From Thermodesulfobacteriota bacterium (GTDB lineage: Bacteria; Desulfobacterota; Desulfobacteria; Desulfobacterales; Desulfosudaceae): a stretch of 64,000 bases of DNA. The stretch covers positions 124,001-188,000 of the forward strand of contig JBFMDX010000001.1 of the NCBI GenBank assembly GCA_040753795.1. Reading direction: 5' to 3'. This document shows positions 1 through 64,000 of this stretch, piece after piece (positions within the stretch are counted from its first letter, which is position 1; every line of letters begins with the position of its first letter). Made by a program: the position numbers and the translations under genes. Under the pieces are notes generated by a model. The model made no database searches. It was not told the DNA's origin and saw only the letters and a list, made by a program, of their open reading frames with translations.

Positions 1-141
1 TAATGGCTTGCTTTTTCCGGCGGTTTTGGGCAAAAAGGAGCTCATCATTATTAATTACCGGGTACGGGCATATATTTTTGATTGAAACCATTTTATCGCA
101 GCTTCATAAAACTACAGTATCCATACAGAAAGGAAAAAGAG

Positions 142-645
142 ATGAACATTAAACTGGACACCAGCATGGGTGAGATCGAACTGGAGATTTTCGAGGACAA
201 GGCCCCCAAGACAGCCGCCAACTTTATCAGTTACGTCAAGTCGGGCCATTACGACGGTACCATTTTTCACCGGGTCATTGACGGGTTCATGATCCAGGGC
301 GGCGGCATGACCGCGGAAATGAAGGAAAAAGCCACCGGTGCGCCCATTCCCAACGAAGCGGACAACGGGTTGACGAACGACGCTTACACCGTTGCCATGG
401 CCCGTACTTCGGACCCGAACAGCGCCACGGCCCAGTTTTTTATCAACGTCAAGAAGAACGATTTTTTAAACTATAAATCCAAGACCCCGCAGGGATGGGG
501 CTACGCGGTTTTCGGCAAGGTCGTCAAAGGCCAGGGCGTGGTCAATAAAATCAAGGGCGTACCCACGGGCAGAAAAGGCATGCACGAGGACGTTCCCCAG
601 ACACCGGTCGTGATCAACAAGGCCGAAGTCGTGGAAGCCCCGTAA
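142..645 (+). CDS. ppiB: Peptidyl-prolyl cis-trans isomerase, cyclophilin type
   Basis: This is a 167-residue single-domain cyclophilin, which isomerises Xaa-Pro bonds during protein folding, probably in the cytoplasm because no signal peptide is visible. The protein opens with a typical cyclophilin strand ([20 protein letters not shown]). It carries the active-site stretch [14 protein letters not shown] near residues 40-53 and the [10 protein letters not shown] segment further on. The length matches bacterial PpiB. I start it at the ATG at 142 because AGGAAAAAGAG lies just upstream and the family begins there; an in-frame start at 82 would add a tail unlike the family. The next gene follows 8 bases after the stop. 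Confidence 0.95.
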
Positions 646-653
646 CCCGGTGG

Positions 654-1556
654 ATGATGAATCAGGCCGATCTGACGCCGGTCTGCGACCGGCTGTTTAT
701 CGTCGACACCCCCACCCGGGGCCGATTCCCCATGGCCTGCTCATTCCTCGTTCTTGGCTCCCGGGTGCGGGCCCTGATCGATACCGGATGCGGGCCGGAG
801 GCCTGCCGGGAAGTGCTGGCGGCTTTCGACGTGGACGTGGTCATCAATTCTCACTGCCATCCCGATCATGTTTCCGGCAATCACCTGTTTGCGGGAAGGG
901 AGTTGTGGGTTCCCGAACAGCGGGTGGGGGAAGTCGGCGCCGTCAGCCGCCTGTGCCGCCGTCTGGTGGGCCCTGATCCCGGGGTCATGGCCGCCTGGGA
1001 TTTTTTCGCCCGCCAGGGGCTGGGCATGAGGGATTATCACCCGACAAAAACCTTCCGGGATGGTGATATGTTGGACTTCGGTGGTTTAACGCTCCTGGCG
1101 GTTCACACGCCCGGTCACCTTGACGACCACTACTGCTTCCTGGAACCGGATGAGAACGTCCTGCTTTCCTTTGATATCGATCTGACGGGTTTTGGCCCTT
1201 TTTACGGCAATCCGGAATCGGACATCGCCCTTTTCAGAGACTCCCTAGACAGGATCATGGATCTGCGGCCCCGGGTTGTGGCCAGCTCCCACCGGCTGCC
1301 GGTGACCGAACATGTCATGGACGAACTGGCCGCCTTCAGGGAGAAATTTAACAGAAACGCGACGCGGGTGGCTGCGGCGCTGGATGTTCCCCGCACCCTT
1401 GACGAGATCTGTGGTTTGAAGCCCGTGTTCGGAAAATATATTCCCGGCCTGGAAGTGATTTATTCTTTTTTTGAGCGGTGCATGGTGGAAAAGCATCTGG
1501 AAGAGATGATCCGGCAGGGCCGCATGCAATTCCGGGAAGGAAAATATTCGGTATAG
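654..1556 (+). CDS. Metallo-beta-lactamase-fold hydrolase
   Basis: The 300-residue protein has the binuclear-metal signature HCHPDH at residues 67-72 (HxHxDH), then a downstream TPGHLDDH segment supplying the next His, an FDIDLTG Asp region and SSHRLP for the last His. These are the expected ligands of the MBL fold, which covers glyoxalase II-like thioesterases, lactonases and flavoprotein-type enzymes, so the substrate cannot be told from sequence alone. It starts 8 bases after the cyclophilin stop and is followed by a methyltransferase, consistent with co-transcription. Two adjacent ATG codons (654 and 657) could each be the start. Confidence 0.9.
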   Translation: MMNQADLTPVCDRLFIVDTPTRGRFPMACSFLVLGSRVRALIDTGCGPEACREVLAAFDVDVVINSHCHPDHVSGNHLFAGRELWVPEQRVGEVGAVSRLCRRLVGPDPGVMAAWDFFARQGLGMRDYHPTKTFRDGDMLDFGGLTLLAVHTPGHLDDHYCFLEPDENVLLSFDIDLTGFGPFYGNPESDIALFRDSLDRIMDLRPRVVASSHRLPVTEHVMDELAAFREKFNRNATRVAAALDVPRTLDEICGLKPVFGKYIPGLEVIYSFFERCMVEKHLEEMIRQGRMQFREGKYSV

Positions 1557-1567
1557 AAGGAGCGCCC

Positions 1568-2119
1568 ATGCGCGAAGACCGGATCCGCTGGAACAGAAAA
1601 TACGCCGAAAGGGATTGGCCCGCCGAGCCGTCCGAAATCGTGCGACGTTTTCACCGTCTGGCTGAATCGGGCCTGGCCCTGGACATCGGCGCGGGAACCG
1701 GCCGGAACGCGCTGTTTCTGGCCGGCCGGGGGTTTGATGTGGTGGCGGCCGACATCGCCGAAGACGGGCTGCGGCGCGTGGCCGGCGTCCACGAAAACGT
1801 CCACCCCCTGTGCGTCGACCTGGATGTTTACGATATTCCGGAGGGCCGGTTTCAGCTTATCGTCAACATCATGTTTTTAAGCCGCCGCCTTTTCCCCCAT
1901 ATCATTCACGGGCTGGCGCCCGGCGGCCTGTTGATTTTTGAAACTGTCATCGATTTTCCGGGGAGCGGTGGCCGCCGGCACTCACGGGATTTCCGCCTCG
2001 ATGAGAACGAACTGCTGCGAGCGTTCCTGCCGCTTCACGTCCTTTATTATGAAGAAACGGAAAAAGCCACGGATGAGGGTGTGGCGCGTATAGCGGCGCT
2101 GGTCGCCAGAAAGAAATAA
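1568..2119 (+). CDS. SAM-dependent methyltransferase (class I)
   Basis: This is a 183-residue class I methyltransferase. Motif I is clear as LALDIGAGTGRNALFLAGRG, followed by an acidic residue at the end of strand beta2 (VVAADIAED) and a beta4 region with LIVNIMFLSRR. The compact size and WNRKYAERDWP N-terminus resemble the TehB/thiopurine-like small methyltransferases, but the substrate is not predictable. The ATG at 1568 has AGAAGGAGCG upstream; the longer reading to 1478 overlaps the preceding gene and lacks a similar site. It lies 11 bases after the MBL-fold gene in the same direction. Confidence 0.85.
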   Translation: MREDRIRWNRKYAERDWPAEPSEIVRRFHRLAESGLALDIGAGTGRNALFLAGRGFDVVAADIAEDGLRRVAGVHENVHPLCVDLDVYDIPEGRFQLIVNIMFLSRRLFPHIIHGLAPGGLLIFETVIDFPGSGGRRHSRDFRLDENELLRAFLPLHVLYYEETEKATDEGVARIAALVARKK

Positions 2120-2141
2120 AATATCCATCCGTTATCGGGAG

Positions 2142-2564
2142 ATGATCATGGAATTTACCCGGGAAATGATCGATCTGGTGAATCAGAACCCCCTCTATCA
2201 GGCCATGGGAATCCGGATTGAATCGGCCGAAGAGGGGGAAGTGACCGCGCGCCTTGAGCCGACGCCGTCCATGTGCTGGCCCTTTCCCGGGCAGCCCCAC
2301 GGCGGGGTGCTGTTCACGCTCATGGATACCACCATGGCCTGGGCCGCCATCTCCGCCCAGGAGGAGGCGGGTTCCTGCACGACCATTCACCTGGATATCC
2401 AGTATACCCACCCCGCCCGGGGACCGGCTTTTTCCTGCCGGGCCGAGGTCGTGTCCCGGACAAAGCGGATCAGTTTCATCAAAGCGGCCATCCATGACCC
2501 GGACGGGCTGATGCTGGCCATGGGGCAGGGCACTTACCGTCTTATCAAGGGAACTATTGTCTGA
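2142..2564 (+). CDS. PaaI-type hotdog-fold thioesterase
   Basis: The 140-residue protein fits the hotdog thioesterase fold of the PaaI/YbgC class. The helix that follows the first strands reads GGVLFTLMDTTMAWAA, the usual hotdog helix with its active-site Asp, preceded by the conserved PFPGQPHGG turn. Such enzymes hydrolyse acyl- or aryl-CoA thioesters in the cytoplasm, often as salvage enzymes. The start at 2142 (MIMEFTREM) has a GGGAG site; an ATG six bases on is also possible. It follows the methyltransferase by 22 bases and may share its transcript. Confidence 0.85.
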   Translation: MIMEFTREMIDLVNQNPLYQAMGIRIESAEEGEVTARLEPTPSMCWPFPGQPHGGVLFTLMDTTMAWAAISAQEEAGSCTTIHLDIQYTHPARGPAFSCRAEVVSRTKRISFIKAAIHDPDGLMLAMGQGTYRLIKGTIV

Positions 2565-2617
2565 TGATCGCGCAGCCCCTTCTGCCGGGGGTTGCCTTTT
2601 GAGGCGGAGAAATCGTT

Positions 2618-3562
2618 ATGGATACCAGAAGATCATTTCTTATCAAGGGGGTGGCCGGATGCCTGGCGATCATGCTGCCGGCCGGGACGGCGGGTTGCTC
2701 CCCGGTTAAATCCCATCCCGGCCTCAAAACCCGTTCTCCCCGCCGGGCACTGGTTGCCTGGTACAGTCAGACGGGGCATACCCGGCGGATCGGCAAAATT
2801 ATCGGAAGCGAATGGATCCGGGCCGGGCTGTCCGTTGACCTGACCGATTACCGCGACATCAATTCTTCCGACCTGGCCGGCTACGACCTGATCGCGCTGG
2901 GCACGCCCGTTTATTATATGGATGTGCCCGTCAACCTCCGCCGCTGGATCCGGGCCCTGCCTTCCCTGGCAGGCATTCCGGTGGCGGCTTATGTGACCTA
3001 TGGCGGTCATGGTGACGGCCAGCATCATACCGCCTGCGGGCTACTGGAGGAACTGGCCCGAAAGGGCGCCGTTCCCGGGGGCATGGACACATACGGTAAC
3101 ATGTCGACTTTTGCGCCGACCTGGTCCATGGGAAATGAAAAACGGACATTAAAATATAAAGACCGGCCGAATGAACAAACTTACGCCCGGGCGCGGCGGT
3201 TTGCCGCCGATTTGCTCGAGAAGGTCCGCGCGGGCCAGAGCCATGAAATCGACCGGGAGTTCGGGCTGGACTCCCTGACCCGATTGCTGCCCCAGGTCTG
3301 GTTTACCCGGCTGATGATTGGCCGGCATTATATTGATAAAGATACCTGCATTGAATGCGGCTTATGCCGGGACAACTGCCCCGTCGATGCCATCGACCTG
3401 TCCGAAAAAACGATCGATCGCGACCGCTGCCTGGTCTGCCTCGGCTGCGTCAATAACTGCCCGGCCGGGGCCGTCAGGATGACGTTCATGGGCAGCGATG
3501 TTTACGGCTTTCAGGAATTTCTCAAGCGCAACAACATCACCATTCTCGAGCCGCAGTTGTAA
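2618..3562 (+). CDS. Flavodoxin-ferredoxin fusion protein (EFR1-like), exported lipoprotein
   Basis: This 314-residue protein joins a flavodoxin-like domain (ALVAWYSQTGHTRRIGKI, FMN phosphate-loop type, about residues 43-200) to a C-terminal two-cluster ferredoxin: CIECGLCRDNCPVDAI and CLVCLGCVNNCPAGAV, each CxxCxxCxxxCP and so fit for [4Fe-4S]. This is the layout of the EFR1 family, whose function is not established. The N-terminus has twin arginines (TRRSFLIKG), a hydrophobic run and a lipobox-like TAGC with Cys near residue 27. I infer Tat export and lipid anchoring at the outer face of the membrane, so it would shuttle electrons outside the cytoplasm. A long hairpin repeat follows directly. 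Confidence 0.85.
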   Translation: MDTRRSFLIKGVAGCLAIMLPAGTAGCSPVKSHPGLKTRSPRRALVAWYSQTGHTRRIGKIIGSEWIRAGLSVDLTDYRDINSSDLAGYDLIALGTPVYYMDVPVNLRRWIRALPSLAGIPVAAYVTYGGHGDGQHHTACGLLEELARKGAVPGGMDTYGNMSTFAPTWSMGNEKRTLKYKDRPNEQTYARARRFAADLLEKVRAGQSHEIDREFGLDSLTRLLPQVWFTRLMIGRHYIDKDTCIECGLCRDNCPVDAIDLSEKTIDRDRCLVCLGCVNNCPAGAVRMTFMGSDVYGFQEFLKRNNITILEPQL

Positions 3563-3571
3563 AACGGACAT

Positions 3572-3689
3572 ATTATCCCGATTCCAAATCAAAGATGATC
3601 TCAAGGCGGCCAGGAGGAGGCGACGCAAACGTATTGTAATAAGCCGAGGAGCCGACGAAGAGAGGGCTTTGATTTGGAATCGGGATTAT
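3572..3689. repeat. Long inverted-repeat element, family A copy 1
   Basis: The 22-base arms 3572-3593 and 3668-3689 are reverse complements with one mismatch (core ATTCCAAATCAAA). The interior reads AAGGCGGCCAGGAGGAGGCG, then a short palindrome around GTATTGTAAT, then GAGGAGCCGACGA. A second copy lies at 16564-16693 in the opposite orientation with the same interior. The right arm supplies the stop codon of the neighbouring CGGC-domain gene. It carries no gene and looks like a small non-coding dispersed element. Confidence 0.85.
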
Positions 3690-4030
3690 GTATAGCTGTG
3701 GGTGCCGGCGATAACCTTGATCCCGAACTTATCCTCCAGGGCTTTGGCCATTTCTTCCGGGTTCGTGTAGGGGCAACCGGGAACCGCCTTGGCCATGCAG
3801 GAACTCAAGTGAATCGCGTCCGGCTTTATCTCCAGAGCCTTGATGGCCATGCCCACGTTGGCGACCGTCGGCCGGCCCGGGCAGGTGCATTTGACAAAGG
3901 CCAGCACCTGGGCCGGTTCGCCGAAAGAGCCGTCACCCATGGCTGCCGCTTTCAGGCAGCGCCATTCTCCGGGGCAGCCATAGCCGTTATCCATGTATGC
4001 GCCGCAGGCCACTACGACTACTTTTTTCAT
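3686..4030 (-). CDS. CGGC-domain protein (putative metal-binding)
   Basis: This small protein of 114 residues resembles the CGGC domain family, named for a conserved cysteine motif and presumed to bind metal. Here the first motif reads CGAY, so the eponymous CGGC is not intact, but other cysteines are kept (GCPGEWRC, KCTCPGRP, SSCMAKAVPGCPY). I start at 4030 because AAAGGGA sits 5 bases upstream; an ATG 15 bases further out lacks a site. The last codons and the TAA stop lie inside the arm of a repeat element, so the native C-terminus may have been altered by its insertion. Function is unknown. Confidence 0.75.
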   Translation of the reverse strand: MKKVVVVACGAYMDNGYGCPGEWRCLKAAAMGDGSFGEPAQVLAFVKCTCPGRPTVANVGMAIKALEIKPDAIHLSSCMAKAVPGCPYTNPEEMAKALEDKFGIKVIAGTHSYT

Positions 4031-4203
4031 GTTGTTCCCTTTCATTTTGCTCGCTCTTGATGTCAGTCCGGGATGTCCGGTTTCGGTGCACCGTTCCCGG
4101 CGTGTTTGTTATGAGCATATTCTCAAAAAAATAAACAAAATACCATCTTTTTGTGGTTTGTCAATAAATAGTCTTGGTGCCGGATATGGCGCGGGAGGCC
4201 TTT

Positions 4204-5079
4204 TTACTTCCACTCATAGGCGACCCAGGGAATGGAGTCGTATAATTGATCATCGATGGTCAGTTCCAGCGAGCAGGCGCCGTGTTCCCCTTTCCCCTTA
4301 AAGGTAATGGCGGCAATTATCTGATCGAAGGTCAGAAAAACGATGGTGTAGTTTCTGGCGATCATGTGCATGACGTTGTTTTCGCGGTCCATGATTTCGG
4401 TGCGGATGTCCATATGCTTTCGCGCCGCGATGCTGTGGACAAAACCTTCGATGCAGGCGCTGTAGGGTTCGGTGTATTCAACCAGAACCGTTTCTCCGGG
4501 CGGAAGCCCCTCCGGCTTCAGCGGCTGCGAAGGGTAGACGCCGGAGACCGTTATCGGGTTGCCGGTGGCGGCGTCGAGCATCTTCACCTCGCCGCCTGTG
4601 AAGACAAAGTCCATGCCACGGGTGCACAGGCTGATCATGTCTCCGGCAAAGGGTTTCCAGAGCCAGGCGGGAATGTCCGGGGAGACCAGGTCGATTTTCA
4701 TGGCGTCCGATCCCTTCATGGGGCAGGAAAAACTGATCCGGAAATGATCGATGAAGGTGGTGCCCGTGTTTTTCACGGCCACGAAACCCGTCCAGTCTTC
4801 CAGGAAGGGGCGAACCGAGAGTCCGCTCCTCTTTCTTTCTCCGTTCATGACCGCGCCGCAGTCCGTGATGGCGGCGCTGATCAAAATCGGTTGCGTCCCT
4901 TCCGGTTGGCCGGTATTCTCTTCCGCGACGGTTGGAAAGGCCGCCGCAACCAGAAATATGGAACAGAGAAGCACGCAGATTTTCGACGGCCAAAATATCT
5001 TCGTCACTGCCGGTAAGGTGGTTATGGTTTTATTTTTTGGCAAACGACCGCACCGGTCGAACAGAAATATCCCCCGCAT
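4204..5079 (-). CDS. Secreted protein of unknown function
   Basis: I do not recognise this 291-residue protein. It has a hydrophobic stretch near residues 32-55 (ICVLLCSIFLVAAAFPTVA) followed by AEEN, which fits a signal peptide with a long N-region or a single membrane anchor. The mature part is rich in short beta-type segments (GFVAVKNTGTTFIDHFRISF) and has four scattered cysteines, suggesting an extracytoplasmic beta-sandwich. The ATG at 5079 is used with an AGGGAGGGAG site; a TTG two codons upstream is an alternative. It stands alone, with an 85-base gap from the end of the menaquinone operon, and its role cannot be inferred from context. Confidence 0.7.
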   Translation of the reverse strand: MRGIFLFDRCGRLPKNKTITTLPAVTKIFWPSKICVLLCSIFLVAAAFPTVAEENTGQPEGTQPILISAAITDCGAVMNGERKRSGLSVRPFLEDWTGFVAVKNTGTTFIDHFRISFSCPMKGSDAMKIDLVSPDIPAWLWKPFAGDMISLCTRGMDFVFTGGEVKMLDAATGNPITVSGVYPSQPLKPEGLPPGETVLVEYTEPYSACIEGFVHSIAARKHMDIRTEIMDRENNVMHMIARNYTIVFLTFDQIIAAITFKGKGEHGACSLELTIDDQLYDSIPWVAYEWK

Positions 5080-5164
5080 GTGCAATTTGCTCCCTCCCTT
5101 TGCTGTTAACGATACCCTTACGACTTCAAGACAACTTTTTCAATGAAAATCAAGGGAGGTTCCG

Positions 5165-5773
5165 TTAAACCGGATGTTCCAGGACAAAAGTGTTGATAAA
5201 CTCAAAAAAAGGCGTCCGGAAGGCGCGGATGTTGTTGATAATGTCCAGGCCGTTGGTATGGCCCGGTTCATCGCTGACGAATTTGAATATATGGCAGGGT
5301 ACGGCCAGGGTCCGGCAGGTCTGGACCACGGCCGCCGCTTCCATGTCCACCAGTCCGGCCAGGACCGAGAGCGCTTTCCGGTCGGCCGGTTGGATCACCG
5401 GACGGTCGCCGGTGGCCAGAACGGCGGCGGCCAAGCCACCCGCCACCATATCCGGTTGGTGGCTGACGGGCCGGCCGGTGAAAATATCCGGCCGGTCGTG
5501 TTCGACGATGTGACGGATCTGAACCATGGCGCCGACCGGATAGCCCGTTTCCAGGGCGCCGGCCGCCCCGGCATTGATGACACGCGACGGCTTGAACAAG
5601 ACGCAGCCAAAAGCGGTGGCGGCCGCGGCATGGGCCTTGCCGATACCGGAAATCACCAGAACCCGGTTGTTGCTTTTGAAGACCGGAAAGGGCTTTTCCG
5701 AAACAGCCTCCAGCCCCAATCCGGACACAAACGGTTTGGCCTCGAGCATGGTGGCCATGATAATCAGGGTCAC
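5165..5773 (-). CDS. mqnB: Futalosine hydrolase / nucleosidase
   Basis: About 202 residues of the MTA/SAH nucleosidase-like phosphorylase fold. Visible are GIGKAHAAAATAF (phosphate/ribose loop region), the VDMEAAAV motif that recognises ribose, and SDEPGHT carrying the catalytic Asp. In the futalosine pathway this enzyme removes hypoxanthine from futalosine, or adenine from aminodeoxyfutalosine, giving dehypoxanthinyl futalosine. It is the last gene of the menaquinone operon. A GTG at 5773 overlaps the mqnD stop as GTGA, typical of translational coupling; a GTG at 5788 is an alternative. Assignment as MqnB rather than general MTA nucleosidase rests on the operon. Confidence 0.88.
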   Translation of the reverse strand: MTLIIMATMLEAKPFVSGLGLEAVSEKPFPVFKSNNRVLVISGIGKAHAAAATAFGCVLFKPSRVINAGAAGALETGYPVGAMVQIRHIVEHDRPDIFTGRPVSHQPDMVAGGLAAAVLATGDRPVIQPADRKALSVLAGLVDMEAAAVVQTCRTLAVPCHIFKFVSDEPGHTNGLDIINNIRAFRTPFFEFINTFVLEHPV

Positions 5774-6570
5774 AGAATGTCCGCCCACAGCGCCATCTCC
5801 TCCAGTTTGCAGATCGCCGCCTCGCCCACTTCCCCCAGTTCCAGGGAAAAGGGGTTGACGTACAGTTGAATATGCCCGTCGATAACCTGGTCGTCCATTT
5901 CCTGGGCGTGTTTTCTGATAAAATCCCGGGACGTTTCCGGATGGTTGACGGCGTATTGAATGGATTGCCGGATGTCTGTCTGTATGGCCTCACGGTGATC
6001 CATGGCCGGTGACGCTTTTTTGACGGCGATGCACCCCAGCGGAATCGGCAGGCCGGTTTCTTCCTCCCACCACTGGCCCAGGTCCACGATCTTCCGGCAG
6101 CCGTAATTCTGATAAACAAACCGGCCTTCGTGAATGATCAGGCCGGCGTCATAAACACCCCGGGCCACGCCCGGGAGAATGTCGTCAAATCGGGTTACCA
6201 CCGTGTGGTGGATGCCCGGGTTCCACAGCTGCAGCAGGAGACTGGCCGTGGTCATCTCTCCCGGGATGGCAATGGTGGCGTCCGGCGAGAACGCCTCCAG
6301 GTTGCGGGCTACCAGCAGGGGGCCGCAGCCGAACCCCAGGGCCGCGCCGGCGTCCAGCAGCCGGTAGTTGTCCTGCAGCTTCAGGTAGGCGAAGAAGGAC
6401 ATCTTGGTCACGTCAAAAAGTCCCGAAAAAGCAAATTCGTTAAGCTCGTCGATGTCATGCAGATGGGCAGCATATTCCAGGCCGCCGGTGTCGACAAGGC
6501 CGTGCAGGAGGGCATGAAACATGAAGGTGTCGTTGGGGCAGGGCGAGAACGCCAGGCTCAATCGGGTCAT
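5770..6570 (-). CDS. mqnD: 1,4-dihydroxy-6-naphthoate synthase
   Basis: The protein of about 266 residues starts with MTRLSLAFSPCPNDTFMFHA, the characteristic N-terminus of MqnD, and continues with FDVTKMSFFAYLKL and GFGCGPLLVAR. It has a periplasmic-binding-protein-like fold and converts cyclic dehypoxanthinyl futalosine to 1,4-dihydroxy-6-naphthoate. The ATG at 6570 overlaps the ubiE stop as ATGA, which decides the start over the upstream reading to 6615. It is followed by an overlapping mqnB, so ubiE, mqnD and mqnB form a tightly coupled group at the end of the operon. Confidence 0.95.
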   Translation of the reverse strand: MTRLSLAFSPCPNDTFMFHALLHGLVDTGGLEYAAHLHDIDELNEFAFSGLFDVTKMSFFAYLKLQDNYRLLDAGAALGFGCGPLLVARNLEAFSPDATIAIPGEMTTASLLLQLWNPGIHHTVVTRFDDILPGVARGVYDAGLIIHEGRFVYQNYGCRKIVDLGQWWEEETGLPIPLGCIAVKKASPAMDHREAIQTDIRQSIQYAVNHPETSRDFIRKHAQEMDDQVIDGHIQLYVNPFSLELGEVGEAAICKLEEMALWADIL

Positions 6571-7289
6571 GGCGTTTCCTTTCTGGCGATGATGATGGCC
6601 GCCACGCCGAAACACTGGGGAATCAGCCGGGTGGACGCGAACCCGTGTTCAAGTAGCATTTTCCGGATGTTTTCCGGGCTGATAAAAGTGGAAATCGTCC
6701 GGGCCAGATACTGATAGGCCTGGCGGTGACCCGACAGCAGACCGCCGATAACCGGCAGCAGCCGGGTCAGGTACAGGGTGTATCCGAAACGTATCAGCGG
6801 GTTGGCCGGCCGGGTCAGTTCCAGGATGACCAGTTCGCCCCCGGGCGCCAGCACCCGGAAGGCTTCGCCCATGAACACGTTGATGTCCGGTATGTTGCGG
6901 ATGCCGAAGGCGATGGTGGCCACGGCAAAGGCGTTGTCGGCAAAAGGCAGGCAGGCGGCGTCGCCGGCCACGGGAAAGTGGCGGATGGCTTTTTTCCGCA
7001 CGCCTTTTTCCAGCATGGCCAGAGAAAAATCCAGTGACGCCACGGCGGCGCCGTGCCTGTCCAGTAACAGCGACAGGTCGCCGGTGCCGCAGGCCAGGTC
7101 AACGACGGCTTTGCCTTTCACGTTCTGAATATGTCTGAAAATATTTTTTCGCCAGACAATGTCCGTGCCGAAAGACAAGACATGGTTGAGCAGGTCGTAG
7201 GTGGGCACGATGGCGTCGAACAGTCCGCGCACGAACCGCTTTTTCTCCTGGGGGGAATCGTTGTTGATCTTGTAAGTATATTCTTGCAT
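6567..7289 (-). CDS. menG: Demethylmenaquinone methyltransferase (UbiE/MenG)
   Basis: This class I methyltransferase of 240 residues has the UbiE landmarks: FDAIVPTYDLLNHVLSFGTD near the start, motif I as VVDLACGTGDLSLLL, the AFGIRNIPD segment and LELTRPANPLIRFGY. It catalyses the final C-methylation of demethylmenaquinone at the membrane. The start is uncertain: the ATG at 7289 begins MQEYTYK, while a TTG at 7307 adds six residues; neither has a clear ribosome site, because the sequence just upstream is a TTCAAGG-type repeat. It lies between the S23-type gene and mqnD in the menaquinone operon. Confidence 0.92.
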   Translation of the reverse strand: MQEYTYKINNDSPQEKKRFVRGLFDAIVPTYDLLNHVLSFGTDIVWRKNIFRHIQNVKGKAVVDLACGTGDLSLLLDRHGAAVASLDFSLAMLEKGVRKKAIRHFPVAGDAACLPFADNAFAVATIAFGIRNIPDINVFMGEAFRVLAPGGELVILELTRPANPLIRFGYTLYLTRLLPVIGGLLSGHRQAYQYLARTISTFISPENIRKMLLEHGFASTRLIPQCFGVAAIIIARKETP

Positions 7290-7290
7290 A

Positions 7291-7335
7291 GGATTAGAAG
7301 GGTTCAAGGATTCGAGGGTTCAAGGGTTCAAGGGT
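7291..7335. repeat. Inverted repeat flanking the S23-type gene (arm 1)
   Basis: This stretch contains GATTAGAAGG, then GTTCAAGGATTCGAGGGTTC and further TTCAAGGG units. Its reverse complement matches 7839-7878 closely (GATTAAAGGATTCAAGG, then ATTCGAGGGGTCAAGG). The pair brackets the four-helix-bundle gene at 7416-7787. The arm also occupies the position where the ribosome-binding site of menG should be. Confidence 0.8.
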
Positions 7336-7415
7336 GTGGAACAGAAGCATTCTAAGGTTCGATGGACCAAGGGTTAGAGGCCCCATGTTTTTTAGCGATA
7401 GTGAAAACACAGGCA

Positions 7416-7787
7416 TCAGACCTCAATTGATTTCTGTTCGAGAGATTTTATCAAAGCTTTCAGCATCCTTTCAATCTCTGAAATATCAGTTTTTGTTCGG
7501 TTAAAGTTGTCTATTCTGATAAAGCCTAAATCCCCGGCTAACAGAATCTGGGTTTCCAGTTCACAAACCGAACCATAAGCAATGTAAAGCATCCGGATAT
7601 AATCAGCGGTTGTTCTTCTGCCGTATCCTTCCGCGATATTAGACGGGATAGAAACAGCCGATCTTCTTATCTGTAGTCGCAAACCATATTTTTCATCACC
7701 CGGAAAGGCCGTTGTCAGTTTATATACATCCAAGCATAGCGCGTACGCTTTTTGCCACACCTTCAGCTCTTTATAGTTCTTTAACAT
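7416..7787 (-). CDS. Four-helix-bundle protein, S23/23S-rRNA intervening-sequence type
   Basis: The 123-residue protein has the features of the S23 / four-helix-bundle family: ELKVWQKAYALCLDVYKLT at the start, then FPGDEKYGLRLQIRRSAVSI, PSNIAEGYGR and a helical C-terminus. Family members are found in 23S rRNA intervening sequences, as Avd-type partners of diversity-generating retroelements, and as stand-alone genes of unknown function; this one is stand-alone with no reverse transcriptase nearby. It is bracketed by long inverted repeats and sits in the middle of the menaquinone operon, between mqnC and menG, to which it has no known relation. I infer it arrived as a small insertion. Confidence 0.85.
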   Translation of the reverse strand: MLKNYKELKVWQKAYALCLDVYKLTTAFPGDEKYGLRLQIRRSAVSIPSNIAEGYGRRTTADYIRMLYIAYGSVCELETQILLAGDLGFIRIDNFNRTKTDISEIERMLKALIKSLEQKSIEV

Positions 7788-7838
7788 TTCTTCGACCCTC
7801 CCTGGTCACTCAAACAAGATGTTTTATCCCTCCAGTCG

Positions 7839-7878
7839 CTTGACCCCTTGACCCCTCGAATCCTTGAATCCTTTAATC
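7839..7878. repeat. Inverted repeat flanking the S23-type gene (arm 2)
   Basis: This arm reads CTTGACCCCTTGACCCCTCG followed by AATCCTTGAATCCTTTAATC and is the near reverse complement of 7291-7335. It lies 52 bases beyond the start of the four-helix-bundle gene and 24 bases before the end of mqnC. Together the arms define a unit of roughly 590 bases. Confidence 0.8.
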
Positions 7879-7901
7879 ATGCTGGCGTTCAACTGGCTAT
7901 A

Positions 7902-8969
7902 TCAGTACTTGTGAACAATTTTGTATAAGGAATCTCTCTGCACCGGCGCCCTCCCCGCGTTTTTAACCAGCGCGATCATCTCGTCGCGGGACGAGGTGGT
8001 GGTTACCCCCGTGGCCTTGACGACCAGTTCTTCGGTAAGCACGCCGCCCATGTCATTGGCGCCAAAGGAGAGAGCGATCTGGGCCAGCCGCACCCCTTCG
8101 GTCAGCCAGCCGGCCTGGATATAGCGGATGTTGTCCAGAAAGATCCGGGAAATAGCCACGACCTTGAGATAATCCACGCCGGTGGCCGGGACGATATGCT
8201 CAAGGCGGGTCCGGGCAGGGGAGAAAGACCAGGGGATGAAGGCCTGAATGTTGCCGGTCCGGTCGGCCACTTCACGGACTACCACCAGATGTTCGATTTT
8301 TTCGGCAATGGTTTCGCCCATGCCGTAGGTCATGGTGGCTGATGACGGCAGGCCCTGATCAGCCAGGGCGGTCATGACTTCTTTCCACTGGGAAACAGTC
8401 AGTTTTTTCGGGCTGACGGTGTTGCGGATCCGATCCACCAGCAGGTCGGAGGCGCCCGGCATGGAATCCAGCCCGGCGTTCTTCAGGGCGCCGATCACGC
8501 CTTTGACGGGCATCTCTTCTTTTTCACTGATATGGATCACCTCGGCCGGCGAAAAGGAGTGCAGCCAGATGCCGGGGAACCGGGCTTTCACATTTTCCAG
8601 CAGCTGCGTGTACTGCTTCAGTCCGTAATCCGGATGCAGGCCGCCCTGGAGCATGACCTGGGTGCCGCCCGCCTCCATCAGGGCCGCGATCTTCGCTTCG
8701 ATCTCCTCAAAGGAAAGTTCATACGGGTCGATCAGGCCGGCCCGGGCGTGAAAGGCGCAGAAGGCGCAACCGGCCCGGCAGATATTGGTAAAGTTGATGA
8801 TCCGGTCAAGGATGAATCCGACCGTGTTCTCCGGATGGGCCAGGCGCATCCTGAAATCCGCGGCTTTTCCCAGATCGATCAGGTCCCAGCCAAACAGCTC
8901 CAGTGCCTCCATCGGCGTCAATCTTTTGCCCGCGTATATTTTTTCACAAAGCTCGTTGTTTATAACCAC
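7902..8969 (-). CDS. mqnC: Cyclic dehypoxanthinyl futalosine synthase (radical SAM)
   Basis: The 355-residue radical SAM enzyme has the cluster motif CRAGCAFC at C64, C68 and C71. MqnC-type features include GGTQVMLQGGLHPDYGLKQY, NTVSPKKLTVSQW and FGANDMGGVLTEE. It cyclises dehypoxanthinyl futalosine, the step between MqnB and MqnD. The only reasonable start is the GTG at 8969 (MVINNELCEK). It lies inside a GTGGTTA-type octamer array and has no clear ribosome-binding site, so translation may depend on the upstream mqnA, whose stop is 16 bases away. Confidence 0.93.
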   Translation of the reverse strand: MVINNELCEKIYAGKRLTPMEALELFGWDLIDLGKAADFRMRLAHPENTVGFILDRIINFTNICRAGCAFCAFHARAGLIDPYELSFEEIEAKIAALMEAGGTQVMLQGGLHPDYGLKQYTQLLENVKARFPGIWLHSFSPAEVIHISEKEEMPVKGVIGALKNAGLDSMPGASDLLVDRIRNTVSPKKLTVSQWKEVMTALADQGLPSSATMTYGMGETIAEKIEHLVVVREVADRTGNIQAFIPWSFSPARTRLEHIVPATGVDYLKVVAISRIFLDNIRYIQAGWLTEGVRLAQIALSFGANDMGGVLTEELVVKATGVTTTSSRDEMIALVKNAGRAPVQRDSLYKIVHKY

Positions 8970-8997
8970 CTAACCACCTAACCACTTAATCACTTAA
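8962..8997. repeat. Octamer tandem repeat between mqnA and mqnC
   Basis: On the minus strand this reads as imperfect 8-base units of the type TTAAGTGA, TTAAGTGG, TTAGGTGG, TTAGGTGG. The unit array supplies both the TAA stop of mqnA and the GTG start of mqnC. A related array occurs at 11586-11637 downstream of the ubiA-like gene. Confidence 0.75.
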
Positions 8998-9795
8998 AAC
9001 TTTTAACTCTTTTACCGTCTTAATCAATCCCAGTCCCGCGGCCTGTTCAAAATAAAACATCAAAGCCGCTTTCAACCGGTCGGTAAATTCAAATTTCAAG
9101 GTTTTATAGTATTCATCCAGGTCGTATAACACGTCCTCATATTTTTGCGCGGCCTTGCGAATGACCAGCTCCTTCTGCTGCTTGAGGCAATCCAGAGACA
9201 GATGATAAGAATCAATGACCGCCTTTATTTCCGGCAGAAAACGCTTCACGGCGTCCTGCCTGACGACGAATACAGCAAAGACCACCGGGTAGCCCGTCTT
9301 CCTTAACCACAGGTCGCCCAAATCGTAGCGGTAAGGGACCGGCCGGGTGGCGCAGACCATGGCGTCGTTGCCGATGAGCAGGGCCGCGTCCAACCCATCC
9401 AGCGTGGGCCGGGGGGCGGTGGTGACATAGGTCGGATCGGCCTGATAGTATTTTTTCAGCAGGGTTTTGAGCAGTACCGCCGACGTGTGGGAGGCGCTGG
9501 TCACGCCCACGATTTTTCCGTCCAGTTCCTCGATGGGGCATTGCGACGCCAGCGAGACCGAACCCACATAACCGATTGAACTTAAACAGAAGTCCGGCAG
9601 CACCATGATGTCGTCATGAATGTCGGCGCAGGTGGCCGAAGAGATGGGACCCATGTCCAGGTCGCCGGCCGCCATCATGGCGTTCAACTTGCCCGGGTAC
9701 CCCGGCACCACCGTCACGCCGGGAACCGGCGCCTTTTCGAACATGTGATAGTAGAACGGATAGCAGTTTAAAAAATCAATATAGCCCAGTTTCAT
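8986..9795 (-). CDS. mqnA: Chorismate dehydratase
   Basis: The 269-residue protein begins MKLGYIDFLNCYPFYYHM, the usual MqnA N-terminus, and has the periplasmic-binding-protein-like core with GPISSATCADI, VGVTSASHTSAVLLKTLL and LLIGNDAM. It dehydrates chorismate to 3-[(1-carboxyvinyl)oxy]benzoate, the first committed step of the futalosine pathway. Its ATG overlaps the stop of mqnE by four bases, indicating coupled translation. The last codons run into the octamer repeat. Confidence 0.94.
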   Translation of the reverse strand: MKLGYIDFLNCYPFYYHMFEKAPVPGVTVVPGYPGKLNAMMAAGDLDMGPISSATCADIHDDIMVLPDFCLSSIGYVGSVSLASQCPIEELDGKIVGVTSASHTSAVLLKTLLKKYYQADPTYVTTAPRPTLDGLDAALLIGNDAMVCATRPVPYRYDLGDLWLRKTGYPVVFAVFVVRQDAVKRFLPEIKAVIDSYHLSLDCLKQQKELVIRKAAQKYEDVLYDLDEYYKTLKFEFTDRLKAALMFYFEQAAGLGLIKTVKELKVLSD

Positions 9796-10880
9796 GATGA
9801 ATATCCCGCCGTGGCGCGTTTCGGCTCAAATCCCGCGTTTTCGATCAGCCGCCGCAGAAATGGTTCCGACCCGTAATCCGGAGTGGCCGCGCCGGCGGCA
9901 TGGACCACTTTTTCCTGATGGTAAGTCCCGCCGATGTCGTCCACGCCGAAATGCTGCATCACCTGGGCGATCTTGTCGCCTAAATACATCCACAGCCCTT
10001 TGATGTGGGGAATGTTGTGCAGGACGATCCGGGCCGTGGCATAGACGCGGATGTCATCATAACCGGAGACCGTTCTCTTTTCCCGCACGCCGGTGTTGGC
10101 CCCGTGAAACCGCAGCGGCACGAAGGTCTTGAATCCGCCGGTCTCATCCTGGAGCTTGCGGATCCGAAGCAGGTGGTCGGCGATGTTGCCGGAGCTTTCG
10201 ACATGATTGTACAGCATGGTGGCGTTGGTCTTGAGCCCCAGGTGGTGGGCCGTCCGCATCACCTCCAGCCAGCGGTCACCGGAGATCTTTTTGGGGGCGA
10301 TCCGGCTTCTGATGTCCGGGGAGAAAATTTCCGCGCCGCCGCCGGGCAGGGAGTTGACGCCGGCCGCAATCAGCCGTTTTAGCACCTGCTCCACGGGCAG
10401 GCCGCTTTTTTGCGCGAAGTAGTCATACTCCACGGCGGTAAAGGCCACGATAAACAGGCCCGGCCCGACTCGTCGCACGGTGCGGATCATCTCTTCGGCG
10501 TAATCCAGGGTCACGTCCGGGTGCAGACCGCCGACAATATGAATTTCATCCAGCCCGTCCGTTACTGCCCGGGAAACAGTCTTTTCAATCTCGTCCAGAG
10601 AAAGAAGGTAGGCGCCTTCCTCTCCCGGGTCTTTTGAGAAAGCGCATAACGGGCAGCGCAGTTCACAGATGTTGGTATAGTTCAGGTTCCGGTTGACCCC
10701 GTAGTAGGTGGTCCGGCCGTGCATCCGCGTGCGGATGTGGTGGGCCATGGCCCCCAGGTCGAGGATGTCGCTGGCGGTCAGCAGGGTCAGGGCGTCGGCC
10801 GAAGAGATCGGCCGGTCTTCCTCTACCTTCCTGGCGATGCTTTTCAGATCACGGCTTTGTATGATATCGGGTAACGGCAT
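9792..10880 (-). CDS. mqnE: Aminodeoxyfutalosine synthase (radical SAM)
   Basis: This 362-residue radical SAM protein has CELRCPLC with cluster cysteines at about C72, C76 and C79. Other MqnE-type segments are HIVGGLHPDVTLDYAEE, NSLPGGGAEIF, RSRIAPKKISGDRW, LKTNATMLYNH and GVDDIGGTYHQEKVVHAAG. It joins the MqnA product to the adenosyl radical to form 6-amino-6-deoxyfutalosine. It is distinguished from MqnC by GGGAEIF and by VDDIGGTYHQE in place of NDMGGVLTEE. It starts 10 bases after the end of ubiX and overlaps mqnA by four bases. Confidence 0.94.
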   Translation of the reverse strand: MPLPDIIQSRDLKSIARKVEEDRPISSADALTLLTASDILDLGAMAHHIRTRMHGRTTYYGVNRNLNYTNICELRCPLCAFSKDPGEEGAYLLSLDEIEKTVSRAVTDGLDEIHIVGGLHPDVTLDYAEEMIRTVRRVGPGLFIVAFTAVEYDYFAQKSGLPVEQVLKRLIAAGVNSLPGGGAEIFSPDIRSRIAPKKISGDRWLEVMRTAHHLGLKTNATMLYNHVESSGNIADHLLRIRKLQDETGGFKTFVPLRFHGANTGVREKRTVSGYDDIRVYATARIVLHNIPHIKGLWMYLGDKIAQVMQHFGVDDIGGTYHQEKVVHAAGAATPDYGSEPFLRRLIENAGFEPKRATAGYSS

Positions 10881-10890
10881 GTTGTATCTT

Positions 10891-11487
10891 CTATTCGCTC
10901 CCCCATTCCTTAAAGAGCGTATGTTTTCTTTCCAGCAGGCTTAAAATTTTTCCCACGATAAAATCGACCACGTCATCCACGGTTTCCGGCCGGGTGTAAA
11001 AACCGGGCACCGGCGGCAGGATCTCCACGCCGGCTTGAGCCGCCTGGTAAAGATTCCGCACGTGAATCAGGTTCAGCGGGGTCTCCCGGGGAACGATGAC
11101 GCAACGCCGTTTTTCTTTCAAGGCCACGTCGCAGGCCCGGGTGATAAGCGTGTCGGCAAACCCGGCGGCAATGGCGGCCAGGGTCTTCATGGAACAGGGT
11201 ACCACCACCACCGCCTCAAAATTAGCCGTGCCGCTGGCCATGGGCGCGAAAAAATCGGTGTTGTCATACTCGGTCAGTCCGGCCGTCTTTTTCACCCGGC
11301 CGCGTTTTTTGATGATGCCGGACAGGCCGGGATATTTGGCGCCCGCCTCCGGTAACTCGTGTCCGATGATCTGCCGGGCGGCCGGCGACACCACGGCCAT
11401 GACCTCTTCCTTTGACCGCAGCAGTTCTTCGATCAGGCGGATGCCCATGATCGGCCCGCTGGCCCCGGATATGCCCACGACAATCAT
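10891..11487 (-). CDS. ubiX: UbiX-type flavin prenyltransferase
   Basis: The 198-residue protein starts MIVVGISGASGPIMGIRLIE, the FMN-binding signature of UbiX, and contains VVVPCSMKTLAAIAAGFAD, RCVIVPRETPLNLIHVRN and PPVPGFYTRPETVDD. UbiX makes the prenylated FMN cofactor used by UbiD-type decarboxylases. Its place beside the ubiD-like gene suggests that it matures that enzyme. The ATG has AGGAAGGAGCG upstream. The 133-base gap to the ubiA-like gene is the largest in this part of the operon and is filled by two kinds of repeat. Confidence 0.93.
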   Translation of the reverse strand: MIVVGISGASGPIMGIRLIEELLRSKEEVMAVVSPAARQIIGHELPEAGAKYPGLSGIIKKRGRVKKTAGLTEYDNTDFFAPMASGTANFEAVVVVPCSMKTLAAIAAGFADTLITRACDVALKEKRRCVIVPRETPLNLIHVRNLYQAAQAGVEILPPVPGFYTRPETVDDVVDFIVGKILSLLERKHTLFKEWGSE

Positions 11488-11518
11488 CGCTCGCTCCTTC
11501 CTCTGAATCCGTAAAACA

Positions 11519-11576
11519 TGTAGCGGAAGGCGTCAGCCTTCCATTTTTCGCTGGCGGCCTGAAGGCCGCCCCTACA
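11519..11576. repeat. REP-like double-hairpin element
   Basis: Two perfect stem-loops sit side by side: GGAAGGC-GTCA-GCCTTCC at 11525-11542 and GGCGGCC-TGAA-GGCCGCC at 11553-11570. They are enclosed by TGTAG at 11519 and CTACA ending at 11576. This arrangement resembles paired REP/BIME units. It lies between the ubiA-like and ubiX genes and could stabilise or divide the operon mRNA, which is inference. Confidence 0.8.
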
Positions 11577-11585
11577 TTTCAATTT

Positions 11586-11637
11586 TAACACCCTAACACC
11601 TGAACCACTTAACCACTTAATCACTTAACCACATAAC
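11586..11637. repeat. Octamer tandem repeat downstream of the ubiA-like gene
   Basis: On the minus strand this is a run of units such as GTGGTTAA, GTGATTAA, GTGGTTAA, GTGGTTCA and GTGTTAGG. It overlaps the last codons of the ubiA-like gene, so the VVK ending and stop of that protein come from the repeat. It is the same family as 8962-8997 and abuts the REP-like hairpins. Confidence 0.7.
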
Positions 11638-12463
11638 TCATCAACGCCCCGGCTAACAATATCGGCGCCACCCAGCCATTGATTTTAAAGATTATCAATG
11701 ACGCCCTTTTGATGTCCGGCTTCCGGGCCAACGTCTGCTGGTAAACGAATATCGCGGCAATGGCGATCAACCCGGTCCAGTACGGCCCTTTTTGCCCGCT
11801 CATCAGCCCGGCCAGAATCATGGCCGCTATTGACCCGCCATAGCACAGGGCCGACACCTGCAGGGCCCGCTCTTTGCCCAGGGTGACCGGCAGGGAATGC
11901 AGGCCGTGGCCGCGGTCAAACTCCAGGTCCTGGAGGGCGTACACGATATCAAGTCCCGCGATCCAGGCCAGAATGATAAAGCCCAGGACAAACGGCAGAA
12001 AGGCGAATTCGCCGGTCACAGCCAGAAATCCGCCGATGGGCGCGGCCGCTTCGATCAGGCCCAGGTAGAAATGGGACGAGGACGAAAACCGCTTGAAAAA
12101 GGAGTAGGTAAACAGAAGAAACACCCCGGCGAATGACAGGTAAAAGCAGAGGGGGTTGAGCATCCAGGCCGCGAAAACAAAGATCAGGCAGGCGGCCAGG
12201 GCGGTCAGCCACACCTCCGTCCGGCTGACGTCACCCTTTGGCAGGGCCCGCTCGGCCGTGCGCGGATTTTTCGCGTCGATGTCGGCGTCGATGACGCGAT
12301 TGAAAGACATGCCGGCGGTCCGGGCCGCGGCCAGGGCCACCGCCACCCAGACCCAATCCCCGAAGGTCCCGCCCCCGGCAAACAGCACCCCCAGCAGGGC
12401 AAACGGCAGCGCGAACAAAGTCTGCTCGATCATGATCAGCTTGGAAAACGTCTTAAAATCCAT
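11621..12463 (-). CDS. mqnP: UbiA-type prenyltransferase (menaquinone, futalosine route)
   Basis: The 280-residue integral membrane protein has the UbiA aspartate-rich motif as NRVIDADIDAKNPRTAERAL and a second region DLEFDRGHGLHSLPVTLG. Several hydrophobic helices cover the rest (for example FLLFTYSFFKRF and GFIILAWIAGLDIVYAL). In this operon it most likely prenylates 1,4-dihydroxy-6-naphthoate. The ATG at 12463 (MDFKTFSKLIMIEQT) is chosen because the family begins there; it overlaps the 3' end of the upstream ubiD-like gene by 11 bases. The frame stays open to 12622 but that part is antisense-like tail. Confidence 0.92.
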   Translation of the reverse strand: MDFKTFSKLIMIEQTLFALPFALLGVLFAGGGTFGDWVWVAVALAAARTAGMSFNRVIDADIDAKNPRTAERALPKGDVSRTEVWLTALAACLIFVFAAWMLNPLCFYLSFAGVFLLFTYSFFKRFSSSSHFYLGLIEAAAPIGGFLAVTGEFAFLPFVLGFIILAWIAGLDIVYALQDLEFDRGHGLHSLPVTLGKERALQVSALCYGGSIAAMILAGLMSGQKGPYWTGLIAIAAIFVYQQTLARKPDIKRASLIIFKINGWVAPILLAGALMSYVVK

Positions 12464-13895
12464 ATTCCTTCCAGCGCCGGGAAACCATTTCGCGGATGTC
12501 GGGCGACATGACGATTTCTTCGGGCCAGGGCCGGCCCATGCCTTCCTCTTTGGTTTTGCGGGTGGCGTCAAAACCCATTTTTCCGCCGAAATTGGCAAAC
12601 GGCGCGGAATGATCCAGAGCATCCAGGGGCCCTTCGGAAAAGAGGATGTCGCGCCTCGGGTCGACGTTGTTTAACAGCTTCCAGACCACCGTGGACGAAT
12701 CCCGCAGATCAATATCCTTGTCAAACACGGCGATGAACTTGGTCGAGGACATCTGGCCCAGGCCCCACAGGGCGCTGATCACCTTCTTGGCCTGGCCGGG
12801 GTGCTTCTTGTCGATGGAGACCAGGGCGCAGTTGTGAAAGACGCCTTCAAAGGGCAGTTCCATGTCCACGATTTCCGGCACCACCATCTTGAGCATGGGC
12901 AGAAACAGCCGCTCCGTGGCCTTGGCCATGTAGCAGTCCTCCATGGGCGGCTTGCCCACCACCGTGGCCGGGTAGACGGCTTCTTTGCGGCAGGTGACGC
13001 AGGTGACGTGAACGACCGGGTACATGTCCGCGGCCGAGTAAAAGCCGGTGTGGTCCCCGAAGGGGCCTTCGATGCGCTCCTCGGCCGGGTCCACATAACC
13101 CTCGATGACAAAGTCCGATTCCGCCGGCACATACAGGTCCACGGTTTTCCCCTTGACGATCTCGATGGCCCGGTTGTTGACAAACCCGGCCAGCATCATC
13201 TCGTCCACGTCCGGCGGCAGCGGCGCCGTAGCCGCGTAGGTCACGGCCGGGGACCCGCCCAGGGCCACGGCCACCTCCAGGCGCCGGCCGGCATTGCGGC
13301 TCTTGTCATAATGCCGGGCCCCGTCCTTATTATATTGCCAGTGCATGCCGGTGGTGGCCTTGTCATACTTGTGCATGCGGTACATGCCCAGGTTCTGGGT
13401 ACCGGTGTCCGGGTCCTTGGTGATGACGACCGGCAACGTCACAAACGGTCCGCCGTCACCCGGCCAGCAGGTCAGGATCGGCAGCAGGTCCAGCAGCCCG
13501 CTGTCCGGACCAAGGATCACCTCCTGACAGGGGCCGGATTTGACCTTTTTGGGAAACAGGTCGGCCACTTCCTTTAACGTGAACAACGTCTTGATCTTTC
13601 CGGCAATGCCTTCCGGCGGCTTGGTTTTGAGCAGGGTTTCAATCTTTGCCGCCACTGCGTCAACAGGGCGGTTGTCAAATACCATCTCCATGCGGCCGAC
13701 ACTGCCGAAGGCGTTGATCAGCACCGGATACTTGTAGCCCCGCACTTTCTCAAACAGCAGGGCCGGGCCGCGCGCCTTGGACACCCGGTCGGCGATCTCG
13801 GTGATCTCCAGCTTCGGGTCCACCTCAACGCTCACGCGCTTCAAATCGCCCTTTGCCTCCAACGCCGCGATGAACTGTTTCAGATTCTGCAACAT
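12453..13895 (-). CDS. mqnL: UbiD-family decarboxylase (menaquinone, futalosine route)
   Basis: The 480-residue protein has UbiD-family features: N-terminal MLQNLKQFIAALEAKGDLKR, the central GGSPAVTYAATAPLPPDVDE region, EERIEGPFGDHTGFYS with the catalytic Glu-Arg-Glu type residues, and FIAVFDKDIDLRD. UbiD enzymes use prenylated FMN to remove an aryl carboxylate; here the likely substrate is the carboxylate of the prenylated 6-naphthoate. It is the first gene of the operon, with AAAGGAA before the ATG, and a TATAAT-like box lies about 35 bases upstream. Confidence 0.92.
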   Translation of the reverse strand: MLQNLKQFIAALEAKGDLKRVSVEVDPKLEITEIADRVSKARGPALLFEKVRGYKYPVLINAFGSVGRMEMVFDNRPVDAVAAKIETLLKTKPPEGIAGKIKTLFTLKEVADLFPKKVKSGPCQEVILGPDSGLLDLLPILTCWPGDGGPFVTLPVVITKDPDTGTQNLGMYRMHKYDKATTGMHWQYNKDGARHYDKSRNAGRRLEVAVALGGSPAVTYAATAPLPPDVDEMMLAGFVNNRAIEIVKGKTVDLYVPAESDFVIEGYVDPAEERIEGPFGDHTGFYSAADMYPVVHVTCVTCRKEAVYPATVVGKPPMEDCYMAKATERLFLPMLKMVVPEIVDMELPFEGVFHNCALVSIDKKHPGQAKKVISALWGLGQMSSTKFIAVFDKDIDLRDSSTVVWKLLNNVDPRRDILFSEGPLDALDHSAPFANFGGKMGFDATRKTKEEGMGRPWPEEIVMSPDIREMVSRRWKEYGF

Positions 13896-14200
13896 GGCCG
13901 ATTCCTTTGCGGATATATCCTTTGGATATCATTATATATTCTTGATAACATTAGAAAACAAATTCTACGAGGATGCCCGGCTGATGTCAAGGCAATAACG
14001 GGCAGGCCAAAGGGAATAAGGTGTGCCCTTCTTGACGGAGTTGAGGTCTCGTTGCCTTGGGCGAAGAGTTTAGCATCGAGTTCAAAGGCTCCGGTAAGAA
14101 GAACAACTTTTACGGATGAAAGGAGGACGCCGTTTATTGCCGCCGGCGGATTCGGGCATGGCCAGGCGTCCGAGGATAATGACATTCCCGTGCGAACGGA
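13896..14200. other. Intergenic region without a recognisable gene
   Basis: Apart from the probable promoter next to the mqnL start, I see no gene here. A minus-strand reading frame covers 13880-14185 but has unusual composition, no ribosome-binding site and overlaps the start of mqnL. The stretch from 14000 to 14160 is GC-rich and gene-like in base composition, so it may be a decayed gene or dispersed repeat that I cannot identify. Confidence 0.5.
13931..13959 (-). promoter_or_regulatory. Probable promoter of the menaquinone operon
   Basis: On the minus strand a TATAAT hexamer lies at 13931-13936 within the TA-rich AATATATAATG, and a TTGTTT element lies upstream ending near 13961 with 17 to 19 bases between, depending on which TATA register is used. 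It is the only good box ahead of the first gene of the operon. The minus-35 match is weak, so confidence is moderate. Confidence 0.5.
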
Positions 14201-14947
14201 TCAGTCTTTTTTCAGGACGATCAGGGTGGTGTTGTCCAGATAGTTATATTTGCGGGATTTTATTTTGATGATCCGGATCAGTTCCCGCCCAATCTCTTCA
14301 GCGGAAAGATCGAATTTGACGATTTTGCTGACCTGGTGATTCTTCAGGTAGCCCCAGAGGCCGTCCGTGGCGGCAATCAGGATGTATCGCTCCGGCAGTT
14401 TGAACACCCCCACGTCCGGTTCGTCCGTGACACCGATCTTTTTCATGGCCAGGTCGCCCAGAGCCCGGGAAATATTCAGACCGAACTCATCGTAGAAAAC
14501 CCGGTTTCCCTTGATCGTCGCCCCGGCGGCTATTAATCGGTTAAATTCGTCCTGGTTGGTGACACGGTGGTCGGTGGTCAGTTGTGTATTATGATTTTCA
14601 TCGATAAGCAGCATCCGGCAGTCGCCGGCATTGGCCACAATCAGGGTCCGCCCCTGGATCAAAAACGCCAGGGCCGTACTCCCGATGTACAAATGCTTGC
14701 CTTCACAGGAGGCCACCCGGAACGCTTTTTTGAACGCGTCCTTGATGTTGACGCCGTTGCGGGCCTGCATCACCACCTCTTTGGGGATAATTCTGGACGC
14801 GTTTTCAGCCACATCGGGCCCGCCGTGTCCGTCATAGACCCCGCCGAGGATCATCCCGGTTTTGTTGCTCAAAGACAGGTTGTACCGGTCTTCCATCTGA
14901 TTCCGTGTGCCGGTATCGGTTAATATGTATGAATCAATCAGCGGCAT
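14201..14947 (-). CDS. PP2C-family serine/threonine protein phosphatase
   Basis: This 248-residue protein has the PP2C landmarks in order: RNQMEDRYN, GVYDGHGGPDVAE, IGSTALAFLIQGRTL, VANAGDCRMLLID, ISRALGDLAMK, ATDGLWGYL and DNTTLIVL. The Asp residues of DGHGG and TDGLWG are the Mn/Mg ligands. It would dephosphorylate Ser/Thr-phosphorylated proteins in the cytoplasm; no partner Hanks kinase is encoded next to it. It stands alone, transcribed away from a 1-kb sparsely coding region. Confidence 0.93.
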   Translation of the reverse strand: MPLIDSYILTDTGTRNQMEDRYNLSLSNKTGMILGGVYDGHGGPDVAENASRIIPKEVVMQARNGVNIKDAFKKAFRVASCEGKHLYIGSTALAFLIQGRTLIVANAGDCRMLLIDENHNTQLTTDHRVTNQDEFNRLIAAGATIKGNRVFYDEFGLNISRALGDLAMKKIGVTDEPDVGVFKLPERYILIAATDGLWGYLKNHQVSKIVKFDLSAEEIGRELIRIIKIKSRKYNYLDNTTLIVLKKD

Positions 14948-15137
14948 ATGAACAACGTCAAAACCAACGGTAAGCAGGTGCCATCTATTTTCTGCCGTTC
15001 GGCCGATCTGAAAGGGAATCTACGCTCAAATCAGCCGTCAGAAGTCTATTTACACAAAATAAAAATTATCATACACCAAATCAGATCGTTTGGCCATATT
15101 TGTGTTTTATTGTGTGTTTTTTTAAAGGGAGGAAAAG

Positions 15138-15218
15138 ATGACAAGAAGGCGGGAAGCCGGCATCAGCCTGTTTCCCGCTTGTGAAAGAGGTTTTTTACTG
15201 TTTATTGCGATGGCATAA
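15138..15218 (+). CDS. Possible small protein, 26 residues
   Basis: A short frame (MTRRREAGISLFPACERGF, then LLFIAMA) starts 5 bases after a strong AAAGGGAGG site in an AT-rich upstream region. The coding sequence also contains an interrupted stem, GCGGGAA with TTCCCGC, followed by a TTTTTT run, so it may instead be a leader with a terminator-like hairpin. Nothing is recognised. The evidence is only the ribosome site and the position. Confidence 0.25.
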   Translation: MTRRREAGISLFPACERGFLLFIAMA

Positions 15219-15464
15219 GTCAGGAGACTGATTTAATGCCTCATTAAGTGGCTGGTTCATCCATTTACCGATGCAGCCGTTTCGCTTACCGGGTTGCCTG
15301 GTCTTTTCCCGGTCGACTTCAGATGCCGATATCAACTGGCAGGTCCCATCTTGTTTACATGGGCGACCAGGGATTCTTTCTGTATCCGGTTCCGCTGATT
15401 CGGTTGACAGGCCGCATGCCGGTTCAAAAACAGGTTCATTATATATATTGTTGGCTCTGTACAT
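15195..15464 (-). CDS. Small hypothetical protein with strong ribosome site
   Basis: This 89-residue frame (MYRANNIYNEPVFEPACG onward) is not recognised. It is hydrophilic, has four cysteines (EPACGL, GRPCKQDGTC, NGCIGKW, PDLCHRN has the fifth) and no signal peptide or membrane segment. The reason to list it is a GGGAGGTG ribosome site 6 bases before the ATG, preceded immediately by a perfect 12-base hairpin at 15478-15507. Its coding status is uncertain because composition alone is not decisive. Confidence 0.4.
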   Translation of the reverse strand: MYRANNIYNEPVFEPACGLSTESAEPDTERIPGRPCKQDGTCQLISASEVDREKTRQPGKRNGCIGKWMNQPLNEALNQSPDLCHRNKQ

Positions 15465-15958
15465 TTTAACACCTCCCCTCCAAGGGGGTGTTTTGACCCC
15501 CTTGGAGTATACAGGTTAATACCATGCCCCATAATTTCAGCACATCCGCAAACCCGCCCTTTCCGGGCGGGAGCGCAGTTATGCTGAAAATAAAGAAAGC
15601 ATATCATATGCCACAATGTGGTATATTCTGATAACAAATTGAAATGGTGAAGATTCGAGAATGGCAGCTCAAGAAAATAACAGCTAAAGATAGATGTTTT
15701 GTCTGCCGGGCGGGGAAAAAATATCCATTGCTGATTTTCGATCGGGGTATAACCGGGTAAAAAAGTGACACCGGCCGCATGATGGCGGTGTATTTCGTTA
15801 CAATTGTCGATACAGTTGAGACAAAAAAAGATAGTCGATTTTTCTTAAAACGCCAAATAGTTGCAAATCGCAAATGACTGTGATTGGTTATGATTCATGA
15901 AAAGCCCCAAAAATGGCAGAACGGGTTGGCGGACAATATAAAACGGAGGATGACCCGG
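15219..15958. other. Sparsely coding intergenic region
   Basis: Besides the small minus-strand gene and its hairpin, the region holds a second stem-loop, CCCGCC with GGCGGG, near 15550-15575 on the plus strand, and then an AT-rich stretch from about 15590 to 15880. Frames of about 90 codons exist on both strands there but lack ribosome sites and normal composition. I see no RNA gene that I can name. Confidence 0.5.
15478..15507 (-). promoter_or_regulatory. Perfect hairpin next to a ribosome-binding site
   Basis: CTCCAAGGGGGT at 15478-15489 and ACCCCCTTGGAG at 15496-15507 are perfect reverse complements with a 6-base loop. In the minus-strand transcript the stem ends directly before the GGGAGGTG ribosome site of the small gene at 15195-15464. 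No T-run follows on either strand, so a translational control or mRNA-stabilising role is likelier than termination. Confidence 0.6.
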
Positions 15959-16564
15959 ATGAAAAAAAAAGGCCTAATCACAGCAATTCACGTTCTTATT
16001 CCGGCGGTGCTGGCGGTAACCGCCTTTGCCTCTTCGATCGGACCGATCACGCTGACGGAGCTATATGACAAGGCGGATCTGATCGTCATGGCCCAGGTGT
16101 TGAACGTGGCCGCCAAGGGGGATCAGGATGAGGTCACCATAAAGCCGGAAGTGTTTTTAAAGGGCGAAGGTGAGCAGGCCGAGTACACCTTTACCCTGAT
16201 ATCGAGGGGCACCCTGGAGGATTTTGATCCCGCGCTTTCCAAGGGTGACACAGGTGTGTTTTTTCTTAAACGTAAATTATTTTTGGGTCAGGTGGAGAAG
16301 GCCTGGTGGGGCAGTGTAGCTGTTTTTGTCAAAAATAATTTTGATCCACAGGGGAAAAAAGTTGGGGGGGAAGCGGACAAATCTCTGGTCGGCTGGCGCG
16401 CTTATCGCCTTAAGCTCAAACAGGCGCAGAATACAATTGATTATGACAGCGGTTTCCGGCAGGGATTTTCCGGTCCGCCGGTCATGCCCAAGGGAACGGT
16501 TGATTTCAACCTGGGTTATTCCGACGGTCAGCTGGCACGGGAAGGGATGGTTCCCGCCTGGTAA
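15959..16564 (+). CDS. Secreted protein of unknown function
   Basis: This 201-residue protein begins MKKKGLITAIHVLIPAVLAV followed by TAFASS, a clear Sec signal peptide. The mature part has a TLTELYDKADLIVMAQVLNV segment of the kind seen in secreted proteins with an OB-like or beta-barrel start, and a C-terminal YDSGFRQGF and FNLGYSDGQL pair. No catalytic motif is visible. I start at 15959, with CGGAGG nine bases before; frames further upstream are not signal-peptide-like. A family A repeat begins at its stop codon, so the gene ends abruptly against it. Confidence 0.7.
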   Translation: MKKKGLITAIHVLIPAVLAVTAFASSIGPITLTELYDKADLIVMAQVLNVAAKGDQDEVTIKPEVFLKGEGEQAEYTFTLISRGTLEDFDPALSKGDTGVFFLKRKLFLGQVEKAWWGSVAVFVKNNFDPQGKKVGGEADKSLVGWRAYRLKLKQAQNTIDYDSGFRQGFSGPPVMPKGTVDFNLGYSDGQLAREGMVPAW

Positions 16565-16693
16565 TTATACCAATTTCAAATCAAAGCGCTCGCTGTGTTG
16601 GCTGCGTCGTCGGCTCCTCGACGTATTACAATACGCCTGCGTCGCCTCCTCCTGGCCGCCTTGCGATCATCTTTGATTTGAAATTGGTATTAT
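16564..16693. repeat. Long inverted-repeat element, family A copy 2
   Basis: The 23-base arms 16564-16586 and 16671-16693 are reverse complements with one mismatch (core CCAATTTCAAATCAAAG). The interior is the reverse complement of copy 1 at 3572-3689: TCGGCTCCTCGACGTATTAC, ATACGCC, then GTCGCCTCCTCCTGGCCGCC. It lies between two convergent genes, where its stem could act as a two-way terminator. Confidence 0.85.
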
Positions 16694-16697
16694 CTTC

Positions 16698-17750
16698 TTA
16701 CTTTTCGTTTTTGCCGCCGCTTTTAAGGTAACCGTCGATGATCTGGCGGCCGGTCTTTCCACCGGGATAAGGCCCGCACAGGATGACGCCGACCAGGTTG
16801 TCATCACGCAGCATGGTTTTGATCAACTGCTCATCCCGGGTCGTCCCGGACAAAAACATTTTCATCACCACCCGGATGGCCTTTTTCTTGCTCTCTTCGG
16901 AACCCCAGCCGTACAGCAGGGTCTCGCTGATTTCTCCCTTGTCTTCCCGGAGCATGTCGTCAATGACCGGGCTGTCCCGGATCATGTCTACAAAATCGGA
17001 GTCCCGGATAAACTCCCGGAGCCTGGCTACCAGGACTTTTTTTACCTGCTGTTTATCCGCGAAATACTTATCGCAGAGCTCCCGGTCCGGAGAGGTTTTG
17101 CCAAGCTCGATGTACTTTTCTTTTTTGAACATCTCTTTCATGTTCATGAAGGTATTATAAATATTGTACTGGCTGGAATAATTGGCCATCCATTCCGGCA
17201 GGCTGCCGGCCAGGTCGATGCGATAGGTGTGGACGATGCCGGTCCTTTCCCGGGTCACGAATTCAAACACATACTGGCCGGTCATCTCGGGCACCCGGAT
17301 AAGATCCGCCTTTGGCGGACAGGAGGCCACTTCGGTACGGTAAAGGTTGGTAACGGCCCTGGCGTGATCATAGTCGTAGGCCGTGTTCGTCTTCATGACC
17401 AGGTCTCTGTCCGTCACGGGCCAGGGCAGGTCAAAAGAAAAGTAGGTAGTGAAATCGTTCAGACTTTCTTTTTCAATAACGTACGCCTCTTTGCAGTACG
17501 GCAGCCACTGGGGGTCGGCGGGCACGTCACGCAACATTTCGGCGACGACTTCGGGTGGTGCGTCAGCCACCATCACGGCCCGGAATTCAAAAATGCCCGA
17601 GTTTTCGACCTTGCGCGAATACGCTTTGATGCCGTTTTTGTCCATGACCAGCTCCCAGCCGCCGGTATCGCACATGTTGGGTGACTCCGGGAGGGCGGGT
17701 GACACCAGACAGCAGATCGTCAGAATCAATAGACAGCAGATTTTTTTCAT
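16698..17750 (-). CDS. Secreted START-domain (lipid-binding) protein
   Basis: About 350 residues, with a signal peptide (MKKICCLLILTICCLVSPAL, cleavage near PES) and a START/SRPBCC-type domain over residues 25-200. START-like segments are WELVMDKNGIKAYSRKVENS, EFRAVMVADAPPEVVAEML, WPVTDRDLVMKTNT and VPEMTGQYVFEF. START domains bind lipids or other hydrophobic ligands. The C-terminal third is mostly helical and not recognised. The ATG at 17750 follows GGAG by 6 bases. A second START-domain protein is encoded at 28525-29217; the two share the domain order signal peptide plus START. Confidence 0.85.
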   Translation of the reverse strand: MKKICCLLILTICCLVSPALPESPNMCDTGGWELVMDKNGIKAYSRKVENSGIFEFRAVMVADAPPEVVAEMLRDVPADPQWLPYCKEAYVIEKESLNDFTTYFSFDLPWPVTDRDLVMKTNTAYDYDHARAVTNLYRTEVASCPPKADLIRVPEMTGQYVFEFVTRERTGIVHTYRIDLAGSLPEWMANYSSQYNIYNTFMNMKEMFKKEKYIELGKTSPDRELCDKYFADKQQVKKVLVARLREFIRDSDFVDMIRDSPVIDDMLREDKGEISETLLYGWGSEESKKKAIRVVMKMFLSGTTRDEQLIKTMLRDDNLVGVILCGPYPGGKTGRQIIDGYLKSGGKNEK

Positions 17751-17992
17751 GATGTTCTCCAACTCTGAATATTTTCCGTATTTGCCTGGGTTGTTGTATA
17801 CTTTCCCGGAGGTTCTGGCAACAGGTTCGATTTTTCATGGCCGCTTTTGCCGGCCATATAAAAATTATTTTTGACAGGTCGCGGGCGGTTCTTTCATAAA
17901 TAATAACAATAAAATAAAATAATTGTATTTTATTTGTCGACGTTGACAAAAAAACGGGCAAATTGTTTCAACCGCAAAAGGGGAAAATTCTT

Positions 17993-18478
17993 ATGAAAGA
18001 AGCGAGCGTTGAGGGGAACACTCTTCTGCCCCTGCCTTACGTGGACCTTACCCGCGGATTGACCGCCGCCATGATCGCCACGGGCGGCCTGATGCACGCC
18101 GCCGGTCTTTACGGTGCAGTCCGCGACAACCAGCCGGTCTTCTGGTGGGTCTGGATATTCTTCCTGTTCGCCATCCCCGGCTATCTGTTGGCCGCCGTCG
18201 CCCTCATCAACAATCGCCTGCCGGGGTTCATCATCGCCCTGGGCGCTCCGCCTGTCGGCGGATTTTTCATCCTGATCGGATTTTTGTGGCCGGAAACGGA
18301 GTTGCTACGTCTTATCCCCGGAACCTATGGCCATGAAATCCGGCTGATCGGCTTTGTCACGCTGATCTGCGAGCCGATCGCTGCCGTTCTGGCCGGCCAG
18401 CTGCTGCTGGCGAAAATGTTGACATCACCACCCGGCCTTGCTAATGATAAGGGCTCCGGAGTAAAAGCCATTCCGTAA
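17993..18478 (+). CDS. Small integral membrane protein
   Basis: I do not recognise this 161-residue protein. It has four probable membrane segments (LTAAMIATGGLMHAAGLYG, FWWVWIFFLFAIPGYLLAAV, FIIALGAPPVGGFFILIGFL and LIGFVTLICEPIAAVLAG). The ATG at 17993 has AAAGGGG upstream. The gene is divergent from the START-domain gene across an AT-rich gap and ends just before a family B repeat. Confidence 0.7.
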   Translation: MKEASVEGNTLLPLPYVDLTRGLTAAMIATGGLMHAAGLYGAVRDNQPVFWWVWIFFLFAIPGYLLAAVALINNRLPGFIIALGAPPVGGFFILIGFLWPETELLRLIPGTYGHEIRLIGFVTLICEPIAAVLAGQLLLAKMLTSPPGLANDKGSGVKAIP

Positions 18479-18486
18479 AGACAACA

Positions 18487-18627
18487 GGCATCTCTAAAAA
18501 TTAGAATTTTGGTTCGAGGTCAAGGCGGGCGATAATTTTAATCGGAGGAATACATTGAAGTATTTCGACGATTAAAATTTGAGCACAAAGCCGACACCGA
18601 GCCCAAAGGCAATTTTTTACAGGTGCC
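18487..18627. repeat. Long inverted-repeat element, family B
   Basis: The outer arms GGCATCTCTAAAAATT at 18487-18502 and AATTTTTTACAGGTGCC at 18611-18627 are imperfect reverse complements. The interior contains CAAGGCGGGC, then an 11-base perfect stem AATTTTAATCG with CGATTAAAATT around GAGGAATACATTGAAGTATT. The order AAGGCGG, GGAGG, ATAC-loop-GTAT, TCGACGA parallels the family A interior, so the two are probably related. Confidence 0.7.
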
Positions 18628-18699
18628 CAACATTAAAAAATCAGCAGTCCGGCCTGAAGATCCCGAGCCGCTGCGAGGTATTCACGATAGTGTGGTTTT

Positions 18700-21600
18700 A
18701 TGAAAAGAGCAGTCAGAATTCTCGTGCCCGGCCTGATCCTGCTGGGGGTTTTGCTTGTCGCCCTGCCCCACGCCATCAGCCTGAAACCGGTTCAGGTCGC
18801 CTTTAAATCAGCGCTTGACGTTCAATACGGCATCAAGGCTGATTTTGACAGGATCGCCTGGGAATGGTTTCCGTTTCCCCGGGTGTCTCTGTATCAGGCC
18901 AGGTTGTCCCATTCCCGCCTGGACGTTTCTTTTCCCCACGGTATTGTTTATCCGGATATCGTCGGGTTGATTAAATGGCAGTCCGCAGGCCGGATGATGC
19001 TGGAGCAGCCGGTGATCGTCGTCAAATCCCTGCGACCATCGGCGAACACCGAAGAAAAGAGCGGGGCAGTCCAGAAAACGCCGCCGCCATTTTTTTCCTT
19101 AAAGATCAAGGACGGTCATTTGCTGCTACCTGCCGACGGTTTTCTGGATAAGCTGGCGGCGCAGAAAACCCGTACGGAAATTACCGGAATCAACGCCGAC
19201 GTCCGGTTTCATCATGACGGTCTGATGGTAAAAACCGACGGCCGGTTTTCTTTTGCCGATCGTATTCTTTCCCAGGTCAGCGTGAAAAGGCAGCTTCAGA
19301 AAGAGACCGGCGTTCTGAAAAATTACTGGCGCCTGGACATCGACGGTGAAAATATCGACCTGACCCGGGCCCGGGATATTGTACTCCTGCTTTTCGGGGA
19401 GCACCGGGTCGCCCAAAAAGTATGTGATATCGTCAGGGGCGGCCGGGTGAAGGAAGGGCATTATGGGTTTACGGGGTATGCCGAGGATTTGAATCATCTG
19501 GAAGCCATGAAAATTTCGGCTCTGGCGGATGATGTCTCCATCCGCGTTCCGAAAATCGACCTTCCCATTGAACACGGCCGCGGTTCCGTGGTCATCGAAA
19601 ACGCCATCCTGAACGGGCAGGGACTGGCCGCCGGCCTGGGAAAGTCCACCGGTAAGAACGGCAGCTTCCGGCTGGGTCTTGGCCGGGATCCCGTTTTTCA
19701 GCTGGCCGTGGATGTGGACGCCGATCTGGATGAACTGCGCGGGTGGCTGGCCAACAATTTACTCAAGCATAAAGAGACGGTCGTCAACGAACTTCAGAAA
19801 ATAAGCAGCGTCAAAGGGCGGGCCAGGGGCCGCCTGGAAATCGGCGACGATTTGCATCACCTGGCAGTTAACGCCGACATCCTGTCATCGGACGGCCGGA
19901 TTGAGTATGGGCGCTTGCAGGAACCCATTTTATTCAAACGCGGCGATCTGACGATCTATCCCGACCGGCTGACCTGGGCAGGGGCTCAGGGCCAGATCGG
20001 ATCGCAACGGATTGATGACACCAGCGGCACGGTCTTTTGGAAAGAAAAGGTAGTGCTGGATATCGATGATATCGACGCCCGCCTGGACGCGGGTCCCTTG
20101 TTGAAGGAAGTTATCGCGTACCCGTCCGCCCGGCAAATTCTGGAGCCGGTGATCCGCTCCGTTTCCGGTCCGCTTCAGGTAAAAAAGGTGACGGTCCGGG
20201 GACCCATAACGGATATCAGCAAGCTGAACTATGACGCCACGGTCAGTACCGACGGGTTGACGATTGACTCTCCCCTCCTGCCGGGCGAAGCCCGGGTCAG
20301 GGTCTCGGACGCCCGGATCAGCAGCAAACGGATCGTTTTACCATCCATACCCTTGGACATGTCCGGCGAGCGGGTGACCCTGGAAGCCGATTTTTCGCAT
20401 ACGCTCTGGAAGACTTTTGCCGGAACCCTGACGGTTACCGGGACCGTCGAGCGGCAGACGGCTCAATGGATCAGGGGAAAGGGCTGGATTCCGGACATGG
20501 TTTTTCCCCGCTCTCCCTGCCAGGTGAAGCCGTTAACGATCGTCTTCAACGGAAAGGACGTCTCCCTGAACGGGACCATTGTATCCGGGCAGGGCGCCGA
20601 CAGCGTTACCAGCCGTCTGGATATGAACGTGGCCGAAGGCCGGGTGAATCTGAAGAAGGTGATCATCGCTTCGGCGGATGAAGCCGCCGAGGTCCGGCTG
20701 TCGCTTGACCGGCGCCGGTCTCCGGGCCTGACGGTGGGATTTTCCGGCAGCCTGCGGAAAAAGAGCCTGGATACGATCCTGGAAAACAACCGCTTTCTCA
20801 ACGGAAAAATTACCGGCGACTGCGAACTGGCCTATGATTTTTCCCATGCCTCCGCCCACCGGTTCAAGGGGAATCTGGAAGCATCGGGCAGCACCTTCTT
20901 CATCAAAGACAGCCGTATTACAATTAATAATACTGTAGTTTCCGGCCAGGACTCTTTTGTTGAGATCAAGAAGGCGGACCTTAACCTCAACGACGAATTT
21001 GTTTTTGTTGACGGGCGTGTTTACTTTCCGGATGACGCCGGGATCAGGACCGAACTGAACGCCAGATCGGGGTATATTTCAGTCGCCAATCTGAAGCGGC
21101 TGTCTAACGACTTAAAAAACCTGTTCAAAGAACGTGATGCCGCTTCTTCGTCTTCCTCCCCGTCTCCTTCACCGGCGTCTACAACACTGAGCGGTATGGC
21201 GGCGACGGGAACCATCAACTTTGACGTCAATATTTTTCAATACAACCCCGAGTCGGAGCCGTCGACGGCCCAGGCGATCATGGATTCAACGGCCAGGGAG
21301 TTCACCGGCCATGATTTAACCGGCACGATCAACCTGATGCAGCCGGGCAACCGGGTCTCCGTTTCCATTAATACCGGCAGCATCTGCGACGCCGCCATCT
21401 CCGGAATGGTTGGTCTGCCGCCGGAAAAGACCTTCCTGACGTTTCTGACCGGCGCCCGTGAAAAAAACGACGCCCAGCAGCTTCTGGACTGCCTGGGGAT
21501 AAAAGACAGAAAAATTTCCGGGGTGTATTCCCTTGACGTGGTCATCGAAGGGACGCCGGGTAGCTGGACCGGCGGTCATATCGACTTCCGGGTGAAAGAT

Positions 21601-22023
21601 GGGACCATGAAGGGGATGGTGATTCTTTCGAAAATTTTTACCCTGCTGAACGTGACCGACCTGATTTCGCTGAACGTGGTTAAAAAATTTTTCACCCTGG
21701 GCTATCCTTTTTCGGACATCAAGGTGAGGGGAAAAATCGCGGACAACATTCTGACTATCGATGAGACCAAGATTATCGGGGAAGGGTTGAATATTTTTTT
21801 CAAGGGAACTATCGATCTGAAGACTACCGCCATGGACCTGGTGGCCTATGTTACTCCTTTTAAAACCATTGATTCCATTGTGACCCTGATCCCTTATGTG
21901 GGGAAAAAAATGGGGCGGGGCGAAAAGAGCGTCGTTTTTATCCCTTTCAAGATCAGGGGCACCGTCAAGAATCCCGACGTCTTTCTGCTGTACGAAAGCA
22001 AGCCCAAAGAAACGCCGCCATAG
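18700..22023 (+). CDS. AsmA-like giant envelope protein
   Basis: The 1,107-residue protein begins with a membrane anchor (RILVPGLILLGVLLVALPHA) followed by an AsmA-type N-terminus (LDVQYGIKADFDRIAWEW) and then a very long series of short beta strands. The C-terminal part (MKGMVILSKIFTLLNVTDLI, FKGTIDLKTTAMDLVAYVTP, VFIPFKIRGTVKNPDVFL) is the AsmA-like C-terminal region. AsmA/TamB/YhdP-type proteins form bridges that carry phospholipids between inner and outer membranes; this length fits a YhdP-like role, which I infer from family only. It stands alone between a family B and a family C repeat. A low-complexity SSSSSPSPSPAST linker lies near residue 815. Confidence 0.85.
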   Translation: MKRAVRILVPGLILLGVLLVALPHAISLKPVQVAFKSALDVQYGIKADFDRIAWEWFPFPRVSLYQARLSHSRLDVSFPHGIVYPDIVGLIKWQSAGRMMLEQPVIVVKSLRPSANTEEKSGAVQKTPPPFFSLKIKDGHLLLPADGFLDKLAAQKTRTEITGINADVRFHHDGLMVKTDGRFSFADRILSQVSVKRQLQKETGVLKNYWRLDIDGENIDLTRARDIVLLLFGEHRVAQKVCDIVRGGRVKEGHYGFTGYAEDLNHLEAMKISALADDVSIRVPKIDLPIEHGRGSVVIENAILNGQGLAAGLGKSTGKNGSFRLGLGRDPVFQLAVDVDADLDELRGWLANNLLKHKETVVNELQKISSVKGRARGRLEIGDDLHHLAVNADILSSDGRIEYGRLQEPILFKRGDLTIYPDRLTWAGAQGQIGSQRIDDTSGTVFWKEKVVLDIDDIDARLDAGPLLKEVIAYPSARQILEPVIRSVSGPLQVKKVTVRGPITDISKLNYDATVSTDGLTIDSPLLPGEARVRVSDARISSKRIVLPSIPLDMSGERVTLEADFSHTLWKTFAGTLTVTGTVERQTAQWIRGKGWIPDMVFPRSPCQVKPLTIVFNGKDVSLNGTIVSGQGADSVTSRLDMNVAEGRVNLKKVIIASADEAAEVRLSLDRRRSPGLTVGFSGSLRKKSLDTILENNRFLNGKITGDCELAYDFSHASAHRFKGNLEASGSTFFIKDSRITINNTVVSGQDSFVEIKKADLNLNDEFVFVDGRVYFPDDAGIRTELNARSGYISVANLKRLSNDLKNLFKERDAASSSSSPSPSPASTTLSGMAATGTINFDVNIFQYNPESEPSTAQAIMDSTAREFTGHDLTGTINLMQPGNRVSVSINTGSICDAAISGMVGLPPEKTFLTFLTGAREKNDAQQLLDCLGIKDRKISGVYSLDVVIEGTPGSWTGGHIDFRVKDGTMKGMVILSKIFTLLNVTDLISLNVVKKFFTLGYPFSDIKVRGKIADNILTIDETKIIGEGLNIFFKGTIDLKTTAMDLVAYVTPFKTIDSIVTLIPYVGKKMGRGEKSVVFIPFKIRGTVKNPDVFLLYESKPKETPP

Positions 22024-22046
22024 TGAACCCGGACCGGGCCTCGTTA

Positions 22047-22228
22047 GTTTCCATCCATAAATGGCCTTTTTTCGCAATCTCTGCGTCAAACTGCGGGGCT
22101 TTTTGTGCGGCGTACGAAAAGGTCGCCTCCGCAAAACCCCTTGTTTTCCTTGACCTTGCGCAATCCCGCCATGGCGGGACTGGGTTGGAAACGGTTCAGT
22201 GTCCCTTTTCATAGCCTTGGATGGACAC
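22047..22228. repeat. Dispersed repeat element, family C
   Basis: The ends GTTTCCATCCA at 22047-22057 and TGGATGGACAC at 22218-22228 are reverse complements with one mismatch. The interior has TTTTTTCGCAATCTCTGCGT, GTGCGGCGTACG and CCTCCGCAAAACCCC, a layout with further internal complementarity (GCGGCGTACG against CGCCTCCGC). No coding function is visible. It fills the gap between two convergent genes and could terminate both. I recall similar elements from other deltaproteobacterial genomes but cannot check this here. Confidence 0.6.
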
Positions 22229-22231
22229 TCG

Positions 22232-22984
22232 TTAACTGACGGGATCCGGTTTCCGGTGGTGGTCGTCCACATGCTCGATGATGCGGGTTCTGACCATCTC
22301 GGCGGTCTCCTCGTCCGTCAGGCCGGCAAAGTCCTCGTAGGGGATTTCATCCAGAATGGTCACCCGGATCTTGTGAAAGCCGTGAAAGTTCATGCTTTTT
22401 TTCGGCAGCGCCCGGGTGGTGCCGCTGATGGCGATGGGCAGGATCGGCTTGCGGGTCTTTCTGGCCAGGTGAAAGGCCCCGGGCTTGAAGGCTTTCACCC
22501 GGCCGTCCGGGGAGCGGGTGCCCTCCGGGAAGAAGAAGACCGAGCTGCCTTGATCCAGGGCCTTTTCCGCGTCGGCCAGCATTTTGATGATACTCTCCTT
22601 GTCGCCCCGGCGCAGACGGATGTAGCGGTTCAGGGTCATGTTCCAGCCGATGAACGGCACCCGGAACATCTCTTCCTTGGATACCCATTTGTAATGAAAA
22701 AAGAGCGTGAAGCAGACCAGGATGTCCAGCTGGGACTGATGGTTGGAGACGATCACCCGGCTGCCCCTGCGGGGGATTTTTTCGCGGCCGACCACCGTCA
22801 CCGACCAGGCCGGCATGATCCAGATGTACATGGAGCCCCACAGACAGGTGAACCAGTGCAGGATCGCCAGCCGCCGGTCGACCAGCACCGTCAGCAGCCA
22901 GATGGCCAGGGCCACGCAATATAACACCGCGCAGGAAACGGCGATGTAGGCGATGAACAGAGCGGATACGATTCGTCGTAACAT
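22232..22984 (-). CDS. 1-acyl-sn-glycerol-3-phosphate acyltransferase (PlsC-like)
   Basis: The 250-residue protein has the acyltransferase HX4D motif as SNHQSQLDILV and the FPEGTRSPDGRVKAFKPGAF motif, with an N-terminal membrane segment (LFIAYIAVSCAVLYCVALAI). This is the PlsC/LPLAT layout, acylating lysophosphatidic acid to phosphatidic acid at the inner membrane. It starts 2 bases after the stop of the ATC-hydrolase-like gene, so the two are co-transcribed, although a functional link is not known. Confidence 0.92.
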   Translation of the reverse strand: MLRRIVSALFIAYIAVSCAVLYCVALAIWLLTVLVDRRLAILHWFTCLWGSMYIWIMPAWSVTVVGREKIPRRGSRVIVSNHQSQLDILVCFTLFFHYKWVSKEEMFRVPFIGWNMTLNRYIRLRRGDKESIIKMLADAEKALDQGSSVFFFPEGTRSPDGRVKAFKPGAFHLARKTRKPILPIAISGTTRALPKKSMNFHGFHKIRVTILDEIPYEDFAGLTDEETAEMVRTRIIEHVDDHHRKPDPVS

Positions 22985-22986
22985 GG

Positions 22987-23460
22987 TCAGGTCTCCCGGT
23001 CGTTTCTGAAATAATAGGTGTGGTCGCAGAATCCGTCGCCGGCGGCCAGGGTATGAAACCGTTCAAAACGGATCAGGGGCTGGAATTTGTCACAGAAGGT
23101 CACGTCGCCCTGGCACAGGGCCGGGGTCAGTTCCGGCATGCCCAGCAGAGCAAACACCTCGACAAACTGACAGCGGGTGATGTTGATCTGGAAGGTGTCC
23201 GCGGTTCGGATCGTCACCCGGATGGTTTCAAAGGGCATACGGGACAGCACCCGGGCAAAGCGGTCTGAAAACACGGAAAACGGCTGGCCATTTTTAAGGG
23301 TCGGGATGTTCCAGGCCAGTACCCGGGCCGAACCGGCGACGATGGCGTCGTAAAACAGCCGCCTCGCCCGGTCCTTTCCCAGGATAACTCCCGCCGCCCG
23401 GTACGAAAGGGCCAGCGGCAGAAAAAACAATGTCAGAACCATTTTCCAGAATCTCATCAT
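22987..23460 (-). CDS. L-2-amino-thiazoline-4-carboxylate hydrolase-like protein
   Basis: The 157-residue protein has a C-terminal pattern typical of the ATC-hydrolase-like family: NITRCQFVEVFALLGMPEL, then CQGDVTFCDKF, IRFERFHTLAAGDGFCDH and a final aromatic YYF. The N-terminal helix MVLTLFFLPLALSYRA is hydrophobic. In Pseudomonas the named enzyme acts on a cysteine precursor, but many members have unknown roles, so I treat this as family assignment only. It is followed by plsC with a 2-base gap. Confidence 0.75.
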   Translation of the reverse strand: MMRFWKMVLTLFFLPLALSYRAAGVILGKDRARRLFYDAIVAGSARVLAWNIPTLKNGQPFSVFSDRFARVLSRMPFETIRVTIRTADTFQINITRCQFVEVFALLGMPELTPALCQGDVTFCDKFQPLIRFERFHTLAAGDGFCDHTYYFRNDRET

Positions 23461-23522
23461 GTCCCTTGCCTCTGATGAAATTGATCCGTGATCGTTTCCA
23501 GGTCCGAAATGTATTTATTCCA

Positions 23523-25337
23523 TTATCGCGGCAGCGCGTCAAGCTCTTCCCAGCGGCGGTAGGCAGCGGCGATGCGCTCTTCCACGGCCTTGAGGCGGTT
23601 CTGCTCCCCCACGATTTTTTCCCGGCTCTGCTTGTAGAACGACGGGTCGGCCATGGCCGCCTGAAGGCTGTCCAGTTCGGCTTCCAGGGCCTCTATCTCG
23701 GACGGCAGGGCCGCCAGTTCCCGGTTCTGGGCGAAGGTCAGTCGTCTGGTCTTTTCCTGTTCCGGCTTGCGGCGGGCCGGCGCCGGCTTTGGTTCGGGCT
23801 GCAGCAGGGCTTCCGGACGGGGACGCTGGAGCAGCCAGTCATCGTATCCGCCGGCGTATTCGACCACCTGCCCCGGCCCTTCAAACACCAGGGTGCTGGT
23901 GACAATATGATTTAAAAAACTCCGGTCGTGGCTGACCAGCAGCAAGGTGCCGTCAAAGGAAAACAGCAGCTCTTCCAGCAGCTCCAGGGTTTCGGCGTCC
24001 AGGTCGTTGGTCGGCTCGTCGAGCACCAGCAGGTTGGCCGGCCGGGTAAAGAGCCGGGCCAGCATCAGGCGGTTGCGCTCTCCGCCCGAGAGTACGTAAA
24101 CCGGTGTGCGGCAACGTTCGGGGGAAAAGAGAAAGTCCTGAAGGTAGCTGATCACGTGGCGTTTGCGGCCGTTGAAAACAATATAGTCGTTGTCCGTGGA
24201 GATGTTCTGGACAACCGTCTTCTGCTCGTCCAGGCCCGTCCGGAGCTGGTCAAAAAAGGCCGTCTGCAGGCAGGTGCCGTGGCGGACCGTGCCGCTGTCC
24301 GGGGCGATGTCACCAAGCAGGAGCCGGATGAGGGTGGTTTTCCCGGCGCCGTTGGGCCCGATGATGCCGATTTTGTCTCCGCGCATGATGGTCGTGGAAA
24401 AGTCCTTGACGATAGGGCGGTCTCCGTAACGGTAGGTCAGCTCTTCGGCTTCGATGACCAGCCGGCCGCTGCGCTCGGCCTCCTGCATTTCCAGGTGCGC
24501 CAGGCCGATTCGGGCACGGCGCCGGCGGGCCGCGGCCCGGAGTTCCTCCAGGGCGCGCACCCGGCCCTCGTTGCGGGTGCGTCGGGCCTTGATGCCCTGC
24601 CGGATCCAGGCTTCCTCCTGGGAAAGTTTACGGTCGAAATGGCGCTGGTGACGGTCGTCGATTTCCAGCTCCGCCCGCCGCCGCTGCAGGTAGGTCTTGT
24701 AATCGCAGGCATAGGCGGTCAGCCGACCCCGGTCCAGCTCCATGATCCGGGTGGCGATTTTTTCCAGAAACATCCGGTCATGGGTGATAAACATCAGGGT
24801 CTTGACCTGGCGCAGGAGGAAATCCTCCAGCCAGACGATGCTGTCGATATCCAGATGGTTGGTCGGCTCATCCAGCAGCAGCAGGTCGGGCGACATGGCC
24901 AGTGCCCGGGCGAACAGGGTCCGCCGTTTCATGCCCGCCGACAGGTCGGCAAACGGTTTATCCGGGTCAAGGCCGGTCCGGAACAGAACGCTTTCGACCT
25001 GCTGCCGCAGCGTCCATTCGTCTCCAGTGCCCGTATCTTTTTGGGCATCATCCGTGGCCGGACGCCGTCCGCCCGCCACCACATCAAATACGGTGCCGGT
25101 GAATCCGGTGGGGACATCCTGCTCCAGGACGGCCACCCGGACCCCCTGCTGTCGGACAATCTCGCCGCCGTCAGGCAGGATTTCCCGGTTCAGTAGCCGT
25201 AGCAGGCTGGTCTTGCCGACACCGTTTCTGCCCAGCAACCCGACCCGTTCGCCTTTCTCGATGTTCAAGCTGATGCCGTCCAGCAGATAGGGTTCGCCGA
25301 ACCCCCAGCGCACGTCATGCATGCTGATCAGGGCCAT
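23523..25337 (-). CDS. uup: ABC-F family ATP-binding protein, Uup type
   Basis: The 604-residue protein has two ABC cassettes and no membrane segment. Cassette 1 has GLLGRNGVGKTSLLR, LSAGMKRRTLFARAL and LLLDEPTNHLDID; cassette 2 has GIIGPNGAGKTTLIR, LSGGERNRLMLARL and LLVLDEPTNDLDAE. A charged inter-cassette linker (KARRTRNEGRVRALEELRAA) and a C-terminal coiled coil (about residues 525-604) fit Uup rather than EttA. ABC-F proteins act on the ribosome or on DNA-related processes. It is transcribed alone, divergent from the DUF362 gene. Confidence 0.93.
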   Translation of the reverse strand: MALISMHDVRWGFGEPYLLDGISLNIEKGERVGLLGRNGVGKTSLLRLLNREILPDGGEIVRQQGVRVAVLEQDVPTGFTGTVFDVVAGGRRPATDDAQKDTGTGDEWTLRQQVESVLFRTGLDPDKPFADLSAGMKRRTLFARALAMSPDLLLLDEPTNHLDIDSIVWLEDFLLRQVKTLMFITHDRMFLEKIATRIMELDRGRLTAYACDYKTYLQRRRAELEIDDRHQRHFDRKLSQEEAWIRQGIKARRTRNEGRVRALEELRAAARRRRARIGLAHLEMQEAERSGRLVIEAEELTYRYGDRPIVKDFSTTIMRGDKIGIIGPNGAGKTTLIRLLLGDIAPDSGTVRHGTCLQTAFFDQLRTGLDEQKTVVQNISTDNDYIVFNGRKRHVISYLQDFLFSPERCRTPVYVLSGGERNRLMLARLFTRPANLLVLDEPTNDLDAETLELLEELLFSFDGTLLLVSHDRSFLNHIVTSTLVFEGPGQVVEYAGGYDDWLLQRPRPEALLQPEPKPAPARRKPEQEKTRRLTFAQNRELAALPSEIEALEAELDSLQAAMADPSFYKQSREKIVGEQNRLKAVEERIAAAYRRWEELDALPR

Positions 25338-25469
25338 ATCCGGTCGTTTCCGTTAAGGAGAGAGGACTTGTATTTTCGTTAATATGGATACTTGTTTCAC
25401 TGCCTGCGTTTATGTATCATGGCGCCATACCCGGATCAATAACGTTCCGGAGTTTCGTCCGGAGGCGGT

Positions 25470-26696
25470 ATGACCATCGAACACGGATTTTCCCGTCGTG
25501 ATTTTCTGAAGGCAACGGCGGTCATGGCCGCGGCCGGCATGATGCCGTCGTGCGTTGGCCTCAACCCCCGCTCAGCCGGCCGAATGCCGGAGGCCATGAA
25601 TCGACTGCCGGGATACCAGCCGTGCGTGGCCAGTTGCTGGGTGCCCGGGGCGGGGCACCCCGACTACTACCACCTGTTTAAAAAAACGGCCGAAGCCGCC
25701 ACGGATTTTTCCTGGCTGCGGCCCGGAGACCGGGTGCTGGTCAAGCTGGCCCTGAATTCAGGCAAACCGTTCCCGGCCACCTCCGATCCCTGGTCGCTTT
25801 ACTGCGTGGTGAAGCTGCTTTATGAAAAAGGGGCCGGCCAGGTACTGGCGGGCGATCAGAGCGGCGTGGAATCCGTTCACTGGACCGCCGCGGCAAAACG
25901 GGGCTCTTCCCGGGAGTGCTGCCGGTCGGCCGGTCTTCTGCGGGTGATAGACGAGACAGGTGCGCGGCCGGTGTTTTTTGAGGAGGCCGGATATGACGCT
26001 TACCGGGAAACCCGGTCCGAAGGATCGTCCCACTGGGACCGTCCGCTTTATGTTTCAAATATATTGGATCAGGTCGATCACCTGGTGTACCTGCCCCGGG
26101 TCGGTTCTCATATCATGGGAGACATCACTTCCGGCATGAAGCTGGGAGTGGGCTTTCTGCGTGAAGACAGCCGGCTGTTGTTTCATCAGGGCGGCAGCGC
26201 TTTTTACGCCATGTACGAGGAGGTCAATCAGGTTCCCGAAATCCGTTCCCGGCTGCGGCTGCTGATTTCCTCCGGCCGGCGCGTGCTGGCGAATTTCGGG
26301 CCGGACAACGGTCATGTCGTCGCTCCCGGGCAGGGCCTGGTTTTCGCGTCAACGGATATCCTGGCCCACGAGGTGTTTGCCTCGGCCTGGCTCAAATGGA
26401 ACCGCCGGGAGTCAATACCGTTTTATTCGGACGCCACCAGCGGCACCCTGACCCGCTTCCGCTCCCTGATCAACAAAGGCTTTGTCCGCTGGATATGGAA
26501 GGATGATTACTGGCTGAACGCCACTCCTTCACTGCCCTTCTATCAGGCCGGCAACATCTACTCGCATCCGGCGGTGCAAAACGCCCTGAAGCGGAACGGG
26601 GGCCTGCCCGAAGATATTCACTGGGAGGATATCAACCCGGAAGAGGCAGATGCCGTGGCCTCGGCGTTTATCCGGGGTTGTCTGCTGACGGGCTGA
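25470..26696 (+). CDS. DUF362-family protein with Tat signal
   Basis: The 408-residue protein starts with a twin-arginine signal (FSRRDFLKATAVMAAAGMM) and a Cys after PS that could be a lipobox. The body resembles DUF362-type proteins (VLVKLALNSGKPFPATSDPW, GAGQVLAGDQSGVESVHW, LPRVGSHIMGDITSGMKLGV), a family often found in anaerobes and sometimes fused to ferredoxin; here no cluster motif is present. GGAGGCGGT before the ATG is a good ribosome site. Its 3' end overlaps the convergent membrane-protein gene by 29 bases. Function is unknown; export of a folded, cofactor-bearing protein is implied by the Tat signal. Confidence 0.8.
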   Translation: MTIEHGFSRRDFLKATAVMAAAGMMPSCVGLNPRSAGRMPEAMNRLPGYQPCVASCWVPGAGHPDYYHLFKKTAEAATDFSWLRPGDRVLVKLALNSGKPFPATSDPWSLYCVVKLLYEKGAGQVLAGDQSGVESVHWTAAAKRGSSRECCRSAGLLRVIDETGARPVFFEEAGYDAYRETRSEGSSHWDRPLYVSNILDQVDHLVYLPRVGSHIMGDITSGMKLGVGFLREDSRLLFHQGGSAFYAMYEEVNQVPEIRSRLRLLISSGRRVLANFGPDNGHVVAPGQGLVFASTDILAHEVFASAWLKWNRRESIPFYSDATSGTLTRFRSLINKGFVRWIWKDDYWLNATPSLPFYQAGNIYSHPAVQNALKRNGGLPEDIHWEDINPEEADAVASAFIRGCLLTG

Positions 26697-28281
26697 AGAT
26701 AAATTCCGCGCCCCGGGGAAGCGTCCGGTTGAATGCCCCGATTGCTTCGATCGCTTCCTGGCGGTAGCGCTGATCGGTGACGTAAACATCAACATGGTTG
26801 ACGATTCCTCTGACAAAGGGATCCAGCAGCGGCGGGTTCTTCCCCGGATAATATTCGCCGATTTTTATCCAGACGCCGGGGACGTTTTTAAACCAGGCGC
26901 TGGTGATCATCACCAGACGAACGCCTTTTTCACGGGCCAGTCGGGCCACGCAAGACAAGCTGTCGCGCTGGATTCCGCAGCGCAGGGCTTCGATCGATCC
27001 CACCCCCCACAAATCCAGAACATAGGCGGAATTTTTGTAAGTCACCCAGCCCAGATCATTAATCGCCGCCGGGTAGGGATAAAATTCCGTGATCAGCCGA
27101 TGCATCTGGTAGGGATGTCGATAGGCCGCGTTGGATATGGCCGGAACCAGGGTGGTAATGATCAGCGATGGCAGAGACAGGACCAGGAATGGCATGACAC
27201 CGAAGAAGACGGCTCGCATTGTTCCGCCCGGGTACCGGAAGGTGTCGGCCAGGTAAATCCAGGCGGCGCTGACGGCCAGAAGGGACAGAATGTAGGCTTC
27301 ATAACGGAACAGGGGCAGGGGGCCGATATTTCCGAAAATCAGGTGCAGCCCTCCGGCGGAGAACACGACCGCCGCCAGCCCGCGGTATTGGCGCCAGCGA
27401 TCGGCCGTCAATGCCGGCACGTGGCTTAACAGGAGAAGGATGAGGGGCAGGCTGAAGGGGTTGGTCAGATTCAGGAAAATATTGATCCCGAGGCCGCGCA
27501 GCGGGTTGCCGAAGCCGTTCTGATGAATAGTTTTAGCCGTTATTGAAGTGGGCAGCATGCCGATGCCGTGGCGGTAAAGATAATAAGAGAAAAGAAAGAG
27601 GGTCAGGCCCATGATCAGGCCGGTTAAGACGGATCCGGCGCGATGGTTACGTGAAAAAAGCCGGATCAGGGCGGGGCAGACAAGGGCCAATGATTCGTAC
27701 CGGATCAGGGGGGAGAGCAGCAGGGCGATGGTCAGGTAAGCGGGCATCCGTCCGGTCTGATGCTCGCGGATCAGCCCCAGAAGGATCAGGTGGGCCAGAA
27801 GGATCTGCAGGGGGGTTTCCATGCCGCTGAAAAGCAGCAGGATCAGGTTGGGAATGAAAATCAGGGAAATCAGCAGCAGATAGCGCAGGGCCTGTCCGCG
27901 TCGTGTTCGCAGTCGTTCGGGAAGCCGGGAAAACATCGGGGTGATGATGTTGTATTGGATGCGGACGATGGCGATGACGATTCCCAGGTTGAGCAGCAGA
28001 ACAGCCCATTCAAAGAACGGCAGGGGGGTTAAGGGGGCCAGTATAAAGGGCCATAAGATGCTGGAGTTCGGGGCGGATATTTCGCCCGGGTTATGGCCGT
28101 AATGGCCGGCGAGAATGTTTCTGGCCTGTTCAAAATGAATATAGGCATCATCGAAAAGCAGAAGAAAAAAGCCGTCGTTTATTTTCAGGATCAAGATCAG
28201 TTCAGTAATAAAAAGGAACAGTATGATCAACAGCGGCAAGAGAAAGGGTGGGGCGGCTTGCTGGGGCGGAGACGTTTCCAT
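26668..28281 (-). CDS. Polytopic membrane protein, GT-C glycosyltransferase-like
   Basis: The 537-residue protein has about ten hydrophobic helices and an early luminal loop with FDDAYIHFEQARNIL, the Asp-Asp pattern seen at the catalytic site of GT-C enzymes that use lipid-linked sugars. The C-terminal 150 residues are soluble and contain DLGWVTYKNSAYVLDLWGVG. I therefore suggest a membrane sugar transferase, but donor and acceptor are not known. It ends inside the 3' end of the DUF362 gene. No neighbouring gene identifies a pathway. Confidence 0.7.
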   Translation of the reverse strand: METSPPQQAAPPFLLPLLIILFLFITELILILKINDGFFLLLFDDAYIHFEQARNILAGHYGHNPGEISAPNSSILWPFILAPLTPLPFFEWAVLLLNLGIVIAIVRIQYNIITPMFSRLPERLRTRRGQALRYLLLISLIFIPNLILLLFSGMETPLQILLAHLILLGLIREHQTGRMPAYLTIALLLSPLIRYESLALVCPALIRLFSRNHRAGSVLTGLIMGLTLFLFSYYLYRHGIGMLPTSITAKTIHQNGFGNPLRGLGINIFLNLTNPFSLPLILLLLSHVPALTADRWRQYRGLAAVVFSAGGLHLIFGNIGPLPLFRYEAYILSLLAVSAAWIYLADTFRYPGGTMRAVFFGVMPFLVLSLPSLIITTLVPAISNAAYRHPYQMHRLITEFYPYPAAINDLGWVTYKNSAYVLDLWGVGSIEALRCGIQRDSLSCVARLAREKGVRLVMITSAWFKNVPGVWIKIGEYYPGKNPPLLDPFVRGIVNHVDVYVTDQRYRQEAIEAIGAFNRTLPRGAEFIFSPSADNPG

Positions 28282-28524
28282 GAAGGTATTGTAGAATAAT
28301 GCCCGCTGATGTCAATTGATTATCGGCTGCTAACAGGCCTCTCTTGCTTTGAGGAGCGTCTTTTCGTCATCACATCCGAAAAAACGTTTATTGAAATTCC
28401 ACTGTAATAGGACGGCCTGTCCTGTTTTACAGTATTCAAAAGTTGTTGTTCGGAACGTAAACAAGAATTTGCACCGGCTTGTTTTCCCGGTTTGGACACG
28501 AGGCCGAAAGGTGTCGCTGCCGGG
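28282..28524. other. Intergenic region with a strong hairpin
   Basis: No gene is recognised. A stem-loop at 28402-28432 pairs CTGTAATAGGAC with GTCCTGTTTTACAG around GGCCT. It has no T-run, so a simple terminator is unlikely. A 75-codon minus-strand frame here has no support. Confidence 0.5.
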
Positions 28525-29217
28525 TTAATTCCGATCCGTAAAATCATCGGCGCGGATTGCTGAGACGCACTTGCGTTTCCGGACCATCTCCCTTAACCCC
28601 ATGATAATGGAATGCGGATAGGTTCTGCTTTCCACCCAGTTTGCGATGGTGACGGGGATGTTGCCGCCGGGGTCTCCTTTGAATACGAAGGTGACCCGGG
28701 TCCTGTCCGGGCTGAGGGGCTCAATCAAATATTGGCTTGAGAATTCGTTCACCCGGCAGTATCCCTCCCGGGGAGGGAGAATGTCCTGGTTGAAGACGTT
28801 GAAGTTTATTTCGACCAGGCCTTCATTGGGGTGATAAACCGTTGTATTGCTTAAAATAATGTCCCGATCTTTAAAAGGCCTTGGCGTGTCGATGACGGTA
28901 TAAAACACTCTGGTATCGCGGTTGATTTCCTTGAGAACCACCGATTCCCTGCACCTGGCCACCCACTGGGGGTAGCCGGCAATATCCTGAAGAACGGAAC
29001 CGACCACATCGATTCCGGCCTCCACTGAACCGATGCCCTTGAAGGCGTAAACGCCGGTTTCGGGTGAGCTTCTCCGATACACGTCTATACCGTCCCGGGT
29101 AAAAAGGTGTTTCCATTCCGTTTCGGAGCAGAAGGACAGGCTCGGCAGGAGCACAAACAAAAAAACGGTTACGGTCCAGGCCCCCGGGCTATAGGTTTTT
29201 CTGATATCAATCAACAA
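28525..29217 (-). CDS. Secreted START-domain (lipid-binding) protein
   Basis: About 230 residues with a signal peptide (TVTVFLFVLLPSLSFCSE) and a START/SRPBCC domain: WKHLFTRDGIDVYRRSSPET, YAFKGIGSVEAGIDVVGSVL, YPQWVARCRESVVLKEINRD, RPFKDRDIILSNTT and RVTFVFKGDPGGNIPVTIAN. It is a shorter relative of the protein at 16698-17750. I place the start at a TTG at 29217, where AGGAAG lies just ahead and the signal peptide gets a normal N-region. A GTG at 29358 would leave a 50-residue charged leader, which is unlikely. Confidence 0.8.
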   Translation of the reverse strand: MLIDIRKTYSPGAWTVTVFLFVLLPSLSFCSETEWKHLFTRDGIDVYRRSSPETGVYAFKGIGSVEAGIDVVGSVLQDIAGYPQWVARCRESVVLKEINRDTRVFYTVIDTPRPFKDRDIILSNTTVYHPNEGLVEINFNVFNQDILPPREGYCRVNEFSSQYLIEPLSPDRTRVTFVFKGDPGGNIPVTIANWVESRTYPHSIIMGLREMVRKRKCVSAIRADDFTDRN

Positions 29218-29455
29218 GGGCTTCCTATTTAAAGAATTTCGCCAGTCCGGTTCCCCGGATTCCCTGGTGGAACGTCGTTTAAACAGCAAATAATATGCCA
29301 GATATATTTGCCGGCGAATCTGTGGCTGATCAATCTTCCGGTCGTGACAAAAAATCACCGGGCGAATAGTCCAACATGCGATTTTTATTTTCTTTTTTAT
29401 TTTATGTGTCTTATTCTATCCAATACACCAGAACTTAACATAAGGACATCAGCAC

Positions 29456-30346
29456 ATGCAGAACACGACCCATCCGATTGATGCGCTCCTGCCTCCGGAA
29501 ATGGCCGTCAAGGCCGAGGCGGTCGGGGTGAAGAAAGCGACCCTGGGCTGGCGCAACATGTTTCTCCTGGCCGTTCTGGCCGGTGGCTTTATCGCTTTTG
29601 GCGCTGTTTTTTCGACAACCGTCACTGCCGGGGACGCGCAGAAAACGGCTTTCGGCGTGACGCGTCTCCTGGGCGGGCTGGTATTCAGCCTGGGGCTGGT
29701 GCTGGTCGTCATCGGCGGGGCGGAACTGTTCACGGGCAACAACATGATCGTCATGGCCTGGGCCAGCAGGAAGATCACCAATCGGCAACTGCTGCGAAAC
29801 TGGTGGATTGTTTACCTCGGTAATTTTGTCGGGTCGGTGCTGGCGGCAGCCACCATGTTTGTCGCCGGGCAGTATATGCTCGGCAAGGGAGCGGTAGGGC
29901 TCAACGCTCTCCTGATCGCCGACCAGAAATGCGGGCTTGACTTTGTTTCCGCCCTGACCCGCGGCATCCTTTGCAACGTCCTGGTGTGCCTGGCCATCTG
30001 GCTTTGCTACAGCGCCCGAAGCGTCACCGACAAGATCCTGTCCATTGTTTTACCCATCGCCGCCTTTGTGGCCGCGGGGTTTGAACATTCCGTGGCCAAC
30101 ATGTACTTCATCCCCGTAGGCCTGCTTATTAAAGCCGGGGCGCCGGCCCACTTCTGGACCCTGATCGGCGGCGCTGCCGAAAATTATTCCCATCTGACGG
30201 TGAAGAATTTTCTGATCGGCAATCTGCTGCCCGTGACCATCGGCAACATCATCGGCGGCGCTTTGCTGGTCGGCATGGTCTATTGGTTTATCTATATCCG
30301 CAAGCCGCGGGTACCGCTGTTTGATCAACCTCATGACGATAATTAA
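29456..30346 (+). CDS. Formate/nitrite transporter family channel
   Basis: The 296-residue protein has six membrane segments and FNT-family landmarks: the Lys-rich start before the first helix (KATLGWRNMFLLAVLAGGFI), GGLVFSLGLVLVVIGGAELF, TGNNMIVMAWASRK, RGILCNVLVCLAIWLCYSAR, and EHSVANMYFIPVGLLIKAG. The EHSVANMY stretch holds the conserved pore-region residues. FNT channels pass formate, nitrite or hydrosulfide; the substrate cannot be decided here. It is followed 17 bases later by a secreted rhodanese, which makes sulfur-related transport a possible but unproven reading. Confidence 0.92.
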   Translation: MQNTTHPIDALLPPEMAVKAEAVGVKKATLGWRNMFLLAVLAGGFIAFGAVFSTTVTAGDAQKTAFGVTRLLGGLVFSLGLVLVVIGGAELFTGNNMIVMAWASRKITNRQLLRNWWIVYLGNFVGSVLAAATMFVAGQYMLGKGAVGLNALLIADQKCGLDFVSALTRGILCNVLVCLAIWLCYSARSVTDKILSIVLPIAAFVAAGFEHSVANMYFIPVGLLIKAGAPAHFWTLIGGAAENYSHLTVKNFLIGNLLPVTIGNIIGGALLVGMVYWFIYIRKPRVPLFDQPHDDN

Positions 30347-30363
30347 TTTTAAGGAGGGGTGCC

Positions 30364-32043
30364 ATGTCAGATATGAATATTACGAAAAGGCCGTGTCTCC
30401 GGAGCGGACAACGGCCTGCCGTCTGTCTGGTCCTGTTCGTCCTGATGCTGCTTTCGCAGTTTGCACCGGGCGTCGTCACCAGGGCCATGGCCTACACGAC
30501 GTTCACCCCCGCCGAGGTCGAAGCCCGTCTCGCGGCCGGAACGGCGGGAACGATCATCGATGTGCGTGCGTATGAAACATACTGCACGATGGGACATCTT
30601 CCCTGCGCCTTGAATTATCCCTGGACAGCGTATCTGCAGAGTCATTACACCGAGCTTGATCCGGACTCCATGTTTCTTCTGGTCTGCGAAAGCGGGATCC
30701 GCAGTGCTCAAGCCGCGGCCTTTCTTGACGGTCAGGGCTTTACCAGTGTCTACACGATGAGCAGCGGCATGGATGCCTGGCAGGGGGAGACGCAGAACTG
30801 CGACGTGACCTGCCCGGCGATTTACTTCCCGCACGTGACCACCCGGTCTCCCTGGGAAACGGAGATCGCGATTATTGATACCGGCGCCGGTCAAACCGTC
30901 ACGGGCACGCTGAAGGCTTACGGCGATGATGGCCAGATCGTAAATGTCAGAACCGTATCCCTCCCCGCCCGGGGCCGAAAACAGATCACCGTCAGCGATG
31001 AATTTCAAGACCATGCCGGTATCGGTTACATTGTTTTTACCGAAGCCACAGGAACGGTTCAGGGTTACACGAAGTTTTTTCAGGACGGCAAATACCGGAC
31101 GGCAATTCCTGCGGTCACCGAGGTAAACACGGCCAACATTTATATTCCGCACATAGCGGAAAACGAAACCTTCTGGACCGGAATCAGTCTGGTGAATACC
31201 AGTGCTGAAGAAAAGAATCTTTCCATCAGCTTTAATAACGGGCGGCGAAGTGACCTCACCGTTGCCGCCGGGGAACACCGGATCTTTACCATCGCCGGAC
31301 TGTTCGGAGGGCAACCGCAGCCGGATATTAAATCCGGAGTGATTACCAATGCCGGCGGTATTATCGGTCTGGAACTGTTCGGCAGCGCCAACCAGCTGGA
31401 CGGTCTTCTCCTGACGGACGATACGGTTTCAACCATATACTATCCTCACGTGGCTGATATCACCAGATGGTGGACCGGAATCGTGGCGTATAACCCCTCG
31501 AACGCGGCTTCTGAAATTACCCTCACCCCGTACAGCGCGGCGGGATCCGCTCTTGCCGCCTCCTCCCTGGTTATCGCCGGCCGGGAAAAATATATCGGCG
31601 TGGTGAAGAACCTTGATCTTCCGGATGATACCGCCTGGTTCCGCATCGATTCCACCCGGCCGCTGGTCGGATTCGAGCTTTTCGGCACCCTGGATGGGAA
31701 ACAGCTTGCGGCCTATGCGGAAGGGAGCGGCGCCGGAGCGAAAGCGGGCGCTTTCCCCAAGATCGAAAAAAACGGCTGGACCGGTGTCGCCTTTGTCAAT
31801 ACGGAAAACGATGCGGCCGCTGTTACCCTGACCGCTTATGATGATAATGGAAACCAGGTGGCTGTTCAGACGATTACCGTCGAGGGCCATGCCAAGGTGG
31901 TCAACCTGGCTGAAAATGTATTCGCCCCGCGGAGTATTGGCAGAGCCACCTATATTACCTTTACATCGGACAGGGATGTCGTGGGTTTTCAGCTCAACGG
32001 TTCCGCTGATGGCAATATGTTAGACGGGTTGCCCGCCCTTTAA
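30364..32043 (+). CDS. Secreted rhodanese-domain protein with repeated beta domains
   Basis: The 559-residue protein has a signal peptide, then a rhodanese domain over about residues 40-140 with the active-site loop CESGIRSA and the SSGMDAWQG end motif. The remaining 400 residues contain four units of about 95-100 residues that each begin near a PHV/PHI/PKI and WETEIAII, FWTGISLVNT, WWTGIVAYNP or GWTGVAFVNT pattern, followed by a YDDNG/YGDDG-like turn. The units resemble extracellular immunoglobulin-like beta sandwiches. AAGGAGGGG precedes the ATG. Placement just after an FNT channel suggests a shared transcript. Confidence 0.82.
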   Translation: MSDMNITKRPCLRSGQRPAVCLVLFVLMLLSQFAPGVVTRAMAYTTFTPAEVEARLAAGTAGTIIDVRAYETYCTMGHLPCALNYPWTAYLQSHYTELDPDSMFLLVCESGIRSAQAAAFLDGQGFTSVYTMSSGMDAWQGETQNCDVTCPAIYFPHVTTRSPWETEIAIIDTGAGQTVTGTLKAYGDDGQIVNVRTVSLPARGRKQITVSDEFQDHAGIGYIVFTEATGTVQGYTKFFQDGKYRTAIPAVTEVNTANIYIPHIAENETFWTGISLVNTSAEEKNLSISFNNGRRSDLTVAAGEHRIFTIAGLFGGQPQPDIKSGVITNAGGIIGLELFGSANQLDGLLLTDDTVSTIYYPHVADITRWWTGIVAYNPSNAASEITLTPYSAAGSALAASSLVIAGREKYIGVVKNLDLPDDTAWFRIDSTRPLVGFELFGTLDGKQLAAYAEGSGAGAKAGAFPKIEKNGWTGVAFVNTENDAAAVTLTAYDDNGNQVAVQTITVEGHAKVVNLAENVFAPRSIGRATYITFTSDRDVVGFQLNGSADGNMLDGLPAL

Positions 32044-32064
32044 ATGAGACGTTGATTGAAGAAA

Positions 32065-32090
32065 AAGGGGGCACGGTTCCGTGCCCCCTT
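32065..32090. terminator. Bidirectional transcription terminator
   Basis: A strong stem AAGGGGGCACGG with CCGTGCCCCCTT lies between two convergent genes. On the minus strand it is followed by TTTTTCTTC, giving a rho-independent form for the phospholipase-like operon. On the plus strand the run after the stem is short (TTGAAAAG), so termination of the rhodanese transcript would be weaker. Confidence 0.8.
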
Positions 32091-32116
32091 GAAAAGAGAT
32101 GAGATAAAACCCGGAA

Positions 32117-33664
32117 TTATTTTTTCGTGCCGGTCCCCTGGATCGAGAAGTTGTAGGGATTTTCGTCACCGTCGGTATTGGCGATGCTGACGGTGGCGGT
32201 ACGCAGGCCGACCGCGGACGGATCGAAGGTGATCTTGAAAGTGGTGCTTCCGCCGGCCGCGACGGACGTTGCCGGAACGGCCGTTACCGTGAAGTTCGAC
32301 GCGTGGGTCCCGGTGATGGACACAGCCGGTGAGCCGTTAAGCGACAGGGCGCCGTTGCCCGTGTTGGATATCGTAAATGTCTTGACGATCGTACCACCAA
32401 CGACTTTGGTTGATCCGAAATCGGTGCCGTCCGTCAGAGAGGGGGAAGCGTCGCCGTCGGCAATGGATATCCCGCTGCCAAGAATATTAATCTCAGGATT
32501 GACGACCGGCGGAGGGGTGATGCCGACCGTGTCGACGGCGAATTTGATAAATCCGGCCGCCCATTCCGTGGCCAAGGGATTGAGATTTTCGCAGTAGATC
32601 CTGGCCAGAATTTTGCTGTTGGCGGCAAGGACCAGGCCGAGATTGTCCGTGGACCTGACGCGGCGGAATTTGTCGATCTTGAACACTGCCGGCGCCACGC
32701 CGTTCCCGGCGATGCTGGGATCGCAGGTTGACCAGTCGCCGTCGATATTTTCCAGGTAGAAGTACCCGGTCTCGCCCGGGCAACTCCACCAGTCCGGGTT
32801 GTTGCCGACACCGTAGCCAATCCAGTTGTAGCCGACGGCATCAATCTGGTAGCTGTCATTGACAAACCAGCCGCCGTCGTCATAACGCAGGCCGCTACCG
32901 GAGCTGTAAGGAAACATGCGCTTGAGTTCACTGTCCGGTTGGGCGTCCCCTTCGACTTCGACCAGGTTCCCGCCGTAATAGGTGGTCATGTAATAGGTCC
33001 GCCAGGCGACGTTGCGGACATAGTCGCCGTAATAGTCGGTGGTCATGGTCGGGTGGGGCAGGCCGGCCTGGGCCGTCAGGCCGTCGGTTGACGGGGTCCT
33101 CAACTGGTTGGTCAGATAGGTGACTTCGCCGAAATGGTAGTTGGAATAGGTTTCCAGATCGTCGCCGTCTATATGCAGATCGGCGTTGGCGTGGGAGGGA
33201 GAAGCCATGTCTTCGATGATGTGGCAGAAACGGCCGATCTGGAAGTAGACGTTCGCGGCGGAGATGACATCGTTCCAGATGTTTTCCGAATAGACAAAGG
33301 CATTGGCGAAATCCGGCATTTCATACCAGGTTTCGCCGGTGGTCGGCTCGTATCCGTGGCTCTTCCAGGACAGTGATGGAACGCGAGAATCCTGCTGGCT
33401 GCCCCAGACAGCCGTATTCCAGTCGGCGCTTAAGGCGTAATCCTCTTTGACCGAACCTTCATCCATAAACGTGAGCTGGGGGTCGGTGGCGAGATTAAAA
33501 TACGTATAATTACTCAGAAAGCCGTATTCGGGATGCGTGCCCATCAGCAGGTCGGCGGCGGCATTGGTCATGCCGGGGTGGGACACGTTGTTATCCCATC
33601 CGAGAGCGGACGAGGCCATGATAAAAACGCAGCACAGGGTGATGAACATTCGCGTCAAATTCAT
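32117..33664 (-). CDS. Secreted zinc phospholipase C/S1-P1 nuclease-like protein with choice-of-anchor D domain
   Basis: The 515-residue protein has a signal peptide ending ASSALG so that the mature form starts WDNNVSHPG. The N-terminal Trp and nearby His recall zinc phospholipase C, in which the N-terminal Trp is a metal ligand. The segment [18 protein letters not shown] gives the Hx3D and PxHA metal ligands of that superfamily. Residues from about 390 onward form a choice-of-anchor D (HYDIN-type beta-sandwich) domain ([10 protein letters not shown]-type core, [19 protein letters not shown]). It is 42 bases after the HEAT-repeat gene, with CAGGAG before its ATG. Substrate is not known. Confidence 0.78.
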
Positions 33665-33706
33665 TTCTTATCTCCTGTAAATATCAAGAATATTTTTTAT
33701 ATAGGG

Positions 33707-34699
33707 TTATAAGGCGGATTTCATCCGGATCCTGGCGGCCTGGCGCAGGATCGCCATTTCCTGGCCCGGCTGGCCGGCCAGGCTGGCCAGCGCGTTCATG
33801 GAAGCCGATGAGCGGATTTTTTTCAACTGCATGGTCCCCCACTGGATAAAGGCCGTGTCGTGCGAATTCTTCATCAACTCTTTTTCAATAAAGCGGACTT
33901 TTTCGTCACCGGTCATCCGGGCGGCCGTGATCTGGGCCACGGACAGTTGCGCCGCTCTCCGCGGCACAGCCATTCCGTTCGGGCCGACCGCGTTATTCAG
34001 ATCCGCAATGGCATCAGCATCTCCGATCAGACCCAAGGCTCTGATGGCGGCCAGCCTGATATCGGCATCTTCTGAATCAAGTCGGGCTTTCACAACATCA
34101 AGCCCGTCGTTGACGCCCAGCATGCCCAGCGAACCGGCGGCATAAATGCGGACGATGTCCGTGTTGGCGGCATTATTCAACTCGTCCCGCAGCAGTTCGA
34201 TGGCCTGTTCGTTTTCACACAGACCGAGACCGACGATGGCCGCTTTTTTCCGGGCTTCGCTCAGTTCGTTATCGGCACCGGCTGTTTCCGCCAGGATGTT
34301 TTTCAGAATGTTAAAGGCGTTCGTGCCGCCGATGCGGCCGATGGCCCGGCCGGCATTATAAATGGCGCTGACATTGTCGGAATCTTTCAGCATGTCTCCC
34401 AGCAGGACCAGAGCGGACTGGGCTTTCATTTCGCCCAGAAGGTTCATGGCCGTCACTTTTGCTTCCCAGGCCTTTTGCATGACAGCCGGATCTCCGGCCG
34501 GCACGTCTTCCCTGAGCAGGGCCAGCAGTTCGCCTGCCGAAGCGTCTCCCTGGTCCAGGATTTCTTCGAATATCGCGCCGTATTCGGCGGGGGTGTTAGC
34601 ATGTTTCAATCTGCTGACCGCACTGTCGGCCATGGCCGCCAATGGGACTGCCAGAATCAGCAACATCATCGCGGCGCCAATCAATTGGTGTCTCTTCAT
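33707..34699 (-). CDS. Secreted HEAT-repeat protein
   Basis: The 330-residue protein has a signal peptide (LIGAAMMLLILAVPLAAMA) followed by a series of helical HEAT-like repeats, for example DADIRLAAIRALGLIGDADA, RIYAAGSLGMLGVNDGLDV and NIVSAIYNAGRAIGRIGG. Such repeats form protein-binding solenoids. The ATG at 34699 has AAGGAG upstream, which decides against the long leader reading. It is the first gene of a two-gene operon with the phospholipase-like protein, and a FadR-type operator lies about 70 bases before it. The partner is presumably the neighbour, which is inference. Confidence 0.85.
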   Translation of the reverse strand: MKRHQLIGAAMMLLILAVPLAAMADSAVSRLKHANTPAEYGAIFEEILDQGDASAGELLALLREDVPAGDPAVMQKAWEAKVTAMNLLGEMKAQSALVLLGDMLKDSDNVSAIYNAGRAIGRIGGTNAFNILKNILAETAGADNELSEARKKAAIVGLGLCENEQAIELLRDELNNAANTDIVRIYAAGSLGMLGVNDGLDVVKARLDSEDADIRLAAIRALGLIGDADAIADLNNAVGPNGMAVPRRAAQLSVAQITAARMTGDEKVRFIEKELMKNSHDTAFIQWGTMQLKKIRSSASMNALASLAGQPGQEMAILRQAARIRMKSAL

Positions 34700-35009
34700 T
34701 TTCCGCTCCTTATGCTTTGTTTTTTTAAATGGTCCTATCTGAAAACCATGATTTCCACTAATGAGGTAAGTGGTCTTACCAGTCGGATGAACATATTGCA
34801 CCGCCCTCCTGTTTGTCAATAGTTTTTTCCCCTTTTAATTTCAATCTGTTGATTGTTATTAAAGTTGATTGACGCGCAGGAATCAGGGTCGGACGATGGA
34901 ACCCGGTTACTGTGATTTAAAATGAACATATTGAATTGCCGGCGTTCATTATGATAATAGACAGCGGTAAGAGGTTAGACCACTGTCGGAAAAGGGGAAA
35001 AAAGAACTC
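34700..35009. promoter_or_regulatory. Divergent promoter region with two FadR-type operators
   Basis: The two operators share GGTWAGACCACT. The first, AGTGGTCTTACCAG, lies at 34769-34782 and has the TGGT-N3-ACCA spacing of FadR sites. The second, GAGGTTAGACCACTG, lies at 34971-34985, about 25 bases before the regulator start. A promoter TTGAAT (34931-34936) and GATAAT (34953-34958) with a 16-base spacer precedes the second operator, which would then cover the transcription start. I infer autoregulation and control of the divergent operon. Confidence 0.6.
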
Positions 35010-35708
35010 ATGTCTCAAAATGAAAACAACGTTCCCATGCGGCCCGCGCAATTCACGCGGCACCGGCTTCTTGTCCGGATTCTGAACGGTACTTATCCGT
35101 CGGGAACCAGTCTGCCCAATGAACGCGCTCTGGCGGAAGAACTGGGCGTCACCCGGCCCACCCTGCGGGAAAATCTTCAGCGGTTTGCGGCCGAGGGGTG
35201 GATTACCATCCATCAGGGGAAATCCACCATCGTCAGTGATTACTGGCGCAAAGGCGGCTTGAGCATCTTGGGTACCCTGGCTCAATACGGCGAGTATCTT
35301 CCGGAGGACTTTATCGTCGATCTGCTGGAACTGCGAAGGGTGCTGATGCCTGCTGTGGCCAGGGCCGCGGCCGGCCGTGCCCCTCAAGTACTGCTGAAAT
35401 TCCTGGAACGATTTCCGGATATTCCCTGTGAGCCGGAGCCCACTGCCCAGTATGACTGGGATTTACAGGAAGTGATGGCCCAGGAATCCGGAAACCGCAT
35501 TTATCCCTTGATCCTGAATGACTTTGTCACCCTGTTTAAGACCCTGGCGCCGCTCTATTTTACCATGCCAGAAACCATGAAGGCGTCCCGCGAATACTAT
35601 GCCCAGTTGCGGGAGGCCCTGCCCCGGGGGCCGGAGGCGGTTGAAAAGGTCGTGTACCGCACCATGGTGGAAAGCATTGAGTTCTGGAACCGGTTGCAGC
35701 CACGATAA
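35010..35708 (+). CDS. FadR-subfamily GntR transcription regulator
   Basis: The 232-residue protein has an N-terminal winged helix: LLVRILNGTYPSGTSLPNER, LAEELGVTRPTLRENLQRF and AAEGWITIHQGKSTIV, as in FadR. The C-terminal helical ligand domain begins near GGLSILGTLAQYGEYLPE and includes LLELRRVLMPAVARAAAGRA. FadR-type regulators bind acyl-CoA and operators of the form TGGTNNNACCA, which fits the sites just upstream. The gene is convergent with the acyl-CoA oxidation operon, which makes fatty-acid sensing reasonable but unproven. Confidence 0.88.
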   Translation: MSQNENNVPMRPAQFTRHRLLVRILNGTYPSGTSLPNERALAEELGVTRPTLRENLQRFAAEGWITIHQGKSTIVSDYWRKGGLSILGTLAQYGEYLPEDFIVDLLELRRVLMPAVARAAAGRAPQVLLKFLERFPDIPCEPEPTAQYDWDLQEVMAQESGNRIYPLILNDFVTLFKTLAPLYFTMPETMKASREYYAQLREALPRGPEAVEKVVYRTMVESIEFWNRLQPR

Positions 35709-35761
35709 ACGCGTCAGCGGACGCAATATGCTTTGATGGCGAAAACAATCCGCCGCTGTTG

Positions 35762-37903
35762 TTACCCCCGCATCCAGGAATGATATTTTTTCAGAAGCGT
35801 TAAGATTTTTTCCGGGGCATGGGCTTTTTTCCATTCGCCGGCCGCGTATTTGTTGGCTTCGGCCATGGTCGGGTAGGCATGGATGGTGCCCAGAATCTTG
35901 TTGAGCCCCAGGCCATGTTTCATGGCCAGAACATATTCCGAAAGGATATCGCCCGCATGGGCGGCCACAATAGTGACGCCCAGAATTTTATCCGTGCCGG
36001 GCCGGGTCAACACTTTTACAAACCCGACATCTTCGGAATCGGTGATGGCCCGGTCCAGATCGCTGATATCGTAGCGGGTCAGTTCATAGGAAATCCCTTT
36101 TTCTCCGGCTTCGATTTCACTTAACCCTACCCGGGCAACCTCGGGATCCGTATAGGTGGTCCAGGGAAGAACGCGGTAATCGACCTTGAATGATTTCAAT
36201 CCGTCAAAAAGAGCGTTAACTGATGCATACCACGCCTGATGGGCGGCGGCATGGGTAAATTGATAGGGGCCGACCACATCACCTGCCCCATAAATGGTAG
36301 GAACATTGGTCTGCAAAAATTCATTGACCTGAAGGGTTCTCCGTGAGGTTAACTCGATTCCCAGTTCCTCCAGGCCGAACCCGCTGATGTTGGCCGCCCG
36401 TCCCACCGCCACCAGGATGGCGTCAAAGGGGATGGAAACATCCCGGCCGTTTTCGTTGCAGATGAGAACGGGTTGGCTGCTTTCCGTCTTTACTTCCCGG
36501 GCCTGATGCCCGGTCAGTACCCGGACCCCTTCTTTTTCCAACCGGTCCTGAATCAGGGCCGCCACCTCTTCGTCTTCCCGGCCCATAATCCGGGGCATCA
36601 TTTCCACCTGAGTGACCATCGACCCGAACCGGGCAAAGGTTTGAGCCAGTTCGCATCCGATGGGCCCGCCACCCAGCACCACCAGGCGTCGGGGCAGGGT
36701 TCCGATGCCCCATATATTATCCGAGGTCAGATACGGCACCTGATCCAACCCGGGGATGGGCGGCACAAACGGCCGTGCTCCCGTGGCGACAACGATTTTC
36801 CGGGTGATCAGGGTCCTGCCGTCAACCTCGACCGTATACGGTGAGGTGATCCTTGCCTCTCCGGAAATGCATTCCACCCCGAGTCGGGAATACCGCTCCA
36901 CCGAATCATGGGGCGCGATCTTTTGGATCACCCGCCGGACCCGCTCCATGACACGTGAAAAATCAACGTCCATTTTCCCGCCGTCAAATCCGAATTCCCC
37001 GGCCCGCCGCACATCGGCGAGTAGTTTTGCCGACCGGATCAGGGCCTTGCTCGGCACGCATCCGGTATTTAAGCAGTCGCCGCCCATTTTATGTTTTTCG
37101 ATGAGTGCCACCCTGGCGCGTGTCGTCGCCGCGATATACGATGTTACCAGACCGGCGGCGCCTGCCCCGATGACGATCAGGTTGTAATCAAATTTTTTCG
37201 GTCGGGGATATGGTGCCATGAATTTTCTTCTTTTGATCGCGGCGGTTATTTTTCTGGCCATTAACGGAAAAATGCCGATCAGCACAAACGAAGCCATCAG
37301 GCCGGGCGATAAAATGCCGGTCATGGAATTGATTTTCGCCAACTGGGTGCCGGCGTTCACATACACTGCTGTACCGGCCAGCATGCCGACCTGGCTTACC
37401 CAATAAAAAACACTTGTCCGGATCGGCGTGAGCCCCATCACCAGATTGATCACGAAAAAAGGAAAAACAGGAACCAGTCGCAGGGAGAACAGATAAAAGG
37501 CCCCATCTTTCTCGATTCCCCGGTTGATGGCTTCCAGCCGGTCAGCGAATTTCTTTTGAACGGCATTTTTCAGAAAAAATCGCGCCATCAGGAATGCCAG
37601 CGTCGCGCCGATACTGCTGGCAAAGGATACCAGAACAAGACCCCGCCAGAACCCGAAAATCGCTCCCCCGGCAAGGGTCATTACGGCGGCGCCTGGAAAC
37701 GACAACGCCGCGACAATGACATACACGGCCATATAACCCGCCATGGCCATGAATTGATGGCCGCTGTAAAAGGATACGAGGGCGGCGTGCCGGGATTTCA
37801 GATAGTTGAAATTGAGGTATTGCCCGAGATCAAAAGCAAAAAAAACAGTGATCAGCGAGGCTATCACCAGCGCGGCAATCATTCTAGCGGTGGTTGATTT
37901 CAT
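35762..37903 (-). CDS. TVP38/DedA-type membrane domain fused to flavin disulfide oxidoreductase
   Basis: This 713-residue fusion has an N-terminal TVP38/TMEM64 membrane domain of about 230 residues (LVSFASSIGATLAFLMARFF, RLVPVFPFFVINLVMGLTPI). A pyridine nucleotide-disulfide oxidoreductase follows: NLIVIGAGAAGLVTSYIAA for FAD, GGDCLNTGCVPSKALI with the redox-active CxxxxC, a second GGGPIGCELAQTFARFGS for NAD(P)H, and HAYPTMAEAN at the dimer end. It resembles mercuric-reductase-type enzymes but lacks the C-terminal Cys pair. The ATG overlaps the preceding stop as TAATG. The native substrate is unknown. Confidence 0.88.
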   Translation of the reverse strand: MKSTTARMIAALVIASLITVFFAFDLGQYLNFNYLKSRHAALVSFYSGHQFMAMAGYMAVYVIVAALSFPGAAVMTLAGGAIFGFWRGLVLVSFASSIGATLAFLMARFFLKNAVQKKFADRLEAINRGIEKDGAFYLFSLRLVPVFPFFVINLVMGLTPIRTSVFYWVSQVGMLAGTAVYVNAGTQLAKINSMTGILSPGLMASFVLIGIFPLMARKITAAIKRRKFMAPYPRPKKFDYNLIVIGAGAAGLVTSYIAATTRARVALIEKHKMGGDCLNTGCVPSKALIRSAKLLADVRRAGEFGFDGGKMDVDFSRVMERVRRVIQKIAPHDSVERYSRLGVECISGEARITSPYTVEVDGRTLITRKIVVATGARPFVPPIPGLDQVPYLTSDNIWGIGTLPRRLVVLGGGPIGCELAQTFARFGSMVTQVEMMPRIMGREDEEVAALIQDRLEKEGVRVLTGHQAREVKTESSQPVLICNENGRDVSIPFDAILVAVGRAANISGFGLEELGIELTSRRTLQVNEFLQTNVPTIYGAGDVVGPYQFTHAAAHQAWYASVNALFDGLKSFKVDYRVLPWTTYTDPEVARVGLSEIEAGEKGISYELTRYDISDLDRAITDSEDVGFVKVLTRPGTDKILGVTIVAAHAGDILSEYVLAMKHGLGLNKILGTIHAYPTMAEANKYAAGEWKKAHAPEKILTLLKKYHSWMRG

Positions 37904-40005
37904 TATTTTTTTAGTTTTGTCAGGGCGGCCCGGGTCGCCTGATCGCCGGGATTGATACGCAGGGCTTCCTCTAGGTGGAAGACGGCTTCTTCAGTATTGC
38001 CGCCGGCGGCAAGCAACAGACCCAGGTTTTTGTACGCTTCCGCGAAGTCCGGCTTTACGGCCAGGGCCTGCCGGTATTGTGCCATGGCTTCGTCCTTTTT
38101 GCCCATGAAAAGAAGCGTATTGCCGAAGTTTAACCGGGCTTTTACATGACCGGGTTCCAGGCGTAAAGCCGCTTCAAAATGGGGGACAGCCTGATCGAGC
38201 CGGCCTGTGCGGGCAAAAAGGCTGGCCAGGCTGTAATGAGCCGACGCGAAATCCGGGTTGATCTCCAGGGCCCGCTCAAACGCTTTCTGCGCTTCTCCGG
38301 CATTGCCCATGGCAACAAGGGCGGTGCCTTTGCTGTCGAGGACCTCAACCGCCCGTGGATTCTTCTCCAGGACTTTTTCAAATTGCCGCAGCGCCTCCTG
38401 ATATTTCCCGGCCTTCAACAACAACCTGCCCAGATTCCAGGGAGCGATGATGGAGTCCGGCTCCAGGGAGGCGGCCCTGGCAAAATGGGCCAGGGCCTCG
38501 TCGGTCCGTCCGACTTTTTCCAGTTGAGTCCCCAGGTTGATGTGCAGCCGGGCCAGGTCGCCGCCCGTCCGCAGAGCCGCCTGATAGTATTCGATGGCTT
38601 CATAAGGCCGCTCTTCTTTAGTTAGGACCTCGGCCATTCCGCAAAGGGGTTCGAAGCAATCGGGACATATGCGGAGAGATTCTTTTAAATGGGTCAGGGC
38701 TTCCTCGATGTTGTCTTTTTCGTAGAGGGCCGTTGCCAGGATACAGTGGGCAAACCAGTTGTTGCTTGTCACCGCCAGGGCGCGCTCAAACAGCGTGACG
38801 GTGTTCTTCCAGAAACGGACCTGCCAGGCCGAAACAGCCATGCACGCCAGGACAACCGAAACGGAGACAATCGCCAGGGCCGTTTTGCGGTGCCGCCAGG
38901 TTCTCAACAGATCCGGGAGCCCCCAGGCGAACATGATAAAGAGTCCCACCAGCGGCACATAGGTGAACCGGTCGGCCATGGCCTGAAAGCCGTTCTGGAC
39001 AACACCGATGACGGGCACCAGGGTTCCCAGGTACCATAACCAGCCTACGGCCAGATAGGGCCGACTGGTTCTTTGCATTATCACGCCGGCAGAAATCACT
39101 GCCACCAGAACAAAAGCGCCGATGACTTTGACCGTATCCGGCCCCGCCGGAGGAAGTGGATAGAGAACCGACAGGCCGGAAGGCCACACCATTTTTACAA
39201 GATATCCGGCATAGGCAACAAAGGCGTTTTCCAGGCGGAGGAAAATCGGCAGTGACGCCAATGTCTCTTTTGGCATCAAGAAGAGGGTGACGGCGCTTGC
39301 CATGGCCGATAGCATCAAAAAGGGGACCTTCTCCAGGATAAGACGTGTCCGCGAATATTCCGGGGGGGATGTTTTACCGTACAGGCGTTCCAGGGGCCAC
39401 CAGTCAAGTAGAAGAAAAACAAATGGCAAAGTGACCAGCATGGGCTTTGAAAGAAGTGAAAGGGTAAAAAAGAAGGCCGCGGCAAGGTATGAAGAAGCAA
39501 CCCCTCGCCCGGTTGCGTACCGGACATAAAAAAGGATGGAGAGCAGCCCGAAAAAAGTAGACAGTACGTCCTTGCGTTCGGTTATCCAGGCTACGGATTC
39601 CACATGCAGGGGATGAACGGCAAAGAGAAATGCAGTCAGCGCGCTCGAGAAAAGCGAGCCGGTTATCATCCGCAGAATCGCGAACAGCAACAGCGCATTG
39701 ACCGCGTGCAGGATCAGATTGGTCAGATGATACCCCCCCGGATTCTGGCCATAGAGGGCATGGTCGACAAGAAAAGAAATCCACGTTCCGGGAAGCCACA
39801 TACCCACGGAACGGGAAGTAAAATGAGAAGTGAAAGCGGCTTTTATGCTCGCCAGGGAAAGACCGGCCTGGACGCCGGGGTTTCTCGCCACATAATCCAT
39901 GTCGTCAATGTGTACAAATTCATACCCCACTACCGGGAAGAATATAAGAACAACGGCCGCGACAAGCAGAAAGGCCGTGGCAGCGGGCCAGGCGGATTTG
40001 GCCAT
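37903..40005 (-). CDS. Membrane protein with C-terminal TPR domain (TMTC-like)
   Basis: The 700-residue protein has a GT-C-like membrane half: FVHIDDMDYVARNPGVQ has the acidic luminal loop, then helices through about residue 420. The second half holds about seven tetratricopeptide repeats (for example AVEVLDSKGTALVAMGNAGE and PDFASAHYSLASLFARTGRL). This matches the TMTC/YfhO-type architecture, in which the membrane part may transfer sugar to proteins; activity is inference. It overlaps the fusion oxidoreductase gene by one base (TAATG) and starts 19 bases after the acyl-CoA dehydrogenase-like gene. Confidence 0.82.
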   Translation of the reverse strand: MAKSAWPAATAFLLVAAVVLIFFPVVGYEFVHIDDMDYVARNPGVQAGLSLASIKAAFTSHFTSRSVGMWLPGTWISFLVDHALYGQNPGGYHLTNLILHAVNALLLFAILRMITGSLFSSALTAFLFAVHPLHVESVAWITERKDVLSTFFGLLSILFYVRYATGRGVASSYLAAAFFFTLSLLSKPMLVTLPFVFLLLDWWPLERLYGKTSPPEYSRTRLILEKVPFLMLSAMASAVTLFLMPKETLASLPIFLRLENAFVAYAGYLVKMVWPSGLSVLYPLPPAGPDTVKVIGAFVLVAVISAGVIMQRTSRPYLAVGWLWYLGTLVPVIGVVQNGFQAMADRFTYVPLVGLFIMFAWGLPDLLRTWRHRKTALAIVSVSVVLACMAVSAWQVRFWKNTVTLFERALAVTSNNWFAHCILATALYEKDNIEEALTHLKESLRICPDCFEPLCGMAEVLTKEERPYEAIEYYQAALRTGGDLARLHINLGTQLEKVGRTDEALAHFARAASLEPDSIIAPWNLGRLLLKAGKYQEALRQFEKVLEKNPRAVEVLDSKGTALVAMGNAGEAQKAFERALEINPDFASAHYSLASLFARTGRLDQAVPHFEAALRLEPGHVKARLNFGNTLLFMGKKDEAMAQYRQALAVKPDFAEAYKNLGLLLAAGGNTEEAVFHLEEALRINPGDQATRAALTKLKK

Positions 40006-40024
40006 GGGTTGCTACCCCCCTTTT

Positions 40025-41143
40025 TCAGATCATTTTCCTGATGAAGTTGATCTTTTTCATGGGCACCATGCCCAGCAGGGACTGGATGTGACGGGCGTCG
40101 CGGAAGCGCTTCTCCTGACCGAAATCCTTCATGTAGCCGACGCCGCCCATGACCTGGATGCCGTCGGTGGTCAGGTCACCGGCCATGGCCTGGACATGGA
40201 TGGCCACGGCCCGGCTGCACGACTCCCAGCCTTTTTCCCCGGCGTCAACAGCCTGGCAGGCCCGGGCCACGGCCAGTTCCGCGTTTTTCGTCATGACGGC
40301 CATGTTGGCCAGGATCATCTGGATTTCCGACCAGTTGATGATCTCGCGGCCGCCCTGGGACCGGGCCTTGCTGTAGTCAAAGGCCTCCTTGAAGGCGCCT
40401 TTCATGATGCCCGTGGACATGGCCGCGGCCGCCACCGACATCCGGTCGGCCATGGTTTCAAAATAAACGGCGCCTTCCTCCTCCTGGCCGATCAGTTCAC
40501 CCGTGGCGTCTTTCAATGAAATATCCACCGCCGGGCAGGCATGCAGGCCCAGGCTGTGAACCGGCGGGCTGATGGTCAGGCTTTTCTGGTCCAGGGCCGC
40601 CAGGAAAAAGGAATACTTCTTCTGCCCGGCGATAACGCCCGGGATCAGGGCGTGACCGGCCATCCCGCCCAGGACGACATATTCGATATCCCCGGACAGG
40701 CGGTACTGATCGTCCTTTTTTTCCGCCCGGATCACGTGGTCGTCTTCGCCGGGGTTGTTGAAGACCGGCAGGGCGATCAGGAATTCTTTGGCTGTCCCGG
40801 CGCCGCTGATTTTCTTTTTAAGCAGCTCGCCGGCGCCGGCCGCCAGCATGATTTCCTGGGCGGCGGCGTTGGTATAGATGATGCCGCCCAAGCTGCTGTC
40901 CTCCTGACAGAGGCCTTCCAGCAGGATGCACAGGGCGCGGATCCCCTGACCGATGCCGCCGGATTCCTCGGGCAGGGTGGTGTGGAAGAAGTCCGCCGCA
41001 AACGCTTTGTCCAGCACGCCATCGAAGAAGGGACCGAAGGGAAACCTGTCGTTTTCCTCCCGGTTGGGAGCCAGTTCTTTTCTGGCGAATTCTATGGCGC
41101 TTTTATTGAGCAGCTTCAATTCCTTGTTGTCGGCGGCAATCAT
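40025..41143 (-). CDS. Acyl-CoA dehydrogenase-like protein lacking the catalytic glutamate
   Basis: The 372-residue protein has the acyl-CoA dehydrogenase fold: helical N-domain (FARKELAPNREENDRFPFGP), TLPEESGGIGQGIRALCILL, middle beta-domain and GYMKDFGQEKRFRDARHIQS. Where active family members have the YEGT stretch with the catalytic Glu, this one reads SLLG. It therefore probably cannot take the alpha proton and may be a partner subunit of the two 500-residue dehydrogenases next to it. Start at 41143 has GGAGG five bases ahead; a GTG at 41155 is less likely. Confidence 0.82.
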   Translation of the reverse strand: MIAADNKELKLLNKSAIEFARKELAPNREENDRFPFGPFFDGVLDKAFAADFFHTTLPEESGGIGQGIRALCILLEGLCQEDSSLGGIIYTNAAAQEIMLAAGAGELLKKKISGAGTAKEFLIALPVFNNPGEDDHVIRAEKKDDQYRLSGDIEYVVLGGMAGHALIPGVIAGQKKYSFFLAALDQKSLTISPPVHSLGLHACPAVDISLKDATGELIGQEEEGAVYFETMADRMSVAAAAMSTGIMKGAFKEAFDYSKARSQGGREIINWSEIQMILANMAVMTKNAELAVARACQAVDAGEKGWESCSRAVAIHVQAMAGDLTTDGIQVMGGVGYMKDFGQEKRFRDARHIQSLLGMVPMKKINFIRKMI

Positions 41144-41154
41144 ATCATCCTCCA

Positions 41155-42657
41155 CTATTCATCAAAAACTTTTGCCTGCGGGTAATTCCTTCCGATCAGG
41201 CATTTAAAGACATTCAGCCGGTTGAGCTGGTTGGTGCCCTCGTAGATCTGCAGCAGCTTGGCGTCGCGCAGGAATTTTTCAGCCCGGTGGTCGTGCCGCA
41301 GGCCGGCCTGGCCCATCAGGTCCAGGGCCAGGTGGCAGTTTTTAATGCCCATGTCGGTGCCGAAGAATTTGGCCAGGGAGCCGAGGCCGGCCACCCGCAG
41401 GGTGTTGTCTTCATCGTGCTGACGGAACCGCCGGCTGCGCATCAGTCGGGTGGCGGCCGGTTTTTCCAGCCAGCCCGACACGACCCGGTCGAACCAGGCG
41501 CGGGGCGTCAGCTTCATATAGTAGTACGCCGGCCGGGCCTGAAGGTCGGCGGAAGCACCGTACAGCCCGTTGGCATAGTTGGACTCCATGTAGGTCAGCC
41601 GGGCCGAAACCACGTTTTTGTACATCTCGGCCAGCAGGCACTGGGCCCATTCATGATTGATCAGGAGCCGGCCGTTGATTTTTTCACTGGCGGCCATGTC
41701 CCGGGCGGCTTCAAAGGCCCCCCGGGCCGCGCCCGCTCCCAGGGCGCCCACGCCTGCCCGGGATGCGGACAGGACGTCATCGAGCAGCAACTGGATGACA
41801 TCCTTTTTGTCCATGCCCTTGAAGGCGATATCATCCGGCGACCCGCAGACATATTCGTCCGGGACGAAACAGTCGTCGAAAACCAGTTCGCTGGCCGGGC
41901 ACCCCTTCTGGCCCATCTTTTTTTCCATCTTGCCGAAGGAGAATCCCTTCATGCCGTTGCGGACGGCCATGACCACCGTGTTGCGCGAAGGCTTGTCCAG
42001 ATCGCTGTAGGCGATGAGGATATGCCAGGTGGAGAGATGGCCGCTGGAGATAAAGACCTTGGTGCCGTTGACCAGGTAGCCGCCGTCCACTTTTTTCGCG
42101 TGGCAGGTCACGCGGCCCCGGTCCACCAGTTCGGTCTCCTCCACGTCCGTGCCGGCCCCGGGCTCGGTAATGGCGGTGGAGATGAGGCAGGGCCGGCCGC
42201 TCTCCTCACCGGCGGCCACGTCCCGGAAGATCCGGTTCATCAGCCGCGTGTTCAGGGTGCAGGCCAGGGCCGCCACGCCCAGGTAATGGACCAGGATCAG
42301 GTTGGCCATGCCCAGGCAGGCCGAGGCCAGTTCCTCGGCTACCGGCGGCGCGGCCAGGGCGGCCACGCCAAGCCCTCCGAACATCTTGGGCAGGAACATG
42401 GAGTAGAAACGCCACCGGCCCGCCTCCGTGACGAAGTCCCAGGGCAGGTAAGACGGATCTTCGTGCATCCGGCGGTCCAGTTCCAGGGCGCCCGGCCGGA
42501 CGTTCTGGTCGTTGAACTTGCGGGCCACGGCCACGGCCCGGCGAACTTCCCTGACGACGGGGCGGGGCAGGGCCGGCTGGGCCATGAGGGTGTTCATGAT
42601 GTCGTCAAAGCGGGGTTCGCGGTTGACCTGGTCTTTTACGGCTGACCGTGAAAGCAT
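41155..42657 (-). CDS. Acyl-CoA dehydrogenase (paralogue 1)
   Basis: The 500-residue flavoprotein has an unusual N-terminal extension compared with typical 380-residue enzymes. The FAD/substrate domain reads PCLISTAITEPGAGTDVEET and the C-terminal helix QIYEGTNQLNRLNVFKCLIG, which includes the catalytic Glu. It is about 60 percent similar by eye to the adjacent gene at 42667-44169, with which it shares the same ending. It probably dehydrogenates an acyl-CoA in the cytoplasm; the chain type is unknown. The gene overlaps the next by one codon region and is tightly packed in the operon. Confidence 0.92.
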   Translation of the reverse strand: MLSRSAVKDQVNREPRFDDIMNTLMAQPALPRPVVREVRRAVAVARKFNDQNVRPGALELDRRMHEDPSYLPWDFVTEAGRWRFYSMFLPKMFGGLGVAALAAPPVAEELASACLGMANLILVHYLGVAALACTLNTRLMNRIFRDVAAGEESGRPCLISTAITEPGAGTDVEETELVDRGRVTCHAKKVDGGYLVNGTKVFISSGHLSTWHILIAYSDLDKPSRNTVVMAVRNGMKGFSFGKMEKKMGQKGCPASELVFDDCFVPDEYVCGSPDDIAFKGMDKKDVIQLLLDDVLSASRAGVGALGAGAARGAFEAARDMAASEKINGRLLINHEWAQCLLAEMYKNVVSARLTYMESNYANGLYGASADLQARPAYYYMKLTPRAWFDRVVSGWLEKPAATRLMRSRRFRQHDEDNTLRVAGLGSLAKFFGTDMGIKNCHLALDLMGQAGLRHDHRAEKFLRDAKLLQIYEGTNQLNRLNVFKCLIGRNYPQAKVFDE

Positions 42658-42666
42658 GGCAATGTC

Positions 42667-44169
42667 CTATTCCTCAAAAACGTTTGCCTGGGGATAATCC
42701 CGGCCGATCAGGCACTTGAATAGGTTCAGTCGGTTGAGCTGGTTGGTGCCCTCGTAAATCTGGAGCAGCTTGGCGTCGCGCAGGAATTTTTCGGCCCGGC
42801 GGTCGTGCCGCAGGCCGGCCTGACCCATGAGGTCCAGGGCCAGGTGACAGTTGCGGATACCGGCATCGGAAGACGCGAACTTGGCCAGTGAGGCCAGCCC
42901 GGAGCAGCGGTGAATCTCGTCATCGGTCTGGCGGTCGGCCATGACATGGCGGAAGATCCGGGTGACAGTCGGGGAATCCAGGAGCGGGGCAATGAATTTT
43001 TCAATGATGATGGTGGGAACATGCTTGAGATAGTAAAAAATCAGTTTCTGATGCATGAGCCGGAAAAATCCGTACAGGCCGTTGGCGTAATTGGTTTCCA
43101 TGTAGGCCAGCCGGGAGGTGACCACGTTCTTGTACATCTCGGCCAGCAGGGATTGGGCCCATTCGTGGTTGATCAGCAGCCTGCCGTTGACTCTGGTTTC
43201 GGCGGCAAAGGCCAGGGCTTCCTCAAACGCCCCGCGGGCCGCGCCGGTAGCAAAGGCGCCGACGCCGGCCCGGGTGGCCGAGACCACGAAATCGATGACC
43301 TGCTGGGTGGCTGCCTTGCGGCCGCGCTTCGGCGGCGCTGCCTGGTTCCAGTCGTAACAGACATCTTCGTCCGCTATGAAGCAGTCCTTGAAGATCAGTT
43401 CGCTGGCCGGGCAGCCTTTCTGACCCATCTTGTGCTCCATGCGGCCGAAGGAAAACCCTTTGGTGCCGGTCCTGACCGCCATCATGACGGTGTTTTCCGA
43501 CGGTTTTTTCAGGTCCGTGTAGGCGATGAGCATGTGCCAGGTGGAGATATGGCCGTTGGAAATGAAAATCTTGGAACCGTTGACCAGGTAGCCGCCGTCC
43601 ACCCGTTTGGCGTGGCAGGTGATGTTGCCCTTGTCCGACAGGTCCACCTCCTCCACGTCCGTGCCGGCGCCGGGCTCGGTAATAGCCAGGGAGATCAGGC
43701 AGGGCACCCCGGATTTTTCTCCGGCCGCCACGTCCCGGCAGACGCGGTTGATCATGCGCACGTTCCAGGGCGCGCAGAGGGTGGCTACGCCCAGGTAATG
43801 GACGCCGATGAGGTTGGCCATGGCCAGACAGACCGAGCCGATCTCCTCCACGAAGACCGACATCGAGGCCATATTATACCCCCGGCCGCCGAACAGGCGG
43901 GGAATCCACAGGGTGTAGAGTCCCCACTCGTTGGCCCTGGAGACGAATTCGTAGGGGAGGAAATCCGGATTGTCGTGCATGGCCAGATCCAGTTCCCGCA
44001 CATAGGGCCGGACCACTTCATCGTTGAACTTGCGGGCCAGGGCCATGACCTGCCGGGTTTCCCGGACCAGACCGGCCGGCAGTTTCGGGGCCGAGCTGAG
44101 GCTGACGAACATGTCGTCAAAAGCGGGCGACTTCGCCAGCAGGGATTTTTCTTCCGCGCGCGACAGCAT
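42667..44169 (-). CDS. Acyl-CoA dehydrogenase (paralogue 2)
   Basis: The 500-residue enzyme mirrors its neighbour: AREKFNDEVVRPYVRELDL-like start, PCLISLAITEPGAGTDVEEV, MGQKGCPASELIFKDCF, LLINHEWAQSLLAEMYKNV and LLQIYEGTNQLNRLNLFK with the catalytic Glu. The pair is most simply a tandem duplication. Differences concentrate in the middle (DWNQAAPPKRGRKAATQQV here, against SPDDIAFKGMDKKDVIQLLL there), which may change partner or substrate contacts. It follows the ligase fusion gene by 11 bases. Confidence 0.92.
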   Translation of the reverse strand: MLSRAEEKSLLAKSPAFDDMFVSLSSAPKLPAGLVRETRQVMALARKFNDEVVRPYVRELDLAMHDNPDFLPYEFVSRANEWGLYTLWIPRLFGGRGYNMASMSVFVEEIGSVCLAMANLIGVHYLGVATLCAPWNVRMINRVCRDVAAGEKSGVPCLISLAITEPGAGTDVEEVDLSDKGNITCHAKRVDGGYLVNGSKIFISNGHISTWHMLIAYTDLKKPSENTVMMAVRTGTKGFSFGRMEHKMGQKGCPASELIFKDCFIADEDVCYDWNQAAPPKRGRKAATQQVIDFVVSATRAGVGAFATGAARGAFEEALAFAAETRVNGRLLINHEWAQSLLAEMYKNVVTSRLAYMETNYANGLYGFFRLMHQKLIFYYLKHVPTIIIEKFIAPLLDSPTVTRIFRHVMADRQTDDEIHRCSGLASLAKFASSDAGIRNCHLALDLMGQAGLRHDRRAEKFLRDAKLLQIYEGTNQLNRLNLFKCLIGRDYPQANVFEE

Positions 44170-44180
44170 GCTTGTCCCTT

Positions 44181-46307
44181 CTACTTCTTTTTCTGGGCGT
44201 CGAACGTGTCCGGGGTAACCCCTTCCCGTTCCAGAACCCGCTTGATGATCCGGTGCGAATTGGTCTTGGGAAATTCGTCGACCAGACGGATGTACCGCGG
44301 AATGGCGAATTTGGCCAGCTTATCGGACAGGAACCGGACCAGCTCGGCCGGATCCACGATTTTGCCTTCCACCGGCCGGATGGCGGCCATGATCTCGTCC
44401 TCGGCCAGTTCCGAGGGAACGGCGTAGACCGCCACCTCCTCCACCGCCGGATGATCCATGATGACCTGTTCCACTTCATAGGCGGAGACGTTCTCCCCGC
44501 CCTTTCTCATGGACTCGGTGTTACGGCCGACAAAATAGACAAAGTCGTTGATGTCCTGTTTGATCAGGTCGCCGGTGTGCAGCCAGCCGTCGCCGGACTT
44601 CTTTTTGGAAGCCTCTTCATTTTTATAGTACTCTACCCGGCTTTTCTCTTTTTTGGCTTCAAAGAGCAGCTCACCGGGGACGCCGGTCGGCACGTCCAGG
44701 CCCTTTTCGTCCACCAACCGGTATTTCACCACCCGGGGGATTTTCCCCAGGGAGCCGACCGGGGCGTTGCCGAAGTTGAAGACGCCTTTGCCGCCGCCGT
44801 CCACCGCGCCGTAAGCTTCGTACAGCTGGACGCCGAAGCGCTTCTCAAACGGGGCCCACATCTCCGGCGGGCAGCCGGCGGAGGCCACGTAGCGCACCTG
44901 ATTCTGTGAGTCTTCGGGTCGTTCCGGCTGTTTCATGAGAATGGGAATGATGGACCCGATGGTGTTGAAGACCGTGGCCCGGTACCGGCGGATGTCGTCC
45001 CAGAAGCGGCTGGCGGAGAATTTCCGGGCCATGGCCATGGTTCCCTGAATGCCCATGGTCATGGTGGTCGTGGTCAGCAGGGCGTTGCCGTGGCAGAGGG
45101 CGAACGCCGTATAATAGATGTCGCTTTTGCGCATCATCAGGTGCGCCGCCAGGCACATCATGGTCACCGATGTCTTCTTGTACCGGTAGACGACGCCCTT
45201 GGGCGGGCCGGTGGTGCCGGAAGTGTACAGGATCATGCAGATGTCGTCCGGGTTATGGCCGATACCGGGGTTGGCGGCCGGATAGTCGGCGTAGGCCCGG
45301 CTCAAGGGGAGCATGTCGGCGGGGACGGGGATGCCCGCGGCTTCCGTTTCCATGTCATCGACGATGATATCGTTTATTTTTTCGAATTTATCCCGGGCGG
45401 CGGTGATGACATCCAGCAGTTCGGCGTCGATGACCAGCAGATGGATGTCGCTGTGGTTGACGACATAGGCCAGGCCGTCGGCCTTGAGTTCGGGATTGAT
45501 GGGAACGGCATACATGCCGATCTTCTGGCAGCCGAAGAAGATGTCCAGAAAGCGGGGAGAGTTCTTCATGAAGATGCCCACGCCCCGGCCCCGGCCGCCG
45601 CCCTGCTCCATCAGGAAGTGGGCCAGGCGGTTGGCGTTTTCGTCCATCTGCCGGTAGGTGTAGGACTCGTCCCGGTAGAGCAGAAAGGGTTTGTCGGGCA
45701 CTTCGGCGGCGTCTATCTCCAGCAGGTCGGACCAGGAAATGTCAATGGCTTCCTTGCCCAGGACCCCTTTAAGGGTGGGCAGAAGCCGGCCCCGGCGGGC
45801 CTGGGCCGCGAAAAAGGCGGTCACGCCCGTTATGGCCTGGCCGGCGATTTTCAGGCTGTTTTTCTTCATCAGCAGCTTTTCCCGCAGTCCGTACTTCGGG
45901 TTCAGCATGTTCGGGTCAGGCTCCGGCGGATTTTCGGCCGGTCTTTCTTCCGTCTCCAGGTATAATCTCGGATAGGCCAGGTCGGCTGTCTGGGTTAGCC
46001 GCTGAAAATAGAAACCGGGGTTGAATCCGCGTTCAATGGTGATGGCCCCTTCCGGGCAGGCGGCCAGGCAGCAGCCGCAGGAGACGCAGTTGGTCACGCC
46101 GGGCGCGATGACGCTCAACCAGGGCAGCCCTTCCTTCCAGTTCATGGGGCCCTGGTCGTTTCTGATGGACCGGGCCGGGCAGATGAAGGAGCAGATGCCG
46201 CACCGTTTGCATTTTTCATCGTCAAACCCGAGCAGACCGGTGGTCATTTCTTCGGGATTGATATAATCGGGTATCTTTGTCCAGGGCTTTACGGTTAACG
46301 CATTCAT
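44181..46307 (-). CDS. Ferredoxin-acyl-CoA ligase fusion (AMP-binding enzyme)
   Basis: The 708-residue protein fuses an N-terminal two-cluster ferredoxin (CKRCGICSFICPARSI, CVSCGCCLAACPEGAI) to an AMP-forming acyl-CoA synthetase starting near residue 185. Core motifs are MILYTSGTTGPPKGVVYRYK, AYGAVDGGGKGVFNFG, DGWLHTGDLIK and FVGRNTESMRKGGENVSAYE. The terminal A10 region reads PKTNSHRIIK, in which the usual catalytic Lys of the GK pair is replaced by Arg. So thioester formation may be altered. It ends by overlapping into the nitroreductase start as TAATG. Confidence 0.88.
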   Translation of the reverse strand: MNALTVKPWTKIPDYINPEEMTTGLLGFDDEKCKRCGICSFICPARSIRNDQGPMNWKEGLPWLSVIAPGVTNCVSCGCCLAACPEGAITIERGFNPGFYFQRLTQTADLAYPRLYLETEERPAENPPEPDPNMLNPKYGLREKLLMKKNSLKIAGQAITGVTAFFAAQARRGRLLPTLKGVLGKEAIDISWSDLLEIDAAEVPDKPFLLYRDESYTYRQMDENANRLAHFLMEQGGGRGRGVGIFMKNSPRFLDIFFGCQKIGMYAVPINPELKADGLAYVVNHSDIHLLVIDAELLDVITAARDKFEKINDIIVDDMETEAAGIPVPADMLPLSRAYADYPAANPGIGHNPDDICMILYTSGTTGPPKGVVYRYKKTSVTMMCLAAHLMMRKSDIYYTAFALCHGNALLTTTTMTMGIQGTMAMARKFSASRFWDDIRRYRATVFNTIGSIIPILMKQPERPEDSQNQVRYVASAGCPPEMWAPFEKRFGVQLYEAYGAVDGGGKGVFNFGNAPVGSLGKIPRVVKYRLVDEKGLDVPTGVPGELLFEAKKEKSRVEYYKNEEASKKKSGDGWLHTGDLIKQDINDFVYFVGRNTESMRKGGENVSAYEVEQVIMDHPAVEEVAVYAVPSELAEDEIMAAIRPVEGKIVDPAELVRFLSDKLAKFAIPRYIRLVDEFPKTNSHRIIKRVLEREGVTPDTFDAQKKK

Positions 46308-47044
46308 TATTCCCCCTGTATTTCAATTCGGGGCGGCGTTTCCAGGCCGCCGACAAACCACTGCACCACCTGTTTCTCTCGGGGCACCTGATCGTCGGCC
46401 TTGACCTTTGGCCAGCCCACGGCAATGCAGTCGTTCAATTTGTATGGGTAGCTGACACCGAACTTTTTTCTCCATTTAGGCAGAACCATCAGCAGCTTGA
46501 TCATGCCCAGCCAGCAGGAACCCGCGCCCAGGCTGTGCGCCGCCAGCACCATGTTCTGTCCGCAGATGCCGATATCGGTCGGCGGACTGGACACGCCCCG
46601 CCGGTCCTCCAGCAGCAGGATCAGGGTCGGGGCATGGTGAAAGACCGGGCATTCGTCCCTGGCGATGGCGCTCAGCAAGCCCATGGGAACCGGATGAAGC
46701 TGATTGGCATTCAGGCGGATAAACAGCTTGGACAGAGGCTTTAACAAAAGTCGTCGGGTTGGGCTGCGGGTGTAGTCGATGAACCACATCAGCAGCTTGG
46801 TTACCTTGACGGCGTCTTTTTCCATTTCCTCCAGAATTTCCGGGCTCTTGACCACGACAAATTTCCAGGGCTGTGAGTTGCCGGCCGAGGGCGCGAACCG
46901 TCCCGCCTCCAGTATCCGGCGGATCATGGAATCCGGCAGGGGCTCCCTTTTAAAGGCGCGGATGCTGCGCCGCTTGAAAATCACCTCTTCCACCGGCGTC
47001 CATTGGGTTAAGTCCGGTTTGTCCGACTGGTTCTTGCTGGACAT
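46307..47044 (-). CDS. Nitroreductase-family flavoprotein
   Basis: The 245-residue protein has the FMN-binding nitroreductase pattern: VIFKRRSIRAFKREPLPDSM at the start, APSAGNSQPWKFVVV and AAHSLGAGSCWLGMIKLL, and CIAVGWPKVK near the end. Family members reduce nitro compounds, quinones or flavin partners with NAD(P)H. AAGGAG sits seven bases before the ATG at 47044. The position inside an acyl-CoA operon suggests it handles electrons or an acyl intermediate, which is inference. A second nitroreductase is at 63315-63857. Confidence 0.88.
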   Translation of the reverse strand: MSSKNQSDKPDLTQWTPVEEVIFKRRSIRAFKREPLPDSMIRRILEAGRFAPSAGNSQPWKFVVVKSPEILEEMEKDAVKVTKLLMWFIDYTRSPTRRLLLKPLSKLFIRLNANQLHPVPMGLLSAIARDECPVFHHAPTLILLLEDRRGVSSPPTDIGICGQNMVLAAHSLGAGSCWLGMIKLLMVLPKWRKKFGVSYPYKLNDCIAVGWPKVKADDQVPREKQVVQWFVGGLETPPRIEIQGE

Positions 47045-47091
47045 AGTCAGGCTCCTTGATCCGTTCTGATATGGCTGTTTGCGCGTCGTTG

Positions 47092-48498
47092 TTATCTGGA
47101 CGGCGCTTCCAGGATATGCATGCACATGGCCGCCTCTTCGCTGCCCAGGGCGCCGCCGCCGTTCTCGGCGATGGCCAGGCGGCAGTTTTTCACCTGCCGT
47201 TTGCCGGCTTCTCCCCGGAGCTGACAGACCAGTTCGAAGATCTGGGCCAGTCCGGAAGCGCCGATGGGATGACCCCGGGAAATGAGGCCTCCGCTGGTGT
47301 TGATGGGAATCCGGCCGTCGATTCGGGTGGCGCCGGATTCGGCCAGCCGGCCGCCTTCGCCCCGGGGGCAGAAGCCGAGGTTTTCGGCCTGGACCAGCTC
47401 GCCGTAAGCGGTGGCGTCATGGACTTCGGCCATGTTCATCTCGTTCGGGCCGAGGCCGGCGGCTTCGTAAGCTCGTTTGGACAGGCGTTCGCCGATATCC
47501 GGCAGGTCGGAATCAAAGGCCCGGTCCTGGCCCGACCCCAGAATGGAAGCCCGGATGCGCACCGCCCGGCCGGAAACCCCCAGCCTTTTGACCGTCTCTT
47601 CCGAACAGAGGACGGCCGAGGCGGCGCCGTCGCCGATGGGCGCACACATGGCCCGGGTCAGGGGGAAGCTGACGATGCGGTCAGCCAGCACTTTTTCCAC
47701 GGGAACCTCGAAGGTGTACTGGGCCAGGGGGTTGAGGGCGCCGTTGGCGTGATTCTTGGAGGCGATCAGTGCCAGTTGCTCAATGGTACTGCCGAATTTT
47801 TTCATGTGCTGGCGGGCGGCGAATCCGTAAACGTCCATGAAGGGGGAATGGTCGCCGGTCGAGAGTTTGCTCATCTGTTTGACGACGTCATAGCCCAGTT
47901 TTTCTCCCAGCATGACACCGACCGCCAGTTTGTCTTTGGTTTCCCTGATCCGCTCCCTGACCGGCTTCTTTTTTCGGGGCCGGCTGGCGGCGCTAACCGC
48001 CGGCTGATATTTGTTTTTAAAAGATTCCAAACGTTTTTTTTCGGTTTCATCCAGGGCGTAGACGGAGAGGCTTTTGGCGATCTGAACGCAGTTTTCAATA
48101 TCGATGCCGCCCAGAAAACCGGCGAAAATGGCCGTTTTGTTGGGGCTGTACAGTTTTTCCGCGCCCACCGCCATGGTGACGTCATACAGGCCGCTGGCTA
48201 CTCCCAGCCAGGCGTGATGAAAGGCCGTAGAACCGCTGGCGCAGGCGTTTTCCACGTTGGTGATGGGAATGGTGTCGATGCCGATGGGCCGCAGGGCGAC
48301 CTGCCCGCGGATGCAGTCCTGGCCTTTGCCGAACCCCCACCCGGAGTTGGAAAACCAGAGGGCCTGGATCTCTTTTTTCCCGAGGCCGGCGTCCTTGAGG
48401 CAGTCGAGCACGGTCATGGCGGTCAGGTCCTTGATGCCCTTGTCCATGTATTTGGCGAATTTGATCATATGCGAACCGATCACATACACGTCTCTCAT
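47092..48498 (-). CDS. Thiolase-family acetyl-CoA acyltransferase
   Basis: The 468-residue protein has the thiolase active-site Cys at C86 in NACASGST and the C-terminal NTSGGLISRGHPIGASG with the catalytic His. The second Cys region is GALGSEEAAMCMHIL. The size and AWLGVASGLYDVTMAVGAEK segment fit SCP2-type thiolases that cleave beta-ketoacyl-CoA. It is the first gene of the minus-strand run and lies under a near-consensus promoter, so it likely starts the module. Confidence 0.9.
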   Translation of the reverse strand: MRDVYVIGSHMIKFAKYMDKGIKDLTAMTVLDCLKDAGLGKKEIQALWFSNSGWGFGKGQDCIRGQVALRPIGIDTIPITNVENACASGSTAFHHAWLGVASGLYDVTMAVGAEKLYSPNKTAIFAGFLGGIDIENCVQIAKSLSVYALDETEKKRLESFKNKYQPAVSAASRPRKKKPVRERIRETKDKLAVGVMLGEKLGYDVVKQMSKLSTGDHSPFMDVYGFAARQHMKKFGSTIEQLALIASKNHANGALNPLAQYTFEVPVEKVLADRIVSFPLTRAMCAPIGDGAASAVLCSEETVKRLGVSGRAVRIRASILGSGQDRAFDSDLPDIGERLSKRAYEAAGLGPNEMNMAEVHDATAYGELVQAENLGFCPRGEGGRLAESGATRIDGRIPINTSGGLISRGHPIGASGLAQIFELVCQLRGEAGKRQVKNCRLAIAENGGGALGSEEAAMCMHILEAPSR

Positions 48499-48567
48499 GT
48501 CTTTTCCTCGTCAATGGTTGCGGTCAACGTAAGCAAAACGGGCGAAACTATTCAGCCTGTGACGATA

Positions 48568-48596
48568 GTTATAGCCGGGCAGCCGGGAATTGTCAA
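48568..48596 (-). promoter_or_regulatory. Sigma-70 promoter of the acyl-CoA operon
   Basis: On the minus strand a perfect minus-35 box TTGACA lies at 48591-48596 and TATAAC at 48568-48573, with exactly 17 bases between. It points at the thiolase gene, about 70 bases downstream. No FadR-type operator was seen at this site. Confidence 0.8.
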
Positions 48597-48641
48597 TAAA
48601 AAATTCTACGACTGCAAAAAAATAAGCCGGAATAAATGTGC

Positions 48642-49340
48642 TCAGCCGGCGGCAAGAAACGGCGAAATCCCCAGATAAACCCCGAATCCCGCCATAAACA
48701 CGGCGCAGCAACCCAGGGTGGCATAATATACTTTCCGGTTCAGCCGGCGGATACCCCAGTAAGATAGGACCGAGACCAGCGCATACCAGGCCAGGTCACC
48801 GGCCTCATGGCCGATAAAAAAAGCAAAAAATCCGGAAAGGTTGTCGAAGGAGACGTTGAACTGCATCATGAAGGCGAAACCAATAGTGGCCCACCAGATC
48901 CACCAGTAGGGGTTGGACATGGATACCAGGGCGCCGCCGGTCACCGGGTGGCGGAGGGCCTTTTTGATCAGCGCCCGATTTTCCACGGCCTCGGGTTCGG
49001 GGGGCTCCCCGGTGAACTCATCGGGAATTTTTTCGCGGTACAGATCCCGGATAATCATCAAACTGAACATGACCAGCAGGGCGCCGCCGGTCAAACCGAT
49101 AATTTTAGCGGCGATATCTTTTTGAAGAACCATGGAAAAGCCGGCCAGCAGCAGGAGGATAATGGCCGCTTCGATCAGGGCATGGCCAACGATCACCCAT
49201 ACGCCCACCAGGTATCCCCGCTTACGGGTGCGGGCCGACTGGACGATGGTGTAGGTCAACAGGGGGCCCGGCGCCATGGCCCCGGTCAGGGCGACGACAA
49301 AGGAAAGAGACATGACGGTGAAGAAGGCCGATAAATCCAT
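48642..49340 (-). CDS. LysE-family translocator
   Basis: The 232-residue protein has the LysE exporter pattern: an N-terminal FVVALTGAMAPGPLLTYTIV with the conserved Gly-Pro-Gly-Pro region and six helices, with a short acidic loop (EFTGEPPEPEAVEN) in the middle. LysE-type proteins export amino acids or related small solutes. The start is taken at the ATG at 49340; a TTG nine bases earlier is possible. It is separately promoted and transcribed toward the thiolase operon. Confidence 0.85.
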   Translation of the reverse strand: MDLSAFFTVMSLSFVVALTGAMAPGPLLTYTIVQSARTRKRGYLVGVWVIVGHALIEAAIILLLLAGFSMVLQKDIAAKIIGLTGGALLVMFSLMIIRDLYREKIPDEFTGEPPEPEAVENRALIKKALRHPVTGGALVSMSNPYWWIWWATIGFAFMMQFNVSFDNLSGFFAFFIGHEAGDLAWYALVSVLSYWGIRRLNRKVYYATLGCCAVFMAGFGVYLGISPFLAAG

Positions 49341-49461
49341 ATGCTGCAACCGCCGGCGTATTTCAAGACGCCGGATTCATTTCCCGTTCTATCCACAATC
49401 ATGCGCTGACATTCATGGATAATCTGGAGAAACGGATGATAAATAGATGTTATGGCTTTTC

Positions 49462-49489
49462 CCTATAGCAAGATGGCTATTTTTGTCAA
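49462..49489 (-). promoter_or_regulatory. Sigma-70 promoter of the LysE gene
   Basis: TTGACA at 49484-49489 and TATAGG at 49462-49467 are spaced by 16 bases on the minus strand, about 120 bases before the LysE start. Confidence 0.65.
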
Positions 49490-50036
49490 TTCTTTTTCAG
49501 GTGCGGCACGTTGATGGACATTCTGGGAGAGATGGCCTGGCGATTCAAAAGAAACGGCGAGGGGTGTTTTCGCCTGGTGAAGACAGCGGCGGTATTCATT
49601 TTGGGTTATGACTATTTTCGGTCACCGTGGCCTTTTGCGAAAACCCCCGTCCGGCATCCTGTTGTCAGTTTGGTAGACCGTTGTCGAAAACGAATAAACT
49701 TAAGTCGGTAAAATTAATATTATATAAATATTTAAATGAATTTAGAATTATAACTGAATTTTTAAATGAATGCGCCGATCTGGTCGCCTACTTTTATAAC
49801 AAATTGAATTTTATTAAGAAATATAAATTCCTGCATATAATAAAGTATAGATTCTACTCAAAATACAATAAAACCCGGTCGGAAAAAAAAGAATGGTATA
49901 CAAAAAAAACAATAAAAATAATTGACTTTTTTTTTGAATAGGGAAAAATACAGGGCGGGGACAAATAGATAAACAATTTTCCGTAATTCACTATAAGGGC
50001 ATTAAGCTGCCCACCATTAACGATCGGGAGGGACGA
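49490..50036. other. AT-rich gap ahead of the pilus genes
   Basis: The sequence from about 49690 to 49960 is far more AT-rich than its surroundings and has no recognisable gene; a 104-codon plus-strand frame ends there but lacks a ribosome site. A weak promoter-like pair, TTGACT at 49922-49927 and AAAAAT at 49944-49949, lies near its end. In a usual minor-pilin cluster fimT and pilV would occupy this place, so the gap may mark replaced or lost DNA. Confidence 0.5.
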
Positions 50037-50927
50037 TTGGTTAGTGAGATCCTGTTTTCACGCCGTGGGTTGTTGCAGTCAGGTCGTTGGGGGGCAAGTA
50101 AAGGCTGCTCTTCCCTCCCTTTTAGCCCGTACGGTCGGGGTTGGCGGTCAGCATACTGTAAAAAAAGAAACAAGACCCATAACAAGCTGGACCAGGACGG
50201 CTTTTCTCTGGCGGAACTGCTGGTGGCGCTGGCGGTCGGCTCGATTGTTATCGTCCTGATAGTGACTGCCTACTGGTCTCAAACCAAGACCGGTCGGGCC
50301 CAGCAGATGATGGTGAATATGCAGCAGAATGGCCGCGCCGCCATGTTTCTTCTGACGCAGGATATCATGCTGGCCGGTTTCAGCGACGATCCTTCCAATC
50401 CTTCGGACGGAACCATAACCAACGCCGGTTCAACCACGCTGCAGTTTACCTATGCTGGTCAATACTTAATGGATGACAGAATCGACAATAACGGCGACGG
50501 CACGGTTGATGAAAAACACGAAAAGGACGGGGTCGACAATAACGGCGACGGCGATATTGACGAAATCAACGAACTTGAAACCATTCAGTATTCGCTGGAC
50601 GGAGATCGACTGCGGCGGACCCTGCTGGAAGATGCCACCGGCAATGTCCGGAGGACCGAAGTGGTCGCTAATGATATCGATCGGTTGGAGTTTTTTTATG
50701 TTTTAGATAATGGTGCTTCCGCCACCACCTATGCCAGTGATGATGATCGGGGAAATATTCGCAAGGTCGGTATATCCATCCTGACCCGAAGCGAGTTTGA
50801 GTCCCCCGGTTACACTGACACACAGGTCTACACTGCCCTGTCAGGAGCAAATTGGGGGCCGTTTAACGATCATAACCGGCGCGTATTGCTGACAACCACC
50901 GTCCAGTGCCGGAATATGTTGAGATAA
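50037..50927 (+). CDS. pilW: Type IV pilus minor pilin PilW-like protein
   Basis: The 296-residue frame contains the prepilin signature DGFSLAELLVALAVGS, followed by the hydrophobic N-helix and VNMQQNGRAAMFLLTQDIML. Cleavage would occur at G-F. Minor pilins of this type form the tip complex with PilX and PilY1. Two DNNGDG loops (residues about 150-170) are discussed separately. The start is odd: no ATG or GTG exists in frame within 54 residues before the pilin motif. The only candidate, TTG at 50037 after a GGGAGGG site, gives an unusually long leader, so the 5' end may be truncated. Confidence 0.8.
   Translation: MVSEILFSRRGLLQSGRWGASKGCSSLPFSPYGRGWRSAYCKKRNKTHNKLDQDGFSLAELLVALAVGSIVIVLIVTAYWSQTKTGRAQQMMVNMQQNGRAAMFLLTQDIMLAGFSDDPSNPSDGTITNAGSTTLQFTYAGQYLMDDRIDNNGDGTVDEKHEKDGVDNNGDGDIDEINELETIQYSLDGDRLRRTLLEDATGNVRRTEVVANDIDRLEFFYVLDNGASATTYASDDDRGNIRKVGISILTRSEFESPGYTDTQVYTALSGANWGPFNDHNRRVLLTTTVQCRNMLR
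50482..50552 (+). repeat. Duplicated DNNGDG metal-loop segment in pilW
   Basis: The 20 bases TCGACAATAACGGCGACGGC occur at 50482-50501 and again at 50533-50552. Each encodes IDNNGDG/VDNNGDG followed by VDE or IDE, an EF-hand-like calcium loop of the type found in dockerins and thrombospondin type 3 repeats. The loops lack Cys but otherwise mirror the DNDCDG-x-x-DEGC ends of the MopE units in the PilY1-like protein. Confidence 0.75.
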
Positions 50928-50957
50928 CGAAAAAAACTAAATATGGGGGGGGCAATC

Positions 50958-51518
50958 GTGATCAGTATATTTTCACGCATTGGTAATCAGAAGGGCTCGG
51001 TCATCGCCATCGCCCTTATGGTCATGATGACGCTGCTGATTGTCGGTCTCATGTCAATCAACGATACAATCGTGGAAAGCGCCATTGCGCGTAACCACAC
51101 CATTCACCGGCAGAATTTTTACCTTGCGGAAGCCGCTGTCCGGCAGGCGGCCCAGTTAATAGAGGACTATAGAGACGACCCGTCAGTCGTAGGCGAGTTG
51201 ACGGCGCGGCCCAGAGAGCTCCCCTGGATGCGGCACAAACTGGACTTTGACTTTGGAGCGGATGTCGATTTTGGTGATTTCCGGGGCGACGGCGGCTACA
51301 TAGATTACGGATCTTTCGTGCCGACCATGCTGGCCAACGGCAATGAAAACGCCTCGGGTTTCATGGCCAGGTATGAAGGCCCTGCCTCTGGGGTTCCTAT
51401 AGATATGAATGAACCCACCAACGTGTATCAGTTTTCCGTGTACGGCCGGGGGGTTGGGCCCACGAGAAATGACGCTGATGAAGTCGTGGTAAAGATCGGT
51501 TACAGGGTGCGGTTTTAG
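50958..51518 (+). CDS. pilX: Type IV pilus minor pilin PilX-like protein
   Basis: The 186-residue protein has the PilX N-terminus: short leader ending QKG, then SVIAIALMVMMTLLIVGLMS and the helical NFYLAEAAVRQAAQLIEDYR. PilX is a tip pilin that links PilW and PilY1. A GTG at 50958 with GGGGG upstream gives a normal 13-residue leader; the ATG at 50943 lacks a site. The remainder is a compact globular part with many acidic residues (DFDFGADVDFGDFRGDGG). It lies 15 to 31 bases from pilW and 71 bases from the PilY1-like gene. Confidence 0.82.
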   Translation: MISIFSRIGNQKGSVIAIALMVMMTLLIVGLMSINDTIVESAIARNHTIHRQNFYLAEAAVRQAAQLIEDYRDDPSVVGELTARPRELPWMRHKLDFDFGADVDFGDFRGDGGYIDYGSFVPTMLANGNENASGFMARYEGPASGVPIDMNEPTNVYQFSVYGRGVGPTRNDADEVVVKIGYRVRF

Positions 51519-51589
51519 ACGGAGAAAAAGGCGTCCGGATTAAGCGGGTGACAGAAAACGACAGGGGGAAAACAAACTTGGAACATAAC

Positions 51590-54500
51590 ATGAATGCTAA
51601 AGAAATCAGACATGTTTCTATGGGCTCGTTTTCAGGCATCAAATCAGCCCGCGCGCGTTTAACAAAACCAATTCTGTTTTTGCTGGTCCTGCTGGCTCTG
51701 GATCTGTTTCTGGCAACCGCGGTCATGGCCGCTCGCTTTTATCGAGACGCTGACAGTGATGGCTATGGAAATCCTTCTGTTTATGTGGATAGACGCATAA
51801 GGCCGTCAGGATATGTCACCAACAGCGATGATTGCAATGACGCTAACAGCGCCATTCATCCGGGAGTCCAGGACGTATGTGACAGCGTTGATAATGACTG
51901 TGACGGCACCACAGATGAAGGCTGCGTGACCTGGTATCGGGACAGCGACAACGATTTACACGGCAACCCGGCTGTATCCACGGTTTCCCTGGTTCAGCCG
52001 GCCGGCTATGTTGTCGACAATACGGATTGTGATGACACCAACAGCGCGGTTTTTTCTGGCGCTACGGAATTTTGCGACACGTTGGATAATGACTGCGACG
52101 GCAGCACGGACGAAGGCTGCGTCCCCTGGTACCGCGATCTGGACGGGGACGGGTACGGCAATCTCAATGTCTCCCAAACGGCTAATTCCAGGCCACCCGG
52201 CTATGTGGCTGATTCCAGCGACTGCAACGATAGCGATGCCGCCATTTTCCCAGGCGCGACGGAAGTGTGCGACGGCAAAGATAACGACTGCGACAGTAGC
52301 GTGGATGAGGGATGTCAATCCTGGTACCAGGATGGCGACGGAGATGGTTACGGCAATCCCGCTATTTCCCAGCAGGCTGTCGGCCAGCCGGCTGGTTTTG
52401 TTTCCGGCAATACGGATTGCGATGACGCTGATGCCGCTATAAACCCGGGGGCGGCGGAGGTCTGCGATACCGGGCACAAGGACGAGAACTGCAACGGTTT
52501 AGCCAACGAAGGGTGCCAGACCTGGTATCAGGACGGCGACGGCGACGGTTACGGCAACGCCGCTGTATCTGTATCAGCCTTTGCTCAGCCCGCCGGTTAC
52601 GTCGGGAACAGCACGGATTGTGATGATACCGACGCAGGCTCACATCCCGGCGCCCTGGAGGTTACCGGCGACGGTCATGATAACGACTGCGACGGTGAGA
52701 CGGATGAAAGCCTGGTCTGGTATTGGGACGGCGACGGAGACGGTTACGGCGATGCCGCGAACACCAGCGTTGTGGCCGCGCCGGGTTATGTGCTGAACAA
52801 CATGGATTGCGATGACACCAACGCCGCCGCCAACCCGGGGGCAACCGAAGTATGCGACAATGTGGACAATAATTGCAACGGTGTTACGGACGAAGGGTGC
52901 CAGATTTTTTATCACGACAATGACCATGACGGTTATGGCGATCCGGCCGCTTCGGTGGCGGACACTAACCTGCCGGCCGGGTATGTGAACAGCGGGACGG
53001 ACTGTGATGACAGTGACGCCGCCGTTAATCCTGACGCATTTGAAGTATGTGCCGACAGCAAGGATAATGACTGTGACGGAACCACAGATGAAGGGTGCCA
53101 GCTCTGGTACGTTGACAATGACGGCGACGGCTTTGGTAACCCTGCAGTTTCTGTTTCGGCTTCTGTACAACCAACCGGGTACGTGGGTGCGGGTACGGAC
53201 TGCGACGATACCAATGCCGCCATTTCCCCCGGCGCCCGGGAAGTATGCGACGAAGTGGACAACAACTGCAACGGGTTTGTGGACGAGGGTTGTATCCAGA
53301 GATGGTATCAGGACAATGACGGCGACACTTTTGGCAACCCGGCCGTTTCGTATACCGGTGAAAAGCGGGACGGTTATGTGCTTGTCCCCGGGGATTGTGA
53401 TGATACCAGAATCAGCATCAATCCCGATGCGCCGGAAGTATGTAATGATGGTATTGATAATAACTGCGCCGGAGGAGTGGATGAGGGTTGCCTTGAATGG
53501 TATCTGGATGCCGATGGCGACACATATGGAAATCCGGGCGTTTCGGTCAATGCGGTTGAACAACCGGCCGGTTTTGTGGCCGATAGCAGCGATTGTAATG
53601 ACAGCAATGCCGCCGCTCATCCCGGTGCCGAGGAAGCCTGCGACGGAATGGACAGCGATTGCGACGGGTCTATAGACGAGGGCTGCCAGGCCTGGTATCA
53701 GGACGCGGACGGCGACGGGTATGGAAATCCGGCGGTTTCCACTGAAGCCATAATGCAGCCTGCCGGTTATGTCAATAACGACGATGATTGCGATGATACC
53801 AAGGCCTCCATCAATCCCGGGGCGGAGGAGGCTTGCGATGACGGTGAGGATAACGACTGCGACGGCAGTACTGATGAAGGCTGCATGACATGGTATCAGG
53901 ATGCGGACGGTGATACCTTTGGTAACCCCGATGTCTCCGACAATACCGGTGACCAGCCAGCCGGGTATGTGGAGAGAGCCGGTGATTGTGACGATACCAG
54001 AGCCGATATAAACCCTGATCAGGCGGAAGTCTGCGATGACGGAACTGACAATAATTGCGCCGGCGGTGTGGATGAAGGCTGCGTCCGGTGGTACCGGGAC
54101 AATGACGGCGATACCTTCGGTACTGCCGATTACGTGATGGCTATCGGGCAACCGGCCGGTTTCGCAGCCCGGAGCGGTGACTGCAACGACGCCAACGCCG
54201 CCGTCAATCCTGATGCCACTGAGATATGCGATGGCATCGATAACGACTGTGACGGCGATCGGGATGAAGGCTGCGTCCGGTGGTATCGGGACAGTGATGA
54301 CGATACCTATGGTGACCCGGCCGTTTCTTTCGAATCCGTGAGCCAGCCGGCCGGTTTCGTTGGCATGGCCGGTGACTGTAACGATACTGACGCCGCTATT
54401 CATCCCGGTGTGGCGGAAGTCTGTGATGGCGGCGACAACGACTGTGACGGTATCGTGGACGAAGGCTGCATGCTCTGGTATCGGGACGCGGACGGAGATA

Positions 54501-57500
54501 CTTACGGCGATGCCGGAGTCTCCAGCAATGCCAATGCGCAGCCGGCCGGATACGTCAACGGCAATACCGACTGCGACGATACCAGCGCTGCTGTAAATCC
54601 GGGCGCTCCGGAAGTCTGCGGCGACGGGATTGATAACAACTGCTCCGGCGATGCGGACGAAGGCTGTCTGACCTGGTACAGGGACGCTGATGGTGACGGT
54701 TACGGTAATCCCGGCGTGTCCACCGTGTCCAGCACTCAGCCGGCCGGATTTGTCAGGGACGGCATGGATTGCGATGACACCGATTCGCTCGTTCATCCCG
54801 GAGCCGTGGAAGTCTGCGATGGAATTAAGGATGATAACTGCGACGGCGCCGTGGATGAGGGCTGTGTTGCCTGGCATCAGGACGCCGACGACGATGGTTA
54901 CGGTAACGCGGCGGTTTCCATGATTTCCATTGCCCAGCCGGCCGGATACGTGCTTGACCGGACGGATTGCGATGACACTAACGCCGCCGTGAACCCTGGG
55001 TTGACGGAAGTGTGCGATGACGGCCTGGACAACAACTGCGCCGGCGGTGTTGACGAGGGCTGTCTGACTTGGTATCAGGACGCCGATGGAGATCATTACG
55101 GCAATGCCGGCGTGTCTATCACGGCCATCACGCCGCCAGCCGGTTATGTGTTCGACCGGACGGATTGCGATGACGGCGATCCCGGTGTCCATCCCGGCGC
55201 GATGGAAGTTTGTGACGGCCTGGACAACAACTGCGCCGGCGGTACGGACGAAGGCTGCCTGGCCTGGTACCGGGACGCCGACGGTGACAATTACGGTAAT
55301 GCCGGCGTGTCCATGACCTCTCTCACCCAGCCGCCCGGCTACGTGCCTGATAACACCGACTGCAATGACGCCAATCCCGGCGTGAACCCCGGCGCCGCGG
55401 AGATCTGCGACTCCTGGGCCAATGACGAAGACTGTGACGGTAGCTGGGACGAGAACTGCCAGTGGTGGTATCAGGATGCCGACGGCGATAATTACGGCAA
55501 TAACGCCATCTGGCTGGTGTCCCAGACCGCGCCTCCCGGGTATGTCCTGGACTGGAAGGACTGCGATGACACCAATCCCGCAATCAATCCCAGTGCCGTG
55601 GAAATCTGCGGTGACGGTCTGGACAACAACTGTAACTGGAACATAGATGAAGGCTGCGTGACCTGGTATCAGGACGGCGACGGTGATAATTATGGCAACT
55701 CCGCCGTGTCAGTGGTATCCGAAACCCAGCCGGCCGGTTATGTAATGGACGGCACGGACTGCGATGATACCGATCCGTTGATTCATCCCGGCGCTACGGA
55801 AGTCTGTGATGGTATTAATGACGAGGATTGCGACGGCGCCGTGGATGAGAGATGCCTGGTCTGGTACCAGGACGGCGACGGTGACGGCTACGGCAATGCC
55901 GGGGTCACCCTCACGGCCGTTGATCAGACGGGCGGTTACGTGGCCGTGGCCGGCGATTGCGACGACACTAATCCGGGAGTAAACCCCGGCGTCGCGGAGG
56001 TGTGCGGTGACGGACTGGACAACAACTGCGACGGCGGCACGGACGAAGGCTGCCTGGTTTGGTACCAGGACAGTGACGGCGACAATTACGGCAATGCCGG
56101 CGTTTCCCAGTCGGCCGCCTATCAGCCTCCCGGATTTGTCCCCGACAATACCGACTGCGACGACACCAATCCGCTGAAGAATCCCGGCATGTCGGAAAAG
56201 TGCGGGGACGGTATTGACAATGACTGCGACGGCAATATTGACGACATAAGTTGTGTTAACTGGTTCAAGGATGTGGACGGCGATACCTACGGTGATCCCA
56301 CCCAGACCACCATGGCTGTCGGACAGCCGGCTGGCTACGTCTCTCGGGCCGGTGACTGTGATGATGGCAACGCGGCCGTCAATCCTGGCGTTCCGGAAGT
56401 GTGCGGTGACGCCATCGACAATAATTGCAATGGGAGCCAGGACGAAGGCTGCGTGATCTGGTACCAGGACGGCGACGGCGACAATTACGGCAATGCCGGG
56501 TCTTTTGTCACGTCTATTATTCAGCCGCCGGGGTATGTGCCGGACAGTACCGACTGCGATGACGGCAATGCCGCTGTCAATCCCGGTCAGACGGAGGTTT
56601 GCGGGGACGGCCTGGACAACGACTGCGCCGGCGGCGCCGACAACGGCTGCCAGACCTGGTATCAGGACGGCGACGGTGATAATTACGGCAACCCCAGTGT
56701 CTGGATTGTCTCCGTCACCAGGCCGCCCGGATACGTGGAAGACCGGACGGATTGTGATGACGCCAATCCGGCCGTCCATCCCGGCGCCCAGGAGGTCTGC
56801 GACAACTGGATGACCGATGAAGATTGCGACGGGGTGTGGGACGAGGGCTGCCAGGGGTGGTGTCAGGACGCCGACGGTGACACCTTCGGTAATAGTGCCG
56901 TCTGGGTCAACGCCATGGTCCGACCGCCCGGTTATGTCTACGACTGGAACGACTGCGATGATACCAATGCCGCCATTCATCCCGGGGTTCCGGAGTTGTG
57001 CGACGGCATCGACAATAACTGCAACTGGTGGACGGACGAGACCTGCGTGACCTGGTATGAAGACGCGGACGGCGACAATTATGGCAACTCCGCCGTATCC
57101 GTGGTGGCCATTGTCCAGCCGGCCGGTTACGTGGCGGACGGCACGGACTGCGACGACACCAATGCCGGTGTCAATCCCGGCATGGCGGAGGTGTGCGCGG
57201 ACGGTCTTGACAATGACTGCTTCGGCGGCGCGGACAACGGCTGCCTGACCTGGTATCCGGATAGCGACGGTGATAATTTTGGCGGTCCCGGTGCCCCCAT
57301 GGACGCCATTGTCCAGCCGGCGGGCTATGTGTCCGACGACACGGACTGCGACGATACCAACACCGCCGTCCACCCGGGCGCCATGGAAGTGTGCGGGGAC
57401 GGTCTGGACAACGATTGCCTCGACGGTGCGGATAACGGCTGCCTGACCTGGTATCAGGACAGTGACGGTGACAATTACGGCAATGCCGGTGTTGCCCTGG

Positions 57501-60500
57501 CGACCGTCATTCAACCCCCGGGCTATGTGTCCGACGGCACGGACTGCGACGACACCAATGCCGGCGTCAATCCCGGCATGGCGGAGGTGTGCGGGGACGG
57601 TCTTGACAACGACTGCGCCGGCGGCGTGGACGACGGCTGCCAGGTCTGGTACCTGGACAATGATAGTGATAGTTACGGAGACCCGGCGGTTTCCACCCAG
57701 TCCGCTATCCGGCCGGCCGGGTACGTAAGCAACAACATGGATTGTGATGACGCCAGGGCTTTTGTCAATCCCGGCGCGACGGAAATTTGCGACGGCATTG
57801 ATAATAACTGTGTCGGCGGTATCGATGAGGGCTGCACGGCTTGGTATCGAGACAATGACGGTGACAATTTCGGCTCCGCCGTTTCCACCCGGGCAGATCT
57901 CCAGCCGGCCGGTTACGCAGCCCTGCCGGGTGACTGTAATGACGCTAATGCCGCTATTAATCCCGGCGTTACGGAGGTCTGCGGCGACGGCGTTGATAAC
58001 GATTGTGACGGCGGTCTGGACGAAGGGTGCGTCCGATGGTACCGGGACAGTGACGGCGACGCCTATGGCGACCCGGCCGTCTCTGTCGATGCCGTGAGCC
58101 AACCGGCAGGGTATGTCGCTGCCGGAACGGATTGTGATGATAATGATGCCGCCGTCAATCCCGGTGCCGTGGAAGTCTGTGATGGTGTTGATAATGATTG
58201 TGACGGCGGTCTGGACGAAGGGTGTGTGGCCTGGTACCAGGATAATGATGCTGACGGTTACGGTAATGACGCCGTCACCACGATAGCCGTCACTCAGCCG
58301 GCCGGATATGCCGGCAGAGGCGGAGACTGCAATGACGCTGACACCGCCGTCAATCCCGCCGCCGTTGAAATCTGCGACGGCGCGGACAACGACTGTGACG
58401 GCAGAGCCGACGAAGGGTGCGTGGCCTGGTACCAGGACCTTGACGGCGACACTTACGGTGATTCCGCCATTGCTGTCACCGCCGTTCTGCAACCGCTCGG
58501 TTTTGCGGCCAGAGACGGAGACTGTGAGGACAGTAATGCCGCCGTCAATCCCGGCGTAACCGAAGTCTGTGGTGACGGGGTTGATAACGACTGTGACGGC
58601 AGCGCCGACGAAGGGTGTATTACCTGGTATCAGGACCTCGATGGCGACAATTACGGCCTGCCGGGCGCTGTCATCGAAGCCGTTACCCGGCCGGATGATT
58701 ACACCGACAGGGGCGGGGATTGCAATGACGCCGATAGCGACGTAAATCCCGGAGTGGCCGAAGTCTGTGACGACGGTATTGACAATGACTGTGACGGATC
58801 GCAAGACGAGGGCTGCGCTGACTGGTATCAGGATAATGACGGCGACGGTTACGGCTCCGTCCACACTATTTCTGATTTTACCCGGCCGCCCGGGTACGTG
58901 GCGGTCCCCGGCGACTGTAACGACGCCGATGCTGCCATTCATAAAGGAGTGAGGGAAACCTGCGATGGTATTGATAATGACTGCGACGGCGCCGTAGACG
59001 AAGGTTGTATCTTCTGGTATCAGGACCTTGATGGCGATAAATTCGGAAACCCCGAGGTTTACATCAAAGAGGTTTCTCAGCCTGCCGGTTACGTGGCCGC
59101 CGGCGGTGATTGTGATGACGCCAATCCCGCTATCCGTCCCTTTGTGCTGGATCTGTGCGATCATCTGGATAATGACTGCGACTTTGCTTCCGATGAAGAT
59201 GTCCCCAAGGAAGATTATAAGAAGACTTATCAGGATTATGACGGCGACGGATACGGTAATCCCGGCGTCTATGTGGAAGATTGCATGCTGGATGTCGGTT
59301 ATGTCATAGACGCCAGCGATTGTAACGACAAAGATGCGGATGTTCATCCCGAAGCCTTTGATGTTTGCGACAACGGTATTGACGAGGACTGCTCCGGAGC
59401 AGACCGTCCCTGCGGCACGACCGCGACCCGGGGCTGCGCGAATATAGCCGCCGTCCCCCTGGAAACCCAGGTGGATTCCGCGCCGCCCATTGTCATGCTG
59501 CTGCTGGATAACTCCGGGAGCATGTCGTGGAATGTCATGTGCCCAGGGGAGGCGGACGGGCTTTACAAGGGTTACTCCGACTGCACCACGGGAAATAATG
59601 AATACTGGCAGGCCCAATATTCGGGGAAAAATACGATTTATTACAACCCGAATGTGGAATACACGCCCTGGCCGAATTATTCGAACGCGAACAAACAGAG
59701 GCCCAGACAACACCCGGATGCGTCACCGACCACGGACCTGGACAGTAAATTTGAAACCTTCAGCGGAGCAGGCGGGATTGACGTCAAGGTAGCCCATTAC
59801 TATGCCTGGTCCTCAACCGAACAGAGACCCTATTTGGTGTTTGTCAACAATTCCAGCGTAACTTATTACAGGATCAATCCACCGGCGGACAATGAACTGG
59901 ATGCCAACCATGTCACCGGACCGGTGGCGGCGTCAGCGGTTCCGAATGACGCGATTATTCCCCAGGCCTGGAAGGATGGCAACCGGGAGTGCTCGGCGGC
60001 TGAAGCGGATGCCGCGCGGCAGAATTTTGCCAACTGGTACCAGTACTACCGCACCCGCATGCTGACGGCCATCAACACGCTGGTCTCGGTGGTGTCAAAT
60101 GTTTCGGGCATCAAGCTCGGCGTTACGACTATCAACGTCAATTCCGCCAGCGGCTTCTTCGAGCCGGTTCTGGTGGATGACAAGGTCGACACTGCCAGCG
60201 GCCACGACGGCCCCGCCAACCGGCAGAGCGTTATCGACTTTATCCTTGAATCCGGCGTACCCAACGGCGGTACGCCTCTGCTGCGGACGTATCGATCTCT
60301 CGGCGATTATTTTGATAATGCCGCTCACGACAGCAGGCCTTCCCCATGGGCCAGCGAGGAGGAAGGGGGCGAATGCCAGATGGCATTCATTATTTTGATG
60401 ACGGATGGCTATTACAATGGGGCCAATCCGGGCATCGATGACGAGGATGGTAATCAGAACACCGCCTTTGACGGCCCCCCCTTTGCCGACGCTTATGGCC

Positions 60501-62878
60501 AGGGTGACACGCTGGCGGATATGGCCATGTATTATTATGAGAGGGATCTGGCGACGGAACTGGATGATAACGTGCCCACCACCGCCAACGACACGGCCCG
60601 TCATCAGCACGTCGTTACCTACAGTATTTCTTTCGGTGTCATCGGTACCCTTGATCCAAAGGCATATGCTTTTAATTCGAGTTCGACTGGCTGTCTTTCC
60701 GGAGCAACCTGCACGGCGGCGGCGCCATGCAATTGCGTACCCTACTGGCCGTATATCCCCCAGAAAGATGAGGGATGCCTCGAGAAGATCGACGACCTGT
60801 ACCATGCCTCGGTTAACGGACGGGGAAAATATTTTGCCACCTCCAACGTCCGGCAGTTATCGTATGCCTTGTCGACGATTTTAAATGAAATTTCAGATCG
60901 CCGGGGATCGGGCGCGTCGGTGGCGGTCAGTACCCAGGAGTTGACGGAAGATACCCAGCTTTACCGCGCCTTTTTCAATACTTCCGGCTGGTTCGGGGAA
61001 CTGGGCAGCTGGAAGATCAATCTGGATGGCTCCATAAACCCCACCCCCACCTGGCTGGCCGCAGGACTTCTGGATGCACGGGATTTAAGCGCCGATCCGC
61101 GGACTATATTCACCTATAATCCGGACGTACCCAGCGGTGTGCCCTTTGAACTGGGCAATCTGTCTCCCGAACAGAAAAAGTTTCTGGGAACCACTGACGG
61201 AGAACGGCAACGGCTGATCGATTTTCTGAAAGGCGACCGCTCGCAGGAGGAGCATAATGGCGGCCCTCTGCGCGATCGTGTCTCCCGTTTGGGCGATATC
61301 GTCCATTCAGCGCCGGTGCACGTTATGTACGCAGACGGTAATGACTACCTTTACGTCGGCGGTAATGACGGCATGCTTCATGCGTTTGACGCCGCGTCTA
61401 CAAGTGACGGTGGGCAGGAAGTATTTGCCTATATCCCGAGTCTTGTGTACGAAAATCTGGCCTACCTGTCTGATCCCGATTACAGACACCGGTATTACGT
61501 GGATACAACCCCCTTTATAGACTCGACAGGGCTGCTGATCGGCGGTCTGGGAGCGGGCGGCAAAGGCTATTTTGCCCTGGATGTGACCAGTCCCGGGACT
61601 TTCAATTCCAGCGACGTGTTGTGGGAGTACCCTCCCGGCATTGACAACGATATGGGTTTCTCCTTTGCCAAACCGATTGTCGTGCCGCACCAGTATGGAC
61701 GATTGGCGATTTTCGGCAACGGTTATGACAGCAAGAACGGCCGGGCCGTGCTGTATGTTCTCACGCTGGATGCCAACAACGCCATCGTGGAAGTGAGGAA
61801 GATTGACACCCTGGCCGGAAGCCAGTCCGGAGATCCGGAGGTTACCACGGGCTGTAACGGCCTCTCTTCTACCATGGCCGCGGATGTCAATTATGATAAT
61901 CTGCTGGACTTTATCTATGCCGGCGATATGCAGGGTAACCTGTGGAAATTTGATCTGACCGCCCCGACGTCGTTAGGCTGGAAGGTCGCCTATGGCACGG
62001 CCGAGGCCCCTCAACCGTTGTTTAAAGCCGAGTATGAAGGCGTCCCGCAGCCAATTTATGCCAAGCCAAGCGCCATGCGGCACTGCCTGGCCAATCGCGA
62101 GGGCTATATCGTGGTCTTCGGCACCGGCAAGTTTTTTGCGCAAGGCGATCACCAGGACACTTCGCAGCAGACGATCTACGGCGTCTGGGACTGGGCCGAG
62201 GAACTGGAAACCGGCGACATCGTCGATCCGAAAAACTATCCGCTGGGTGCCCCTTCACGGAAGACCGACTACGCCGAGTTGCCGGTCCTGCTGGGCGGAT
62301 CTTCTCCGGTTACCTTCGCCCTGCAGGGGCAGTCCGCTGGAAGCGTGTCCGGTATTTTCAGCGAAACCTCTGCAATCAAACTGTATGACAAGTACAAAGA
62401 CCCCAATGGCATTCCCAACGACGCAGACGACCAGCGGGCCTGGTTTGACGCCGACACCTGGCAAGCCAATGGCGCCGGTTATACCGGCGTCAGGTATGCA
62501 GGCTGGTATTTAGATCTGCCCAATACCGGCGAACGCGTTATCGCCGATACCACCATCCGTTCCGGTCTGGCCATCATGGTTTCGCTGGATCCTTCTCCGG
62601 CGCCCTGCAAGCCCGGCGGTAACTCCTTTCTGATGCTGGTACGGGCCTGCGACGGAAGCAATCCGGAAGAAGAGGTGCTGGACACCAATGATGACGGTGT
62701 TATTGATGACAAGGACGATGGCAGTAATCGCGAAGAACTGCCTGATATTGTTTACAAGCCGGTTTTTGTTGAAGGAGATAACACAAAGATGTTTTTCGAC
62801 GAAAAGAAAGGCAAAGAACCTCCTTCAGAGCATCTTGGCGTGGCTTACTGGCAATTTTTAAGAGTCCTGCATGAATGA
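51590..62878 (+). CDS. pilY1: Giant PilY1-like pilus-tip adhesin with 39 MopE-type repeats
   Basis: About 3,760 residues. After a signal peptide (KPILFLLVLLALDLFLATA) come 39 tandem units of about 65 residues (51731-59413), each with DGDGYGNPAVS, QPAGYV, DCDDTN, NPGATEVCDG and DNDCDGTTDEGC type segments; this is the putative metal-binding MopE motif. A VWA-like region follows (MLLLDNSGSMSW, ending about 60870). The PilY1 beta-propeller comes last (GDIVHSAPVHVMYADGNDYL, YVGGNDGMLHAFDAAS, GAGGKGYFALDVTSP), with an EF-hand-like DTNDDGVIDDKDD near the end. PilY1 with minor pilins primes pilus assembly and binds surfaces; ordinary PilY1 is about 1,000 to 1,200 residues. The start is uncertain: GTG 51548, TTG 51578 or ATG 51590. 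Confidence 0.88.
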   Translation: MNAKEIRHVSMGSFSGIKSARARLTKPILFLLVLLALDLFLATAVMAARFYRDADSDGYGNPSVYVDRRIRPSGYVTNSDDCNDANSAIHPGVQDVCDSVDNDCDGTTDEGCVTWYRDSDNDLHGNPAVSTVSLVQPAGYVVDNTDCDDTNSAVFSGATEFCDTLDNDCDGSTDEGCVPWYRDLDGDGYGNLNVSQTANSRPPGYVADSSDCNDSDAAIFPGATEVCDGKDNDCDSSVDEGCQSWYQDGDGDGYGNPAISQQAVGQPAGFVSGNTDCDDADAAINPGAAEVCDTGHKDENCNGLANEGCQTWYQDGDGDGYGNAAVSVSAFAQPAGYVGNSTDCDDTDAGSHPGALEVTGDGHDNDCDGETDESLVWYWDGDGDGYGDAANTSVVAAPGYVLNNMDCDDTNAAANPGATEVCDNVDNNCNGVTDEGCQIFYHDNDHDGYGDPAASVADTNLPAGYVNSGTDCDDSDAAVNPDAFEVCADSKDNDCDGTTDEGCQLWYVDNDGDGFGNPAVSVSASVQPTGYVGAGTDCDDTNAAISPGAREVCDEVDNNCNGFVDEGCIQRWYQDNDGDTFGNPAVSYTGEKRDGYVLVPGDCDDTRISINPDAPEVCNDGIDNNCAGGVDEGCLEWYLDADGDTYGNPGVSVNAVEQPAGFVADSSDCNDSNAAAHPGAEEACDGMDSDCDGSIDEGCQAWYQDADGDGYGNPAVSTEAIMQPAGYVNNDDDCDDTKASINPGAEEACDDGEDNDCDGSTDEGCMTWYQDADGDTFGNPDVSDNTGDQPAGYVERAGDCDDTRADINPDQAEVCDDGTDNNCAGGVDEGCVRWYRDNDGDTFGTADYVMAIGQPAGFAARSGDCNDANAAVNPDATEICDGIDNDCDGDRDEGCVRWYRDSDDDTYGDPAVSFESVSQPAGFVGMAGDCNDTDAAIHPGVAEVCDGGDNDCDGIVDEGCMLWYRDADGDTYGDAGVSSNANAQPAGYVNGNTDCDDTSAAVNPGAPEVCGDGIDNNCSGDADEGCLTWYRDADGDGYGNPGVSTVSSTQPAGFVRDGMDCDDTDSLVHPGAVEVCDGIKDDNCDGAVDEGCVAWHQDADDDGYGNAAVSMISIAQPAGYVLDRTDCDDTNAAVNPGLTEVCDDGLDNNCAGGVDEGCLTWYQDADGDHYGNAGVSITAITPPAGYVFDRTDCDDGDPGVHPGAMEVCDGLDNNCAGGTDEGCLAWYRDADGDNYGNAGVSMTSLTQPPGYVPDNTDCNDANPGVNPGAAEICDSWANDEDCDGSWDENCQWWYQDADGDNYGNNAIWLVSQTAPPGYVLDWKDCDDTNPAINPSAVEICGDGLDNNCNWNIDEGCVTWYQDGDGDNYGNSAVSVVSETQPAGYVMDGTDCDDTDPLIHPGATEVCDGINDEDCDGAVDERCLVWYQDGDGDGYGNAGVTLTAVDQTGGYVAVAGDCDDTNPGVNPGVAEVCGDGLDNNCDGGTDEGCLVWYQDSDGDNYGNAGVSQSAAYQPPGFVPDNTDCDDTNPLKNPGMSEKCGDGIDNDCDGNIDDISCVNWFKDVDGDTYGDPTQTTMAVGQPAGYVSRAGDCDDGNAAVNPGVPEVCGDAIDNNCNGSQDEGCVIWYQDGDGDNYGNAGSFVTSIIQPPGYVPDSTDCDDGNAAVNPGQTEVCGDGLDNDCAGGADNGCQTWYQDGDGDNYGNPSVWIVSVTRPPGYVEDRTDCDDANPAVHPGAQEVCDNWMTDEDCDGVWDEGCQGWCQDADGDTFGNSAVWVNAMVRPPGYVYDWNDCDDTNAAIHPGVPELCDGIDNNCNWWTDETCVTWYEDADGDNYGNSAVSVVAIVQPAGYVADGTDCDDTNAGVNPGMAEVCADGLDNDCFGGADNGCLTWYPDSDGDNFGGPGAPMDAIVQPAGYVSDDTDCDDTNTAVHPGAMEVCGDGLDNDCLDGADNGCLTWYQDSDGDNYGNAGVALATVIQPPGYVSDGTDCDDTNAGVNPGMAEVCGDGLDNDCAGGVDDGCQVWYLDNDSDSYGDPAVSTQSAIRPAGYVSNNMDCDDARAFVNPGATEICDGIDNNCVGGIDEGCTAWYRDNDGDNFGSAVSTRADLQPAGYAALPGDCNDANAAINPGVTEVCGDGVDNDCDGGLDEGCVRWYRDSDGDAYGDPAVSVDAVSQPAGYVAAGTDCDDNDAAVNPGAVEVCDGVDNDCDGGLDEGCVAWYQDNDADGYGNDAVTTIAVTQPAGYAGRGGDCNDADTAVNPAAVEICDGADNDCDGRADEGCVAWYQDLDGDTYGDSAIAVTAVLQPLGFAARDGDCEDSNAAVNPGVTEVCGDGVDNDCDGSADEGCITWYQDLDGDNYGLPGAVIEAVTRPDDYTDRGGDCNDADSDVNPGVAEVCDDGIDNDCDGSQDEGCADWYQDNDGDGYGSVHTISDFTRPPGYVAVPGDCNDADAAIHKGVRETCDGIDNDCDGAVDEGCIFWYQDLDGDKFGNPEVYIKEVSQPAGYVAAGGDCDDANPAIRPFVLDLCDHLDNDCDFASDEDVPKEDYKKTYQDYDGDGYGNPGVYVEDCMLDVGYVIDASDCNDKDADVHPEAFDVCDNGIDEDCSGADRPCGTTATRGCANIAAVPLETQVDSAPPIVMLLLDNSGSMSWNVMCPGEADGLYKGYSDCTTGNNEYWQAQYSGKNTIYYNPNVEYTPWPNYSNANKQRPRQHPDASPTTDLDSKFETFSGAGGIDVKVAHYYAWSSTEQRPYLVFVNNSSVTYYRINPPADNELDANHVTGPVAASAVPNDAIIPQAWKDGNRECSAAEADAARQNFANWYQYYRTRMLTAINTLVSVVSNVSGIKLGVTTINVNSASGFFEPVLVDDKVDTASGHDGPANRQSVIDFILESGVPNGGTPLLRTYRSLGDYFDNAAHDSRPSPWASEEEGGECQMAFIILMTDGYYNGANPGIDDEDGNQNTAFDGPPFADAYGQGDTLADMAMYYYERDLATELDDNVPTTANDTARHQHVVTYSISFGVIGTLDPKAYAFNSSSTGCLSGATCTAAAPCNCVPYWPYIPQKDEGCLEKIDDLYHASVNGRGKYFATSNVRQLSYALSTILNEISDRRGSGASVAVSTQELTEDTQLYRAFFNTSGWFGELGSWKINLDGSINPTPTWLAAGLLDARDLSADPRTIFTYNPDVPSGVPFELGNLSPEQKKFLGTTDGERQRLIDFLKGDRSQEEHNGGPLRDRVSRLGDIVHSAPVHVMYADGNDYLYVGGNDGMLHAFDAASTSDGGQEVFAYIPSLVYENLAYLSDPDYRHRYYVDTTPFIDSTGLLIGGLGAGGKGYFALDVTSPGTFNSSDVLWEYPPGIDNDMGFSFAKPIVVPHQYGRLAIFGNGYDSKNGRAVLYVLTLDANNAIVEVRKIDTLAGSQSGDPEVTTGCNGLSSTMAADVNYDNLLDFIYAGDMQGNLWKFDLTAPTSLGWKVAYGTAEAPQPLFKAEYEGVPQPIYAKPSAMRHCLANREGYIVVFGTGKFFAQGDHQDTSQQTIYGVWDWAEELETGDIVDPKNYPLGAPSRKTDYAELPVLLGGSSPVTFALQGQSAGSVSGIFSETSAIKLYDKYKDPNGIPNDADDQRAWFDADTWQANGAGYTGVRYAGWYLDLPNTGERVIADTTIRSGLAIMVSLDPSPAPCKPGGNSFLMLVRACDGSNPEEEVLDTNDDGVIDDKDDGSNREELPDIVYKPVFVEGDNTKMFFDEKKGKEPPSEHLGVAYWQFLRVLHE
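51731..59413 (+). repeat. Array of 39 MopE-type coding repeats
   Basis: By reading the protein I count 39 units averaging 197 bases, with the unit ending in an EGC-like triplet. Most units keep four Cys: DCDD, E-V/I-CDG, DNDCDG or DNNCAGG, and DEGC. The units are diverged at both DNA and protein level, with segmental similarities. Units 5, 19-21, 26-28 and 38-39 depart from the pattern. Confidence 0.9.
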
Positions 62879-62933
62879 TCGGGCGATGGCGGTGGCCGCC
62901 CCTGAGCGCGGTTTGGTTTTTTAAGGAGATACG

Positions 62934-63269
62934 ATGAAAAAAGGCATGCTTATTGTGATAATGATGGCGATGATACTGGCGCCCCTGGCGCTGCCGGCGG
63001 AGGAATCGGTGCCCGCTGATCCGCTGATGGGGGCCGTGGAATTCGGTACCCAGGAAGAGCCCGAACTGGTCTGGAAGTCCGGGCGAATCGATTCGATCAA
63101 TGACAACGGCATGGTTGTCGATGACGCCGGCTACAGGTTTTCTACTGATATTAAATATTATAGTGAAAGCGGTGTGCGATTGACACGGTTGAATTTTTCA
63201 CCGGGAACGCCCGTTAAATTTGTTCTGAAAAAGGACCTTGTCACCGTGGTCGCGCTGGTGAAGATATGA
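62934..63269 (+). CDS. Small secreted protein downstream of the PilY1-like gene
   Basis: The 111-residue protein has a signal peptide (GMLIVIMMAMILAPLALPA) followed by a mature region of about 90 residues with beta-type segments (WKSGRIDSINDNGMVVDDAG, TPVKFVLKKDLVTVVALVKI). I do not recognise a family, but small secreted proteins in this position commonly belong to the pilus operon. AAGGAG before the ATG and a 55-base gap suggest co-transcription. It might help anchor or process the adhesin, which is inference. Confidence 0.75.
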   Translation: MKKGMLIVIMMAMILAPLALPAEESVPADPLMGAVEFGTQEEPELVWKSGRIDSINDNGMVVDDAGYRFSTDIKYYSESGVRLTRLNFSPGTPVKFVLKKDLVTVVALVKI

Positions 63270-63314
63270 CCGGAAGTAATATATAAAAAAATCCGGCCAA
63301 TAAAAATAATCGGT

Positions 63315-63857
63315 CTAAAACCGCTCATAATGGGTGAATTCGGCTATTTCCCGGCGTTTGGGCGCGCTGGCCGGTTTGGCCGGATAGCCTAAAGGAATCA
63401 TGGTCACCACTTCATATCCTCCCGGAACGCCGAGAATTTCCTGAATCTTGTTATGATCAAACAGACCCATGACCACCGCGCCTAAACCCATGTCCTGGGC
63501 CTGAAGGCAGATGTTCTGGGCGGCAATGCCGATGTCAAACATGAACCAGTCGCCGAACTTGGTGGTGACCACATCTTTGTAGTATCCGGAACTCTTCAGT
63601 TTGGCGCAAAGCACCAGTACCACCGGCGCCGCGGACACGGCTTTCTGGGCCGGATTTCCCTTCAGGACCGCTTCGCTGAGCTGGTCCTTGATCTGCTGTC
63701 CCCGGACCACGATCACTTCCCAGCACTGGGTGTTGGCCCAGGATTGGGACCATTGCACGGCCTCCAGCAACTCCTTAACGACCGCCTCCGGAACATCCTT
63801 CTCTTCGTATTTTCTGATACTTCTTCTGTTCTTAATGGCTTCCATGACAGCGCCCAT
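63315..63857 (-). CDS. Nitroreductase-family flavoprotein
   Basis: The 180-residue protein is a compact nitroreductase: AIKNRRSIRKYEEKDVPEAV, WANTQCWEVIVVRG, AQNICLQAQDMGLGAVVMGL and VVTMIPLGYPA. It lacks the dimer extensions of larger relatives. AAAGGAGATT precedes the ATG at 63857. The upstream frame to 63917 is leader without a site. It is the second nitroreductase of the window and is not closely similar to the one at 46307-47044. Substrate unknown. Confidence 0.9.
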   Translation of the reverse strand: MGAVMEAIKNRRSIRKYEEKDVPEAVVKELLEAVQWSQSWANTQCWEVIVVRGQQIKDQLSEAVLKGNPAQKAVSAAPVVLVLCAKLKSSGYYKDVVTTKFGDWFMFDIGIAAQNICLQAQDMGLGAVVMGLFDHNKIQEILGVPGGYEVVTMIPLGYPAKPASAPKRREIAEFTHYERF

Positions 63858-63894
63858 GACAATCTCCTTTTTATGTTTTCCTGCCTTGCGGCGG

Positions 63895-64000
63895 TTATAC
63901 CAGACGGCCTCTTTCAATATATTCCACGTCTTCCACTTCGATGGCCCGGACGATGTGCCGGTTCATGCGGCGTTTCATTTCGCCCACGGTTTTTCTGTCC
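63895..64000 (-). CDS. 3' end of a gene running off the window
   Basis: The minus strand is open from the window edge to a TAA at 63895-63897. It encodes about 34 residues, including KTVGEMKRRMNRHIVRAIEV and DVEYIERGRLV. The stretch is charged and helical and ends 38 bases before the nitroreductase start, so the two are likely co-transcribed. No family can be named from this fragment. Confidence 0.55.
   Translation of the reverse strand, partial: DRKTVGEMKRRMNRHIVRAIEVEDVEYIERGRLV

Follow-up and report, generated by a model that had tools for sequence, protein, structure and literature searches.

The closest described systems to the locus reported here are the rRNA intervening sequences (IVSs) of the Leptospira/Coxiella type, which share with it the S23/IVP protein family, a suspected mobility and a build in which terminal inverted repeats close a stem around one ORF; the available part of the Coxiella study gives that stem as 28 bp long (PMC4990558). 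In CPR bacteria, S23 (23S_rRNA_IVP) ORFs lie within insertions of 16S and 23S rRNA, as described in the accessible portion of PMC11270868. Miniature inverted-repeat elements (MITEs) are likewise short and free of a transposase, and the clade nearest to our S23 protein (the sister clade) resembles them further in its terminal inverted repeats, fixed duplications and many deletion derivatives. In REPIN/RAYT systems, short inverted repeats are dispersed and related repeats frame a gene, as in the S23 element. Tandem heptamer repeats (STRRs) are dispersed in the genomes of heterocystous cyanobacteria. Dispersed heptamers have also been described as GGGAATC of Xanthomonas, often in convergent pairs, and GGGGAYT of Nostoc (PMC4692102, in excerpt), and as TAACTGA of Beggiatoaceae (PMC4679880, in excerpt); the excerpts of these two papers contain 0 occurrences of S23, and that of the Xanthomonas paper does not mention XCC0516. 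Such repeats are like the arms of S23 loci in their period of 7, intergenic place and degeneracy. Finally, Avd of diversity-generating retroelements is a homologue of S23, according to the part of PMC10053308 available.

Here we describe an S23 unit between two protein genes of a Thermodesulfobacteriota bacterium. It lies in a stretch of 64,000 nucleotides, the whole of which we call the window, and its features are collected in Table 1. In profile searches the protein exceeds both curated cut-offs of its family, with 133.6 bits for PF05635 (cut-off 33.8) and 130.9 bits for TIGR02436 (23S_rRNA_IVP; cut-off 24), and is assigned to PF05635/TIGR02436; its matches to DivGenRetAVD (28.6 bits, cut-off 80) and bAvd (26 bits, cut-off 40) are weak and below both thresholds. 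The nearest solved structures, 2gsc and 2rld, have five chains in each entry. The gene is positioned between mqnC and menG, in a menaquinone (vitamin K2) operon, and oriented as both, which bears out the original prediction that an S23-type gene separates the two. Searched against Rfam, window positions 6500–9000 gave no rRNA match; two matches far under the gathering scores were regarded as chance.

Table 1. Features of the S23 unit and its host genes (window positions).
Feature	Position	Strand	Remarks
Inserted spacer, mqnC stop to menG ATG	7290–7901	(−)	Missing from three relatives with fused mqnC–menG
S23/four helix bundle protein gene	7416–7787	(−)	123 aa, intact; profile matches
3′ arm (S23 sense)	7286–7340	(−)	Reverse complement of about five RAGGRKTC units
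5′ arm (S23 sense)	7831–7882	(−)	About four to five RAGGRKTC units
mqnC, upstream host gene	7902–8969	(−)	TIGR03699, 402.3 bits; below the cut-off of 428.1, yet top match
menG/ubiE-type methyltransferase gene, downstream host gene	6567–7289	(−)	TIGR01934, 219.2 bits; cut-off 158.35

The inverted repeats of about 40 bases that had been predicted around the gene are indeed present: the arms (7298–7340 and 7831–7873) are 43 nt each, 86% complementary and 490 nt apart, and their units, correctly described as TTCAAGG-like, can be written RAGGRKTC. A tandem repeat of period 8 occupies 7298–7335, inside the 3′ arm. When the insert is folded as RNA the arm stem closes (z = −6.0 against 20 shuffles) with pairing from 7286 to 7882, slightly beyond the span of 7291–7878 at first assigned to the unit, which holds in essence. 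The 3′ arm abuts the menG start codon with slight overlap (the ATG is at 7289 on the minus strand), and the arm sequence just before it, AACCCTTCTAATCCT-ATG, occupies the Shine–Dalgarno place, where no ribosome site is visible. As proposed from the sequence, the left arm thus stands where the menG ribosome site would be expected; three relatives start menG on or next to the mqnC stop.

About 590 nt of the spacer of roughly 610 nt between the mqnC stop and the menG ATG is closed by the arms. When 58 genomes, its own included, were searched for mqnC, the gene was found in 35, and 30 loci (again with its own) were read. In three relatives (L159 in G003, L160 in G029 and L168 in G015), menG directly follows mqnC without an S23 gene, and the stop and start codons overlap or touch (TAAATG, ATGA, GTGA). 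Seven further orthologous loci (L161–L167, in the 58–65% identity class) have mqnD or nothing recognised after mqnC and are uninformative on insertion; the other 19 are more distant homologues with a different gene order. Because three relatives have mqnC and menG fused, the simplest reading of the window spacer is that it was inserted at a coupled junction, and the case illustrates how such a unit can become established within a translationally coupled operon. The empty-site check suggested with the original prediction therefore succeeded, and the outcome that would have refuted it, the gene being at this site in all relatives with unrelated flanks, did not occur. Evidence of insertion for the window copy itself is limited to the empty junction in three distant relatives, and its own target duplication is not readable.

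The arms recur across the genome. A degenerate three-unit pattern with up to 3 mismatches has 144 matches in the 4.75-Mb genome and 0 when reversed, and a 17-mer gives 57 against 0; these counts show that the RAGGRKTC arrays are not due to chance, and the search for further arm copies, with or without an S23 gene, has thus returned same-unit arrays spread across the genome. Arrays of the RAGGRKTC type comprise 4–5 units in 115 of 154 cases, and longer arrays are found in some other S23 lineages (L189, L274). Among the fetched loci, convergent pairs without an S23 gene are present at L005, L006, L007, L013, L028, L142, L146 and L155, solitary arrays are also numerous, and the window's is the only pair among these loci to enclose S23. 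The genome has two S23 matches, the second being 29% identical with no arms shown. A second family of 8-nt arrays (AAGTGGTT/AAGTGATT) occurs in the same operon region, at window positions 8963–8997 and 11603–11637; its three-unit pattern has 60 matches in the genome and 0 reversed, and convergent pairs are present. One such pair (L388 573–1346, G000 C8) surrounds an ORF of 121 aa that has no Pfam match above cut-off; it is probably a small membrane protein and perhaps another cargo. Elsewhere in the window (54635–57659), long tandem repeats of ~198 nt, 68–77% alike, probably lie within a repetitive protein gene.

To place the unit among other S23 genes, the best 80 of 551 confirmed S23 loci from a scan of named genomes, spanning many phyla, were taken. 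Together with other fetched loci they yielded 125 non-redundant full-length S23 genes with flanks, after exclusion of incomplete matches (38 of 178 frames), of loci with less than 150 nt of flank and of copies with an identical 100-nt gene stretch. Inverted arms, defined as an inverted repeat of score ≥12 within 200 nt, flank 87 of the 125 genes, against 4 of 312 positions placed at random within these loci; mispaired flanks reach the threshold in 11 of 371 cases. Some of the 38 loci below it fall short for a methodological reason, their 3′ arm extending into the end of the open frame; L190, L193 and L091, for example, were scored as misses though arms or parts of them are discernible by other inspection. 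Of the 68 loci with arms of at least 20 nt, 34 have a best period of 7 and 31 one of 8 (65/68), a preference absent from shuffled arms; the 5′ arm is purine-rich in the S23 sense in 58, and the median arm-to-arm length is 489 nt. The units vary by lineage (RAGGRKTC, AAAGGCAC, TAGGCAC, GGGAGTC, AGTTGACA, AGGGAAC and others), and arms resembling those of RAGGRKTC units are present too in hosts titled Nitrospiraceae, Thermodesulfovibrionia and WOR-3 (L079, L077, L086, L088). The window unit thus belongs to a general class found in many phyla. Phage carriage was considered as well, and a tblastn search of a phage collection gave no match. An rRNA location was considered for these loci, and two conserved 23S motifs were found in none of those collected by then. 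Searches of open PubMed Central literature listed no paper that we recognised as connecting S23 genes with such repeats, which is no proof of absence, since only open papers were covered.

Which arms a locus has depends on its S23 lineage rather than on its host. At nine S23 loci of one genome (G043), each arm scores 10–40 with its own partner and mostly 6–10 with the arms of other loci, with cross-match exceptions of 25, 17, 13 and 12. Seven loci of Flavobacterium saccharophilum DSM 1811 give 11–18 for the own partner and 7–11 otherwise, and in a Prevotella genome arms are common to L316 and L318, the rest not being shared. Two genomes are less clear: in G016 one cross-pairing scores 23, more than either of the own pairings concerned (18 and 11), and in G025 three of six own scores do not reach 10. 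Across hosts, 51% of 55 pairs with S23 identity of at least 65% share arms (score reaching 12), compared with 0 of 30 same-host pairs with identity below 45%. In 75 loci with a score of at least 13, arm similarity increases with S23 identity (correlation 0.26; 0 of 500 permutations as high). Similar pairs come mostly from one clade, so this co-variation does not represent many independent events.

In the sister clade, the arms sit inside longer elements with sharp ends, GGATCATCTCCCGATTAGTTG at the 5′ end and GGTTCTTCTCCAATTTAGTTGGAGAA on the opposite strand, which form terminal inverted repeats of ~25 nt. Exact 8-bp direct repeats are found outside 12 of 26 distinct elements, 7 of 8 positions match in five more and nine have no clear duplication. 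Exact 9- or 10-bp repeats occur in none of the 26, and only 2 of 1,332 mismatched end pairs have an exact 8-bp repeat. The 26 elements were counted by hand from 37 rows, several of these rows being readings of a single element from either strand or from different starting positions; L221 and L230 look like false pairings of different elements' ends and were kept in the denominator. One of the 12, L006, lies in the genome of the window; it is 338 bp long, has no intact S23 gene and carries AAAATTTT on both sides. Ten elements from terminal-repeat loci were inspected by eye: exact 8-bp repeats flank L288 (132 bp) and L297 (357 bp), the repeats of L290 and L287 agree at 7 of 8 positions, and the other six show neither. 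S23 remnants are detectable in L247, L250, L251 and L252, and weakly in L006. These observations show that the class moves as a DNA unit and that the element sheds graded deletion derivatives lacking S23. Contigs of G039 (L217, L218, L220, L223–L228) often end in or near S23 elements, as expected from several near-identical copies. At the window unit, no pair of sister-type terminal repeats was found, even when 6 substitutions per end were allowed.

Cyanobacterial plasmids, with 48 records containing S23, provided occupied and empty junctions on highly similar backbones in five sets (A–E). In set A, L190 and L200 are occupied and L195–L198 are empty, with 13 nt between the genes and backbones ~97% identical; a relic (L199) keeps the left arm and the first part of S23. 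In set B, L188 and L194 are occupied, L201 and L202 lack the insert, L203 has at the same spot an S23-less insert with arms of the same units, and L204 has another insert. Set C comprises occupied L191 and L192 and empty L205–L207 (3 nt), and set D occupied L193 and L208 and empty L209, L210, L212, L213 and L214 (3 nt); L211 (1018–1619) of set D is a nested insertion, its S23 gene being interrupted by an element that lacks S23 but shares its arm units. In set E, L214 has another S23 gene with other arms at the next junction, which is empty in L193, L208, L210 and L213. Read by eye, the duplications are at most 5 nt in set A and at most 3 nt in set E, and are unreadable in the other sets; because they do not exceed 3–5 nt, the ends and the mover are inferred to differ between lineages. 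Like the plasmid elements, the window copy has no outer terminal repeat that could be recognised. Heptamer arms are found at S23 genes of Nostoc, Calothrix and Pseudanabaena plasmids, the unit in Nostoc being AGGGAAC. On plasmid pPg_01 of Pseudanabaena galeata (L189 1285–1966), cas6 and cas4 flank an S23 gene whose TTAGCTT/AAAAGCT arrays are long. The empty sites, the dispersed arrays, the terminal repeats and 8-bp duplications of the sister clade and the plasmid junctions together support the proposal that the window holds a small non-autonomous mobile unit.

No transposase was found in or beside the elements. Elements of the ISL3 family make 8-bp duplications and have GGNTCTT ends, for which reason ISL3 was tested as the mover. 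It fits poorly, most carriers being without it: at E ≤ 1e-3, PF01610 has no match in G018, G039, G056, G007, G009 and G005, only a fragment in G000, and is present in G025. A larger parent element was also sought, and none of 20 terminal-repeat loci fetched spans a transposase gene; those with both ends recognised are short elements of 75–382 bp. Where terminal repeats and 8-bp duplications exist, an enzyme acting in trans is the simplest reading.

On balance we judge it probable, with appreciable doubt remaining, that the window holds one copy of a widespread transposon-like S23 element which its own protein serves and an enzyme supplied in trans moves. The arms and the gene could instead be mere passengers, a DDE-derived miniature inverted-repeat element having acquired them, with an unlinked transposase using the outer repeats and S23 being kept for a host-side reason. 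Terminal repeats with 8-bp duplications, as in the sister clade, are typical of DDE elements, and derivatives without S23 also move or have moved. However, insertion happened even without outer terminal repeats, on the plasmids and in the window; the arms co-vary with S23; and the arm pairs inspected hold S23, remnants of it or short non-coding DNA and no range of genes, except for one pair of a different unit family that surrounds another small ORF. We regard this passenger origin as unlikely, though not negligible.

Whether S23 is itself maintained can be read from its substitutions. Among 19 clade members the median pN is 0.20 and the median pS 0.80, and the median dN/dS is 0.23 (28 of 171 pairs, with dS <2), which indicates purifying selection on the protein. 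By simple ORF calls, S23 shares the direction of its two neighbours in 61 loci and opposes the two in 2, the remaining 62 of 125 having mixed or unknown neighbours; DNA inserted at random should give equal counts. Together with the stable closing stem of the window insert, this bias would suit an IVS-like unit of mRNA whose arm stem is excised by RNase III and which spreads by way of RNA, perhaps with the help of a reverse transcriptase, S23 playing the part that Avd plays in its own system. The homology of S23 to Avd (PMC10053308, in part) and the excision of the Coxiella IVS by RNase III at its stem (PMC4990558, in part) also favour such a route. Against it, the fixed 8-bp duplications and terminal repeats of the sister clade fit DNA transposition, and the sense bias may stem from selection: it resembles that of native operon genes, given that ordinary genes in a small control of 21 triples had 13 in the sense of both neighbours and 1 against. 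Spread at the RNA level is, in our estimate, improbable.

Movement by a Y1 (RAYT/IS200-like) transposase, with the arrays serving as REP-like ends as for REPINs, appears very improbable. Y1 genes are present in all 6 genomes searched, and dispersed short inverted repeats recall REPINs; but arrays of the unit lie near 0 of the 26 Y1 loci, of which one has terminal-repeat-like matches without S23, and 8-bp duplications do not suit Y1 chemistry. Unlike REPIN/RAYT systems, moreover, the S23 element frames a gene that is no nuclease, and its arrays have periods of 7 and 8. In G056, two sister-like terminal repeats flank ~590 nt without S23 beside a Y1 transposase gene (L368 1894–2484).

Not all S23 loci are recent arrivals. 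A Flavobacterium S23 locus used as query (1551 bases) has essentially full-length matches in at least 60 of 199 genomes, and S23 was confirmed in the 30 matches fetched; in other genomes among the matches listed, the flanks of the locus match separately, for example 85 nt apart in G071. The age and vertical inheritance of this locus mean that a settled role for S23 is also possible. CAAAG-type units predominate in 16 of the 30 copies (L322–L351) and CTAAG-type units in 14. In 27 copies the two arms agree in type, which shows that the arms changed together; the change may have been a single switch. Own arms exceed mispairings overall (0 of 5,000 permutations). Co-variation within one unit type is weak (345 and 63 of 5,000 permutations), and no claim is made for it. 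That S23 is never mobile, the window gene being native to the operon with flanks that grew by slippage and kept their symmetry through RNA pairing, is scarcely credible: slippage can create short tandem units and some S23 loci are old and vertical, but empty sites and target duplications refute it for the sister clade and the plasmids, array length is narrow (4–5 units in 115/154) instead of broadly ranging, and the window copy would require three losses at fused junctions.

The preferred reading remains a transposon-like element whose sole gene is S23 and whose body is closed by inverted arrays, usually of four or five units of 7–8 nt. In this model S23 would serve the element by binding the units repeated in its own hairpin, either in the DNA or in the transcript; strand exchange would be carried out by an enzyme supplied in trans, which for the sister clade may be a DDE transposase, to judge from the 8-bp duplications; and the element would persist mainly where a host operon transcribes S23. 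That S23 acts as a ring protein on its own array is inferred from selection, sense bias, arrays of 4–5 units and five-chain structures, in the absence of binding data. Points against this reading are that no enzyme has been found, that 38 of 125 loci lack arms over the threshold and that the window copy lacks outer repeats.

The unit was not classed as an rRNA IVS or a MITE because one defining feature of each was tested and not met. In contrast to rRNA IVSs, it lies between protein genes and not inside rRNA, its arms are arrays of 7–8-nt units recurring genome-wide, and sister copies have outer terminal repeats and 8-bp duplications. The original prediction had called it different from rRNA-borne copies, which holds for location and not for build, terminal inverted repeats around an S23 ORF being common to both. 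Unlike MITEs, the longest S23 forms carry a conserved, selected gene, no parent with a transposase was found (20 terminal-repeat loci) and the window copy is without outer repeats. The window unit is thus built like an rRNA IVS, and its sisters behave like a MITE. Heptamer arms akin to the named dispersed repeats were seen at S23 genes (AGGGAAC in Nostoc plasmids; GGGAGTC/GGGAATC in a Phycisphaeraceae genome, L128), identity with those repeats not being shown.

The finding points beyond the single locus, to S23 elements as a mobile class in which the repeat arms are specific to the element. TRAP binds tandem triplets. By analogy, S23 elements could be a distinct, phylum-spanning class of mobile DNA with a single gene, for a four-helix-bundle protein that has no nuclease and forms a ring; the protein would bind the 4–5 units of its own array, perhaps with one unit per subunit; recognition coevolving with the arms would drive the element with a borrowed transposase, and many repeats of the STRR/GGGAATC type would be arms or relics. 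We offer this extended proposal only tentatively, as a possibility with the weight of expectation against it. S23 genes outside rRNA are common and have no known function, and short-period repeats have no accepted origin. The link between them gives S23 a context, as an element-borne factor, and offers a possible source for at least some short dispersed repeats; both the role of S23 and the origin of the repeats are testable in culturable bacteria such as Flavobacterium and Nostoc.

Follow-up and report, generated by a model that had tools for sequence, protein, structure and literature searches.

The locus raises the question of what a type IV pilus tip protein does with dozens of tandem MopE-type units, and of what those units bind. 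In the window (the whole 64,000-nt stretch of DNA that we analyzed), a giant pilY1 gene on the + strand at 51590..62878 encodes a 3762-residue protein with a signal peptide, 39 MopE-type units, a VWA-like region and a PilY1 propeller. The frame is open from a GTG at 51548 (3776 aa) to the stop at 62878 with no internal stop codon, and the ATG at 51590 is its likely start (3762 codons). The signal peptide, read from the sequence, spans residues 1-47 (51590..51730, + strand) and ends in ATAVMA ahead of ARFY. Directly behind it, with no terminal domain in front, the array runs from 51737 to 59422 (+ strand), with unit 1 at 51737 and unit 39 at 59225. A Pfam search returned 39 PF11617 stretches (1233 bits), all above the curated cut-off in the genome scan, and an independent split and alignment of the array likewise gave 39 units, of 63-70 residues each, which bears out the 39 acidic, Cys-rich units of about 65 residues described by the first-pass annotation. 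Within about 2560 residues the array holds 155 Cys, 21 His and 566 Asp+Glu versus 62 Lys+Arg, for a computed charge of about -503 at pH 7.

The signal peptide and propeller that the same annotation had placed on either side of the array are both present. The beta-propeller (PF05567, E = 3.8e-43) lies C-terminally at 61346..62194 (+ strand) and is matched by P. aeruginosa PilY1 (PDB 3hx6, E = 4.3e-55). The VWA domain that it had also named stands less firmly: Pfam reported no VWA family in this protein at E up to 10, but a MIDAS-like motif, PPIVMLLLDNSGSM, can be read at 59483..59524 (+ strand), with LLLDNSGSM at about residues 2632-2645. We call this region VWA-like because of that motif and because the homologue of Desulfococcus sp. 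4484_241 matches VWA_2 weakly, below the threshold (E = 0.0056).

As had been noted, two minor pilin genes directly precede pilY1: a pilW-like gene at 50037..50927 (+ strand; PF16074 7e-7, N_methyl 5.6e-6), whose true start may lie further inside the annotated frame, and a pilX-like gene at 50943..51518 (+ strand; PF14341 2.7e-7). Directly behind pilY1 is a gene for a 111-residue small secreted protein (62934..63269, + strand). The same genome carries a sister giant pilY1 on contig 16 (5016-18311, + strand, of segment 40500-60000), encoding 4431 residues with 49 MopE units, in a fimT-pilW-pilV-pilX-pilY1-small protein operon. The window operon is without fimT and pilV, which both the contig 16 copy and relatives have, and it looks like a reduced copy. 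Between the two operons, the PilY1 cores are 64% identical, the PilW proteins 56%, the PilX proteins 56-62%, and the small secreted protein is 49-51% identical to the product of the gene behind the contig 16 pilY1 (18373-18726 of the segment). The small protein has no match in Pfam or NCBIfam; its relatives also occur downstream of pilY1 in other genomes, it is conserved at this place in several Desulfobacterota, and it is possibly a partner in the tip complex.

Both PilW proteins carry two acidic loops of the DNNGDGxVDE type (contig 16 pilW at 3026-3778 of the segment); in the window pilW these read DNNGDGTVDE...DNNGDGDIDE at 50460-50580 and resemble calcium loops, as if this minor pilin too had calcium sites. 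Elsewhere the genome encodes type IV pilus machinery, namely PilM, two PilT-family ATPases and 17 prepilin-like signals. It also encodes a third PilY1-like protein of about 1000 residues without MopE units (contig 3:20347-20601), with its own prepilin cluster close by (contig 3:23167-24692). Contigs 20, 11, 21, 5 and 9 encode several more proteins, secreted or lipoprotein-like, that bear a few MopE units apiece, and some of these proteins have glycine-rich lipobox-like starts. The host is probably a sulfate reducer, since its genome holds a dsrB above the family cut-off.

Upstream of the pilW-pilX-pilY1 operon, at 49845..49863 (+ strand), we identified a 19-bp element, GTATAGATTCTACTCAAAA, with the core dyad TAGA-T-TCTA. 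An identical second copy lies upstream of the sister operon (contig 16:43021-43039), and with 2 mismatches allowed these are exactly the two copies in the 4.75-Mb genome. In 60 runs with simulated upstream regions the longest common stretch was 12 bp, versus the 19 bp observed. The flanks of the element are poorly conserved. Its distance to the annotated start of pilW in the window is about 174 nt, and to fimT in the sister operon 31 nt. We read the element as a putative regulatory site, and the two giant pilY1 operons are apparently co-regulated; it is possible that the element is a leftover of the duplication. An Rfam search over 48600-64000 of the window returned nothing.

Comparison of the two arrays gives a view of their history. 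In a tree, the two giant cores are sisters (SH-aLRT 100), nested among MopE-bearing PilY1s of 2-7 units. Units 1-18 of the window and sister arrays, compared in register, have a mean identity of 66.9% versus 58.1% when permuted, and none of 20,000 permutations reached 66.9%. Unit 5 lacks both Cys 2 and Cys 4 in the two giants, and the last three units of the arrays also pair. The long array therefore predates the gene duplication. After it, the middle of the array was altered through local duplications, for example at sister units 22 and 23, which share 95% DNA identity.

The number of window units is unlikely to have collapsed or expanded during assembly, because no exact repeat within the gene exceeds 33 bp and the two most alike units are 81% identical in DNA. 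Mismatches between units fall mainly on the third base of codons (0.53 per site, versus 0.32 and 0.29 at the other two), a codon pattern that shows purifying selection on the array protein. The 88 units of the window and sister arrays agree without exception at eight positions of the alignment: Asp 4, 6, 8, 42 and 45, Gly 11, and Cys 43 and 69.

Long antisense ORFs overlie the arrays, at 52640-55192 (- strand, 850 aa) and 55709-59713 (- strand, 1334 aa) in the window and as an 1827-residue frame in the sister. We judge them to be probably a by-product of codon usage in the acidic repeat and not genes.

An array this long on a PilY1 had been put forward as undescribed. To place the pair, we compared PilY1 frame lengths among the matches listed, best first, for the class (389 genomes) and the phylum (395 genomes). 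The giants, at 3798 and 4463 aa from one stop codon to the next, are the longest among these, followed by frames of 2820 and 2664 aa, and PilY1s of 30 or more units are thus not common within the phylum among the matches listed; no other giant was found in GTDB contigs among the best 80 of 568 matches. Many PilY1s of the class do carry MopE units, at 1-7 per protein in those examined (2 in Desulfoluna, 4 in Desulfococcus sp. 4484_241, 7 in Desulfamplus sp.). The MopE-bearing PilY1s cluster in the tree, together with some unit-less members, and the giants fall among members with 2, 4 and 6 units. What stands of the novelty claim is hence the extreme size of 39 and 49 units, whereas the architecture is widespread in the class and the 49-unit sister sits in the same genome; the giant pair is the extreme form of a known kind. 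Searches of open-access papers turned up no MopE-PilY1 or giant PilY1.

Domains ahead of the units vary among relatives. The N-terminal part of Desulfoluna limicola PilY1 is DUF1349/concanavalin-like, and two long relatives carry Calx-beta domains ahead of their MopE units. The 2820-residue frame (2032-10491 of its segment) has seven Calx-beta domains and a LapA-like stretch followed by two MopE units, and would represent another long calcium-type PilY1 extension. In type IV pili, the variable part that faces ligands is recognized to be the N-terminal region of PilY1, whose roles are poorly understood. Here the variable region is a tandem array under selection, five- to sevenfold longer than any in the other MopE-PilY1s examined, and the natural length series of 2, 4, 6, 7, 39 and 49 units lets one ask whether length alters reach, adhesion or force response.

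The Pfam name of the motif, Cu-binding_MopE, points to copper, and the first-pass annotation envisaged a metal-loaded surface fiber. We dropped copper as the leading reading after mapping the match onto MopE. On the MopE crystal construct, the match to the unit covers chain residues 14-44 only (14-77 with a single-sequence query). Cu(I) in MopE is bound by residues 130 (kynurenine), 132 and 203, and the crystal structure does not show residues 1-46 (PMC3423442). The copper site of MopE/CorA proteins (kynurenine/Trp130, His132, His203) thus falls outside the stretch matched by the unit, which weakens the case for a copper-loaded fiber. Calcium shields MopE* from proteolysis, and MopE* that has lost its first 24 residues, which include Asp-rich sequence, is no longer retained on a Cu(II) column (PMC3423442); the motif may have a weak Cu(II) role. 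PF11617 has also been called unspecific in a published remark (PMC6189053).

The units themselves fit calcium. Every unit has a DxDxD loop (Asp 4, 6 and 8, with Gly 11), and none of the 88 units departs from the first-loop aspartates, the DC.D stretch or the third Cys, a spacing that resembles a calcium-loop pattern. When the unit profile was run against PDB sequences, the only family near significance besides MopE was acyloxyacyl hydrolase (E = 0.007), a protein described as calcium-binding (PMC12898756). Foldseek searches against PDB and BFVD gave no significant fold match, and acyloxyacyl hydrolase was the only protein among the weak PDB matches (E of 4 or worse). No thrombospondin type 3 profile appeared when two array segments were compared with Pfam with E allowed as high as 10. 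We consider it more likely that the PF11617 motif is a calcium and disulfide module than a copper binder, in which case its name is misleading.

The roughly 150 cysteines had been proposed to form disulfides or metal thiolates, and their distribution bears on the choice. Across 12 related proteins, the next unit has an extra linker Cys in 19 of 21 cases where Cys 4 is missing, versus 5 of 85 where it is kept (Fisher 2e-14, a significance inflated by rows that are related and not independent). Taken with unit 5, which has lost both Cys 2 and Cys 4, this swap suggests a bond between Cys 2 and Cys 4 within a unit or, in relatives, between Cys 2 and the linker Cys of the unit that follows, which would join neighboring units; Cys 1 would then pair with Cys 3 by elimination. 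The pairwise pattern favors disulfides and disfavors the thiolate reading. Structure prediction, which had been suggested for one to three units, was confident for two: an AlphaFold model of 130 residues from 32 sequences reached pLDDT 96.9 and pTM 0.77 with little regular secondary structure, as would be expected for calcium-loop modules. Window triplets, with a shallower alignment, gave a three-unit model with pLDDT 49, which was set aside, and a four-unit alignment was left out, its overlapping rows having appeared to slip register.

Where the array would sit follows from modeled tip complexes of Myxococcus, in which the C-terminal propeller rests on PilX and the N-terminal PilY1 domain is the ultimate tip (PMC13190605). 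By analogy, the array would project outward beyond the VWA-like domain as the outermost, free-ended part of the tip. The suggestion that it forms a stalk lifting the propeller therefore finds no support, since in these models the propeller docks on PilX and the N-terminus is outermost. 

The explanation that we favor, and hold to be somewhat better than an even bet, is a type IVa pilus tip PilY1 whose calcium-loaded, disulfide-locked array makes contact. The ancestral N-terminal extension would have been a few MopE-type units ahead of the VWA-like domain, which tandem duplication then expanded to dozens in this lineage, and a later duplication of the whole operon would have yielded the 39- and 49-unit versions. 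Each unit would fold around calcium in its DxDxD, DCDD and DNDCDG..DE loops and be locked by two disulfides. Upon export into calcium-containing medium, the array would become a protease-resistant, strongly acidic, semi-rigid fiber that lengthens the pilus tip and touches first, with the propeller on PilX and the N-terminus outward. Because the free end bears no binding domain, contact would most likely be the work of the array itself, through polyvalent, calcium-bridged interactions with mineral or polysaccharide, such as a surface or the polysaccharide of a partner, of the VWA-like domain at the base of the array, or of both; contact by the array is our own reading. A stronger form, in which the calcium-assembled, disulfide-stapled fiber is itself the adhesive tip, unit number sets its reach, and the 39- and 49-unit proteins are a matched pair under a common control element, we regard as possible but doubtful.

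The same features could be read in other ways. That the array is a pure spacer or length ruler, its unit number tuned (39 versus 49) and itself free of ligand contact, would suit several relatives, in which the units separate a terminal domain from the VWA-like domain, and the occurrence of Calx-beta domains instead of MopE units on other PilY1s of the class, as if any calcium-stiffened repeat would do. We think it unlikely, as no domain was found at the free end of either giant array, leaving nothing distal to lift if the N-terminus points outward. Calcium is reported to regulate PilY1 in Pseudomonas and Neisseria and to raise the mechanical stability of the Pseudomonas protein (PMC13190605), so the array could instead be a calcium-sensing mechanical element, a force buffer or switch that acts via the VWA-like domain on surface sensing or on extension and retraction, and not an adhesin; the known control involves one propeller site and not a tandem array, and this role seems rather improbable.

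A fiber that holds copper or another soft metal at Asp/Cys sites, for metal capture or electron transfer, has in its favor the Pfam name, the fact that MopE itself is a copper protein, and the need for the Asp-rich first 24 residues of MopE* in Cu(II)-column retention (PMC3423442). Its prospects are slim given the position of the Cu(I) ligands outside the matched stretch, the mere 21 His in about 2560 array residues, a Cys pattern that fits disulfides, and the published remark on PF11617 (PMC6189053). Scarcely credible, finally, is a drifting expansion or assembly artefact without function: tandem arrays do grow readily, and the sister array shows recent duplications at units 21-23 and 34-37, but the longest exact repeat is 33 bp, the frame is open throughout, substitutions concentrate at third positions, and the two arrays are conserved in register and have the 19-bp element in common.

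Set against known PilY1/PilC adhesins, the window protein shares with Pseudomonas aeruginosa PilY1 and Myxococcus xanthus PilY1.3 the C-terminal propeller (PF05567, 3hx6), a preceding MIDAS-like motif and adjoining pilW and pilX, and differs in its N-terminal extension of about 2560 residues and 39 repeats within a total of 3762. Among myxobacterial PilY1s, the highest clade median is 41 Cys (PMC13190605), compared with 155 in the window array alone. The MopE-bearing PilY1s of Desulfobacterota (Desulfococcus sp. 4484_241, Desulfoluna, Desulfamplus sp.) are nearer: they form one tree clade with the giants, have the same order of MopE units, VWA-like region and propeller and, in the closest cases, the same operon, but with 1-7 units against 39 and 49, and most have the extra N-terminal domain that the giants lack. 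MopE of Methylococcus capsulatus shares the PF11617 motif, secretion and calcium stabilization, whereas its copper site lies in another part of the protein, it is not a pilus protein, and the crystallized form has no long array. Acyloxyacyl hydrolase (PDB 5w78-5w7f), whose crystal structure reportedly holds structural calcium ions, has one GY..DCND..VYPG..D..DSNCNG stretch like a unit, but as a single copy in a mammalian lipase, and the match is weak with homology unproven. Thrombospondin type 3 repeats and other DxDxDG calcium modules also set acidic loops in tandem; the type 3 repeats differ from the array units in length and Cys pattern. In RTX adhesins, whose extender arrays likewise present tandem acidic loops and are stiffened over great length by linker calcium (PMC7493085), the repeats are beta-sandwiches exported by type 1 secretion.
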